Shown piece after piece: positions 1-64,000 of a stretch of 64,000 nucleotides of DNA. Source of the DNA: Acanthopleura granulata. Its lineage: Eukaryota; Mollusca; Polyplacophora; Chitonida; Chitonidae. Both the position numbers and the translations under genes were made by a program. The notes below the pieces were generated by a model, which searched no databases, was not told the origin of the DNA, and worked only from the letters and a program-made list of their open reading frames with translations. Location of the stretch: NCBI GenBank assembly GCA_016165875.1, contig JABBOT010000033.1:1097357-1161356 (forward strand). Reading direction: 5' to 3'. The first letter of the stretch is position 1. Every line of letters starts with the position of its first letter.

Positions 1-1033
1 TGAGTTCATCCCAAGATTCAACTATATGTGTATGTCTTATACAACATTGTCTGATTATAATTGTGATCAAGATTTTGTTGTGTACGATAACAGTATGTAT
101 GTATATGTAGTGAGCCCTCCCTTCTATCAGTTGCCTGCCGTCATGTGGCCGGACGAGGCTCCCAATCTTCATGCTACTGGACAGTGGTCACTTGCATCTC
201 TGTCCGTGCTCTGGTCATCCCGACCCCCCGAGCTGTTGTCTTTATTTACGACCTTTCCCAACAGCCCGCTTAGCTCGCTGGTCTCGGCAGCCGGGCAGTA
301 AATGACTAATTTATGGTTATGGTCTGTCCAGTGCGGACCCGAACGAAAGCTAATGACCCTGTTTGAAAGATGAGAATTGGTCGCACGGAGACGGTCCGCA
401 AGTTTTATGACCGTGGTTTGGGTCGTAAAGAGAGAGGACATAAAACTTCGGTCCCTCTGTGGGTTATCTATACCGCATGCACTGACCACTAGCTGCCGAG
501 TTAACACGGGGCATGATTTCGGCCGCCCCCTCCCCTCTCCCTTATCCCTACCCCACCAAACAGGAGATAGGGCAAGAGGATAGTTTAGATTACACCAGAA
601 GTAGTTACCGACAACGGTTCCAATTAATACGCGTACACTAGGGTTACACATTACGCCGATTGTATCACGGGCAGCCATGTGGCCTGCAGAGTTAGCCCAC
701 ACTGTCGGCACGCTGTGAAGCCAGTTTCCCGCGGGGTGTAAAGGACTTTCTATCTCGGTGCAGGGGGTAGGAGCGTTATGATTATACGGAGTTTTATTAT
801 CCAGCATTTAGGCCTTTTGATGTGGTTGCTAGCGTGTTATTATGGTAGTTTGGAAACTCTTTGATCCTTTGTGATTTTGTGTCCGTTACATTTCAGTAAT
901 TGTTCGCTTCCTCGAGTTAAACGTCGCTTTCAACATTATAGACTTGAGTCACACAGAGAGATTTCAGAATATTATCTTAATTACAGCATATGGTGCCGCA
1001 TGCCGATGTACATATGCAGTAATACAGGCCTTG

Positions 1034-1071
<38 letters not shown>

Positions 1072-2082
1072 GCAGTGTATAAAAAGACTGTTTTTTATTG
1101 TATTTTTCGACGGATAAAAGTTCTGTAGAGACTGGAACAAACGTTGATGAACAAAAATTGCTGTACTAATGTAAGTGTCCTAAATGACCGAAAATTTCGT
1201 GCATAAATCAGTTACTCATTTTTCCTGATTCTGAGAGTCCTGATTTTAGAAAATCTTTTGTGGTTTGTTTGGAAAGTGAGGTTTCCCGGAAAACCGTAAG
1301 TTTCAGGACCCAAAACAGTATTTGATAACATTTTTTTTTTGTTATCGAAAAATGACCTTTTATAGACGAAATTTTAAGTCTCTTACAGTACCTGCTTTGG
1401 AATTACGGAACTGACATGTCATCCATTTAGGTACACTGCTTTGGGCACAACTTTACGTGACGCTGGTATGTACTCCATACTGGTGTTCGTAAACTTACAG
1501 CGCTTCGGCTGAAAGAAACGTAAGGCGACGCTGTACAATTTATATATAGTTCAACGCCCCTTTACGCGCCAGCACTGTAAATTTACGGCTAGAAAATAGC
1601 TGTTTATCTTCAGAAAAATACGCCGTAACGCAAACTTCAAGTAAATTTTACTATAAAAAATGGCCCATATTTTTTTATTAGAGTATGTCTAAACATGTCA
1701 ATATATATAGACATTTTTGGGGAAAAATTTTATTTTAGAAATTATCTTGGTACTAAGACAAGTTAGCATGTCACGAGAAGACATTTTCTTGATCGATTAA
1801 ACCAAAATATATGAAGTTTATTTATTTCGTTTGAAAACTCTTCAGTAAATGGCGGTAAACAACAAATAATAAACAAATCAAATACATAAATGCTCTGACT
1901 GTTCTCCATAACACTGTCAGCGAACTCGAAAATTTGTCCCTGATATGCAACGTCGGTCAAGTGTTTGACAAAATATCGTTAAATGACAGGCATCAAGCAA
2001 ACACGTGATCTAACAAATCAGTTATTACTCGTTATAGCTTTTAAACTTGTTTAATTTATTTAAAACTGATCATTCAATAACT
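1..2082. other. Intergenic, no supported gene
   Basis: No recognisable exon or RNA gene. The first 800 bases are richer in GC than what follows and hold an unrecognised 212-codon open frame on the minus strand (169-807) with no family motif. A (TA)n microsatellite lies at 1034-1065. The remainder to about 2080 is AT-rich, without evident structure. Confidence 0.5.
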
Positions 2083-2535
2083 CAAAAATATTTCACTTAT
2101 ACGACGGCGGTTAGATTTATGTGGAGAATCTTTGAGGAAACCACCAGGGAAAGAGCCCTGAGTGAAAGCACTGGAAAGCACACGAGAGGAAACAGCCAGG
2201 GAGATCCTCGATAAGGAAACATCGGAGAGAGCCTGGGCGGGAACCGCTATGGGGACGCCAAGAGAGAAATCACAGGAGAGACCGAGAGGAAACTACAGAG
2301 GAGACCCCAGAGGAGGCAGAGAGGAAACCACCAGAGAGAGCCTAGAAGAAAATCATCGTGCAGAACCCGAGAGGAAACCATTGGACAGAGGCCGGAAGAA
2401 AACCACGACAGAGAGCCCATTAGGAAACCATCGGGCAGAGTCCGAGAGGGAACCGTGGGAAAGAGCTCAGGAGAAAATCATCGCACAGACTTCGAAACTA
2501 TGGGAGAGACCCTTAGAGTAAGCCATCGGACAGAG
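2083..2535 (-). repeat. Degenerate SINE-A 3' part expanded into an internal tandem repeat
   Basis: The first ~90 bases resemble the minus-strand SINE-A 3' end (ATATTTCACTTATACGACGG, then a GAGGAAACCA core). From about 2130 to 2530 the GAGGAAACC...CAGAGCC core recurs every ~24-30 bases with variable spacers. The plus strand is open for 119 codons here (2162-2521), but the product is a low-complexity Glu/Arg/Thr string that simply reads the repeat, so I do not call a gene. Confidence 0.55.
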
Positions 2536-2987
2536 CCCGGCTGGGAGGCAACTGTCTTCTGTTATATCTTCTGACTGAAGCTAGCTGAGCCAGACATATT
2601 GCCTCACTAAAAGAAAAAAAAAAAAACATCACCGTATATTGTTTTCATGCAAATACAACTTTCCTACAACCGTGCTGTTATGGCTTGTTACGTCCTTCTG
2701 AAGCTATCTGGTAATGTAACAGTACTATCTGGATTAACGCCCTAGCCGGATTTCCCAAATTAAATAAGATAACAATTCACACATCCATTATATTCCACTA
2801 TTTCACGGCGATATTTCACGAATTCTTTATGGTATATGTCGATTCCTGATTCAAGTTACACCCAGTCATCAAGGAAACCAGAATCGGACCTGTCATCGTA
2901 TGTACGCACTGGCACAAGAATCTGTGGTGAAATGGTAACTGTGCGACAAAATATATGTAAGAGTATTATCGTTATTACAGATTACAC

Positions 2988-3180
2988 TGTCTGGATATAC
3001 TACTGGATATTGCTGGCGATTTGGTACCTGGGTCTGAGATCGTTGGTTCGAAACTTGGAGAGGTCTCAGCTAATTTTCAGCACTAGAACCTGTGCTATAT
3101 CCAGAAAGTGTAATCTCTTTAACCATAGTACTGTTGCTTAAATTCACTTTTTAAACGACATCTACCAATCTGATATCTTC
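2988..3180 (+). repeat. tRNA-like SINE-C, copy 1
   Basis: About 190 bases matching 3595-3785: both contain ATTGCTGGCGATTT, a B-box-like GGTTCGAAAC/GGTTTGAAAC, AGGTCTCAGC, ATTTTCAG and AGAACCTGTGCTATAT in order, and both end near GCTTAAATTCACTTT. The A/B-box layout suggests a tRNA-derived SINE. It could instead be a local duplication. Confidence 0.5.
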
Positions 3181-3257
3181 AGCTTAGAGAGCTGTGTCAT
3201 TTCTGCCCACCGGAGGGGTAGGACAGTCTACGGATCAGCTGCCTTCTATTTTTGAAC

Positions 3258-3573
3258 CATGCCGGATAGCGTAGAGTAGAGCGTCCGCTTTCGGATGGGG
3301 AGATCTGAGTTCAAACCTGGGCCGGGTCATGCCAAAGACTTTAAAAAAATGGTACATCCTGCTTACTCGCTAGGCGCTCAGTAAAAAGAGGATAGAGGGT
3401 GGACGGGTCGGCCCCATGTCAGTATAATGTGACTGGGTGAAGGGGCTGGTAGGGTGTCTTCGGCAAGTCGTCTCGGTGAGATACGGTGGAAATCCGTCCT
3501 GCACCAAGGAGACACAGCCTTCGTATAAGTGAAATATTCTTGAGTAGGGCGTTAAACAATAAGCATTCATTCA
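3258..3573 (+). repeat. tRNA-derived SINE-B, full length with target-site duplication
   Basis: The head has A-box-like and B-box-like (GAGTTCAAACC) segments, then GCCGGGTCATGCCAAAGAC. The body contains CGCTAGGCGCTCAG and TCAGTATAATGTGACTGGGTG, and the 3' end is TGAAATATTCTTGAGTAGGGCGTTAAAC with a (CATT)n-like tail. A 14-base direct repeat, TTCTATTTTTGAAC, flanks it at 3244-3257 and 3574-3587, as expected for a retroposed insertion. A related copy lies at 62790-63085. Confidence 0.75.
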
Positions 3574-3594
3574 TTCTATTTTTGAACAAAGCCG

Positions 3595-3785
3595 GTTGGT
3601 GGAGTGCTCTAGACGTTTATATGCATTGCTGGCGATTTTGTGCCTGGCTATGAGGTCATTGGTTTGAAACCCATGGAGGTCTCAGCCAATTTTCAGGACT
3701 AGAACCTGTGCTATATACAGAAATTGTAATCTCTAATAACGATAACACCTTTGCTTAAATTCACTTTCTAAATGACATCTAACAG
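3595..3785 (+). repeat. tRNA-like SINE-C, copy 2
   Basis: Second copy of the 190-base unit seen at 2988-3180, about 80% similar by eye, starting just past the SINE-B target-site duplication. The tRNA-like head reads GCCGGTTGGTGGAGTGCTC, with a B-box-like GGTTTGAAACC. Confidence 0.5.
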
Positions 3786-3998
3786 GCTGAAAATATATGT
3801 ATACTGACACCCGACATAATGTAACTGTCATAGATACAGCTCTGTTACCACGTATATAAAACACATCCTGTGTGAATGTATCAGGCGCAGTAATGCACTC
3901 GGGCATGTCGCATGTAAAACGTCTCGAAGTTAAAGGACACCGGACCTGGCATTGTACCAATTCACAGCAGGTCAGGCCTGCTACCTCAAATGTCTCTT

Positions 3999-4230
3999 GG
4001 GGGCCTCCGTTGCCCGGGGAGTAAACGCACCAGCGCGGTGCAATGACCCCGTGCCTCTCACCAATGCGGCCGCTGTGAATTCAAGTCTGGCCCATGCTGG
4101 CTTCCGCCATCAATCTGCGGATGGTCGTGGGTTTCCCCCGGGCTCTGCCCGCTTTCCTCCCACCATGCTGGCCGCCGTCGTATACGTGAAATATACTTGA
4201 GTACGGCGTAAAACACCAATCAAATCAAAC
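3999..4230 (+). repeat. SINE-A (tRNA-derived)
   Basis: The tRNA-like head starts GGGCCTCCGTTGCCC and has the B-box region CTGTGAATTCAAGTC. The core (GGTCGTGGGTTTCCCCCGGG, CTCCCACCATGCTGG) and 3' end (GTGAAATATACTTGAGTACG, then AACACCAATCAAATC) are typical of the family repeated many times in this window. Confidence 0.8.
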
Positions 4231-6917
4231 GTCACTTTACATGTACACCAGGTCTCAGGATCACGGACCTGTCTCAGACTTAAAACAGACTTACTCATAA
4301 CAGCCCTTCAGTTTGAATTTAGGTTCTTATGTTCATATTTGTCATGCATGAAGGTCGATGACAAGACTCAGTGTTGAAATGAAAGTCCTCAAGGGCAATC
4401 GCAATAAGCGCAAAAGACTGTTTTGAATTTAAGACAAAGTCTGACGTAAGTCTAAGACAGCTTCGTTATCCTGGGACCAATAGTACTGACAATATTCGAA
4501 AACGATTTCCCAGGGGTATTCATGCTTTCTCTGACCCTCAGAAACCTGAAACCCGCAATATTGTATTTTAATTATTCATTTATTTACCTGACTGACGACA
4601 TGCTCAAGACTTGTTCCCTTAAACGAGGGCGGTCAGTTTCATGGGGTGGAGGAAACCGGAGTAACCGGAGTAAACCATCGACTTCTGGCAATTAAGTTAT
4701 ACTCATCAACTTTTCGTCATCAGTCTGTGATGCGCGCTGTATTGATGGAAATAAGTGATCTTCAACTTTGGCTACACAGACATGTCGCGCAAACGGCCAC
4801 AAGAGTGTTGCCGAGTGCTTATTGTTGCATATAGGCCCAACAGGGGTAACGTACAAATTCCCTGGCCAAGCCTGGGATTGAACCCTCACCTGTGTGTCCT
4901 GAAAATTGAAAGACAAGCGTCTGAACCACCCGGTCAGGATGTACTCCCCAGTAAGTATATACCTATAGACTGACTGGCTGATCTTCTGACTGTGTATATA
5001 TATATATACTGAAATAAGTGTACTCTGTTCTGTTCGTTCGTGCATTTACGATGTCGTTATGTGGACAAACTGATAACATAATACTCATGCAGTGCAAGAG
5101 AACAGTAGTCAAGTCAGCTAGGGACCGAATCGCCATTGGATGGGTAGTGGTATCTCATTGGCTTCTACCCGTAGCGTTTCACTAGAGTAATTTTCATTCA
5201 TGCAAGGCTGTTTCCCAACGTAACTTTTGAAGCCTCAGCAAATGCCACCATGCATTATAATGCGACACGTGCCTGAATTCGAATGGACAGCTGAAAGCGT
5301 TTGAGCGCAAGAACGAGCGCTGAGTTCATGTGAATCAAAATCATTGTGTCTATCCAAAACTCCCGTACGTGACTATTCATGCAAACCCTTTCTGTCGTAT
5401 ACGCTTTCATCATTATTTTAATTTTTCTTTTTTTTTAAACTTTTCCTCTCCAGAATTCCAAATCCTGTCGTAATGATTTCAGAACCCTCGTCACGTAACA
5501 GCGGGGAATTTTTACGACTCTTCTTAACGGACATTCTCGCGGGAAAGCACGTAATTTAACTGAGCGTAATGACCAATTACTTCTGATTGGATGTCACGAG
5601 TGTATTCAATTAACAACAATTTATGACGTCTATGGCCATAATCCAATAAAACATCACGCCCAGCAATTCAAAGTGCCGAGGAAAATTAGGCCCGAATTTG
5701 CACGGACTGATACTAATGACACCCTACCCCTTCCCCCACCCCACACTCAACACCCTGCGTCCATAAGAGTGAGTCAATATCTAGGGGAGAAAGCCTTACT
5801 CATGCGGCTGAAAACAGACCGAGTCATCAAAGATATAAATCAGAAGCCTGACCGCTCGTTAGTTCAGCCAACTGCCTGACAATGGATACAAGCGTCCCAC
5901 TAAATTTGTGTTTTAAAGACAGATTTTATCTGTCTGTATGCGTCTCGATCCTCGGTATCGCGGGTTTGATTGGTCAATTTCTTCTTTCTTTTAAAGACCA
6001 GAAAGTCGCTTGGTTGAACTATACAGCTAGGCGGGCATGCGACTACACATTACTTATCACAGGCCGCAGCACATGCGCATTTCAGCGAAGCAGAGATCGA
6101 ATCTCGTCGCTGCCTTTTTGTTTTCTTGCAGCCAGACGAATACCGTGGCGTGTGGACAGCCACCGTACTACACAAACGAATCCATGCGGGCTTTTTATTA
6201 TTAAATAGGATAAACTCCATTTGAAATGTGAAATACTCTTCATTTACCTGTAGGTCTCTTGATTTAACTGATTTAAAAAAAAACAAAAACAAGGACTTAA
6301 CCGGGGAGATTTTATGTTCTGCGATGGCGCGGCCAGGACCATGGGCGCCGACCCCGTGCACCGCTCCTTGCTACATGTTAGTGACAAATCTCCTGACACA
6401 AGGCTTCGTGTAGCACTGTTATAGCGCAGCATTGTTAAAACACTGTTAAAGCTGGTGCCGGTCGATCTGGGCAACCTATGTGTCTGTATTTAAATTACCA
6501 CAAATCACTCGAAATGTTTAATACTCATCTCAGGCAAAGGAATTTCAAGATTCCGACCTCCAAAAACCCTGCCGTTAAATCCGGGAGGAGGGATTGTTTT
6601 TCCGTTCATCTGACGGATTAATCCGTTCCTGATTATGGACCAATTCGTTATCAACGGAAATGCAATCCATCATATCTCAAATGACGGATTTAAAGGAACG
6701 ATTTTTTGAGGGCGCTGCTGCCAATGTTCGTGAGGCTATGGTGCCAATGCAAAGTGAAAAGGGCTCTCTCGTGTAGTCTTAAGTCCCCTGCATGGAGACC
6801 ATTTCATTGCCGTCCTCCGATGTAATAACCTACACGTATGTCACACGAGCAGAAGTTCGCCATTGTGCTTTCAAGGGTAGGTGTGGGTTTCCCCCACGCA
6901 TGTCAGCCGTGGTCGTA

Positions 6918-7128
6918 TATTTATTTGATTTATTTAATTGGCGTTTTACGCGGTACTCAGGTGTTTTTCTCACTTATATACATTTACTTATTGTTTATTT
7001 ATTTGATTGGTGTTTGTGGACTTCAACCGAGTACTCAAGAATATTTCACTTATATGACGGCAGCCAGCATTATGGTGGTGGGGTGGGGTGGGGAAACCGT
7101 GCAGAGCCCGGGGGGAAACCCACGACCA
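6918..7128 (-). repeat. SINE-A, minus orientation, two overlapping 3' pieces
   Basis: A tail TATTTATTTGATTTATTTAA begins one fragment. A second tail at about 6993, TTTATTTATTTGATTGGTGT, begins a better copy with ACTCAAGAATATTTCACTTA, the GGTGG...GGGGAAACC core and CCCACGACCATC. The copy is truncated before its tRNA head. Confidence 0.7.
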
Positions 7129-7197
7129 TCTGAAATGAAGTGAAATATTCTTGATTACGGCGTAAAAAACCAATCAAATAAATAAATAAATAAATTA
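7129..7197 (+). repeat. SINE-A 3' end, plus orientation
   Basis: GTGAAATATTCTTGATTACG, AAACCAATC and an (AAAT)n tail directly abut the opposite-strand copy, giving a head-to-head pair of SINE 3' ends with inverted-repeat potential. Confidence 0.65.
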
Positions 7198-8696
7198 ACG
7201 TGAGACAGACTAAGCCAAGTTGGCACCTCTGGTACTGTCGCACACTAACAGGGCTAGAGACCGAAATTTACATTAATGGATAAAGCCGACTCGATCGGAA
7301 CTCTTTGGCTGTCAGAGTTTGAGGCCAAGGACAGCCCGAGTAAAAGGCCTGCTTTGCAACTGCCGCAAAATCCCGTCTTCCACCCCACTGATTTGCGAGA
7401 GTACCCCCCCCCTTCAAACTTGGCGAACTCGTGAGATTCCCAAGATGACGACTCGACTTATTCGTTCAAGCTATAAATGGCCAAAGTATCGATTTTCACA
7501 ATTAATTATTGTTTATCACCACACGAAATATTGTGTCACTAATACAATGGCTGCTGATCAGTTGTACAGGAGGAGGAAACTAGGGTAAACCACTGCACTT
7601 TGGCAAACTACTAATGAACTTTCCCACTTGTGACATGCACACAGTGCTGGTGTCAAGCAACGTCAGACTACAAAAAGCCACACTAGCGTTGTTGGTCGCC
7701 GTTTAACCTTGAAAGGCCATGCAAGGTTATGAGGGTCAAGCCGCCACCACAAGACTTCAGCTTCAGGGGAGAAAACTGTGTATAGCCACAAAAAATAGAA
7801 CCCCTTCGAGTTACTGCTCTTGTCCATGCACATGCCTTTAGGTATAAAAGCATTAAAAAAGAGCATTACTACTTATGCAGTAATTTCACAAAGAAAACTC
7901 ACCTAAAACTGTATTCCCTAATTTCTGATGACACAAATGACACATACTGTCAAACAACTTGACGCCTGGCTGACAACATACTCAAACATCACCACAGGTT
8001 GATCACCATTTTCTCAAATTAAATCAGCTGGTATGCAGGTACTACCGTCCGATCAACACAGAAACAGGGAGTAGGAGGCACTGACTTATTGGATAATATT
8101 TTTCTCTGTTTAATTGTAGCTACAAGTAATGGACTTTTTTTCAACCATTATTTTCCATAGTTTATACCTGCAATATCACCGGGCAATATTTCAACACACT
8201 TTAGAGATACGGTCAATCTCTACTTGTCCCCACTGTTTTCTGGTCGCCTGAATCTTGATTCAAAATCCAATTGGTGTTTTTTTTTTCCTTCATGAAAAAC
8301 AATGCGGCTTCGGGCTTGGCCATAAAAGTGCAATCCAAATCAAACTTTTAAGTATATCACTCAAACGGATAAAATTTTGTATGCAGTGGCAGTACCATTT
8401 CGGCCAAGGCTGAGAATTCAGCTTCGTATATTTCTCTTTGTGGACTTCAACCGATAATTGTTTTGTTAAAAGAGCAGACCACATTTAAAGTACACACCAT
8501 TTCAAAGGCCAATTTCAACGGATTCCAAACATGGCGGAAAAATGCCAAAAAATAATGAAGCCCATATTTGGAGACAGCACAAAATGGTCTCTAGACAATT
8601 GGAACTTGTTTAAATGTGGTGTGTTCTTTTAAACACGTCCCAGTTCGGTTTGAAACTTTGCTAAGACGCCACTATTACTCGGATTTAATAATGGGT
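7198..8696. other. Intergenic, no supported gene
   Basis: No exon is recognisable. A weak dispersed repeat (AGGAGGAAACTAGGGTAAACCA ... CTTTCCCAC) at about 7568-7640 resembles pieces at 15258-15345 and 45060-45385. Confidence 0.45.
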
Positions 8697-8940
8697 TTTA
8701 ATTTGTTAATTTATTTGCTTGGTCTTTTCCGCTGTACTCAAGAATACTTCACTGATATGATGGTGGCCAGCATTATGGTGGCCAGCATTATGGTGGAGGA
8801 AACCAGACACAGCTCATGGCCATCCGCAGGTTGCTGGCAGACCTTCCCACATATGGCCGGACAGGATGCCAGCATGAGATGGGGTTGAACTCACAGCGCT
8901 CATAAAGGTGAGAGACACCTGGATATTATGCCGTGCACTG
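8697..8940 (-). repeat. SINE-A, minus orientation
   Basis: The 3' tail (TTTATTTGCTTGGT), ACTCAAGAATACTTCACTGA, CATCCGCAGGTTGCTGGCAG and the head complement GAACTCACAGCG are all present. GTGGCCAGCATTATG is locally duplicated in tandem. Confidence 0.75.
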
Positions 8941-9175
8941 ACTCCCTCCACCACCAAGGCCCCTTAATTGTAAGTTTTAAAGATACAAATATATACATGT
9001 AAAACTCTGACCGTATCTGTAGTCTTATGGCTTTCATTTAAAATATACTCACTGAGTCACCAAACCTACTGCCAACAGAGGCCCCCTCTCTAGAAGTCTT
9101 CCCCCTCCATCCTTCGCAAGTTAATTTTTTAAAATCATGAACCAAAAAAAAAAATATTCCTACCGTGCTACCCTA

Positions 9176-9181
9176 TTTATT
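9176..9181 (-). terminator. Candidate polyadenylation signal for TSFM
   Basis: AATAAA on the minus strand (TTTATT as written), about 230 bases past the TSFM stop. It is the nearest canonical hexamer I noticed. No transcript evidence. Confidence 0.3.
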
Positions 9182-9408
9182 CTGATCACCTAGGTAATCA
9201 TTATGCTCAACAAATTATTTTCTAAGGATGGCCTGAAAAACTATTGAGACTATTAATATCTCACAAGTGATTAAAAACTGTGAAAAATTAGAATTCTGAC
9301 CTTGATAGAACACTGACACAGATTATGTCCCCCACAAAAATTTAGCTTATTTCCGAGAAGCTTACATATTATTAATGCTTGTACAAAACGGCTGAGAACA
9401 ATTCTCCA

Positions 9409-9836
9409 TTAACTGTCGGTGTTTGCTAAATCTTCCCCGCACTCGTATCTCACAAAATCTAGTACTTCCACACAGTTTTTGTCCAAAAATTCTCCCATGG
9501 TTATGGAGGTGTCCAGCAAATACTCTTGATACAGAAGTCTGTTTTCTTCTACTTTCACTTTCTCTTTTGGCACCACTTCTTCATCACTGTCATCAGGGTT
9601 TACTTGACTTTCACTTTCATTATCTTCTTCAGCTGTTTCAGACTTGACCTCCTTGGTGGTTTCTTCCCCTCGCTCACCAATCACTTTAGGGTTCATGCCA
9701 ACAATGTGTTGGCAAATCAGCTGACTAGTTTCGTCCAATGAAAGCTCTGCTTTTACTTCACTGCTGACCTGTTTCAAGGTCAAAAGGGCACCATATTTAC
9801 CCATAATGCAATCACTGTTTGTCTCGATCTGAGGAC
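9409..9836 (-). CDS. TSFM: TSFM exon 5 (terminal coding exon)
   Basis: 428 nt after the acceptor ATTTTAG, encoding residues 190-331 and TAA. It begins with the split Gly codon shared with exon 4. It contains [19 protein letters not shown], the acidic insertion 244-287 (Glu/Asp/Ser/Lys-rich), the conserved [13 protein letters not shown] and [11 protein letters not shown]. Confidence 0.93.
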
Positions 9837-12800
9837 CTAAAATAAAATAATGAACAAAAATAAACTTAATACTGCTTTTTTCATTAATTTAACAAATGTA
9901 GTACAAATCTGCCACAAGGTGAAGATTGTATGATCATACGTTGCAACTGTCTATTTCCAAGACACCACCTGATTTCATGATGAAAATATCCCTTTGAAAG
10001 ACTGAATGATTACTGCTTTAGGCCACTTCGACAGTATTTCAGCCATGTTGTGGCGACCCTTTGAAAGCGATCATCCGCTAAAACACAAGTCCAGAGTGTC
10101 ATCTTGTAGGGCCAAATAGGCCATTTGTGGAATGTAAACAGATGCTCAGCATGCCAGCAAGAGCTAGAACTGACTACGCCAATGCCCAATCACTCAAACC
10201 TGGGCTACTAAGTGGGCAACCAGCAAGCACAGGGCTTTAATTGTTTACGTTCCAGACGTCCAATTGAGAACTTGTGCATCAGCCACAACAACCTTCATCC
10301 TGACAAAAGCTCAAACTGTTCACCTTGGTTTTACAGCCTTCAAGGAAGGATTTTATGTTGTTGCTAGCATTAATTCTCTATCTATCACAGACATTACAGA
10401 TAAAGTTTTGCCGGGATTTGGTTAAAATTTCATTCATAATTTGACCTCGAGTTCATGAGCATTCCATATACTTTGATCAAACTTCCAACAATTTGTCATC
10501 AGTGACACAAACTTGTAAGGCAGAAAGCCATCAGTGACAAATGTAAGACAGAAAGTCTTCAGTAACACATGTAATGCACGAAAGTCATCAGCGACACACC
10601 CATGTAAGGCAGAAATCCATCAGAAACATACCCGTGTAAGGCAAAAAGCCATCAGTGACACACCCGTGTAAGGCAGAAAGCCATCAGTGACACATCCGTG
10701 TAAGGCAAAAAGTCATCAGTGACACACCCGTGTAAGGCAAAAAGTCATCAGTGACACAAACGTGTAAGACAGAAAGCCATCGGTAACACACCAGTGTAAG
10801 GCAGAAAGCCATCAATAACACACCAGTGTAAGGCAGAAAGCCATCAATGACACACCCGTGTAAGGCAGAAAGCCATCAGTGACACACCCGTGTAAGGCAG
10901 AAAGCCATCAGTGACACACCCGTGTAAGGCAGAAAGCCATCAGTGACACACTACTGTAAGGCAGAAAGCCATCAATGACACACCAGTGTAAGGCAAAAAG
11001 CCATCAGTGACACACCCTGTAAGGCAGAAAGCCATCAGTGACACACCCTGTAAGGCAGAAAGCCATCAGTGACACACCAGTGTAAGGCAGAAAGCCATCA
11101 GTGACACACCCTGTAAGGCAGAAAGCCATCAGTGACACACCCTGTAAGGCAGAAAGCCATCAGTGACACACTACTGTAAGGCAGAAAGCCATCAGTGACA
11201 CACCCGTGTAAGGCAGAAAGCCATCAGTGACACACCCTGTAGGGCAGAAAGCCATCAATGACATACCCGTGTAAGACAGAAAGCCATCAGTGACACACCC
11301 TGTAAGGCAGAAAGCCATCAGTGACACACCAGTGTAAGGCAGAAAGCCATCAGTGACACACTACTGTAAGGCAGAAAGCCATCAGTGACACACCCTGTAA
11401 GGCAGAAAGCCATCAGTGACACACCCTGTAAGGAAGAAATCCATCAGTGACACACCAGTGTAAGGCAGAAAGCCATCAGTGACACACTACTGTAAGGCAG
11501 AAAGCCATCAGTGACACACCCTGTAAGGCAGAAAGCCATCAGTGACACACCCTGTAAGGAAGAAATCCATCAGTGACACACCAGTGTAAGGCAGAAAGCC
11601 ATCAGTGACACACTACTGTAAGGCAGAAAGCCATCAGTGACACACCCTGTAAGGCAGAAAGCCATCAGTGACACACCCTGTAAGGCAGAAAGCCATCAAT
11701 GACACACCAGTGTAAGGCAAAAAGCCATCAGTGACACACCCGTGTAAGGCAAAAAGCCATCAGTGACACACCCGTGTAAGGCAGAAAGCCATCGGTAACA
11801 CACCAGTGTAAGGCAGAAAGCCATCAGTGACACACTACTGTAAGGCAGAAAGCCATCAGTGACACACCCGTGTAAGGCAGAAAGCCATCCGTAACACACC
11901 CGTGTAAGGCAGAAAGCCATCAGTGACACACCCTGTAAGGCAGAAAGCCATCAGTGACACACCCGTGTAAGGCAGAAAGCCATCAGTGACACACCCTGTA
12001 GGGCAGAAAGCCATCAATGACACACCAGTGTAAGGCAGAAAGCCATCAGTGACACACCCGTGTAAGGCAGAAAGTCATCAGTGAAACACCCTGTAGGGCA
12101 GAAAGCCATCAGTGACACACCCTGTAGGGCAGAAAGCCATCAGTGACACACCCTGTAGGGCAGAAAGCCATCAATGACACACCCGTGTAAGACAGAAAGC
12201 CATCAGTGACACACCAGTGTAAGGCAGAAAGTCATCAGTGACACACCCTGTAGGGCAGAAAGCCATCAGTGACACACCCTGTAGGGCAGAAAGCCATCAT
12301 TGACACACCAGTGTAAGGCAGAAAGCCATCAGTGACACACCCGTGTAAGGCAGAAAGTCATCAGTGAAACACCCTGTAGGGCAGAAAGCCATCAATGACA
12401 CACCAGTGTAAGGCAGAAAGCCATCAGTGACACACCCGTGTAAGGCAGAAAGTCATCAGTGAAACACCCTGTAGGGCAGAAAGCCATCAGTGACACACCC
12501 TGTAGGGCAGAAAGCCATCAGTGACACACCCTGTAGGGCAGAAAGCCATCAATGACACACCCGTGTAAGACAGAAAGCCATCAGTGACACACCCGTGTAA
12601 GGCAGAAAGTCATCAGTGACACACCCTGTAGGGCAGAAAGCCATCAGTGACACACCCTGTAGGGCAGAAAGCCATCATTGACACACCCTGTAGGGCAGAA
12701 AGCCATCAATGACACACCCGTGTAAGACAGAAAGTCATCGGTGACACACCAGTGTAAGGCAGAAAGCCATCAGTGACACACTACTGTAAGGCAGAAAGCC

Positions 12801-15800
12801 ATCAGTGACACACTACTGTAAGGCAGAAAGCCATCAGTGACACACTATAACTATGTTATATTTTTCTTTCCAAGTTGATTTCTTTAAAATCTTTTTCAAG
12901 AGCCAGAATGAAAAACCAGAATTCCCTACCGACCAACCGTATTTTTATTCATTCACAGTTTCTTAATGATGGCCACAGTGGCTGTTTTAAGCTCTACTGG
13001 TCCTCCTACAGTTATGTTCTGATTTCAATGAAACTTGGTTCAAGTGTAGACGACATCAAGATACATAATTCCCAGTGTCCATTTTCCATTTCAAGGATTG
13101 GTTGCCTGTCTGTCTCTGTTCATCCATCATGTTGACATTTCTTTCAAAATGTTGCTGCTCGTAGTTTTTTTCTAATTTCAACGAAACTTGCAACAAGTGA
13201 ATCAAGGTACATACTTCATAGCTGATTTTCAATATTGATTGTCCATTGTCAGTTATACAAGCATAATTTTGTAACAGACTCTCAACAAACATTTTCTTAA
13301 GACTGGCCTGAGTGTGACATCACCCTTACCTGCCAGGTGCACGTAGGACCCCAGCTGGATGCCGCTGCCCGCCGTCAGACAAACTGCTCGTCGCATCGCA
13401 ATGTTCTCCCCTATGTTCCCCACTTCCATGGCAACAAGGTCAGCCAAAGTTTTCCCGCTGCCAGCGGGAACTGTTACCAAGGCTTCTTTGCTAAGATTGC
13501 ACTGCAAGCAAATACAGCTTTGACAAATCACCTGTGGTCTTCTTATGTTTTGAAAACATTTTGTACTTAGTGTAAATCTTCAACCTTTTCAACCACTAAA
13601 GCCTTTTTTTCAGTGGAATTTATGCATACAATGATTATGAAAATGATGCTAAAATGGATTTGTTTTGTGAGATTTAAGATTCAAGCTTCATAAAACTGTG
13701 CAAATTATTTCTCTGCACCTCATAGTTCTTCTCAGAATGTTTCAAAGGTTGCAGAGGTGGTTGAAAGGGTTATTAGGGTATTACAAAACTACGATAAATA
13801 AACATCTCCAAAACTGTTATGTGGTGATCACGTGCAGATCTTCCCAGACAACAAATCTTTTCCAGTTCCTTTAAAAAGATATGTTAAAATTTTCAGTTCA
13901 TGCAGGACAATTGCAAAACCAGAAGGTTTGCTCTAGAGAAAGAGGATGGTGCTCTGTGGGAATAGGGCAGAACTCTGGGGAAAGCAGACAGAGCTCTTGG
14001 CAACACTGGAGAGAGCTCTGCGGGGACCAGGCAGAGCTCTGGGGAAACGGGACAGAACTCTGGGGAATTGGACAGAGCTCTGGGGAAACTGGACAGAGCT
14101 CTGAGGAAGCTGGACAGAGCTCTGGGGGAACTGGACAGAACTCTGTGGAAAACAGGCAGTTCTGAGTAAACTGGGCAGAGCTCTGGGGAAACGGGACAGA
14201 ACTCTGGGGAAACTGGACAGAGCTCTGAGGAAGCTGGACAGAGCTCTGGGGGAACTGGACAGAACTCTGGGGAACTGGACAGAACTCTGGGGGAACTGGA
14301 CAGAGCTCTGAGGAAGCTGGACAGAGCTCTGGGGAAACTGGACAGAGCTCTGGGGAAACCAGACGGAACTCTGGGGGAACTGGACGGAACTCTGGGGGAA
14401 CTGGACAGAACTCTGGGGGAACTGGACAGAACTCTGTGGAAAACAGGCAGTTCTGAGTAAACTGGGCAGAGCTTTAGGGAAACCACTGCAACTAACTATA
14501 TCTAACACACTTCCTGATGGTTTGCCTGGCTTAGTGTCGCATTCAACACTTTTTTTGTTACATCACGACGGGGTCATCATAGTTACAGTGCTGCCTCACT
14601 GGAGCACCATGCTAAAGACACTAGACAGAAGTCCCTACTCCCAGACACGAGTCCTTACTGACAGACACGATGTCCTACTCCCAAACACAAATGATCTTCA
14701 GTTAAGGCCACCTCAGCAACCCCAAGAGCCCTGCCAAAGGTTTATTTCCAATAAGCCCTTAAACACTGTGGAAAAAATAAAGTTAAAAGATTCTCTGCCC
14801 AAGGCTGGAATTGAACTCATGTTATGATTGACACACAAGAATGATGGCTGCTTGGCCATCATCCCCATGTTCATTTCCAACATTGATTGTTGCATATGTA
14901 AAGGATGGAGGATTTACCCTGTGGGTGACATCGGGATTTGACATCAGGACCTCTGCAGCGGAAATCCAATGCTCTACCAACTGAGCTAAAGGGAAATTCC
15001 CACTACCCACACCGAGTATAAGCACTTGAATGCTGCCCCCATTGCACATAAAACCTTACTGAAGAAGTATACACTAATATATGATGGCAATCAGTTTTAC
15101 AAGCCTGCAAACAGGAAAACATCTCTTTGATGAAAGTAGCATGATCCTAAAGACCTTTGTCACGTAATATATAACAAGGACAACATGGAACACACCACTT
15201 TGTCCAAAGGGATGTTTTTGAAAATGTCAGGCACCCATTTGCAGGCTTGGTTTTACAGGTAGAGGAAACTGGAGGGCTAGGGTTAAACCACCAGTCTTCG
15301 GTAAATTACTGACAAACTTTCCCATGTATGACCTAGAAACTTGACTACAGACTATGACACTGGTGGAAGAGAAGTGGTCCTCTAGCAGCTATGAGCAGTG
15401 TGGACTACTCACTCGTGGCTGATTTGACTTGAGGAAGTTTTCATGGCACGCTGTGGTCAACCTGGCTACAAGATCGTGGAATTTGGAATTTTTGGCCACA
15501 AAATCAGTTTCACAGTTCACCTGTTTGTAAGCAGAAACAAAAAATTCATTAAATCTTCACATGCATCTTCACATGCATACGTCAAACAATGAATTAATTT
15601 ATAAAGTAATTGATTAACTTGATTGATGGATTGGAGTTTATGGTCGTTTTGTAGAGTATATGTATTTCAGTTTTATTATAATGGAGGCCATTTGTAACAG
15701 GTTAAACATTATGTTGACATTTACAGTGCTGGATGCAACAGACACCATGCTCAATCAACATTATATTCAGTGCTGCGCCAGCCAGTACTTGATCCATTCC

Positions 15801-18800
15801 TCATACACAGGGGGCCTCCGTGGCTCAGTCGGTTAGCGCGTTAACGCAGCACAATAACCCGCAGCCTCTCACCAATGCGGTCGCTGTGAGTTCAACCCCA
15901 GCTCATGCCAGCTTCCTCTCCAGTCGTAAGTGGGAAGGTCTGCCAGCAACCTGAGGATGGTCGTGGGTTTCCCCCGCGCTCTGCCCGGTTTCCTCCCACC
16001 ATAATGCTGGCTGCCATCGTATAAGTGAAATATTCTTGAGTACGGTGTAAAACTGTTCAAATGAATAAATAAATTCCTCATACGCAGAGAGCCCATCAAG
16101 ATTACTAATGTTACTGGCCTTATGATTTGATTCGGGAATGCACCCTGAATCTACTCGTATTTATTTATTTATCTGATTGATGTTTCACACTGTGCTCAAG
16201 AATGTTCACTTGTACGATGACGGCCACCATTATGGTGGGAGGAAATCGGGCAGAGAGCGGGTGAAACCCACGGCCATCCGCAGGTTGCTGGCAGACCTTC
16301 CCACTTACGACTGGAGAGGAAGCTGGCATGAGCTCCTCAGCCATGAAGGCCAATGAATCTACTCTTCACCAGGGAGATGCTCTATCCACTACATCACCAC
16401 AGAGAGTGACTGATATTGGACATTATTCTAGACAATATCTGAATTCAATGTAAACATGATTATATAAATCCTTGATTTATGAATTAGTCTATATAAATAT
16501 TGAATTTGGTATATCAGTCATTGAGTGAATATCTTTAATGAGGGTTCTTCTTTTCACCCATGTTTTCGATCATAACCACGTTCTTTGTAAACAATTCACT
16601 GACTGATGTCCAATATGATTAGAAAATGAACAGATCAAGGACCAGAAAGAATCAGTTGAAAAATGTTGATTCTGAATTTAAGGCTTAGAGTTTTTTCAAA
16701 AATGAAAACAAAACAAACAAAATGATCTGAACAGTGTGTGGGAGAACTGCATACTTTTTGTCAAGTTATTTCTTTATCTATGCTGGAGAAATTAGTTACA
16801 AATTTTCTTAAGATTTTGGAACACTTCTCCTGTCTCCTAAACCGTGGTACAAGAATCATTTTTTTAAGACACAGGTAAAAAGACAGACAAGGGGAGTGAA
16901 CTCCAAGACCCTTCTCCCTCAACCTCTCCAGCTGCTTACATCAATTAATCCACTTCCCGTGGTGTATAAGCAACCACTGAAATCTGGATTGCACTCCAGC
17001 TGTCTGTCATCCTCATCAGAAGCTTTTCACAATCTTTTGTCACCAGTATGTTTTAACATATTTTACATACTCTTAATACCACAAGCCAATTGTACTTCAT
17101 CTTTCTGATACCCTACCATCTACGTCACAGGTTGCTTGCCGTGGACAAAGTGTCCCCGTCACTGATTACAACATACCAGAAGGCCTGCTTATACGCAGAC
17201 AAGATGCGCTGTAAAGGGAGGTAAATTGCAAGCAAAACACAATTGACTTAAAATATAGATGAACATGAAGAATGGTTTGGCTTCCGCAAGTGTGCAAATA
17301 GGTGCCTGGCATTTTTGCAAACACCCCTGTGGAGAAAATGGTAAGGCCACGTTGTCCATGTTTACACACGTACATTACCAGACAAAGGTCACTTGGGATG
17401 CTTGAATCATACCACTTTCTCCAAAAGGGGTGTTTTCCTAAAATTCAGGCACCTATTTGCAGGCCTGTGCTGGCATATTTATTACCAAACCAACGACTCC
17501 TTCTTCGGTGCGTTGCATTACTTGTAATTCATGCCACTCTGGGTACGGTCTACAGGAACCACTGGCCTGGAAGCAATGTTCTGGTTCGCGCCACGGGAAA
17601 TATTTCATATCGCTGTTTTCACATCAACGAAATGATGCTTTTACTTGACAGACATATTCTTCAGCACAAATTACACACAAAATATCAAGTCTCACAACCA
17701 CCCTAAATGGCCTAAACTTTTGTCCATGACAGAGACGCTTATTTTTCTAGATTGCGAGGGTTCTATGGTGTTCTGAAGTTTGTTTTGAAGACAGGGTGAC
17801 ATCCTTCTGAATATATGTAATTTTCTGGTCGAAAAGTAATATTTTATGGCATTTATTTGTCTCTAAAAATGCATTCTTCGGACCAAATTTTAGGTCATTT
17901 ACAGCGGTCTCCGTTGACGAGGGGGGTAGCACTGTGAGTTCAAACCTAGCTCACTCTGGCCATCATCTGCAGATCATCATGGGTATCTCCCAGGCTCTGC
18001 CCACTTTCCTCCCACCATAATGCCACCGTCACATAAGTGAAACATTCTGGAGAATGGAGTAAAACACCAAATAAATAAATAAATAAATTTAGGGCAGTTA
18101 CAGTGTTTGCCACATTAATTATTTATTTGATTGGCGTTCAAACGCCATACTCAAGAATATTTCACTTATACGACGGCGACCAGCATTATTTATTTGATGA
18201 GTGTTTCATGCTATACGCAAGAATATTTCACTTATGTAATGGCGGCCAGCATTTTGGTGGGAGGAAACCGGGCAAAGCCCGGAGTAAATCCATGACCATC
18301 CACAGGTTGCTGGCAGACCTTCTCACGTACGGCCAGAGGGGAAGCCAGCATGAGCTGGACTTGATCTCACAGCGACCGCATGCATGGGAGGCTTCTGGGA
18401 CATTGCGCTGCGCTAGCCGTCTGAGCCATGAAGGCTCCCGGTCAGCATTATGGTGGGAGGAAACTTTATAACAGCCCAAGGGAAGCCCACAACCATCCGC
18501 AGGTTGTTGGCAGACCTTCCTACATACAGCCTTTCCACTTTAAAAATATTCATTTAAATTTGAGAAGTGAAGTCAAAGTTATCTTTGCTTTACCTCTACC
18601 ATTGTGGCCATGTTTGTGTCCTTGAGAATACCCACAAGTCCCTGTGACATTGGACGACCTTGAAGCTTTGTCGCTCGCACCCATCCCTCTTTCTGGGCCT
18701 GCTCTCTTAACCAGTGTTCTGCCTGAAAATGAGAGAGAGAAATATCTTTAAAATAATTTTACTCAAGTACCAAAGCATAGCCACTAAAAAGCTGAAAGGT

Positions 18801-21466
18801 TTGCCTGTTAATGAGAGAGACATTTCTGCAAACACCCCTTTGATGAAAGTGGTACGACTCAGGAGACCTTTGCCCAGTACGCATCACATGGACAACATGG
18901 TCATACCATTTCATCCAAGCACGTGTTTTCAAAAAACGTCACACACCTTTTTGCAGGCTTGTGTTAACCACTAACTGTTTGACAAAGTGATGAGTGACAG
19001 AAAATCAACATCACAGACACCAACTGCCTCGCCGTCCGCAACTTCGTAAGACAAAGTTACGAACAGGTTTGACTGAAATCTTATACACAGTCTGGCACTG
19101 TGCCAAGCACCACATGCACTAAATACTGATGGTGACCTGGATCTTAGAATTGATTAGATGATTCTTAAATACTGTGAGATATGACGCAAATACAGAGTAT
19201 TCTCCCTTTCTCTATACTGTGACTGATTTGTCTATCAAGATGTCTTATAGGTTTGTGCCCTCAGCCTCTCACTTATTTTAGAAGCAGTTTATTTGCTCAT
19301 TCAGTTGGTGCTTAATGCTGTACTTGGTGTTCCTCAACTGAAAGACAACAGTTAGATTTATGGCTGGTGAGGAAGACAACAGTCAGGTTTATGGCTGGTG
19401 AGAAAGACAACAGTCAGGTTTATAGCTGGTGAGGAAGACAACAGTCAGGTTTACAGCTGGTGAGAAAGACAACAGTCAGGTTTACAGCTGGTGAGAAAGA
19501 CAACAGTCAGATTTATAGCTGGTGAGGAAGACAACAGTCAGCGTTACAGCTGGTGAGGAAGACAACAGTCAGGTTTATGGCTGGTGAGGAAGACAACAGT
19601 CAGCATTACGGCTGGTAAGGAAGACAACAGTCAGCGTTACGGCTGGTGAGGAAGACAACAGTCAGGTTTATAGCTGGTGAGGAAGACAACAGTCAGGTTT
19701 ACAGCTGATGAGGAAGACAACAGTCAGGTTTACAGCTGGTGAGGAAGACATATGCCATTTGACAAACCTTGTGAATACATAGCCAAACCCTGGAGCTGGA
19801 CTGGATTAAGGCCTTTGTTAAAATATACCGTGCAATGCACTGAAAACTCCTCGGCCTTAAGCACATGTACAATGTGGCCAATAGAAAACAATTCCAAGAG
19901 ATATTATTTACAATACCAGCAATTCATAAAATTGCGTAGGTGTATAAAGTTGTTGAACTTGAGACAAACTGTTCCAGAGATCAACGTTTACAAGCCTTTA
20001 AGAAAATTAAACTTAAATGATCCTAGTGATTTTAAAGTAAAAGGTCAAGGTCACTGAAAATCAATAGGGTTCTCCCTCATGCCAAAGTGCAAGTACGGTA
20101 TCAGTTTGGTCAACCTGTGCCAAACCATTCCAGTGAAATCACATGCTGAAGTCTTTCATAAAATTTAACTTCAACAATCCCACTGACCTTGAAGAAAAAG
20201 ATCAAGTAGGGTTCTTCCTCATGCCAATGTGTAAGTTTGGTGAACTTGGGCTAAATCGTTCTGGAGAGTTTACAAGCCTTTCATAAAATTTAACTCAAAT
20301 GTCAAGGTTGCTGAAAATCGATTGGGTTTGTCCTCACACCAATGTGTAAGTGTTGTGTAAGTTTGGTGAATTTGGGGTAAACTGTTCTAGAGATAGGGTG
20401 TTGACAAGAATTTAACTCCTATGACCCAAATGGCCCCAATGACCTTGAAAGAAAGGGTCAAGGTCACTCAAAATCAGTAGGCTTCTTCCTCATGCCTATA
20501 TGTAAGTGTTGTGTAAGTTTGGTGAATTTGGGCTAAACTGTTCTAGAGATAGGGTGTTCACAACAATTTAACTCCTATGACCCAAATGGCCCCAATGACC
20601 TTAAAAGTATGGGTCAAGGTCACTCAAAATCAGTAGGCTTCTTCCTCAGTTTGGTGAACCTGGGCTAAACCGTTCTAGAGACAGAGCTTTTACGAGGAAT
20701 ATGGACAGACCGACGCTGCACCCTAGGACAATACCCCTCGCCCAAAACCAATATCTATACGCAGCTTAATGAAACCGAGCTTACCAGCTGGGGATCTGAA
20801 CCAGCGACCTCTGGGTTTTAAACCCACACTTCTGTCACTAGATTAAAGGAAATTCCCTGCAGTTTATATTTCAGCCTAACACTTATCCCCTCCTTACACC
20901 TGACACCTCCTCGTGACAAGGGCAGTGAACCACCAACAGGTATTCCCCAAAGTATCGAAGGCTGCACTTAAGCTACCCCAACCATATCCCACTTCTGACA
21001 CCAGTGAAACAGAACTTACCAGCTGGAGATTTGAACCATCGACCTCTGGGTTTTAAGTCCATGCTTCTACCACTACACTAATGAGAAATTCCCTCCAGCC
21101 CGGGAGCCTGTTACATTAATATGCTCAGTCTCCGATGACAAGTGTGAAAACTGCCAACTTCGTTTTAACCAGATTATAAATGGCTCAACCCAAAATACAA
21201 TTCAGGTCTGCAGATTTTCTCTCTCTATATGTACACGAATTACACTCAAAGACTGGACATTGCTGTAAAAGAAATCACTCATTGTACAAGGAAAGCATTA
21301 GGCTTACCTTTCCAAGGTCATTGTTGAACTGTTCAAGGGCGTTTTTACAATGCATTATGCTGAATCCTGTTTTCTTGCGCAGTTTGCTCAGAGTTGCTTT
21401 GTCCACTCCGGCCAGTCTTTGCACGCTCAGGTGTAGGCATCTTGAATTCAGTCGAATCGCAAACAT
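9409..21466 (-). CDS. TSFM: Elongation factor Ts, mitochondrial (five exons)
   Basis: Guanine-nucleotide exchange factor that regenerates EF-Tu·GTP in mitochondrial translation. Exons (minus strand, 5' to 3'): 21466-21308, 18722-18594, 15520-15413, 13501-13330, 9836-9409. All joins have GT/AG sites and consistent phase, giving 331 aa plus TAA. Residues 1-18 (Arg/Ser/Leu-rich) look like a mitochondrial targeting peptide. Residues about 20-65 are the N-terminal UBA-like domain, with the EF-Ts signature [30 protein letters not shown] at 97-110 is the second EF-Ts signature, whose TDFV contacts EF-Tu. GSYVH at about 182-186 and HIVGMNP at about 233-239 belong to the dimerisation-type core. [13 protein letters not shown] near the C-terminus matches animal mitochondrial EF-Ts. 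Residues 244-287 are an acidic low-complexity insertion. A CTTACAG directly before the ATG suggests a further 5' UTR exon; an in-frame ATG at 21511 is the alternative start. Confidence 0.95.
9837..13329 (-). other. TSFM intron 4
   Basis: GT-AG intron of 3493 bases, two thirds of it occupied by the 31/32-base minisatellite at 10493-12846. I see no gene inside it. Confidence 0.85.
10493..12846. repeat. Minisatellite, 31/32-bp unit, about 75 copies
   Basis: Direct tandem repeats of GCCATCAGTGACACACC plus (C)GTGTAAGGCAGAAA. 31-base (ACCCTG) and 32-base (ACCCGTG, ACCAGTG, ACTACTG) variants are interspersed, and higher-order blocks recur (for example ACTACTG/ACCCTG/ACCCTG/ACCAGTG near 11.3-11.7 kb). 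Units adjoin without unique spacers, so it is not a CRISPR-type array. Short open frames across it are repeat artefacts. Confidence 0.97.
13330..13501 (-). CDS. TSFM: TSFM exon 4
   Basis: 172 nt between acceptor TTTGCTTGCAG and donor GTAAGGG, encoding residues 133-189 plus one base of codon 190. It carries [20 protein letters not shown] and GSYVHLAG, matching the EF-Ts core domain of animal mitochondrial homologues. Confidence 0.93.
13940..14475. repeat. Minisatellite, 20-21-bp unit, about 25 copies
   Basis: Repeats of GACAGAGCTCTGGGGAAACTG with 20- and 21-base variants, in TSFM intron 3. Two overlapping minus-strand open frames of over 190 codons run through it, but they encode only Ser/Pro/Leu/Phe repeats with no domain. 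A longer block containing AAAACAGGCAGTTCTGAG occurs twice, showing secondary duplication. Confidence 0.93.
14925..15012 (-). repeat. tRNA-derived SINE-D fragment
   Basis: On the minus strand GGGAATTTCCCTTTAGCTCA, GTTGGTAGAGCATTGG and a degenerate B-box region GTCAAATCCC resemble a tRNA body with a good A box. It lacks a clean acceptor stem and resembles 20783-20866 and 21016-21098, so it is a tRNA-like repeat and not a tRNA gene. Confidence 0.55.
15101..15248. mobile_element. Fold-back MITE-like element, copy 1
   Basis: The left end AAGCCTGCAAACAGG and right end CATTTGCAGGCTTGG are inverted complements, with GATGAAAGTAGCATGATCC near one side and CCACTTTGTCCAAAG near the other. Related copies lie at about 17290-17466 and 18802-18963. 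It has no coding capacity. Confidence 0.6.
15413..15520 (-). CDS. TSFM: TSFM exon 3
   Basis: 108 nt, phase 0 at both ends, between acceptor TACAAACAG (with one G-rich mismatch) and donor GTGAGTAG. It encodes residues 97-132, starting [18 protein letters not shown], the EF-Ts signature that contacts EF-Tu. Confidence 0.95.
15811..16074 (+). repeat. SINE-A, full length
   Basis: The clearest copy in the window. Head GGGGCCTCCGTGGCTCAGTC GGTTAGCGCG has a good A box, and the B-box region is CTGTGAGTTCAACCC. The body has GGATGGTCGTGGGTTTCCCC and CTCCCACCATAATGCTGGC, and the 3' end GTGAAATATTCTTGAGTACG runs into an AATAAATAAAT tail. It lies in TSFM intron 2. Confidence 0.9.
16158..16352 (-). repeat. 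SINE-A, minus orientation, head truncated
   Basis: TATTTATTTATTTATCTGAT tail, CTCAAGAATGTTCACTTGTA, GGGAGGAAATCGGGCAG and CCATCCGCAGGTTGCTGGCA are present, ending in an AGGAAGCTGGCATGAGCT region. It sits only about 80 bases from the plus-orientation full copy, so the two form a potential inverted repeat. Confidence 0.8.
17290..17466. mobile_element. Fold-back MITE-like element, copy 2
   Basis: TGCAAATAGGTGCCTGGCAT at the left is the inverted counterpart of CAGGCACCTATTTGCAGG at the right. The next inner segments, GCAAACACCCCT and AGGGGTGTTTTCC, are also inverted. This is the best-preserved terminal inverted repeat of the three copies. Confidence 0.7.
17918..18091 (+). repeat. SINE-A, 5'-truncated
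   Basis: CTGTGAGTTCAAACC, CAGGCTCTGCCCACTTTCCT, CCACCATAATGCC and the tail AAACACCAAATAAATAAATA are present. The A-box half is missing. Confidence 0.75.
18114..18187 (-). repeat. SINE-A outer copy, part 1 (interrupted)
   Basis: 3' end of a minus-orientation SINE-A (TTATTTATTTGATTGGCGTT, CTCAAGAATATTTCACTTAT), broken after GACCAGCATT by a second SINE-A. It resumes at 18443. Confidence 0.75.
18188..18442 (-). repeat. SINE-A inserted inside another SINE-A
   Basis: Nearly full-length minus-orientation copy with tail ATTTATTTGATGAGTG and head complement CTGAGCCATGAAGGCTCCC. It is flanked by CAGCATT at 18181-18187 and 18443-18449, the expected short target-site duplication. Confidence 0.75.
18443..18532 (-). 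repeat. SINE-A outer copy, part 2
   Basis: Continuation of the copy that starts at 18114: CAGCATTATGGTGGGAGGAA, AAGCCCACAACCATCCGCAG and the TTGGCAGACCTTCCTACATA region, then truncated. Confidence 0.75.
18594..18722 (-). CDS. TSFM: TSFM exon 2
   Basis: 129 nt, phase 0 at both ends, between acceptor ATTTTCAG and donor GTAAAGC. It encodes residues 54-96: [14 protein letters not shown], then [12 protein letters not shown], typical of the segment linking the EF-Ts N-terminal domain to the core. Confidence 0.95.
18802..18963. mobile_element. Fold-back MITE-like element, copy 3
   Basis: Matches copies 1 and 2: TTCTGCAAACACCCCTTTGA, TGAAAGTGGTACGACTCAGG and, at the far side, CATACCATTTCATCCAAG and TTTTTGCAGGCTTGTG. 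The left terminus is eroded. Confidence 0.6.
19340..19750. repeat. Minisatellite, 31-bp unit, about 13 copies
   Basis: Repeats of GAAGACAACAGTCAGGTTTA plus TAGCTGGTGAG with small substitutions (TTACAG, TTATGG, CGTTAC), in TSFM intron 1. Confidence 0.95.
20030..20725. repeat. Degenerate long-period repeat with AAGGTCA elements
   Basis: About five units of roughly 110-140 bases. Each contains a variant of GGTCAAGGTCACTCAAAATC, then CTTCCTCATGCC, GTAAGTTTGGTGAA and GGGCTAAACTGTTCTAGAGA. The two units from 20400 to 20640 are nearly identical. No coding potential seen. Confidence 0.75.
20783..20866 (-). repeat. tRNA-derived SINE-D fragment
   Basis: On the minus strand: GGGAATTTCCTTTAATCTAG, then GGGTTTAAAACCCAGAGGTC and the B box GGTTCAGATCC. 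The anticodon-arm-like palindrome GGGTTTAAAACCC is intact but no proper acceptor stem can be drawn. Confidence 0.6.
21016..21098 (-). repeat. tRNA-derived SINE-D fragment
   Basis: A minus-strand copy of the same family 150 bases away: GGGAATTTCTCATTAGTGTA, GTGGTAGAAGC (A box), AAAACCCAGAGGTCGATGGT and TTCAAATCTCCAGCTGG. It is flanked by the same CAGCTGGTAAG sequence as 20783-20866. Confidence 0.6.
21308..21466 (-). CDS. TSFM: TSFM exon 1 (first coding exon)
   Basis: 159 nt from ATG at 21466 to donor GTAAGCC, ending in phase 0. It encodes residues 1-53: a targeting-type leader [17 protein letters not shown], then the EF-Ts signature [16 protein letters not shown] and [20 protein letters not shown] just upstream is a good acceptor, so transcription probably starts in an upstream noncoding exon. 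Confidence 0.9.
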
Positions 21467-21838
21467 CTGTAAGACAATCTGTAAGTTTAATTTCAAATTA
21501 AAAATCCACATTTCAAAAATGATGGGTTTACTTTATTTCAAGTGCCACTCAATGTGCATAGAAATATTACAATGATATGGAAGAAATCGTACCGAGTAAG
21601 CCTAACACCATGTTTCAGAAGGATTTTGATGAATAACACTATTTAACCCATATAAATGAAGATTCCTTGAAAAACATAACTTCGGCTGTCTCCGTTAAAT
21701 TTTCCAGATGTGACATGATAAAATTCCCTGTATGACGGGCATTAGGCAGATGTGACATTGAGTAAGGCATTTATGCTGGGATGATGTCAACAGCGTTTGA
21801 AAGGGCAGCGTTATTTGTGGACACACGTTAGCGATTAA

Positions 21839-21846
21839 TGACGTCA
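21839..21846. promoter_or_regulatory. Perfect CRE palindrome TGACGTCA
   Basis: Full cAMP-response/ATF element about 370 bases upstream of the TSFM start codon, within the likely promoter interval. The sequence match is exact; its function is inferred. Confidence 0.45.
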
Positions 21847-22234
21847 TGTGTTTGTGGCTGACGCGCCACCAGGCAAAGTGCAAGTGACAGAAATATTTTG
21901 TTTCCGTACACTCTGACGAAACATACAACATCGGCTTTAATACGCTGCATTATTTTCACAATTTAAGAAAGCAATTCAGACTATCCCAGTCTTTATCAAT
22001 TCGCCTTGCTTTTCAGACACATATGTTTTGACACCAAAGCAACTCTTTTAAGTCTGTTTTCTTAATTTAGTTGCATACTTTTGGTCTCTGTAAATTCGCC
22101 CATTGTTACTATCGGTACTGCCTTTTTTTGAGACCTGTAGCTTAAAACTCTGCAAAATAATACATATGACATCTACATGCTTCCACTTCTTACAGTGTAT
22201 AATGTTACATTCCCATAAGCATTCCTTTTCCGAA

Positions 22235-22312
22235 GGAAAGGAAGGAAACCGAACAGAGCCAGGGGGGAAACCCACAACCATCCACAACTTGCCAGTCAAG
22301 CCAGTATAAACT
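22235..22312 (-). repeat. SINE-A core fragment
   Basis: AAGGAAGGAAACCGAACAG, AGGGGGGAAACCCACAACCA and the degenerate TCCACAACTTGCCAG are the core of a minus-orientation SINE-A. Both ends are lost. Confidence 0.55.
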
Positions 22313-25236
22313 CCCAGTGAGTGTCGCAAAATTATGTACAGCAACGGGAAGGGGGGATGTTACAACGCGTATTTGTCCAATTACAGGTACATGTGTGTGG
22401 AGTGCTTATTTGAGCCGCAAAGTGTTCGTCCCAACCTCGGTAAATGGCGAGCAGTCGTGATGATGCTGTATCCAGGATGGCTGAAAGACCGGAATGACAG
22501 ACCAGATGGGTAAAAAGGCCGGATGGGAGAGGGGTCAGCCACATATACTTGACTGTTGCACAGAAACCGCTGCGCTAACACCTTTCACGGTAAAAGATTT
22601 CAAAAGAGCATGTTTCAAACAATCCATGCATATACAATTTATCATGATTTGGTGTAATTTCGGGCTTACTTCTTGGACCGGACGGAAAAAAAACACGACC
22701 ACAAATGCTGGCCTGGGAGACCGTTTTTAATGGGTTATCTCCCCTGTCTGCCCTGCTAGTTTTGGTTCCATGACTCAACAACATGGCTCTTCAGCAGCGA
22801 TCTCGTTCACGATCTTCATCCATTCGATCACAAAATAGACCTAAAAATAACGCAATTCTTCATCTTACACATATTTCTTTACAGTTCAGAATTGCTCTTT
22901 TTGACCGTATTATTTTGATTGATGTGTAGGAAGTAGTGTATGTGCTATGATCGCTTACGTGTGGCTGACACCCTCTAGTGCTGTCCCTCATTTCGGTCTT
23001 TAGACCGGCCCGTAAACAAATATTTCTCAACCTTTTACGGTTCTCGCACTAATCTAGCCACTGTTTCGAACTGCCATTCATCGTGGCAAAATCGCTGGAT
23101 GCTGTGTTCGGCAATTTCACATTCGGTTAATACAACTATCTGACCTGACTTTGGAGTGTTTAAAAAAGGACACGAAGTAACCATATCTTGAGTAAAAATG
23201 ATGGTCCATGTGTATTAAGTTAATTATGTTCCTACATAGTCTGTGTTAAATGTGAGTCATACTTCTCCTCTAAGGACATGACTGAGTCAAGCCTGAATTT
23301 TGCTTTTTTCTAACGCCCAGTCTTTTAACCTGGTGTTGTCGTTGTGACAGTTAATGACCAGTTAATTTTGTTCATGAGGTAAAATAAACGCTGTATGTTT
23401 CAAATTGAAGCCTGACTGTGTTCTTTTCAGACACAAAGGCAGATATCGAGCTGAGGTATTTTCATTTTATCTTAGTCACTGCTTCGATCTGCCAATTACT
23501 GTGGCGGAAATGCCGAACACATTTCAGCGATTTCACTTCTGTTTAATACAAATATTGGACTTCACTTCAAGGTAATTAAAAACAACACAAAGTAACTATA
23601 TCTTCAGTGCAACTGATGGTTCACATTCATTACATTATTTATATTTCTCCACAGTCTATTGTTAAATGTGAGTCATACTTCTTGGCAAGAAAAACTGCTA
23701 AGGACATGACTGAGTCAAGTCCGAATTCCATGTTTTTGTAAAGCCCACGCTTTTAACGTTCAGGTTAAGCTTTCTGATTGGTTTCAGTTTTAACTGGTAC
23801 AAAGCATGGTGTTGTGGTTGTGACAGTTAATGATCAATTAATTTCATTCATCAGGTAAAATTAATACTGTATGTTTCAAATTGAAGCCAGATTATGTTCT
23901 TTTTAGACACAATGGCGGACATGGACTGAGATATTTTCATTTTATCGATGTTATGAGACTGCCATGTGGATCTTGGGGTTAAGTCCTCAAACGCTATACT
24001 GCCGGCCTGCATGGCCGAAGAATAGCAGTACAATGTCTGACGCGTTGAGCTAGCATTAACACCGCTAGGAGTGAGGTATGCATCTATGTATCTAACCCTC
24101 ATTCCGTCATTGTTTGTCAAACTATACAACCTTAGTTCTTCTTGAAGTCCCCTTAGCTAGCGTAGCAGCCTTAGTCCTGACTTAGGAACTCCTTTGTTTT
24201 TGACAAACAATTCGAAACAGATGAACATGACGCAAGGAAGGCAACAACAACAACATTTGCTTGAGAGCTATGAAAGTACCAGACGATCACCTTGGCTGTA
24301 GCAGACGAACATGAAGGCAATTATCCTGAAATTATGCGAAATAACAATGAAGGTTAATTTTCCCAAAGCGCCAAGGATTTTCTTCGATTTAAGAAATAAT
24401 AAGCTTACGCTTGTCAATTTCCAACCCGGCAAAGAGCACGTGCCTCTAGAGATAAAACGTCACTATTCATTGGCTGGCTAAAGTTGAAAGTAAACCAGTC
24501 CTTTGCCTAGATGCCTACTCAAATAACATTATGAAATAAATGTACGAGACGAGTTTGCTGTTCAGAAACTGGCCATTTCATTGGCTCTTTGATGAAACAG
24601 AAAGCACAGGAATTTTGCAAGAGACAAGCATTTCGGTCTCTCGCGGTCCTCTACTTCCATTTGAGCACAGCCTTTGGCGACTCAAATACAATACTGACTC
24701 TTAATTTTTCGCCCAACTTTGATTATAACTCTGATATAACTGAATAAACGCTTTATGTAAATCATAGGATGTTTGGTACTCTTTGTTGTTGGAGGCACAT
24801 TTAGTCGATCTCCCTGTAGACTGTTAATGTGGAGAAAATTTTCCCGTTGTAAATTATATCCCATGTAAAATAAGATGTTCATTGTTAATTTCCGTTGCAC
24901 GAAATGTCCGTTTTTGCGGGTGCAGGGAATCTTAGTTTGAGCACAAAGGAATGCATCCCACCTTTAAAGCTACGGTACTTCAAAAACTTCCAACATCACC
25001 AATGAATAGAGGATTAATCGTCTTTCGTCATCCAAAGCACATGTGGAAAGCTGTAAGGTGTATGAACTATTAATAGAAGGACGAATTGACATCATCCACG
25101 GAAAGTGTAATTTCCAATGAATGAATAATTAATTAATTAATAAATCTGATTCGTGCTCTGAGAAATATATATTTTCAAAAATAACTGATTTGTACATGAC
25201 GACACCAACATGTACTCTGATAATATAAGCGGGGAT
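22313..25236. other. Intergenic, contains a tandem duplication
   Basis: No coding exon recognised. The main structure is the tandem duplication at 23048-23943. The rest is unstructured AT-rich sequence. Confidence 0.45.
23048..23943. repeat. Diverged tandem duplication, two units of about 430-470 bp
   Basis: Unit 1 (about 23048-23473) and unit 2 (about 23474-23943) share, in order, CACTG(T/C)TTCGA, TTTAATACAA-like text, AACTATATCTT, TTAAATGTGAGTCATACTTC, CTAAGGACATGACTGAGTCA, TGTGACAGTTAATGA, CTGTATGTTTCAAATTGAAG and GATATTTTCATTTTATC. Unit 2 has about 45 extra bases near 23762-23805. Confidence 0.8.
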
Positions 25237-25474
25237 TTACTTATTTGTTGGAATAATATTTTACACCTTACTCAAGAATATTTCACTTATACGACGGCGG
25301 CCAGCATTATGGTGGGAGGAAACCGGACAGAGCCCCTGGGAAACCCACGACCATCCGCAGGCTGCTGGCAGAAGTAATGAGCTGGACTTGAACTCACAGC
25401 GACCGTATTGGTGAGAGGCTTCTGGGTCATTACGCTGCGCTAGCGTCCTAACCATTTGAGCGACGGAGGCCCCT
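25237..25474 (-). repeat. SINE-A, full length, minus orientation
   Basis: CTCAAGAATATTTCACTTAT, GACGGCGGCCAGCATTATGG, GGGAGGAAACCGGACAGAGC and the head complement AACCATTTGAGCGACGGAGG CCCC are present, with a short internal deletion after GCTGCTGGCAGA. Confidence 0.85.
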
Positions 25475-26601
25475 GGAAGCCATCATGACCTGGGCTTGAC
25501 ATGAGAACTAAGTGGCTACACACCACAATTAATGCTTTCGGGTTGGGAAGGACGAATGTAGATCCTGGGTATTTACACGGATATTTTCTTTTGCTCCTCT
25601 GGGCTTCCCTTCTTCATTTTTTCTGCTTTTTTAGGACAGGCTTCAAAGTATCAGTCCAGGTATAAAATGGTGTGTTTTTCAGGAAATGAAAGCGGATGGA
25701 CACTGGGCAAAAGTAGTGATAAATTAGGGTTCACTGACCTCTGACTGGGTGAGTTCGACCTTTGTCAGCTGTTTGTCTAATTTGCGAAAAATTTCACCGG
25801 TCATATCCAGTCAGGAAGTTGACTGGAGGTTTCTTAGCGGACAGGGACTATCAGGCCCGGAGGGTTTAGGGCTTGCAGATTTAAGGATGGTGCTGTAAGG
25901 CCAAACGTTAACATATAAGTAAACGGGAAATTAATTGTGGTATGTGGCCAAACTATGCAGAGCCACGGTCGGGCCATGCATTAAGAGCGGAAAACGAAAA
26001 TGAAAATACAGCACCCCGTTCCACGTATGGGAAGGGTCAAGTGGGTTATCAGCGAGATTTCGAGAACTAGACGTTGTGACAGCAACGGAATGGATCAACA
26101 CTGCTTCACTTTGATGCGTTATGATTCATGATTCGTATGCCGTGTGTGTTATCAACCTTTTCATGTGCCTATGGGGTGTGTATATACGTACATTGCCACC
26201 GTACAGGCTTTTAAGGCTATCCACGAGGTGCAGATAATGACAGCGTGGTTCGCTCCCACGACTTTACCTCGGCAAACTTACAAGAGGAGAGCACTTAGGT
26301 CTGTACTCGTTGCAGATATATACAACTGAAAAACTAGGTACGTATATTTATGCTGGGACGGCTTTGTATATATAAAATACATTATTATGTGCTTTTTTTT
26401 TTAAATTATTATTATTTTTTTTTGACGGTGTGGCGTTGGCAATTAACGGCTTATCTCTACCTGTACATACACCTGCACAGACCACCATACAAGAAGGGTA
26501 TATAATATATATACCTGGACGAAGCTTGTACATTTTGGTTCCTCTGGTAGGCTTTTGGATGTTAGCAATGGGGAACTCGTAAAACCCATTCGCGCCCTTA
26601 A

Positions 26602-27481
26602 AAGAAAAGAACACATTTATACAACCTATACCTTAAAAGGAAGAGCTTTACTTATGGTTAAATAAAAAATCCCAATGTTCTGGTGGAAGTGCTTTTTATT
26701 TGAGTGTTTCATAGTTAAACATCCAAGATTTGGAAGTCTTTTTAGGCCGACATTTTAACAGATTACTTACGTCATCGTGCTCAGCTTTACAAAGTAGCTC
26801 TTCTGTATTTGAAGATAAAAACAAAAATCATGTAGACAACGAAATGGAGGGCTTCAGTGGGGACCACGGCGCTAGTTCTGATGATAGTGGATGTAACTTC
26901 GGCTTACAAGGCTACCAGTTTGGATCGCTGAGGAGTGAGGCTGAGAGCAGTAGTCCGACCCACCACGCATCAAGCTCAAGTGAGTGGGAACTGGGATTTC
27001 TGCTTATGACAGGAGGAATCTGTGAAAGGACAGGTTGCGCTCTCTGCCTTCAGGATATCGCAATTCAGACACATTTAGGCAGCCTACAGCCACGCATGTA
27101 AGCATGATGTGGCCCTCTAGTACATCTCAAACTCTTCGTTTTTAGAGTTGGCTTTAACAGAACTTAAAATCCCCGATTATCACGATGTACGAACATATTT
27201 AGCTTTGACTGGAAAGGCACGTTAATTAAATGGTAGGAGTAAAACCTTAAGAACAGTGATGTCACAATGAATATTCAAGAGGAGGAAAGGAGGATTTTCA
27301 TTGGACAAGCCTAAAACATGGCGGGACTTTCTATGTGCCCTGGACAGGTACAAATATGACAATGTTTAAAACAGTTTGTCTCTTTTACGAAACCTTTAAA
27401 AAATGTAAAAAAATAGTATTTCACAAAGTTTGTAAAGCTGTTTCATTTAAGGTGTAGGTTGTATAAATGTGTTCTTTTCCT
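26602..27481. mobile_element. TTAA-flanked 880-bp inverted-repeat DNA element, copy 1
   Basis: Bounded by TTAA at 26598-26601 and 27482-27485. The terminal inverted repeats are about 48 bases: the left end starts AAGAAAAGAACACATTTATA and the right end, complemented, starts AGGAAAAGAACACATTTATA. An element of identical length lies at 31105-31984. TTAA duplication is typical of piggyBac-type elements, although the termini do not begin CCC. It has no complete transposase, so it is non-autonomous. Confidence 0.8.
27004..27105 (-). pseudogene. THAP-like zinc-finger N-terminus, truncated
   Basis: ATG at 27105 opens a 33-residue frame ending in TAA. It starts MLTCVAVGCLN and contains NLSFHRF. The pattern M-x(2)-C-V-A-x-G-C-x-N followed by SFHRF is how THAP domains (C2CH zinc-dependent DNA-binding fingers, common in P-type transposases) begin. 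The second half (C-x2-H, AVPTIF-like box) is missing here. The same frame is longer in the second element copy. Confidence 0.4.
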
Positions 27482-28467
27482 TTAACGTAGCATTCCAAAC
27501 CATCTATACCGCTTTTGTTCTTTCTTGTAGTGCATGTCACCCATTTTCGTGCATTTCACTGCAGTTTGGACCCTTATGTGTAGCCCGTTAGAGTCTCCCG
27601 TATCATTGTATGAATTTATATGGCTTTATTTTCCATTTTTTATAAATGTACTTTGTCAAATTACGCCGGTTTGGGTTGATATAATTAAATGTTTAATTGC
27701 ATGTCGTTAGGATTAGACTATATTTTATCATTCATGAGCTTCTCAGTTGTCAATACAAACTATAAGAAAATAATCGGTAGGCATTCACACACACATATAT
27801 ACATATACCGTGCATTATAGTAGTTTATCGGGTTTTCATGACGTTTAGGGCCCTACACACCCTAGTGGATGAACGTCGAGTGAGTCTGATATGTTTGAGA
27901 ATTGTTCAGCACTACAGTCTGCATGAACTTGTCACTTACAATGCGATGCCATCCGGTTCTATGGGAGAAAACAAAACAAAACGAACACAGAAACATTAAG
28001 AAAGAATAAATACGACCTTTGGCGAGTTTCATAGCGGCCTTGCGAAATCTTTCACGTGTTTCATATTGCGTGATGGAAAACAATTCGGTCCACGGAGAGC
28101 TTCAGTTGTGCAGGCCTGGGTCCACAAAAGAGAGCCTTGTCAATCACCGCTGTGTTTAGATGAACAGGTGCAATAAAAGCGGAACTGAGACACATTTATA
28201 CCCTTTCTAGCTTTATAGCGGGAGATTATGTATAATCGAAATATGGACTTTTCAATGTTAAAATTGGGGAGTACGTGCTGGATTTGAAACATCGGTTATT
28301 ACACACGTGTGTCTCTCCGACATCAGCCCATGATACCACAGACTACTTCTATACTTCTATATCGGCTGTGAACGGCATGCACTTTATACCGCTTGGACAC
28401 GTCTATCCACCGGCCCCATGGCGAATCGCAATTTCGAGTTATCATTAGGTCATATAGCAGGGTAGCA

Positions 28468-28508
28468 TTGTTGAAATATTCCTAAAAGCGGAGTAAAACA
28501 AATAAATA
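28468..28508 (+). repeat. SINE-A 3' tail fragment
   Basis: TGAAATATTCCTAAAAGCGG and AAAACAAATAAATAA are the last ~40 bases of a SINE-A. Confidence 0.4.
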
Positions 28509-29027
28509 ACGAGGGGAAAAGAATGAATTTAGAAAGCAGTGTAGCCTAGTAAACAATAAATTTATGAGACAATAAAATATATACAGTTTTGTAGTTCTGA
28601 TTGTTGGATGCAAGCTGACTAAACTTTTATAGTTATCCCTGAAAAAGTATCATTTAGTCGATACGCGTGCACGTATGTTCAAATCGAAAGTAACTTGTGA
28701 GGATGTAACTACGGATCTTTGTGGTTTTGCATAGGGGTAAAATTTGCTGGGGTATCCTAGAGTGAATAAGTCTACAGTTGGTCACAAGGTCACCGACGAC
28801 ACCGCAGCCACGGCGACTGATTTTCACTTGCAGTTTGGCAGGTAATACTGAAAGTGAAAGCTGAAATGTTGTCAGTTAAATCCATTTTCCTTTGATACAG
28901 GGTGAATCGTTGTTTATCTCCATGTGTAACTGTGATGAATTTATGTGTGGATGTTAGGTGCTTTGGCATATTTTCGTTGAAATTTAAAGAATGATCTTAG
29001 GCTGCTCGAAGAGCATTCACTCCCAAG

Positions 29028-29129
29028 ATGGCCGACGCAGAAATTAGGGATTGGTTCGGCCTGCGTGGCGTGAAGCGATTTTACTATCCTAAAGACCTGA
29101 TCCCACACAAGCTTGTCAGAGATGAATAA
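29028..29129 (+). other. 33-codon open frame with strong Kozak context
   Basis: ATG in the context CCCAAGATGGCCG opens a 33-residue frame (MADAEIRDWFGLRGVKRF at its start) ending in TAA. No GT donor lies inside that would join it to the IRF exons. It could be an upstream ORF in the 5' leader of the IRF-zinc-finger gene or chance. No family recognised. Confidence 0.2.
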
Positions 29130-29267
29130 GTCGCCGTTTTGTCTTCCCCGCTTCCCCTATCCTTGCCCAGACTAATTCGGTTATTGTTTACATTGCCCCA
29201 GCGCATTTAGACCTCTGAAGCCCGACCTTGCGGATGTTTGATCACGGGATGGGCGGCACTTCCTTCT

Positions 29268-29279
29268 GTTTCAGTTTTC
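29268..29279. promoter_or_regulatory. ISRE/IRF-E-like motif
   Basis: GTTTCAGTTTTC, whose complement GAAAACTGAAAC is close to the IRF-element consensus of two GAAA half-sites. It lies near a GGGCGG box (29251-29256) about 2.8 kb upstream of the first supported IRF-zinc-finger exon. A single short match, so weak. Confidence 0.2.
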
Positions 29280-30618
29280 GGGCTGATACTTCTCACTATT
29301 TGTTGATCATTACACCAACTGTTGTCATGTGACGGGAAGTAAGAATTTCAGCATCACAAAGGGCTGCTATGAAGAATCGATATCGTTAATACCGTATGAT
29401 TGAGCATAAGCGGGGCTTAAATTAAATTTAAAATCAGACCCAGGTGTTCCATGTTTAATAGTAAGGATTTTTTTTTTATCTTCACTGTAATGGCTTTGTA
29501 CAGACTGGCACATAGTTATCTTTTTCCAGGAAGTGGAAGTGTTTTTTTAAATTTGAATAATTCCCAGCATTCGTTTTGAATATGCCAAGTAAAGTGATAG
29601 AAATCCATGCTAGAAATAAATGAAAATTTCTTTCAACAGGCATGTTGATGTATCGTGTTGTCTAGTTTTGTGAATTTAACCTGAGGACCGTGACTTGATT
29701 TTTTTTTACTATTCAATCGAGAATTGACTGCCCTTTTTTTCTGATATTGCCCAAAAATTACTTTGATACTATTCTTTGTACCAGAAGTGCTATGCCAATT
29801 TATTGTTAACTGAGGAAGAAGGATAAAGTTTATAATGGCCCTTTAGCTTTGCTCTTTTTTGATAAATGACATGTACATATTATCGTATGACAAGGTTGAT
29901 TCAGATATCGTACAAATGATTGCTAGAAATCCTGTCATGTTGAAGTTTTTTGGAATTACTCCAATTGTTGTTTGAGAAATTTAAGTGGATAATTCAAATT
30001 TATTATAACAGTTTGTTAGCATCAGTATCCAGAGTTGGTATACTTGTTTGTAGGCATCCTGGCCTTTTGTCATGACTTATAGACAAATAAAGTTAGTCTT
30101 CAGCTGTGAATATATAGTCTTCGGAAGGCTGTGAAAATCTTATATTGCTGTTCACATGGTTTTCAAGATACGTTAGGGGCATGTTTTTGTTGCATCATTA
30201 AGGCCAAAATGAATTGTTAAGAAATCATGAACTATAGATTTATGGCATTTATCTAAAATCATGACAATCTATCCAAGTGTAACATGTGGTAACTAATTTT
30301 CTGGGTTATGCCCCCTATGAAGTTATAAATTTGGTTGAGAATTAGCCCCCCAAAAAACTAATAAATATATTGACTGAATAACTCTGACAACATGTAAATA
30401 AGAACTCAAATTATATTGTGTGGTATGTAAAAATAATGTGAAATGAAAGCATTTCTTTCGTGGTTGTTTGATGCCATGTTCAGGAATTTTTTGCTTATGG
30501 TAAGCGACTTTCAAATGATGAAAATCGAGCGTACAACTTCGTTGGTCAGGAAATGCTTCCGCTGACAGGCCAAGTAAAGGTCCCGTGATGTGAAATGCTT
30601 ACATGCAGCCAATGAATA

Positions 30619-30832
30619 TGCCCCACCAATGGGGTCACTGTGAGTTCAAGTCTAGCTCATGCTGGCTTCTCCGGCCGTGAGTGAGAAGGTTCGCCAGCAA
30701 CCTGCGGATGGTCGTGGGTTTCTCCCGGGCTTTGCCCGGTTTCCTCCCACCATAATGCTGGCTGCCGTTGTATAAGTGAAATATTCTTGAGTACAGCGTA
30801 AAACACCAATCGAATAAATAAATAAATAAATG
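30619..30832 (+). repeat. SINE-A, 5'-truncated
   Basis: CACCAATGGGGTCACTGTGA, GTTCAAGTCTAGCTCATGCT, CCGGTTTCCTCCCACCATAA and GTGAAATATTCTTGAGTACA, then AAACACCAATCGAATAAATA (AAAT)n. The A-box portion is missing. Confidence 0.85.
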
Positions 30833-31104
30833 AATATGCCTAATTCTGATGATATGGCATTTAGAACCTCACTTGTGTTCACAGATCATTAGGTAATGTT
30901 ATATCTTCATGTAGTCATGTAAATATTAAGTTGTGAAATGATATCAGTGTTTACTTCTCAAATTTTAGTGGAAGTAAAGAATTAGTGTTATTTTTTTTAA
31001 TCCTACACACGTGTTTCTAGGGTAGCGTATTTTGGATATTTTAACTTTTAAGTCTTTTTTTCATTTATTTATTTATTTATTTGTTTGTTTTTAGATGATA
31101 TTAA

Positions 31105-31984
31105 AAGAAAAGAACACATTTATACAAACTGTACCTTAAAAGAAAGAGCTTTACTTATGGTTAAATAAAAAATATCAATTTTCTGGTGGAAGTGCTTATT
31201 ACTTGAGTATTTAATAGTTAAACATCCAAGATTGAAAAGCCTTTGTAGGCCGCCATTTTAACAGATTACTTACGTCATCTTGCTTAGCTTTGCAAAGTAG
31301 CTCTTCTATCTTTGAAGGTAAAAACAAAAATCATGTAGATAACGTAATGGAGGGCTTCAGTGGGGACCCCAGCTCTAGTTCTAAAGATAGTGAATGTAAC
31401 TTCGGCTTACAAGGCTACCAGTTTGAATCGCCAAGGAGTGAGGCTGAGAGCAGTAGTTCGACCGACCATGCATCAAGCTCAAGCGAGTGGGAACTGGGAT
31501 TGCTGGCTTTGACAGGAGAAATCTGTGAAAGGACAGGTTGTGCTCTCTGCCTTCAGGACATCGCAATTCAGACACATTTTGGCAGTCTACAGCCACGCAT
31601 GCAGGCATGATGTGGCACTCTAGTACATCTCAAACTCTTCGTTTTTAGAGTTGGCTTTAACAGAACTTAAAATCCCCGATTATCACGATGTACAAACATG
31701 TTTAGCTAAGACTGGAAATGCACGTTAATTAAATGGTAGGAGTAAAACCTTAAGAACAGTGATGTCACAATGAATATTCAAGAGGAGGAAAGGAGGATTT
31801 TCATTGGACAAGCCTAAAACATGGCGGGACTTTCTATGTGCCCTGGACAGGTACAAATATGACAATGTTTAAAACAGTTTGTCTCTTTTACGAAACCTTT
31901 AAAAAATGTAAAAAAATAGTATTTCACAAAGTTTGTAAAGCTGTTTCATTTAAGGTGTAGGTTGTATAAATGTGTTCTTTTCTT
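31105..31984. mobile_element. TTAA-flanked 880-bp inverted-repeat DNA element, copy 2
   Basis: Bounded by TTAA at 31101-31104 and 31985-31988. It is collinear with copy 1 over its whole length with scattered substitutions (over 90% identical by eye). Its right end stops about 38 bases before the first supported IRF-zinc-finger coding exon, inside that exon's polypyrimidine/acceptor region. Confidence 0.85.
31381..31608 (-). pseudogene. THAP-like reading frame in element copy 2
   Basis: 75 codons starting MPACVAVDCQNVSELRCPEG and running through NLSFHRF. The C-x4-C spacing, the Asn after the second Cys and SFHRF match the first strand and loop of THAP domains. Downstream only CSQPH (C-x3-H) resembles the second zinc pair, and the conserved Trp and AVPTIF-type box are not seen. 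Probably a decayed transposase N-terminus. Confidence 0.4.
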
Positions 31985-32022
31985 TTAAAGTATGTTTTAA
32001 TTTTCATGATTGTATTTTCCAG

Positions 32023-32134
32023 ACTACTCCTAAAATCAGGTCTCAGATACTTCGGGACTCGGAGAACAAGAATGTCATGGCAACGCATGACAGCTCCACC
32101 GTTCAACACAGGAAGCCGAGTACCAATGATAAAG
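32023..32134 (+). CDS. IRF-zinc-finger gene, exon A (first supported)
   Basis: 112 nt between acceptor TGTATTTTCCAG and donor GTATGC. The frame is open throughout and ends in phase 1, which fits exon B. The first Met in frame is at 32077 (MATHDSSTVQHRKPS). Upstream codons could be 5' UTR or continue from an earlier exon. Recognised from splice sites and phase only, so less certain than later exons. Confidence 0.6.
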
Positions 32135-35100
32135 GTATGCAAGGCTGGGGTTTGAACCCAGGTATCGTCCATTTTGTTATTTATATTCAGGACCCAAGCG
32201 GTATTAATGAAATAAGATGCTGCCTTCATGACCAAGGGGGGTTAGCGTGGAATGACCCAGGTGCCTCTAGCCAGTGCGATCGCTGTGAGTTCAAGTACAA
32301 GTTCAGGTCTGCCAGCAACCTGCGCATGGTCGTGGCTTTTCCGTCGTATAAGTGAAATATTCCTGAATACAGCGTAATATGCCAATCAAAGAAATAAATA
32401 ACTAAATAATGAAGTAAGATTTTCATTGCTTTGTTGAGTAGGAACAGATACAGGACGTGATACAGGTGGGGTTTTTTTTTAAAGGGAAACACCTCATAAA
32501 AATGAACTTAGGGTGAGTGAAAAGGCCATTAAAAACTGTATCTGAAAATACCTTCACTGAATTTTTTAGATATTTTTGCACCAATATAAAGGTAGTCAAG
32601 TGTTATGATTGTGTGGTGGGTTTTATGAACAGTCTTGATAATGTGGTTCTGTAGCGACGTCACACAACTTTTTAAACACCTTTATGTTCAGCTCTGAATA
32701 TTATTCTTGTGAAGGGTACTCCTGTAATGTCTGCCTGCGTATGGAAACGCTAGTATGACATGAAATTTCTCCTCTAAGGCCGTAGAAATGTCGGCGTGAC
32801 TTTTCACTGCGTTCATCTGAAAAAATCTGAATAACCGGTGAAGGTATTCAGACAGTTTTAATGGCCTTTCCACTCGTCCTAAGTTCATTTTTACGAGGCC
32901 TTTCCCTGTAAGATTTTTGACTTCGCTCTACCTGGTTGAGTAAAGAAAAAAATTCTTGGTTAAATTCTTGGAATTACATCTAGATGTGTAATTGCGTGAT
33001 GCGTGAAAATCAGGTCAAGAAGTGGACTTAAAAGTCTTAAAGGTTTCCTGATAGCCGTGTCAGCGTTGATGATGAATGCCTCTCGCCATGGACAGTGTTG
33101 TGAACAGTGTGCAGGAGAACTGCAGGATAAGCCTGCTCATAGAGCTGGGTGTCAGGTGTAATTTGTACGTGAAATTAATGCTAAGAGTTGCGCGGCGAAG
33201 TGTTTGTGTGCTGATGGGGTGGTTTTCATACAGGATGAAGAATAGAGTTACAAAGAAATTCTTCAGGGAAAAAAAAAGACACCAAGGATATCAGGGGTCA
33301 GTGCACGCCTATAAAACTGCCGCCCCCCCCTCCCCCTCACAGCCTGTTCTGTAATGTACACCTCAAGGATGAAAACAGGAAGGAACAATTTTGAACTGGC
33401 TTTTCAAAACACCTGTTTGCATAGATACACGAACGCGGTCGAATGTTGTGTGGTGAATATTAGAGGGTCTTGACGACCGTAAAAAACATGTCCTTGATTG
33501 AACTCTTGTGTACAGCTACATACAGTCAGATTCCGAGCTGGGCTCAAATGGGGAAGTACCTAACTGTTCCTGTTCTGGGGGTAATTACTTTCAGTTTTGT
33601 TTTCAAATCATTGCGAGTTCAGTTTTATACAGAGTTCATAACTCTTGATCTATATAACCAATGAAATTAGCTGAGTGTAACAGATACACCTTTCACCAGA
33701 TGAGGAGTAAATTTTTTACATGCAATAAGTCATTTTTTTTTTTTCATGTACTGTACATATCATTGATTAAGGTAAATTACCTAAAATTTTGTCCGTGACT
33801 AATTTTGCTAAGTTTGCTGGACTGTGATAGTTTTACTGATGATAGAATGTGTGTGTGTTATCATACTGGATAAAGGTTTCATCAACAAAGGTATTGTTTT
33901 ATGAGATTTGTTTGCGTCAAAAAATATACTGTATTGGCGTGAATTTACCGTAGTTCTATTTTATCTGTGTTGATAAAGTATTTGTAAATGTTGACGTCTT
34001 GGTAAGTAATGGAGTTTTGAGTTACAATATGAGGGAACACTGTTAGAAAACGTTGCTTGGCTTTTGTTTTTTCTTTGGTAAAGATTGTTCAGATTTCTGT
34101 GGACAATGAGGACTTGTTATTTTTTTCACATCTTACTGTGTACAAAAAATCACAAATAAGTTGATCTATGTTACTAGTTTCCAACCAGTATCAAACAGGA
34201 TTATAGGTTTGCGCCTCATCTGTCTATCTGTCATTTTGCCATTCTGTGAGTTTTCCTTTCATCTGTTTGTTGGTTAATAAGTCCTGACGGACACGAATCA
34301 GTTTTCCATGTATTTTCAAAAGTCTTGATCAAATTGACCAGCCACATGGCCTCACCATTGAAACCTGCAGATTAAGTTTGATTGTTTTGTAAAATTCTCT
34401 TTTGGTTGGAAATTTGAGAGAAAAGTTCCAAACCATCTTTTTGGTCAGTTTCATCCATTTTCTACAAATTACGTCTGTTTTTGTTTTGTTGTGGCTTTAT
34501 TTTCTTCATTTTGACCACAATCTAAATTTATTCCCTCAGATTACCTTTTCTTGAATCCACCCGAATCTTCCCCAAATCATAGTTGGACAAGAACTTGATG
34601 CGAGTAAAGGTTTGAAAACATATAAAAGCAAACAGATTTTGAGGATTCTGTGTTCCTAACTTTAGTGATCTGAAATAATGTATTTTTGTTTGTTTGTTTT
34701 TTTGGCAAACAATGAATTTGAATTTTTTTTTATGGCAATTTAAGTAGATGCTTGTAGATTTTGTGTACAGGTGTTATGATGAGAATCGTTGTCCTTAGGT
34801 CTGTGACATACACGTCCTTGTAGCAGTGGATCTGACCGCTTGAATGAAAATAATTCTGGGAAAAGCCTGTTCTACATGAGCAAGTTAATCATGTACTTGG
34901 TGGGGGGAGAGGAAGGGGAGATAACTTGTAGAACCTGTTTCACGCACAAACCTGACCTCCAGTCTGTACAAATGAGGAGCTGTCTAGGCCTCTGCTGTTT
35001 GTTTCATTATTTTCTCATTATTTTGGTTGAGAAAAATAGTGTAGTAATAATCAGTTAATAGATGTATGTCTTCGTTTGCAAACAAACTATGTAAATTTCA

Positions 35101-38100
35101 CAGTTAAATGTTCATGAGAATTTGGGAAGTCAATAATTAATTGCCTGTGACCTTAATACATGGTAAATCTCCAGTCATGTAATTAAATAATGAAGTTATT
35201 GTCTTTCACAAAAACTTTAGCAAGTAAAAATGCATGTTCTGAGGCACATAAGGACCTTGAAATGCCAACACTGAAGATTTTCTGATGAGAAATTCATCAG
35301 AAAACTTCTTAAAAAATTCTTAAGTGACTCTATAATGTGGATGAATCCGCCAGAATCAAGCAAAATGTGTCGCTGAAGAAATCCTTCACTTTGGCAGAAA
35401 TTCTCTGTTTATAACTTATTAATACTGTTCATTGAGTGTTTGGACACTAACCTACTTGTACAGGAACGTGCTGAGGTTAGATGAAAAATGAACAAAACTA
35501 GAAAATAGCTGTGGTGATCTTGAGTAGGAACCGACGACGACACAGCGACTATGTTAAAATTGTGAAAAACTTCCAGGGATATTTGTTGACATGAATGTAA
35601 CATGCACTTATGAATTTAAATAAATTACATTTTCAGAGAGATCTTGAGTAATATAGTGTACTGTAAGTGGCGTATAATTTCACCCCAAAAATCCAGTTTT
35701 AGATGCAAATAAATGCCATGAATTACCACTTTTGGAGCTGAAGCTGTCCTTTTTTTAGTACAATGTCATCCTGCCTTCCAAGTAAACTTCAAAATGCCTT
35801 TCTGCAATCAACAGAACTCTGAGAATAAAGAAGAATATGCAGCTTGACTGTGGGCGAAATTTGAAGTCATTGACGGTAATTTGATTTCATGAGAAACTCC
35901 AGTTTCTTGGATTCTTTGTCCATCTGTCGGTCAGTCTCTCGATCTTTGGTTTCCATGCAACAACTACTCCAAGTATTGTTTAATTTTGAGAAAATTTTAT
36001 TTGCAGGCTCACTTGAGTTTCCTAGATTCTGATTGGCTGTTGGTATATATTTTTTGATCAGATTTTGTGCGTAGTTTCACCATTTTCACGGCACCTGTAG
36101 ATCAGGTTCACAAACCTGCTTATTCCCTGGATTAGTTTTTCTTACTTAGCTGAGTATATACGGTATTTTCGCTAAACTTGCTTGATTCGTGGCTTTCTCT
36201 TTCTTTCAATCTGTCTGGATGTGTCTTGTCTTTTCACACAGGCACGTCTACAGAGACGTGTGAGACCACGATGCTCTCTCTGAAGTCGAAAGGCAAAGGA
36301 ACAGCAGCCCAGAGAGACGAGACACCGGCGGTTTCGTCGGCACAGAGCGGGTGCCTGACGGTTCGCCTGATTGTGGGAGAAAATGGGGTGAGATCTCGTC
36401 TCAGCTTTCTGTTAGTCTGAAGGTTTCTGTGCTCGGCTCATGTCTGAATTAGACGTGGCCAGGACTTGATATGTTTATTTGATTAACGTAAAAGCCATAT
36501 TCAACAAGTTTATGGACTGTCTTAGCGTCGTTTTGGCAAGATTGTCTGCCTCGGTGTTGGGAGATCAGAGATCAGTCCTGACTTGGGGCATACCAAAGAC
36601 TTGTGCTGCCTGTCTTGGCGTCATTTTGGCAAGATTGTCTGCCTTGGTGTTGGGAGATCAGAGATCAGTCCTGACTTGGGGCATACCAAAGACTTGTTGC
36701 TGCCTGTCTTGGCGTCATTTTGGCAAGATTGTCTGCCTCGGTGTTGGGAGATCAGAGATCAGTCCTGACTTGGGGCATACCAAAGACTTGTGCTGCCTGT
36801 CTTGACGTCGTTTTGGCAAGATTGTCTGCCTCGGTGTTGGGAGATCAGAGATCAGTCCTGACTTGGGGCATACCAAAGACTTGTGCTGCCTGTCTTGGCG
36901 TCATTTTGGCAAGATTGTCTGCCTCGGTGTTGGGAGATCAGAGATCAGTCTGACTTGGGGCATACCAAAGACTTGTTGCTGCCTGTCTTGGCGCTCTTCA
37001 CTGAGAGCTCAGAACAAGAAAGCAGAATTGGTTGTCATTATAAGGTGACAAACTGCCACAAGAAAATAAGAGTATATATATATATATATATATATATACT
37101 AAGGACACATGACTGAAAAATTGTTGAGTGTAACATAAAACCCAGGCATATATACATATGCACAGTCTTGTTTTTTAACTCATGGGACTGTTGTAGGTGG
37201 CTCACACCGGAATCGGGCACTAGTTGAGGATTTACTTGGAGGGAGTGACAATGTTGACCTGTGTTCTTTTTTGTTGCTAATCGGCATCTGATTGCTGTAT
37301 GTATCCGCTCTACATGAATATAATGTAACACTACACTTGTGTCGGTAAATTCTGCGAGAGACATTTAGGGGTTGTCAGAAGGGTTGTCAGGGGTCACAGA
37401 GGTTTTACATGGTGAAGAACTTCTCACTTGTTGGATGGCATTGTTCCCTGTACTATACATCTGAAGACATTGCTGGACAGTGTTGCCATCCAAGTTGGTA
37501 TCCGTTTAAAACTCCTGCAGTTTTACCTGTATGTGTATTTAATGTGGAAATATAACTGTTACAGCATGTTTAGCCAGAAAGAAAGGATCTGTGTGATTCA
37601 GCCTGTCCAATATGGTCCAAAAAGTCCATCATAGGAACTCAGTCTTTATTTCCATTTTAATCACCATAGAAAATGCCCCCTCCCCCAAAATAATGAAGAT
37701 ATTATATATTTGAAATCCGCACAAAATGGCCTTTTTGATAACGCCTGCTTTGTTTGAAGGTGGAAAAAAACAGAAAAATGACAACGTTGAGATGAAAGAG
37801 TGGGAAAAGTTAGTTGTCAGTGTTGTCCGAAAGAGTGGGATAAGTTAGTTGTCAGAGTTGTCTGAAAGAGTGGGATAAGTTAGTTGTCAGTGTTGTCTGA
37901 AAGAGTGGGATAAGTTAGTTGTCAGTGTTGTCCGAAAGAGTGGGATAAGTTAGTTGTCAGTGTTGTCTGAAAGAGTGGGATAAGTTAGTTGTCAGTGTTG
38001 TCTGAAAGAGTGGGATAAGTTAGTTGTCAGAGTTGTCTGAAAGAGTGGGATAAGTTAGTTGTCAGTGTTGTCCGAAAGAGTGGGATAAGTTAGTTGTCAG

Positions 38101-41100
38101 AGTTGTCTGAAAGAGTGGGATACGTTAGTTGTCAGTGTTGTCTGAAAAACTGGGATAAGTTAGTTGTCAGAGTTGTCTGAAAGAGTGGGATAAGTTAGAG
38201 TGGGATAAGTTAGTTGTCAGTGTTGTCTGAAAGAGGGGGATAAGTTAGTTGTCAGTGTTGTCTGCAATATATTTCTTGGACTTTGTTCAAGGAGAAAGAG
38301 ACTTGAAAATAATTTTTGTATGGGGGGTAATTGGGGCGACCTTTGGGTATGCACATGTGTAAGCTTTGTGTAATGATGTTATGGATGAGGATATAATACG
38401 TGTTTATCAAGTATTTTTGCACTAGAATTTGTCCTTTTCAGTTAACAGATTTGGATCATATTTATATTTTTAAGATGTTCGTAAATACTATCATAATTCA
38501 GGTTAAATGCATGTGTTTGGATGTAAAAAACAAGTTTAAAATCAAATAAATTTATTAGATAAATATGAACAGTTGGTCCCAATTACCCACAGTACAAAAA
38601 TATTTTTAAATAGCCTTTTCTCCTGGAAAAAAAAATCCAAGTAAATATTAAAGTCCGTATTTGCAAGTAAGTTTTGATGCTCTTTCATCTGGGGTTGGCA
38701 TCATTTTTATGCTTTCTTCTCCTTTAAATGTGGTTGGCTCTATTATGAGGCTATAGCCCTGAATTCATTCAAGTCAGTGAGGAAGCCCATCCAGATGTAC
38801 TTGTAGATCTTTGTCCTTTTTCAAGAAACGAAATGAAATGAAATGAAATTTCTTTTCACAATTTTTGAAACCAACATTTATTTCTTTGATTTAATACCTG
38901 TGTCCTGTTCCTGAACGCTGTCGTGCCCTCGACTTCACAGTGTCATCCATCATGGATTAATTAATCACCTGCTCAGTCAGTCAGTCATGAATCCTCAGGT
39001 ATTTACCTGTATTGTCGTTTGTGAAAAATAAAGGCACCAACCTATCAGTCAGTCAATCAGTCCATCCACCAGTCAATCAATCCTTTTCTCTCCGGTTATG
39101 CAGATGGTGTACATTTTCGTCCAATGATACAACTCACCTTAGTAATTATACAGCTCATTTTAGCGATAGTCCATCGTCATTCAGTCCTAGTAATCATGGG
39201 GGTTTCCATGGCTCAGATGGTTAGCGCACTAGCACAGCGTTACGACCTAGGAGCCTCCCACCAATGTGGTTGCTGTGAGTTCAAGTCCAGCTCGTGCTAG
39301 TTTTCTCTCCGGCCATACGTGGAAATGTCCGACAGCAACCTATAGATTGTCGTGGGTTTCCCCCGGGGCCCGGGCTCTGCCAGGCTTTCTCCCACTGTAA
39401 TGCTGGCTGCTATCGTATAAGTGAGATATTCTTTAGTACGGTGTAAAACACAAGTCAAATAAAAAAAATGAGTCCTAGTAATCGTGCAACTCATGTTAGT
39501 AACCATACAACTCACCTTAGTAACCGTACAAGTAATCGTACAACTCACCTTAGTAACCATACAACTCACCTTAGTAATCATACAGCTCACCTTAGTAATC
39601 GTACAATTCACCTTAGTAACCACACAACTCACCTTAGTAATCGTACAACTCACCTGTCAGTGGAACAGTGAATTCGATGATCAAGCGAGCGATTAATTTA
39701 TTCTTGCAGGTTATGCAGACAGTGTACACCAACTGTCACCTGTCCAAGGACAAATTCAGTGGCGGGAAAATGAAAGTTGCGGAGAAGCGAAACAGTGGGC
39801 AGGAAATAGTCCGTGTTCCGTTGCCACAGGCATTTGTCAATAAAATGAAAACCCTGGCTTCAGCTGCTGCGACAGTGCCAACAGCACCAGGTGCGACGCC
39901 TTCTCTTCCTGATGTTGGAAAATGCTCTATTGTCATGGTAACCTCATCCATGACCTTAACAGAGACCTCGGTCGCCAAGTCGTTGGGCTTTGTCCCCGCC
40001 ACAAGTTGTCCAGTTTCAACAACAGCGTTGACGTTTTCTACAAATGCGCCGATACTGTTTTCAAACATGCCGACGATAGTGTCAGAAACGCTGACAGTGC
40101 CCTCTGGTGCCACAGTTCTTAACAAGCCACCGGAGATCTCAGCGGCACCACTCCCAGACAAGAAGCCGGACAAAAATGCCGGCGGCAAAACCAAAAAGGA
40201 AAGTGGCACTGGATGCTTAATCCCTAAGACGAAGTCGAGGAACAGGTATCGTCAGTGCCAGCGCCTACGCATGCGCCCCTGGCTGCTTATGCTGCTGAAT
40301 TCTGGAGATGTTCCGGGGCTTCAGTGGGTCAACCAGGAAGAGAGGATTTTCTCCATTCCCTGGAAACATGCCTCAGGGAGAACCTGGAAGGGACAGGATG
40401 CTGATCTCTTTGAGCGCTATGCCATCCATACAGGTGAGGTTTTGAGCTTTGGTCAGCACACTATCCATATAGGTGAGGCTTTGAGCTTTGACTCACCACA
40501 CCATCTATACAGGTGAGGTTTTGAGCTTTGACACACTACAATATCCATACAGGTGAGGTTTTGAGCTTTGGTCACCACACCATCTATACAGGTGAGGTTT
40601 TGAGCTTTAGTCACCACACCGTATATACATGTGAGATTTTGAGCTTTGACTCACTACACCATCTATACAGGTGAGGTTTTGAGCTTTGATACACTACACC
40701 ATCCATACAGGTGAGGTTTTGAGCTTTGGTCACCACACCATCTATACAGGTGAGGTTTTGAGCTTTGACTCACTACACCATCCATACAGGTGAGGTTTTG
40801 AGCTTTGACTCACTACACCATCCATACAGGTGAGTTTTTGAGCTTTGGTCACTGCCATCCATACAGGTGAGGTTTTGAGCTTTGGTCACTGCGCCATCCA
40901 TACAGGTGAGGTTTTGAACTTTGACTCACTACACCATAAATACAGGTGAGGGTTTGAGCTTTGGATCACTACACCATCTATACAGGTGAGGTTTTGAACT
41001 TTGACACACTACACCATCCATACAGGTGAGGTTTTGAGCTTTGATCAGCACACTATCCATATAGGTGAGGCTTTGAGCTTTGGTCACCACACCATATATA

Positions 41101-44100
41101 CATATGAGATTTTGAGCTTTGACTCACTACACCATCCATACAGGTGAGGTTTTGAGCTTTGACTCACCACACCATCTATACAGGTGAGGTTTTGAGCTTG
41201 ACACACTACACTATCCATACAGGTGAGGTTTTGAGCTTTGACTCACTACACCATCCATACAGGTGAGGTTTTGAGCTTTGACTCACTACACCATCCATAC
41301 AGGCGAGGCTTTGAGTTTTGACTCACTACGCCATCCATACAGGTGAGGTTTTGAGCTTTGACTCACTACACCATCCATACAGGTGAGGTTTTGAGCTTTG
41401 ACTCACTACACCATCCATACAGGTTAGGTTTTGAGCTTTGAATCACTACACCATCCATACAGGTGAGGTTTTGGGCTTTGACTCACTACACCATCTATAC
41501 AGGTGAGGGTTTGAGCTTTGACACACTACACCATCCATACAGGTGAGGTTTTGAGCTTTGGTCACTGTGCCATCCATACAGGTGAGGTTTTGAGCTTTGG
41601 TCACTGTGCCATCCATACAGGTGAGGTTTTGAGCTTTGGTCACTGTGCCATCCATACAGGTGAGGTTTTGAGCTTTGGTCACTGTGCCATCCATACAGGT
41701 GAGGTTTTGAACTTTGGTCACTGTGCCATCCATACAGGTTAGGTTTTGAGCTTTGAATCACTACACCATCCATACAGGTGAGGTTTTGAACTTTGACTCA
41801 CTACACCATCTATACAGGTGAGGTTTTGAGCTTTGGTCACTGTGCCATCCATACAGGTGAGGTTTTGAACTTTGGTCACTGTGCCATCCATACAGGTTAG
41901 GTTTTGAGCTTTGAATCACTACACCATCCATACAGGTGAGGTTTTGAGCTTTGAATCACTACACCATCCATACAGGTGAGATTTTGAGCTTTGACTCACT
42001 ACACCATCTATACAGGTGAGGGTTTGAGCTTTGGTCACTGTGCCATCCATACAGGTGAGATTTTGAGCTTTGACTCACTACACCATCCATACAGGTGAGG
42101 TTTTGAGCTTTGACTCACTACACCATTCATACAGGTGAGATTTCGAGCTTTGACTCACTACACCATCCATACAGGTGAGGTTTTGAGCTTTGAATCACTA
42201 CACCATCCATACAGGTGAGATTTTGAGCTTTGACTCACTACACCATCCATACAGGTGAGGGTTTGAGCTTTGACTCACTACACCATAAATACAGGTGAGG
42301 CTTTGAGCTTTGGACCCCACACCATCTATACGGGTGAGGTTTTGAGCTTTGACTCACTACACCATCCATGCAGGTGAGGTTTTGAACTTTGACTTACCAC
42401 ACCATTCATACAGGTGAGATTTTGAGCTTTGACTTGCTAAGATCCTAAGAGAATTCAACCGTAAATCATCCATAACATTAAGGTTAAGGATTATTGAAGC
42501 TATAAACTGGATAACTGATAACTGCTCAAACCATGGGTCCCAGGTAGTGGAAATGCTGGCATCCTGTGAGTGTCAGGCCTGGAACCAGGGAGGGTGCATG
42601 TCCAGCTCGTGCTGTTTCAACTGCAGCGGAAAGTGAAAATGTCTGTCACATACCTGCAAAAGGTGAGTGGTTTTACACTTGCCATTCTGGTTTCCTCTGT
42701 CCGTTAACATGACCACCAGTCAAGCAAACCTTATTAGACCATCCTTAAAAAACTGTTTGATGTGCACAACTTGACCCTATGAGAAAAAATAGGGAATTCT
42801 TTTTTTGTTTCTTTTTATTCATGCTCTTGCAAAAGATAGGCATTTTAAAGAAATTAACATGAAGAGAAAAATTAAAAAAAAAACTTCATCAAAATACCAA
42901 TAAAACTTTTGAGTAGGGCTCTTTTTTGAAAAGTCAGTCAGGGTATGGACAACCAGCAAATTTTTAAGGATGGCCTTAAACTGTAACCCGGACAAGGGGT
43001 AGCAGGAGCAAATGGAATCTAACCAACTTGTCGTCGTTGTTTGACCAGGTAAGCACACCATTGGAGGTCAGGGTGATCATAAGCGCTGGAAGGCAAACTT
43101 CCGATGTGCGTTGAACAGTTTGCACGACGTGGAGGAGCTGCACGACCGCAGCATGAAGACGGGAGAGTTCGCTTACAAGCTCTACCGCTTCCTCGAGGGG
43201 GACGAGAAGAAAGGCGTCAAGAAAGGTGCGTACTTCGTTTGTTCATTCATTTCATTGGAGTCATACGCTCTACTCGAGAATATTTCACTTATGCGACGGC
43301 AGCCAGCATTATGGCGGGAGGAAACTGAGCAGAGTCGGAGGGAAAGCTACAACCATCTGGAGGTTGCTGACGTACCTTCCCATGACCATCTGCAGGTTGC
43401 TGGCAACCCTTCCCACAAGGTGAACAGTATTTTATACAGGCAGCTATATCTGTGGTAGCTCCTCAACTTGTACATTGCAGATCGTTTCTGTCTGTCTGGT
43501 CTCTGCTCCAGAGAGTTGGTTCTTAAAGCCTTGAAAGTGAAATCTTCTTGGGTATGTGTGAAATCGCACTGAAAATGAACTTGGTTTTAAAAAAGGTCTT
43601 AAGCTGCTGTAATTCCTCAACCTTATAGCATGTTTGCGTTTTCATTCAAGCATATTCTGAACTCATTATTCTGTGTTAACTGATAAAATTATACTTTTTG
43701 TGAAATCCTGAAACTGGCCAATTCAACCACTGTAGTTTTGTCTCCAAAATCTAATTAAAAATGTTCATGAATTCCACAGAAATTTGCCCCTTTCATATGG
43801 GAAAAGGTTGAGGAATTAGAGGAAATAGAAATGAAGGGAGTTGAACCTGATTGGCTTCAAAGCGAATTAAAAAAGTCAAGGATAAGTCTCTTCGTTGATC
43901 CGTCTTTTCAGACTTGAGTCCACTGAAGTGGAACAGAGAATTGACCTTTGGTTATATTGTTTCCAATCATCACCATCAGCCAATTAGTATTGATTCTCTT
44001 CTGTGTACCTTCAGTAAGAAAAAGAGATGAAATGTGTGAATTTGAGATCAACAAGGGAGACAACCCAATGTAATCTTAAAGTGGTTATCTCCCTGTTATC

Positions 44101-47100
44101 ATGACAAGAGCTCTAGCTCTGTTGGCAAATGTGTTTTATTTTTATTGCCGTGTTCTTTTTTGGGGGGGGGAGGGGGACGCTGATCCTTAATTCACTTAAA
44201 AGTCTTTATAGAAAGTTAAGAGAAACATCGTAATCATTTTTTAAAACATTTTTTATTGTACAGTTTACCAAATGTAGAATGAATGAATGATTATGGATTA
44301 ACGCCACGTCAAATGTATTTTTCAAATGAAAAAGTAGCTAGATCAACCCCTTAATGCAGTTATAGTATGAAATCACTGGTCTTGTTTTAGAAAACCTGAC
44401 ATAATATAGTTTTGAAAGAGAAATGTGGCTGGCCTATTTTCCAGGAAAGCTGAGTGGGCGGCGTCTGTCTGAGTCGAGTGGGGGAGATATAGCAGACATG
44501 TCAGAAGATCAGAGTGTGGGCGAAGGAAACATTGCCTCGAAAGTGGTAAGGAACCCGGGGAGGAGTTTGACGCAAAGGGTGAAGGGTTACCTATACTCCC
44601 TCCATGACTTACACGCAGGTTGTCTAATGTTTTAGGGATTGATACAGGTGCTCGTTGTGTTCATTGAAAGGACCTTTCTGAAAAGTTAAATGCGCAAAAA
44701 TTTGAAAAAATCAAATGATTTTATGATAAAAGATCAAACGTTTTTCTTATTAAATTTGTACCTCAAAATACGTCCTAGTAATTCACAAAGATGGTTTACT
44801 GTATAGTTGTGAGTTACAGATTAACAGGTGGGCTACTGGTAGTTTCGTGAGCGTGAGGCTAGTGTGTTTGAATCAAGAACATGAGCGGTTCCGACAGATG
44901 TTGCATTTGTTTGTACATTCGCTGCTGTTTTGATCCCTTTTGCCTCACTACATTGGGCAATTTTTCAAAAAGCAAATAAGAACCCTAGAAAAATTCCTGG
45001 ATCCAACACTGTGTTTATTGAAGATCCACTTGTCTCCCACCAATATAGGGTGCATATCTGTATATCACATGTAGGAAAGTTAGTCAGTAATTTGCCAAAG
45101 GTTGGGTGGTTTATATACCTTGGGAATTCTGGTTTCCTCCATCCATGAAAACAACCTCTGTATTGGTGAAATATCATTGAGAATGGTGGTAAAATTGAAA
45201 TAAATGAATAAATCATTGATGTAGGGTTCTCCTGTTTACAAACAGTCAGACATTCGTTGAGGATGGTTAAACAGTTTGTGGCCAAGACGTTCTGCCTATC
45301 TGTCTGTCACATGTGGGAAAGTTTGACAATAACTTACCAGAGGTTGGTGGTTTTCCTCCAACCATAAAACTGATGCACCACTAAACGTTCTCTAACTGGT
45401 CAGTTTCACATGCTTTATCCACTTTTCACGTAATTTCTGAACGCAGGATAACTGAAGAAGTCATGTATTTTGTTGTGCTCTTGACTCCCCAGAGAATGTT
45501 CACAGGTACAACAGATTTTGTTTTTAACGCGGGCGTGTTGGTTTTGTTTTGTTTTTTTTTAGGAAGGTGATGAGGACCAGAAGACTGCAGATCTCTGTTT
45601 GCCTCATCCTCCGGAGATCAAAGATCATAACTACTCGTTTGTGAAGTCTAATTCTCGCGTCCTAGTTAATGAATGTGTCAGGGTGATAGATGGTAAGTCC
45701 CAGGAGGTGAAGCGGGGTGGGGGCATTTTGAGGAAGGGGGAGGGGTGGGGGGATGGAAGCAGGTGTCAATAAGCAGTTGACGACGCTCGCATGTGCATTT
45801 GTTGAAGACGGCCTACCTTACAACAATATAGAGTGTGCATATTGATAAGTTCCCTGGGAAAAGTTCGCCAGTAACCTGCCAAAGTTAGGTGGTGTTACCC
45901 GAGGCACTCGAGGTCCACCTGTAAAACTATCTGGCATTGTAGTAGAGAAAACTTATTTGGTATGACGTTAAGAGCAAGAATGACAGAAATAGGTAAATGA
46001 TCACAATCTGTATTTGTTTCGAACGATGGTTACTGAAATCAGGTCAAACAAAATTTTAATTACATAATTATTAAATGGCGGTGAGAAAAAATGAAACAAA
46101 TATGCGTTGGTCTTGTTTTAGCCGATGCTGTCCGTAAGCTGCTGAACAAGGACATGAAGAAGAAGTCAGACAACGAAGATGAAGATGCGAATGAGGACGG
46201 CGGTGAGGAGGCGGAGTGCTTGAGCCCAGAGGTGGAGGACTCTGATTTATCTCCCCTTTCAAGCCTGCAAAGCTCTGCGATGCTATCCACACACAATTCT
46301 GTGGACGATACAATAGAAGCTGTCATTGAAGGGAGCCGAAATTTTGGTGAAGCGAATTTAGGCATGGAACGGCAGGTAAAGTCTGAATTGATCATAGACG
46401 ACAAATCGGCCCAGTTTGTCAGTAATGTGATGGAGGTAGATACCAGTCCTGAGACCACCATCCAATCAGAAAACAGGGTTCGGATCGCGTCGGCGCATTC
46501 ATTGGCGGCATTGAGTGGAATGCCGCTCTCCACAGACCAGGCAGAGGAAGAATCTAACATGGCCGCTAGCATCTTGTTGAATTTGAGTAGAATGAAAAGG
46601 AGAAATTTGCAACCGAGACAAGCTAGTTTCGGAAGCGAACACATGGAAGAGGAAACTCCTCCCAGCAACGTTGAGCAACACAGACCGGGAAGCGAAACAT
46701 GGGATTCAAACAACGACAACGTTCAGCCTGTTGCCACGGAGACCAGCTCTCCTTGTGAGGCACCCGAGGAACCCTTTAACTCCGTGGTGCCGCTGGACTT
46801 GAGGATTAAAACGGAGCCAATGGATGAAACGTACGAAACGTACAAAAGTTCGAACTCGTCTGATGCAGTGTATCGGTCCCGACACGAGAATTCAGACAGC
46901 GACGATGAAGAGGAGACTTGCTTGGAGTTGACCCCTCCTCCGGCACATAGTTACAGTCCACGGATTCGATCAGCATCAGACGACAGTCTTCCTCAACCTC
47001 TTGACCTCAGTGTCAAAGTGCACAACCTCATGTTGGTTGACTATCAGGACATCTCTCCGCAGACAACTGCATGTGGGTCATTGTACGGAGGCATTCATAA

Positions 47101-50100
47101 AAGCCACGCCCATTTCTCAGCTGAAGAACACAACAATCCGTCTGAACCCTTAGATTTACAGGTGAAAAAAATGCCCCACGACGCCAGAAGTCCGTCAACG
47201 AACGCGTGGAGAACTGAGGCCTATCAGGAAATGCCCTGTCAAAGTGAGCAACAAACCATGCTTCCCTTGGACCTCAGCATCGTCAAGTCAGAGCCAATGG
47301 ATGAGTCATACGAGCAGTGTTGCATGACAGAGGCCACGCCTCTTAACTACAGTAGCTTGGAGACGGAGAAGGTAAGAGCTGTCGGCCCGTTGCCAGATCT
47401 GATCCAGGCACCAAGCGACGACCAGGTGATGGGAGAGAAAGAAAGTCTGAAACAAGAACAGGTGAGTCTGTGGCCGATAGTGGCTTAAGAATTACCTCCC
47501 TTGAGGTCACTCTTCACCATATTTAGCAATTTTTTAATATTTTATTATGGGTCTATTGGTGAGAATCGGCAGAGGCCCATCATAGAGGCTTGAAAAAATG
47601 TGGAGAAATTGGCTAGACATTAAAATGGTGGAAATAAAGAATAAAGTGGTAGCGTCATCAGACGGCAGGTATGACATTTGACCTGACCCCTTGGGTTACT
47701 GTCCAAGAATATTGGACTGGACTAGAGGTAAAAACCGAAATAGAGGGGGTGTTAGTCTATCTATTTTGACATTAGTCGCAACACTTGAGTCCATCACCCG
47801 TACTCAAAAAAATCGCCGCAGATCTCCGAACTCAAAGTTGATGGAACTGCTTTCGTCTGTACTTGTGTCACGCGTATGACCTGACCCCTTGGGTTACTGT
47901 CCAAGAGTATATAACGGACAGGTACCTTGCCTGTCGCATTTACAGCCTGTGCAAATTTCCAGGCAATGTACAAGTCACACAGGAAGTGTCGCGCGTGGTT
48001 GGAAGACATGCAAGTTTTGTAAGTCAAGAAGATTAAATAATCAGATTTGTCACATGAAATAAAGTATTGTCATCTAAATAAAAAAACACAAAATATTGCA
48101 CAGAGGCAAAAATGTGTGAAAATGAGGCCCTTGCTCTGACAAACTCAAAGGTACAAGCACTCTCTTTCACAAGAGAGAAACAACAACAACACCATAGTAC
48201 TTTTTATATTCGAATCAGTTTTAGTAGTTGGTGGTTTTGCAACCCACCAAAACTGAAAATTGTCGCCTGCTGGCTACTAATGAACACCCAGATATATAAA
48301 CTTTCTTTTCTTAGCAATCACATCAAAAATAAGCTTCACAAGCCGAATTAATGTGATAATAGGATAAGAACATATTTAACTTAATTTTATAATTATTACA
48401 AAAATGTACATAGCTTATGCTTTCATGGTATCCCAGCAAGGCTCACATGCAATTTTTCACCTTTGTATCTCTTTCAGGGTAACTTCAGCAGTGGTTCTGT
48501 GCATGTGAGTGCCTGCAGACATTTCTTTGCTATTATAGAATTTTAATGAGCATATTATTAAACAAATATCTTGAAGCATTTGCAGCTTTGTGGACAATCT
48601 TAATTCGGTATTGAAAGAAATGTGATCTTCCGTTTTATTTATTTATGTATTTCATTGGTGTTGTATGCCATACCCAAGAATGTTTCACAAATACGACGGT
48701 GAGAGGAAACCAGACAGAGCCTGAGGGAAACCCACATTCATATCTGCAGGTTGCTGGAGTTTCGGGTTTGAGTATACTCATATAAATGCTTCTTGAAAAT
48801 ACCCCTTCCCCATCCTCACGAATCAAGTGTCCAATTGAAATTAGCAATTTTAACATACGGATTAACTGTTAGCTCTGATGTTGAATGATGAATCTGTAAA
48901 CTTTTTTAAAAATTTTATTTCATTTGCGAGTAATTTCGCTACACATGCATTTCATATGACTGTACTACATTTGTTGATCGGTTGTTTTCTATGGGGTCTT
49001 CTGCATGCATGTAACTGTAAATTTCCATAACATTGGTGTTAGGAGTTCAGTGATTTTGTGCAAGGTCTCAAGTCAGCTGGCAATACTCAAACCATAATTA
49101 TGTGGTGATAGTTTTCAGTTGACAAAATACATCTAGTTGATGCCCCTCACCAGTTATAAGCATGAGTTGTATATTTGAAGGGTGCAAAGACTTAAGGCAG
49201 TATTGGGCTGAAAATTTTCCCTAATACAAGCTTGACAAAAATTTAGAATAAACAGGTATTGTGCTATGGTGTGTTAACCTTGACCTATTGCAATGTACAG
49301 CAGTGGTACAAGTAATAAAGATATTTTGGACTTAGTTTGTGCTCACACAATCCAAACAAATAGAAATGGTAAGGACTTAGTTGCAAAAGTTTGTTAGGGA
49401 AAATGTCTACAGTCTCACAGTATCTCACAAGATGACATTCTCCATGACGGACACTATAACGGATAGGCACTTTGTGGGTGACATTCTCCATTACGGACAC
49501 AATAACGGATAGGCACTTTGTGGGTGACATTCTCCATTACGGACACTATAACGGATAGGCACTTTGTGGGTGACATTCTCCATTACGGACACAATAACGG
49601 ATAGGCACTTTGTGGGTGACATTCTCCATTACGGACACAATAACGGATAGGCACTTTGTGCGTGACATTCTCCATTACGGACACAGTAACGGATAGGCAC
49701 TTTGTGCGTGACATTCTCCATTACGGACACAATAACGGATAAGCACTTTGTGGGTGACATTCTCCATTACGGACACAATAACGGATAGGCACTTTGTGGG
49801 TGACATTCTCCATTACCGACACAATAACGGATAGGCACTTTGTGCGTGACATTCTCCATTACGGACACAATAACGGATAGGCACTTTGTGGGTGACATTC
49901 TCCATTACCGACACAATAACGGATATGCACTTTGTGCGTGACATTCTCCATTACGGACACAATAACGGAAAAGCACTTTGTGCGTGACATTCTCCATTAC
50001 GGACACAGTAACGGATAGGCACTTTGTGGGTGACATTCTCCATTACGGACACAATAACGGATAGGCACTTTGTGCGTGACATTCTCCATTACGGACACAA

Positions 50101-52531
50101 TAACGGATAGGCACTTTGTACGTGCACTCTCCATTACGGACACAATAACGGATAGGCACTTTGTGCGTGACATTCTCCATTACGGACACAATAACGGATA
50201 GGCACTTTGTGCGTGACATTCTCCATTACCGACACAATAACGGATAGGCACTTTGTGCGTGACATTCTCCATTACGGACACAATAACGGATAGGCACTTT
50301 CTGCATGGAGAAGACTAAAGAATTTTACTGGAAGACAGCTGGTCACCAGTTAGAAGAAGAATAAACGCAGAAGAAGGGCAACAGACCCATTTTACAGCCC
50401 TTGGGCTCCAGTTTATTTATTTGATTGGTGTTTTATGCTATTTCACTTATAGGACAGTGGCAAGCCTTATGATGGGGGGAAAACCGGGCAGAAACCCAAG
50501 TTAAGAAGATTTGTATATACACATGACAGTTTCTAGTATCAGCTGTTCTTGTGTAAAACTATACTCCAGATGTGACCCAGGGAAAGTCTTGTTTTGAAAT
50601 TGAAGATGCAGAAATCCTGTATGCTTCTGTCACTCAGTATAAATACAACAGTCAAACGAAATTTAAAGAAGAAAGGACAACTCATTTCATATTTTGAATT
50701 CTTTACATGGAATCACTTTTTTGCAACATGTGCTGCAGATCACATCATTTTTCCTCCCATGGGTCACTTTTTTGCGACGTGCTGATGATCACATCATTTT
50801 TCCTCCCATGGGTCACTTTTTTGCGACATGTGCTGCAGATCACATCATTTTTCCTCCCATGGGTCACTTTTTTGCGACGTGCTGATAATCACATCATTTT
50901 TCCTCCCATGGGTCACTTTTTTGCGACATGCTGATGATCACATCATTTTTCCTCCCATGGGTCACTTTTTTGCGACGTGCTAAAGATCACATCATTTTTC
51001 CTCCCATGGGTCACTTTTTTGCGACGTGCTGATGATCACATCATTTTTCCTCCCATGGGTCACTTTTTTGCGACGTGCTGAAGATCACATCATTTTTCCT
51101 CCCATGGGTCACTTTTTTGCGACGTGCTGAGATCACATCATTTTTCCTCCCATGGGTCACTTTTTTGCGACGTGCTGAAGATCACATCATTTTTCCTCCC
51201 ATGGGTCACTTTTTTGCGACGTGCTGATGATCACATCATTTTTCCTCCCATGGGTCACTTTTTTGCGACGTGCTGATGATCACATCATTTTTCCTCCCAT
51301 GGGTCACTTTTTTGCGACGTGCTGATGATCACATCATTTTTCCTCCCATGGGTCACTTTTTTGCGACGTGCTGAAGATCACATCATTTTTCCTCCCATGG
51401 GTCACTTTTACTTATGCAACCTTACCAGGTACATGCATCTGATAAGGTACAGGAGTTATAAAATGCTTTTAAAATTTCGAAGGGAATAGCTTTTGAAGAA
51501 AAACAAGTTGACTGGATTTAGCTTAGAAGTCAAAAGGTGTGTGAAATAGTTCCTGTTTTTCATGCCAAAGTCTGTCTAATCCCTGGTCTGAAGACTGAAT
51601 TTGTGTTTTGCAGAGCTCTGATGACTTCATAGACCTTAGTAACAAGAGCAAGAAGAAAGAGATAAAGGCCCTCGTTCCTATCGCACTGTTTATCAACCAA
51701 ATGGAGAAAGAAGCTGGTTCTGGCACAGCAGAGGTGGCATCAGTGTCAGGGGAGACAACTTCAGCAGCCACCAACGGGGAGCAAGCCAAGCTGTCCAATG
51801 TCGCTAGTTCTTCACCAACGATCAAGTCATTGCTGCAGAGGAAGACGCCGTTGAAGCGTCCACTTGTACCGACATGTGTTATGTGCCACATGACGTTTGC
51901 AAACCAACATCAGCTGTCGGCTCACATGGTCGGGAAGCACGCGACGGATGGGGCCAATTTGAATTTAGCAAAGAGGAAGTTGTTTCAGTGTACTGTGTGT
52001 GCGAAAATTTTCAAGGAAGGCTCGCGTTTGGAAAGACACATGAAGACGCACAAGGAAGCGTGGCAAGCGCAGTGCTCTGGCTGCAAGCAGGTTTTCAAGG
52101 ATCGGGATAAGTATTCAGAGCACACATTGCTGTGTTCGCCGGAAGGGCTTCGCTGTGATAGTTGTGGGGAGGTGTTCGGGGATCGCCCCACCTACACCCA
52201 GCACGTCAAAACCCATCACTCGGACGCCACATTTCTCGTCAAACCGTATCAGTGTGCGATTTGCAACAGCGCTTTTGAGGACTGCAATTTGTTACAGGAG
52301 CACATGGACCGTCACAAATCCGGGCAGATCACAGTGCCGTGTCGCAGGTGTGGCCAGCAGTTCGCCTCGTGGCGAGTGGACAGCGGCGGCTGGTCGTCCA
52401 TTTGTGAAGAATGCGAAGCCAAGTGGCCTAGAGACCAGGCTAAAGCGTCACTGTTACGGCAGAGTTTGTCTGGCATGTCAGTACTATTACAAGCCGTCGA
52501 GCGAACTGTCGGAGGGCCAGCAGTCAAGTAA
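32077..52531 (+). CDS. IRF DNA-binding domain / C2H2 zinc-finger fusion transcription factor (eight exons)
   Basis: Predicted nuclear DNA-binding regulator. Exons: 32077-32134 (coding part), 36242-36387, 39710-40433, 43049-43225, 44445-44545, 45563-45692, 46122-47461, 51614-52531. All junctions are GT/AG with matching phase and no internal stop, giving 1197 aa (1206 with the optional 27-nt exon at 48478-48504). Residues 1-252 are a Ser/Thr/Val/Pro-rich extension. Residues 253-366 are an IRF domain, closest by eye to IRF1/2 (RLRMRPWL, IPWKHA, YAIHTG, WKANFRCALNSL). Residues 370-970 are acidic and Ser-rich, with four PLDL motifs and ψKxE sites. Residues 980-1159 are five C2H2/C2HC fingers plus a CxxC...CxxC knuckle. 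No IRF-association domain is visible. The start at 32077 has a good Kozak context (GTCATGG), but the frame is open upstream in the exon, so a more 5' start is possible. Confidence 0.85.
32230..32408 (+). repeat. SINE-A with internal deletions
   Basis: GTGCGATCGCTGTGAGTTCA, CTGCCAGCAACCTGCGCATG, GTCGTATAAGTGAAATATTC and the tail GCCAATCAAAGAAATAAATA are present, with much of the core deleted. It lies about 100 bases past exon A. Confidence 0.75.
32409..36241 (+). other. Intron A-B, no further feature
   Basis: AT-rich intronic sequence. I see no SINE, minisatellite or additional phase-compatible exon with a convincing domain. Confidence 0.5.
36242..36387 (+). CDS. IRF-zinc-finger gene, exon B
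   Basis: 146 nt between acceptor CTTTTCACACAG and donor GTGAGATC. Enters in phase 1 and leaves in phase 0. It encodes residues 20-68, including MLSLKSKGKGTAAQRDE and LTVRLIVGENG. No domain recognised. Its Met (36268-36270 region) is an alternative start if exon A is noncoding. Confidence 0.7.
36512..36992. repeat. Minisatellite, about 93-bp unit, five copies, SINE-B-derived
   Basis: Repeats begin at 36541, 36634, 36728, 36821 and 36914 (ATTGTCTGCCTCGGTGTTGG). Each unit contains GGGAGATCAGAGATCAG, TCCTGACTTGGGGCATACCA and AAGACTTG. These match the SINE-B head (GGGAGATCTGAGTTC... GGGTCATGCCAAAGAC), so the array looks like an internal expansion of a SINE-B. A SINE-B-like 3' end sits at 37102-37160. 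Plus-strand open frames here are repeat artefacts. Confidence 0.85.
37073..37160 (+). repeat. (TA)n and SINE-B-like 3' end
   Basis: (TA)n at 37073-37098, then GGACACATGACTGAAAAATT GTTGAGTGTAACATAAAACC and CATATATACATATGC, like the end of the SINE-B copy near 63020-63085. Confidence 0.55.
37790..38268. repeat. Minisatellite, 35-bp unit, about 13 copies
   Basis: Repeats of GAAAGAGTGGGATAAGTTAG plus TTGTCAGTGTTGTCT with few substitutions and one shortened unit near 38195. In the IRF-zinc-finger intron B-C. Confidence 0.95.
39197..39470 (+). repeat. SINE-A, full length
   Basis: GGGGGTTTCCATGGCTCAGA, TGGTTAGCGCACTAGC (A box), CTGTGAGTTCAAGTCC, GTCGTGGGTTTCCCCC, CTGGCTGCTATCGTATAAG and a CAAGTCAAATAAAAAAAATG tail. 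It is followed at once by the 21-bp array. Confidence 0.85.
39470..39668. repeat. Minisatellite, about 21-bp unit
   Basis: Repeats of CAACTCACCTTAGTAATCGTA, about nine copies, ending 40 bases before exon C. Similar text (AACTCACCTTAGTAATTATA) at 39129-39200, before the SINE-A, suggests the SINE was inserted within the array. Confidence 0.9.
39710..40433 (+). CDS. IRF-zinc-finger gene, exon C (N-terminal extension and first half of IRF domain)
   Basis: 724 nt after acceptor ATTCTTGCAG, ending ...CCATCCATACAG before GTGAGG. Residues 69-309 plus one base of Gly310. Residues 69-252 are low-complexity Ser/Thr/Val/Pro/Lys-rich. The IRF domain starts at residue 253 (RLRMRPWL) with W259, PGLQW, IFSIPWKHA, GRTW and YAIHT. 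The IRF1 position that is Trp in SWAIHTG is Tyr here. Confidence 0.93.
40421..42440. repeat. Minisatellite, 39/40-bp unit, about 50 copies of the exon C splice donor
   Basis: Each unit reads CCATCCATACAGGTGAGGTT TTGAGCTTTG followed by ACTCACTACA (40) or GTCACTGTG (39). The first unit overlaps the last 13 bases of exon C and its donor, so the exon/intron boundary itself has been amplified. The 39-base block near 41560-41740 is open in frame and re-encodes AIHTGEVLSFGHC; this is repeat read-through, not a separate gene. Confidence 0.97.
43049..43225 (+). CDS. IRF-zinc-finger gene, exon D (second half of IRF domain)
   Basis: 177 nt between acceptor GTTTGACCAG and donor GTGCGT, phase 1 to phase 1, residues 310-368. 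It carries WKANFRCALNSLHDVEELHD RS and AYKLYRFLEG. The recognition-helix residues that contact GAAA in IRF1 (Arg, Cys, Asn, Ser of RCAxNS) are all present. Confidence 0.95.
43234..43420 (-). repeat. SINE-A, minus orientation, next to a splice donor
   Basis: TTCATTCATTTCATTGGAGT tail, CTCGAGAATATTTCACTTAT, GGCAGCCAGCATTATGG and CATCTGCAGGTTGCTGGCAA are present, with a duplicated ACCATCTG(G/C)AGGTTGCTG. It begins about 9 bases after the exon D donor. Confidence 0.8.
44445..44545 (+). CDS. IRF-zinc-finger gene, exon E
   Basis: 101 nt between acceptor CTATTTTCCAG and donor GTAAGG, phase 1 to phase 0, residues 369-402. Ser/Gly/Asp-rich linker (GRRLSESSGGDIADMSEDQS). No domain. Confidence 0.8.
45040..45390. 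repeat. Two diverged copies of a dispersed repeat
   Basis: CACATGTAGGAAAGTTAGTC ... TTGCCAAAGGTTGGGTGGTT (about 45065-45150) and CACATGTGGGAAAGTTTGAC ... TTACCAGAGGTTGGTGGTTT (about 45307-45370). Further weak copies lie near 7568, 15258, 42640 and 45845. Family unknown. Confidence 0.5.
45563..45692 (+). CDS. IRF-zinc-finger gene, exon F
   Basis: 130 nt between acceptor TTTTTTTTAG and donor GTAAGT, phase 0 to phase 1, residues 403-445. It includes LCLPHPPEIKDHNYSFVKS and LVNECVRVID. No domain recognised. Confidence 0.85.
46122..47461 (+). CDS. IRF-zinc-finger gene, exon G (acidic region with PLDL and SUMO-type motifs)
   Basis: 1340 nt between acceptor CTTGTTTTAG and donor GTGAGT, residues 446-892. 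Acidic/Lys-rich start (about 453-490), a basic stretch at 602-611 (RMKRRNLQPR), and PLDL motifs at 669-673 (PLDLR), 738-742 (PLDLS), 788-792 (PLDLQ) and 827-831 (PLDLS). PxDLS is the known binding motif for the corepressor CtBP. ψKxE sites occur at K532, K675, K834 and K889. The modules PLDLRIKTEPMDETYE and PLDLSIVKSEPMDESYE are near-duplicates. Reading past the donor gives a stop after eight codons. Confidence 0.92.
48478..48504 (+). CDS. Possible 27-nt cassette microexon (GNFSSGSVH)
   Basis: 27 bases between TTTGTATCTCTTTCAG and GTGAGTG, both strong splice sites. Length is a multiple of three and phase 0 fits between exons G and H, so it could be included or skipped without frame change. 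It would add nine residues between the PLDL region and the zinc-finger exon. No homologue to compare. Confidence 0.4.
48634..48775 (-). repeat. SINE-A, minus orientation, partial
   Basis: TTTTATTTATTTATGTATTT tail, CCAAGAATGTTTCACAAATA, GAGAGGAAACCAGACAGAGC and ATCTGCAGGTTGCTGG are present. Truncated before the head. Confidence 0.7.
49432..50306. repeat. Minisatellite, 45-bp unit, about 20 copies
   Basis: Repeats of GTGACATTCTCCATTACGGA plus CACAATAACGGATAGGCACT TTGTG, highly uniform with G/C and A/G variants, in intron G-H. 45 bases is 15 codons, so frames stay open locally, but the composition and context are intronic. Confidence 0.96.
50412..50502 (-). repeat. SINE-A 3' fragment
   Basis: TTTATTTATTTGATTGGTGT TTTATGC, ATTTCACTTATAGGACAGTG and GGGAAAACCGGGCAGAAACC are present, then truncated. 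Confidence 0.6.
50707..51408. repeat. Minisatellite, 48-50-bp unit, about 14 near-identical copies
   Basis: Repeats of GATCACATCATTTTTCCTCC plus CATGGGTCACTTTTTTGCGA CGTGCTGAT. Units differ almost only at the GATGATC/GAAGATC/GATAATC junction, implying recent amplification. It ends about 200 bases before exon H. Confidence 0.96.
51614..52531 (+). CDS. IRF-zinc-finger gene, exon H (C2H2 zinc fingers, terminal exon)
   Basis: 918 nt from acceptor TGTGTTTTGCAG to TAA, phase 0, residues 893-1197. Finger 1: C980, C983, H996, H1001. Finger 2: C1018, C1021, H1034, H1038. Finger 3 is C2HC: C1046, C1049, H1062, C1066. Finger 4: C1073, C1076, H1089, H1093. Finger 5: C1106, C1109, H1122, H1126. A four-Cys knuckle follows (C1135, C1138, C1156, C1159). 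Linkers are long and not TGEKP-type. A basic segment RKTPLKRP (968-975) is NLS-like. No Met begins the frame at the acceptor, supporting that it is a downstream exon. Confidence 0.93.
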   Translation, partial: SSDDFIDLSNKSKKKEIKALVPIALFINQMEKEAGSGTAEVASVSGETTSAATNGEQAKLSNVASSSPTIKSLLQRKTPLKRPLVPTCVMCHMTFANQHQLSAHMVGKHATDGANLNLAKRKLFQCTVCAKIFKEGSRLERHMKTHKEAWQAQCSGCKQVFKDRDKYSEHTLLCSPEGLRCDSCGEVFGDRPTYTQHVKTHHSDATFLVKPYQCAICNSAFEDCNLLQEHMDRHKSGQITVPCRRCGQQFASWRVDSGGWSSICEECEAKWPRDQAKASLLRQSLSGMSVLLQAVERTVGGPAVK

Positions 52532-53413
52532 CACATACAACTGTTCAGTCAGAATTGGTTACCTGAGTTAACGGTGTTTTTTGTCCCGTTTATCTTTGAA
52601 GTTAAATTTTCTCGCCAATTTATTTATGAATTTATATGCACACTTCAGTATGAGGTACAGTATGCAGTAGTATTATACACAGGACACAAGGAATTATCTG
52701 CTTGGAAGAAATGCACGAGACATGACATTAGGGTTTTGATTTTAATTGCACAATGAACAAGAAAGAATCATGCTTCTATGCCCAAGTTCTTTAGTGTATT
52801 TTTGTTTTTTGCCATAGTATTTGAACTGAAACTAAGGAAATCTCGGCAAACCGTCACTACTAACAATTACGTGGAAGAAAAAGTTTTTCAAAGGTTCGTC
52901 TGTTTTGTTCTTAGTGAATCATTTTGAATCAGTTTCCTGCTGTCAGATGTAAGAGGTATGAAAGTAGAAAAGATTTCATTGGTCAGTCTTAGCGCACAAA
53001 TTGAAACACATGCATTTATTGGTTACTGTTATGGACAGCAAGTGAGAGCGACAAATCTTCTGATTGGTGCTTCGGGGTAAAGCAATTCATTACAATATTT
53101 CCTGTTGGTGAAGATAGGCAAGGCTTGAGTTACCTGAATTTTGATTGCTTCAATTAAGAGCGCTGATGTTGATTATCTTGTGGCCCGTTTGAAACTTGTT
53201 CCAGTAAATTTTATATCTTTGAGGCAAATGTCTGTTAACGACCTTGTGTTTGTCGTTACACGGTATAGTTTGTTTAAAGTTGTTGCATTTTTAAAGTTGA
53301 GCCTCAGGAATGTTCGTGTTACCTTAATTAGTTTCTTATGTTGAATTTGATATCTCTGGAAGTTCAAATTGTTAATAACTTAAAAATCATCATCACTACA
53401 GTTTTGCATTAAA
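52532..53413 (+). other. Probable 3' UTR of the IRF-zinc-finger gene
   Basis: AT-rich sequence after the TAA. The first plausible poly(A) hexamer I noticed is ATTAAA at 53408-53413; AATAAA at 55983-55988 and near 56960 would give much longer UTRs. Extent is inferred. Confidence 0.35.
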
Positions 53414-53457
53414 TCCCTGTCATTCATTCATTGATGAGCGGTGTCTTACATGTACAT

Positions 53458-54095
53458 ATAGGTATGGCTGAATTCAGATTGCAACACTATTTACTGCTAC
53501 ATGTAGGTCTGGCTGAATTCAGATTGCAACACCAGTTACTGCTACATGTAGGTCTGGCTGAATTCAGATTGCAACACTAGTAGCTGCTACATGTAGGTAT
53601 GGCTGAATTCAGATTGCAACACCAGTTACTGCTACATGTAGGTCTGGCTGAATTCAGATTGCAACACTAGTTACTGCTACATATAGGTATGGCTGAATTC
53701 AGATTGCAACACTAGTTACTGCTACATGTAGGTCTGGCTGAATTCAGATTGCAACACCAGTTACTGCTACATGTAGGTCTGGCTGAATTGAGATTGCAAC
53801 ACTAGTTACTGCTACATGTAGGTATGGCTGAATTCAGATTGCAACACCAGTTACTGCTACATGTAGGTCTGGCTGAATTCAGATTGCAACACCAGTTACT
53901 GCTACATGTAGGTATGGCTGAATTCAGATTGCAACACCAGTTACTGCTACATGTAGGTCTGGCTGAATTCAGATTGCAACACCAGTTACTGCTACATGTA
54001 GGTCTGGCTGAATTCAGATTGCAACACCAGTTACTGCTACATGTAGGTCTGGCTGAATTCAGATTGCAACACTAGTAGCTGCTACATGTAGGCTG
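53458..54095. repeat. Minisatellite, 45-bp unit, about 14 copies
   Basis: Repeats of GGTCTGGCTGAATTCAGATT plus GCAACACCAGTTACTGCTAC ATGTA. An 83-codon plus-strand open frame merely reads the repeat. Lies just downstream of the IRF-zinc-finger gene, possibly within a long 3' UTR. Confidence 0.96.
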
Positions 54096-54159
54096 AGTCA
54101 GATTGGAACCCTGGGTTTTGGTGTGGTGAAATGTAGATCAGAACTAGCTCGTTTTTGGT

Positions 54160-54570
54160 ATTGTCAGATATAGATTGGAAGTTTGGTTTTTGGTAAAACA
54201 AGATTTAAAGTGGGACAAGCTGGTTTTTGGTATGGAAAGATTGATTGGGACACTGATCTTTTGGTACATGGTGAGATTCAAATTAGGAACACTTGGTTTG
54301 GGTACGGTTAGATTCGGGTTGGGTCACTGGTTGTTGGCATGGTCACATGTACATGTATATTAAGATCGGAACGCCCATTTTTGGTATGGTTACATTCGAA
54401 TTGGGACACCCATTTTCGGTATGGTTACGTTTGAATTGGGACACCCATTTTCAGTATGGTTACTTTCAAATCGGGACACCAATTTTCAGTATGGTTGCAT
54501 TCAAATCAGGACAGCCATTTTCGGTATGGTTGCATTCAAATTGGGACACAAGTTCTCATGATGGTTAGAT
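54160..54570. repeat. Degenerate minisatellite, about 35-37-bp unit
   Basis: Imperfect repeats of TTTTCGGTATGGTTACATTC plus AAATTGGGACACCCA, clearest at 54365-54560 and decaying toward 54160. Confidence 0.8.
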
Positions 54571-55170
54571 TGGGACCAGAGTGGAATACGTGACTTTTGT
54601 CAGAGTGTGTTTGCGTTAATGTTCTGTATGTCAGGTGTATTTTACCTCTTTGTGAGAAAGATTTCTGAAGGTGCATTTGCATTTGCAGGATGGAAGATGT
54701 AGAAAGCTGAGAAAAAAGCCTTGGAATGATAAAGTAGATTATTTTGTTTGGTCTGATGCCAAAATATGAGAGAAATTTGCATGTTGAGGCTAACTGCCAT
54801 GTCTTGATTGCCTAAATTGCATTTTATAACACACATGTAATTGATTAAGTTCCTTGAATTCTAAATTGACAATTGTGTACATAAAAATTATGCAGAGTTG
54901 TGTTATTAAAATAATAACTTACTATTCACATTCCCTTATTAGGAAATTAATGATATTATTGGAAATACATTGAATTGTAAGTTGATGATATTGATGAAAG
55001 AGCACAATCAGCAACACAGAAAGTTTTGAAAATTCTGTGGCATTGCTTAACAGCAGCATTTTACTTTTGTCAGTTGAAACAGAAAACTAAGCATTCAGAG
55101 TTTGCCAAAATACATCAGTATGTAACCCAGAGTTGCGGTAGCAAAGTGAAAGCCCTCAGCTGTTGGGTGA

Positions 55171-55265
55171 TGTTTTTATACGCCTGTAATTAGGCGGAGC
55201 ATGTAACAGTATACCGATTTTGTCCGTCTGTCTGTCCGTATTCAGGTTAGGGGTATATGCATATC
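55171..55265. repeat. Probable dispersed repeat fragment
   Basis: TTTTTATACGCCTGTAATTA GGCGGAGCATGTAACAG, then TTTGTCCGTCTGTCTGTCCG. The small hairpin CGCCTGTAATTAGGCG and TGTCCGTC run resemble a dispersed element I associate with mollusc genomes. Only one copy is in this window, so support is weak. Confidence 0.3.
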
Positions 55266-57234
55266 TCTAATTGTTTTCAGATTTGGTGGACATTTGTATG
55301 TATATATATTTCCATAATTGCCTTGCTAATTAGTGCCCCCCCCATACCCTAAAGCCTCATAACAGGATGAGAAGAATAATTCACATATTTTTGAAAAAAG
55401 CATTTCTTTCCATACTTATTGTTTTACGTATAGCGTTCTGGCTATTAAGTGTAATGTTTAGTACAAGAGCATATCAAAACCCATGAAGTGCCGTTTGTCC
55501 TCATCACAATGCTGTTGGCATTCTTTAATATGTTTGAAATGAATATATACGTTCAAGTGTATATTGTGTTCACATGAACTTGCTTAAATCTAAGATAGAA
55601 AAGTTGATATTTTCTGCTTTTAATTTTGTTGAATTTGAGAATACATGTACATTTAGGCTTGTTTGGTGATATGTTTCTTTTTAGTTTTAAGTTCACTGTG
55701 GAATGTATAGGTATTTGGCATTATTTTTTCTTTTTATTTTCATTTTAAGTGTGCAGAGAGTTGAAATTTAGTTGATAGTTTAAGACTAATTCATTGTGTT
55801 TCACGCGCAAGTAAATAGTGCTAACAGTATGTAATTAGAAAGAAGTTTCTGTATCACCGTGACGATGTAATACGAGAGTTCCAACAGACCTAGGCTCACT
55901 TTCACAAAACTGCCAAAATCAGTATCTCATAGCTTTTCTCATAAATCACATTGGCACGATAACGTAGTGGGTATACGAACGGAATAAATCTACACTGGTC
56001 TTGAGAAGAGAATGGAAAATCTGGTGAAGGATGCAGTAGCATCATCTTGCATGAAATCTCGATGAAGTGTAGGGCTGGCTTGACCAGATTTGGGTTGTTT
56101 TCGTCATGCATGTACCAGCTTCTTGGTACGGGAACAATTTAGTTCACTGACAAGTCAAAAGGTACACCAATGTAACTGAGAAGATTAAACAAACCAAGAA
56201 GTCAGTAAATATCTCTCTATCTCTATCTCTCACCTGAGAAACAGATAAACGGATAAATCAACCTCACTTCAAACTCTCCCTACAGGGACGAAGTTCTAGG
56301 GTAATGGCCCAACCATAGGGGAGCCAAGCCTCTTTCGGACTGGATGTCTCCCCTGATGTCAGATGGCCCTAATTACTTTAAAGGCTTGCGGAATATGTTT
56401 AAGACCAATGTGAACCATTGTCAGATTTCCCTGTTGAATGTGTTTCGAAGTATCATGGTGCTTTTGATTTTTTTTTTGTTTTTTTTTTGACAATAGCCAG
56501 CTTGATATTTGCATGAACTGTTTCGCCAAATTGATAATACATGAATATGAATTATCACTTTCGTTTTCTCAGTGTTAGTACAAGCTACACCCGCGTGTTG
56601 CCGGGGTGTACGGCCTGATATTTCGTCGCGAAGACTGGCATTTTCACGAGCCGGAAAGGCGAGTGTAAATATGGATCATTAAGATAAATAGATACTTTAC
56701 ACAAGCATTTAGGAGGCTTATAGTGTACATGTCTTTTTGTTGAGATGATTTCTGATGTTTGACATGGCTAATAATCCAGAATGAAATGATATGCTGCCTA
56801 AGACTCATGGTTATGCCTGGGTTCTGGTATAATGGTGAAGAACTGTAGACGTCACAACGTAAAATTTCAAAAAACAGCTTCACAACCTTTTTTCAAGTGA
56901 ATAGCCAGTTCTGTTTAAAATAATATATATGGTTTGCTGTGGAAATTTGTATTATTTGAAATAAAAAGCTATAAGAGAAGAAGATCTCGGAAAGAAGATC
57001 GAAATCTGGTGAAATGGGTGAAAATTTATATACACTGTGTAGTAATTAATGCCTTGAACCCTTCATTGTTACCAAAACTAAATTGTGTATAACAATTAAC
57101 TATTCAACTGAATTGTTTATAACAATTAACTGTTGATTAATTGAATTCGACCATTTGAATTTATAATATTATCTACATGTCCATATCTATCTCTCTCTCT
57201 CTCTCTCTCTCTCTGTATATATATATATATACAC

Positions 57235-57265
<31 letters not shown>

Positions 57266-58180
57266 TATATAGATGGATCACTTGTTAGGCAAACATGTAT
57301 ATATTGGGATGCATGTGTAAAGAGAGTACAAGTCACTTGCAAAAGAGTTTAAATTTTTTTCCTTTGACAACCCTATTGTGTTGGTTATATATGCTAAATT
57401 TGCTGAGTAAAGCTCTAAAAGAATTATCAGTTAGGCCATCTTTAAAAAGCTGTTTGTTGGGCGTAACCTGACCTTATGATAAAGAAATAAAGTCGGTGGG
57501 GAATTCTTTGGTTTCTTTTTGGCTCTTGAAAAAGATACCGATTTTAAAGAAATTAACGTAATTCGAAAAATGATGAAAAACTTTTGGTCTTGGCGAAAAT
57601 GTTTGAATACCAGGCTATGTGTCCATGTAACCTTGTGGAGTTTTCGTTGAGGCAGCATTGGGTGTGTCGACTCAAATACAAATTTTGTTGGAAATACGAG
57701 ATATTTATTGGAAGCAAACAAACAGCTGCATTTATGCTAATATGTCAATGTGTTATGTGACTACATACGAATTATTCTGCTACAGCTAGTTTTGATTAAA
57801 TTCAGAGCCCTGCTTGTTCATGTATATTTAAGATATTGTCTATAAAATGGGAAATTATTGTGTGTGTGTATATACATATATATGATTGTATCCGTAAAAT
57901 CCATGTTAGTCATGTGACTGATACTGGCCAGTAAAAACGCCTCGCTATGTGTAGTCCGGGGCTTGGTGCATTTATTAGCCTAGATTTGGATATGAATATT
58001 TTCTTGACGTCAGTTGCGTCTAGTTATTTCATGTCAAACATGATTGTATTCGATGGAATAATACTTGTAGTTAATAAACCATATAAACTTCAGCATCAAA
58101 TAACAGCTGAGTGTTTTGTCTTCGTGTTCTGTTTAAACTGGTGTGATTGGATTCTCCCCCGGCTACCTCATTCGCGACCT
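55266..58180. other. Intergenic, microsatellites only
   Basis: No exon recognised. A compound microsatellite, (CT)n-(TA)n-(CATA)n-(TA)n, lies at 57188-57272. Confidence 0.5.
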
Positions 58181-58189
58181 TGATTCGAA

Positions 58190-58525
58190 ACACTTTAATT
58201 TGTGTTCTTTGCCCGAGCTGAGAACGTTTTCCATAACCATAACTAAAGAACATTTCCTATGTTGATGGCATTTTCCACGTTCAGCACATTATATAGAGAG
58301 CGCTTTCAATATTCATGATATTGTGTAAGAAAGTTTTTCTTGTTCTTGACATTGTGAAATTTTTCTAAATTCATGACCTTGTTTACAAAACATTTTCCAG
58401 GTCGATAACATTGTCCAGAAAACATTTTCGATGTTCATTACATTGTGCGAGAAGGTTTTAATCGATGTTATTTGCACTATCTGAGAACGTTTTCCATGTT
58501 CACGACATGCTCTGAGAACGTTTTT
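58190..58525. repeat. Degenerate repeat, about 35-40-bp unit
   Basis: Irregular repeats of the theme GAGAACGTTTTCCATGTTCA plus GACATTGT, strongly diverged between units. Confidence 0.6.
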
Positions 58526-58636
58526 GAGAAAATAGATTAGGGATGTTGTCCTGGTGTGTTTTAGTTATCGTCGATGCCACGGTCGGCGTTCTCTATAGCG
58601 CAAAGAACACGTTTTTTAGTTCTTTTTATATATTTA

Positions 58637-58726
58637 ACAATGGCCCAGGTGCCTCTCACCAATGCTGTCGCTGTGAGTTCAAGCCCAGCTCACGTTGGCT
58701 TCCTCGCCGGTCGAACGTGAGAAGAT
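58637..58726 (+). repeat. SINE-A head fragment
   Basis: GGCCCAGGTGCCTCTCACCA ATGCTGTCGCTGTGAGTTCA AGCCCAGCTCACG is the tRNA-derived 5' portion, truncated after the B box. Confidence 0.65.
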
Positions 58727-59659
58727 ATTTGTCTTTCCGGAATCTCGGTATAATGTGACTGTGAATAGAGACGCGGTGAACTGGTGTGTTCGCCGTGGCG
58801 TTTTAGTGGGGAAACAAAAGAACCTAAGTATGGCGGTATTTAGTCCTGTCTGCTACAAGGTGACAACGTCGCGATATGACCGAAATAATGTTAAAACTGC
58901 GTTAAATCACAAGAAAAACAACTCCCCACCCAACCCTATCCCCAAACATGAGAGTTGTAAATTGTGCACATCGTAATTGTTCACGAAAAGACATTTTCCA
59001 TGGAGAAAAATTCGCCCATTGTAGGCCGATGTGCCCAGTGTCCCACTGTGTAATCGCACCTGTTCAGTTTTGAAACCGTTTCACCATATCAGAATATCGA
59101 TCATTTCAAATACTATACGTCACGATTTGCGATTATCCCAAAAGCTACCATTATCTCTTTCCTTCCGCGATTTAATTTGCTAGAAAATAATTAAGCGTTT
59201 GGGTATACTGAGTGCAGTGCGTAGAAAAAGAAAAAAATCTGCGAATTTTTTTATTATTTAGGCCTTTGGGCGACGAAAGAGTGCATTTTATATTAAGAGA
59301 CGTGTACAGATGCACAACATGACTGATTTTGTTCTGGAATTTGCCATATGCGCTTTTCTGATCTGCAAAGCGAGATTGTGATGTTCTACATCTACATGTC
59401 CAAATCGCATAGAAACACATCGTTTTAAACAGTGACGCTGCAGTGTTCGTGTGGGCCTAAGACCAAAGTGCATTTGGAGCACACATGCACCTAGTAGTGT
59501 GACACGATGCATGAAAGAACAAAGGAGCGCGCGGCCTGAGACCAACACAGGCAGGAAGAGGTTTCACGAATTTCTGATTTGTTGTGGATGTGGGACCCAC
59601 GATGTATTCTTATTAGACAAAGAGACGAAGCAATATTTATATAGGGGCGAGGTAGGTGC

Positions 59660-61280
59660 ATGTACTTGGGGGTGGGGTGGGGGTGCATGTGTCGGGAATG
59701 GGTGCATGTGCTGGGGGGATCGGGGTCAGTGTATGTAAATGGGGGTCGGTGTCGGTGCTTTTATTGGGGGGTCGGGGTCGGTGCATGTACGCGGGTTCGG
59801 GGTCAATGCATGTACTGGGGGGGTCAGGGCATGTAAGGGGTTCGGTGCATGTACTGGGGGATCGGACTCGCTGTATGTGCTGGGGGATCGGACTCGGTGT
59901 ATGTACTGGGGGATCGGACTCGGTGTATGTACTGGAGGATCGGACTCGGTGTATGTACTGAGGGGATCGGACTCGGTGTATGTGCTGTGTATGTACTGGG
60001 GGATCGGACTCGGTGTATGTACTGGGGGGATCGGACTCGGTGTACGTACTGAGGGGATCGGACTCGGTGTATGTGCTGTGTATGTACTGGGGGATCGGAC
60101 TCGGTGTATGTACTGGGGGGATTGGACTCGGTGTATGTACTGGGGGATCGGACTCGGTGTGTGTACTGGGGGATCGGACTCGGTGTGTGTACTGGGGGAT
60201 CGGACTCGGTGTGTGTACTGGGGGATCGGACTCGGTGTGTGTGCTGGGGGATCGGACTCGGTAAATGTACTGGGGGATCGGACTGGGTGTATGTACTGGG
60301 GGATCGGACTCGTTGTATGTGCTGGGGGATCGGACTCGGTGTATGTACTGGGGGATCGGACTCGGTGTATGTGCTGGGGGATCGGACTGGGTGTATGTAC
60401 TGGGGGGATCGGACTGGGTGTATGTGCTGGGGGATCGGACTCGCTGTATGTACTGGGGGATCGGACTCGGTGTATGTACTAGGGGATCGGACTCGGTGTG
60501 TGTGCTGGGGGATCGGACTCGGTGTATGTACTGGGGGATCATGTACTGGGGGGATCGGACTCGGTGTATGTACTGGATCGGACTCGGTGTATATACTGGG
60601 GGATCGGACTCGGTGTATGTGCTGGGGGATCGGACTCGGTGTGTGTGCTGAGGGATCGGACTGGGTGTATGTACTGGGGGATCGGACTGGGTGTATGTAC
60701 TGGGGGATCGGACTCGGTGTATGTGCTGGGGTATCGGACTGGGTGTATGTACTGGGGGATCGGACTGGGTGTATGTACTGGGGGATCGGACTCGGTGTAT
60801 GTACTGGGGCGATCAGACTCGGTGTATGTACTGGGGGATCGGACTGGGTGTATGTACTGGGGGATCGGACTGGGTGTATGTACTGGGGGATCGGACTGGG
60901 TGTATGTACTGGGGGATCGGACTGGGTGTATGTACTGGGGGATCGGACTGGGTGTATGTGCTAGGGGATCGGACTCGGTGTATGTGCTGGGGGATCGGAC
61001 TGGGTGTATGTACTGGGGGATCGGACTGGGTGTATGTACTGGTGGATCGGACTCGGTCTATGTGCTGGGGGATCGGACTCGGTGTATGTACTGAGGGGAT
61101 CGGACTGGGTGTATGTACTAGGGGATCGGACTCGGTGTATGTGCTGGGGGATCGGACTCGGTGTATGTACTGGGGGATCGGACTAGGTGTATGTACTGGT
61201 GGATCGGACTAGGTGTATGTGCTGGGGGATCGGACTCGGTGTATGTACTGGGGGATCGGACTCGGTGTAGGTGCTGCAGC
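59660..61280. repeat. Minisatellite, 26-bp unit, about 55 copies
   Basis: Repeats of TGGGGGATCGGACTCGGTGT ATGTAC, regular from about 59840 and degenerate GT/GGGG-rich before that. Because 26 is not a multiple of three and the unit lacks stops in most frames, long frames of 200-300 codons exist on both strands. They are artefacts. Confidence 0.97.
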
Positions 61281-61944
61281 ATGAGGAGTAAATCCCGAAC
61301 AGCGATGACAGTGTAATAGTTGGCAAATGGTCGCACTTTACTGGTGAAATCCGACCTCTTGTCAGCTTTCCTCGCTTAAGGTTTTGTTCCAACAATTCAT
61401 TCATAGCCGCAAATGTATAAATAGTGTTATTTAGACATTTCTTATATAGCACAACGGCTTAAAAATAGTGTAAACAAAATGCAGTCATGTAAATTCTTAT
61501 TAATTACATGTGATTGTGCTAGAATTACTCTAAATGCAGTGTTGTCATGACATTAAACACTCACAGGAAAACAGTGCAAAGGGTCGGACCTCAGGGAGAC
61601 TTAGTCCATCAGCAGAATCCTGCGGTCTGTTTGCACTCAAAGCTTAACTGAGATATGTATTTGATTTACAACACCATATATACTAAAATGGTACACGATT
61701 TTATTCATCCGCCAGGAACATGCACTGCGTCTTTTCGTCATCATTTAAATTTGTTGACTGCTTCTCTTGGCATGAGCCCGGCTTATATTTTTTTATAGTT
61801 GATATTGATATTTTTCTTAGCTCGTTGGTGGCTTGTGTTATTTGTCGTTTTTGGAAACTGGTCTTTCGATTATTGACTCTTAATGTCCATTTTGGTTGAC
61901 AGGTGGTGTGCAAGTGTCGGTTTCAACGCCTAGGTCCTGTCGAC

Positions 61945-62088
61945 ACTATGCTGCACGCCGTCGTACAAGTGGATAAATGAAATGAAATCATTGGACTCAT
62001 TTCCATTTTTCTTGATGGAATGATTTTCATTCAAGAGTAAGGCGTAAAACTCTTGTCAAAACAAACAAACAAATAAATAAATAAATCA
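61945..62088 (+). repeat. SINE-A-like 3' end
   Basis: GCCGTCGTACAAGTGGATAA ATG, then GAGTAAGGCGTAAAACTCTT and the tail AAACAAACAAATAAATAAAT, with a diverged insert between them. Confidence 0.5.
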
Positions 62089-62789
62089 TGGTATGTACAG
62101 GTGTGTGCGAGGGCCGACTTCTCCGCCATTTATAAGAGGAAGGGTCAGCGCGTTCTCGTCGTCTCTTCTGATTTCGGTCTTCAGAACCAATTTTCGGATC
62201 AATGACCCCCACTTCGCTCAGTAATGGTATCGCAGTAATTGTTCATCATTAGACCGATGTACGATTCCATCGGCCAGACTTCGTCTCATTCTTTGAATAT
62301 TTGTCTAGGGATTTTGGTATCATCGTGAACTGTTTGCATCCACCGCTCGACCCTTTTAAAGGTATAATGGGAAATTCGCCGTCCGCACTGCTCTTCCAAG
62401 GGCAATTAGCTCGACCATGAGGTCAGTAAGTGCAGATTCTAACGGTATACATGACAGGCCAAACACATACAGTTTTAAAGTTAAATGTATGTCATAAAAT
62501 ATTACATTTGGTACGGAAACATACAATTTTCCAGTATTTAGATTTTTACATTGATATATAATTGTGAGAACAATTTTGTGCAGCTCATAAACTTTGCACA
62601 CCCAATATCCCTTCTTGTGATGAATTAACAACGATCGGGCAACGTTGTTAGGTGCCTTAGTATACTTTAATTGTCTTCCAGACACAAGGGGATTATTTCA
62701 ATCCCATCAGCCTGGGAAGAGGGATTGTCAACATTGCCTGGCTTCCGCCCACTGTTCCCCTAGAGCCTTGGTGGCGATGAGCATAACCG

Positions 62790-63085
62790 CGCTTGTATAA
62801 CGGGTAAGTCTAGATGGTCAGTAAGTGCGTCGCCTTCCACTGGAAGGACCGCATACAGATACTCCTCGCTTGGCGCTCAGCATTGAGAGGTTAGAACAAG
62901 GAAACACGACTGGTCGGCCTGGTGTCTATACAATGTGATTGGGTGGGGTGTCATGTCTGGTGTCTCCGGTATGATGCTCCAGTGGCGGCAGCATTTTGGT
63001 GGCATGGATTCACCCTCCTCCTCGCCATATGACTGAAAAATTGTTGGGTACGGCGTAAACCCCAAGCATACATACATGCATACAC
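62790..63085 (+). repeat. SINE-B, second copy
   Basis: CTCGCTTGGCGCTCAGCATT GAGAGG, GACTGGTCGGCCTGGTGTCT, ACAATGTGATTGGGTGGGGT GTCATG, GACTGAAAAATTGTTGGGTA CGGCGTAAACC and a CATACATACATGCATACA tail. Same layout as 3258-3573, with the head diverged. Confidence 0.75.
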
Positions 63086-63419
63086 ATACCGAGCTCTGCG
63101 AGGAAAATCTCGTCTTTCTCACAGATATTGTTCAAGTATTGTTCTGCCTTTGTTTTTTACTTTTGTTTTTCTTGCGTGTGCGTTTTTTTTTTGTTTTTTT
63201 TTTGTGCGAGTATAGCCACTGTTTTCGTTAACGGGAGTTCTTACCAACTATAGTCAGGTGTTAATTATTGTCTGCTCGTTTCAGACGGGGTGGTAACGTT
63301 GCTTTCAACGCTTATATTTGGGTTGCATCAAGATGCAACTTGATCCCTTAATTGTTTCCTGTTATAATATTTTGGCAAAATGTTGTACACGGCCAGAATT
63401 TGAAATCAAGGCGACTCAT

Positions 63420-63615
63420 TTTCAAATCTTATCCCATTTTCCTTATGTCAATCACTTTCCCGATCTATTCCATTTTCCCTATATCTCCCAATTTCTCCCA
63501 TTTTCCCTGTATCTCCCACTTTCCCGATATCTCCCTTGTTCCCTATCTCTCCCACTTTCCCGATCTCTCCCATTTTCCCTAAGTCTCTCACTTTTCTGAT
63601 CTCTCCCATGTTAAT
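63420..63615. repeat. Pyrimidine-rich degenerate repeat, about 35 bp
   Basis: Repeats of TCTCCCATTTTCCCTATATC TCCCACTTTCCCGA. Plus-strand open frames here encode only Ser/Phe/Leu/Pro strings. Confidence 0.8.
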
Positions 63616-64000
63616 TTCATCAGAATAGTGTGTCTGAAAGACACCGAGACACCCCCTTCCCCTACCCCTCCCCCGGCTAAACGTATGGGGAGGTGAGGTG
63701 TGTGTTCTATCCAGGATGCTCTGTGTTCATATTAATTACATAATTGACGACTTAATCTAGAACCGGTATCAAGGTACTGCTTAAAAGGGTTGTGCCTCAA
63801 AGTGCTGCTCAGATCTTTCTTACGTGTAAAGCACAACAATACGATGAGGGTGTTGCATTGTTCATGCCTTGCATGCGTGTTAATTGCAAAATTCACCACC
63901 TTCACACGGAATCCATGTTAAACATATTGAAACTTAGCTGAAGTTTGCTGTCATTTGTTGTCGACAGGCGACGTCCCTGTCATCTGTGTAGCAAATCTAG
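63616..64000. other. No feature seen
   Basis: Unstructured sequence to the window edge. A gene starting beyond the edge cannot be excluded. Confidence 0.4.

Follow-up and report, generated by a model that had tools for sequence, protein, structure and literature searches.

A predicted gene of eight exons in the chiton Acanthopleura granulata, lying within a window of 64,000 nucleotides at C33:1097357-1161356, combines an IRF1/2-type DNA-binding domain (DBD), a linker with four CtBP-type motifs and five zinc fingers, and its product is likely, on balance, to be a repressor that acts at IRF sites by recruiting CtBP. IRFs are central to antiviral control in animals, and few kinds of IRF tail have been described. 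If the repressor reading is true, IRFs with fingers and corepressor-type motifs, present in 12 mollusc species as well as A. granulata, would make up a separate regulatory class. Molluscs include farmed and wild shellfish, in which antiviral responses have been studied mainly via ordinary IRFs. The architecture makes two matters directly testable: silencing of an IRF site by CtBP, and the effect of the absence of fingers in gastropods.

Gene model and the join between exons 7 and 8

Eight exons between 32077 and 52531 of the + strand fit together by matching phases into a single frame of 1197 codons plus a stop, with GT-AG borders at all seven introns (Table 1). The preliminary description had joined phase-consistent exons for an IRF domain to those for a four-Cys knuckle preceded by five fingers of C2H2/C2HC type, and this holds in the model as one predicted frame; its residue numbering (DBD from 253, fingers and knuckle within 980-1159) also agrees. 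Exons 5 and 6 were located through residues of Liolophura P0001, and were found because that protein contains their counterparts; a six-exon version of the model has 1120 residues. The prediction is shakier for exons 1 and 2, for the proposed start and for the N-terminal stretch of exon 3, all of which lie outside the coverage of P0001.

Table 1. Positions in the window of the predicted exons, linker motifs, fingers and Cys knuckle.
Feature	Position	Strand	Basis or content
Exon 1 and proposed start codon	32077..32134	+	Predicted from open frame and GT donor; no relative reaches it
Exon 2	36242..36387	+	Predicted from AG/GT borders and frame fitting on either side; no relative reaches it
Exon 3	39710..40433	+	N-terminal extension and first half of IRF DBD; DBD from about 40262
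Exon 4	43049..43225	+	Second half of IRF DBD; Pfam IRF 39.8 bits
Exon 5, linker	44445..44545 (alternative donor 44542)	+	In-frame match to Liolophura P0001
Exon 6, linker	45563..45692	+	In-frame match to Liolophura P0001
Exon 7, linker with CtBP-type motifs	46122..47461	+	Open frame, phase-0 donor
PLDLR, residue 669, then IKTEPMDE	46790..46804	+	Sequence
PLDLS, residue 738	46997..47011	+	Sequence
PLDLQ, residue 788	47147..47161	+	Sequence
PLDLS, residue 827, then IVKSEPMDE	47264..47278	+	Sequence
Exon 8, C-terminal, with stop codon	51614..52531	+	Pfam zf-C2H2; 76% identity to P0001
Five C2H2/C2HC fingers, residues 980-1126	51875..52315	+	Sequence pattern; low-confidence model
Four-Cys knuckle, residues 1135-1159	52340..52414	+	Sequence; kept in Liolophura

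The join between exons 7 and 8, on which the fusion depends, can be judged against the nearest relative, P0001 (LOC135464439, Liolophura sinensis), which starts inside the DBD, is 78% identical to the whole model (alignment A1) and spans the join ungapped. Exon 8 supplies the strongest argument for a single gene. Its conservation begins at the first codon: 22 of the initial 29 residues are equal in Liolophura, and the next residue, Met in A. granulata, is Val there. Since exon 8 is thus conserved ahead of a Met that is not shared, the frame is most likely read into it from a preceding exon whose donor is of phase 0. Exon 7 has such a donor, and the exon 8 acceptor is likewise of phase 0.

Gene models might nonetheless have merged two adjacent genes, the first of IRF1/2 type with its end near exon 7 and the second a zinc-finger gene that contains exon 8. 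P0001 itself, like most of the bivalve records discussed below, looks automatically modelled, and an intron of 4.15 kb holding two minisatellites separates exons 7 and 8. Wrong joins may occur in databases; two fish records link an IRF to a DENN protein (P0014) and to a caspase (P0024), one record each, and are perhaps annotation errors, so that database fusions can mislead. A merger of two genes is very improbable, given the conservation of exon 8 from codon one, before any Met in common with Liolophura, the compatible phases, the ungapped passage of P0001 and the presence of IRF-plus-finger records in 12 species. The fusion of IRF domain and fingers in one predicted protein is well supported.

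Several repeats lie within or around the gene. Intron 3 starts with a minisatellite (40422-42434; 40-bp unit, about 51 copies) whose unit includes the final 12 coding bases of exon 3, encoding IHTG of the IRF domain, and the 5′ splice site. Between 40401 and exon 4 the donor CAG-GTGAG occurs 42 times in exact form, including the true site, and only the first, at 40433, leaves the frame open into exon 4; the remaining 41 are therefore decoy donors within the DBD-coding region. Intron 7 contains minisatellites at 49433-50304 (46 bp unit, 19 copies) and 50713-51409 (49 bp unit, 14 copies). Upstream of the gene, the + strand open reading frames 26715-27101 and 31236-31610 are closely alike (EGFSGD..CNFGLQGYQF..) and probably derive from a single repeat or from a domain carried by a transposon. 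Downstream, a long repeated stretch at 59637-61212 is strongly strand-asymmetric, with several frames open on both strands, and the GC skew over 60001-62000 in this region is 0.38.

The DNA-binding domain and the linker

The DBD is recognised by Pfam IRF (PF00605; cut-off 27) in exon 3 (61.9 bits, profile 1-58) and in exon 4 (39.8 bits, profile 64-104), and among solved structures it matches IRF2 best (131 bits), followed by IRF1 (124 bits). The recognition-helix segment KANFRCALNSL is conserved in the DBD alignment; we take its R, C, N and S to be the contact residues of the IRF1/2 structures, and the conserved segment suggests that the chiton DBD would bind GAAA repeats. Four of the five Trp of the IRF tryptophan repeat, as we presume the five are to be counted, are retained in that alignment, and the fifth is Tyr. 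No Pfam match to an IRF-association domain was obtained in exons 3, 4, 7 and 8, nor did P0001 match one at E 0.001.

Four PLDL[SRQ] motifs, missed by the preliminary description, stand in the exon 7 linker, and all four are retained in Liolophura. In two cases I(V)K[TS]EPMDE comes next, a sequence that would also fit a sumoylation consensus. The pattern [PAVI]LDL[STRQ] is found four times in the window protein, where 2000 shuffles with the domains masked average 0.02 (P 0.0005), a value to be read as descriptive since the pattern was picked after the chiton sequence had been read; the counts in bivalves are the fairer test. In a set of 14 IRF-plus-finger proteins (that of the window, P0001-P0010 and P0020-P0022, with Mya counted twice), the pattern is present in 13 and occurs two or more times in 12, while there is no match in 19 comparison proteins, made up of eight IRF-only proteins of mollusc type, five fish IRFs and six other zinc-finger proteins. 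The bivalve motifs carry A or V in place of P; Pecten P0008 has a single match (ALDLR), and Mytilus P0007 has fingers and no match. The looser pattern [PAV].DL[ST] separates the groups less sharply, with two matches in the window protein against 0.17 expected (P 0.014), and with 12/14 IRF-plus-finger proteins against 2/19 others (P0028, P0030).

Motifs of the PXDLS/PLDLS type recruit CtBP to DNA-bound repressors, and ZEB uses three of them (PMC6068344; PMC2749851). EVI1 represses through one CtBP motif, while its PFDLT is not bound by CTBP2 (PMC11095456), and motif likeness is therefore not binding. The A. granulata genome has one CtBP-like exon (L017, G000:C12:12448275-12448406), whose peptide matches CtBP2 (PDB 6wkw) at E 1.3e-23.

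On the likeness and number of its motifs, several as in ZEB, the linker would recruit the corepressor CtBP, and the protein would act in the manner of ZEB or EVI1 equipped with an IRF reading head. The roles of other mollusc IRFs point to innate-immune genes as the target set, and the protein may act as a standing brake at sites through which ordinary IRFs of the same animal activate genes, or may compete with those IRFs for them. Oyster IRFs respond to virus challenge and activate IFN-beta and ISRE reporters (PMC5557890), and the expression of oyster IRFs and the nuclear entry of IRF8 depend on cGAS/STING (PMC8218723); a corepressor-bound IRF would hence be expected to brake such sites. The same reporter activity would also suit an activator of IRF targets, whose fingers would contact cofactors and whose LDL motifs would bind a partner other than CtBP or nothing at all, and the Mytilus protein that lacks these motifs fits such a role. 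An activator is nevertheless unlikely in view of the excess of PLDL[SRQ] motifs over the shuffled mean, their full retention in Liolophura and the occurrence of at least one motif in nearly every relative.

The zinc fingers

The fingers start at residues 980, 1018, 1046, 1073 and 1106, and exon 8 scores 54.7 bits with Pfam zf-C2H2 (cut-off 25.2). A low-confidence structure prediction of exon 8 (mean pLDDT 48.7), too weak for a fold search, shows five units that resemble fingers and a sixth, smaller one. In alignment A1, Cys1159 of the adjoining knuckle does not vary and Cys1135 is almost invariant, a result that depends on the alignment, since gastropod rows are included.

According to the preliminary description, the fingers could serve as a second module for reading DNA, and the protein could recognise a composite site in which GAAA repeats are combined with a sequence specified by the fingers. 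Several features suit that proposal: the five units stand in tandem, are recognised by Pfam and resemble in sequence the arrays of PRDM9, ZNF568 and further finger proteins whose structures are solved, and the base-contact residues of fingers 1 and 2 are identical in the two chitons. The linkers point elsewhere. They measure 16, 7, 6 and 11 residues, none of those among the five chiton fingers is TGEKP-like, and the third finger is C2HC. Krueppel-type polydactyl arrays are joined by TGEKP-type linkers of seven residues, and by its linkers the chiton array is not of this type. At helix positions -1, 2, 3 and 6 the fingers read NHQA, ESRR, DDKE, DPTQ and DNLE in the window and NHQA, ESRR, NDKE, DPSE and NNLE in Liolophura; position -1 is acidic in four of the five window fingers as against two in Liolophura, and the base contacts of three of these four, fingers 3 to 5, differ between the chitons. 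The finger part of the bivalve relatives, moreover, is not recognisable as the same array.

These linkers, the C2HC finger, the acidic -1 positions and the divergent contacts lower the standing of the composite site, which we regard as improbable. By general rules, the linkers and helix residues favour docking over base reading: the chiton fingers resemble a second DNA-reading module little and would rather dock.

Relatives, origin and known systems

A search with the whole protein returned 19 proteins at E 0.001 or better, of which ten have both an IRF domain and C2H2 fingers, and a profile built from 12 sequences returned 27 matches, with three further such proteins (Ruditapes, Mercenaria and Mactra). 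Together these make 13 public records; of the 12 species that they represent, one is a chiton and eleven are bivalves. The searches scored 7988 (whole protein) and 7984 (profile) candidates that shared most words within length limits, so the counts do not establish absence from other phyla. The preliminary description knew of no IRF with zinc fingers; the architecture is already half catalogued, in that 13 records hold it, but none of the record names shown marks such a class ('uncharacterized protein', 'IRF2-like protein' and 'Interferon regulatory factor 2', among others). In the open-access literature, no paper on an IRF with C2H2 fingers was found by title or abstract start, and none on chitons and interferon regulatory factors. 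Two IRF1/2-like and five SMAD-domain IRFs are reported from Aplysia (PMC9334734) and four IRF-like genes from oyster (PMC5557890), none described with C2H2 fingers in the available parts of these articles; the available parts of four others (PMC2575513; PMC8218723; PMC4346834; PMC8998645) do not mention an IRF-finger protein.

The chiton and bivalve records (P0001-P0010, P0020-P0022) share with the window the order of an IRF domain followed by C2H2 fingers, and, as counted above, nearly all have LDL motifs. In alignment A1 the bivalve rows are 20-24% identical to the window protein, far below Liolophura; nine bivalve records checked have 6 to 15 fingers by pattern against its five, and in 8/9 full bivalve records the DBD motif begins no later than residue 107, the exception being Pecten at 322. 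The whole-protein search also returned eight IRF-only matches of mollusc type: a shorter isoform from Mytilus californianus, six gastropod proteins that bear names, and the unnamed P0016. The long gastropod IRFs (P0012, P0013, P0015 and P0017-P0019) resemble the chiton protein in being long with a single IRF domain, but no finger, and no LDL motif outside the DBD, was found in them, four of the six having been re-scanned. When the finger region alone was searched, 208 candidates yielded two matches, P0001 and an unnamed finger protein, P0032, with no IRF domain listed. Three IRF loci were seen in the chiton genome. Around the other two, on C2 and C83, no finger cluster was found (27 kb around each, open reading frames of at least 70 codons); the C2 gene has one lone finger-pattern match upstream.

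Two lines of support for a common origin of the chiton and bivalve proteins were tried and set aside. With hhalign, the chiton finger arrays matched five sets from four bivalve groups at E 1.9e-10 to 1.3e-15, and seven control sets of unrelated arrays scored equally well (E 4.7e-9 to 1.1e-15), so that no chiton-bivalve finger homology is claimed. With fingers masked, linker pairs reached E 0.011 at best; among the chiton matches, that of the C-terminal Cys knuckle to the oyster/mussel/scallop set scored highest, at a non-significant E of 0.014. Failure to align says little here, since the linkers of two bivalve groups whose DBDs group together (94/97, not starred) also fail to align (E 0.011).

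In the DBD tree the window sequence falls beside the IRF that the same animal carries on C2 (70/88, not starred), and the deep forks stay open. AU tests neither rejected nor showed a clade of chiton and bivalve (p-AU 0.306); the values for chiton with bivalve and gastropod, bivalve with gastropod, and chiton with gastropod were 0.315, 0.080 and 0.126. Separate IRF-zinc finger fusions in chitons and bivalves, instead of one ancestral mollusc fusion, would be consistent with the place of the chiton pair nearest the C2 IRF, with finger arrays and linkers that align no better than controls and with long gastropod IRFs found without fingers. The same order of parts, the same class of motif, the unrejected chiton-bivalve clade and the equally unaligned linkers of the two DBD-grouped bivalve groups count against convergence, which we think rather doubtful. 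As a tentative proposal, short of what we would call probable, the protein may belong to an ancestral mollusc IRF class that predates the split of chitons and bivalves and lost its fingers in gastropods. In such a class an IRF site would turn from an on-switch into an off-switch that is silenced by CtBP and sensed through NAD(H), and a repressor body like that of ZEB or EVI1 would carry the grafted reading head of an IRF.

The chiton protein resembles IRF1 and IRF2 in the best matches of its DBD, its conserved recognition-helix segment and the lack of an IRF-association domain match in the four exons scanned. It departs from their layout of an N-terminal DBD and an IRF1/2-type tail without fingers: its DBD is internal, from residue 253, the fifth Trp is Tyr, and CtBP-type linker motifs and five C-terminal fingers follow. 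EVI1 has zinc fingers and FOG has C2HC fingers, and neither these nor ZEB1/2 are known to contain an IRF domain. The chiton protein differs from all of them in having one, and its CtBP binding is predicted from motifs; what it has in common with ZEB1/2, EVI1 and FOG is the presence of PLDLS-like motifs, several in ZEB, together with zinc fingers.
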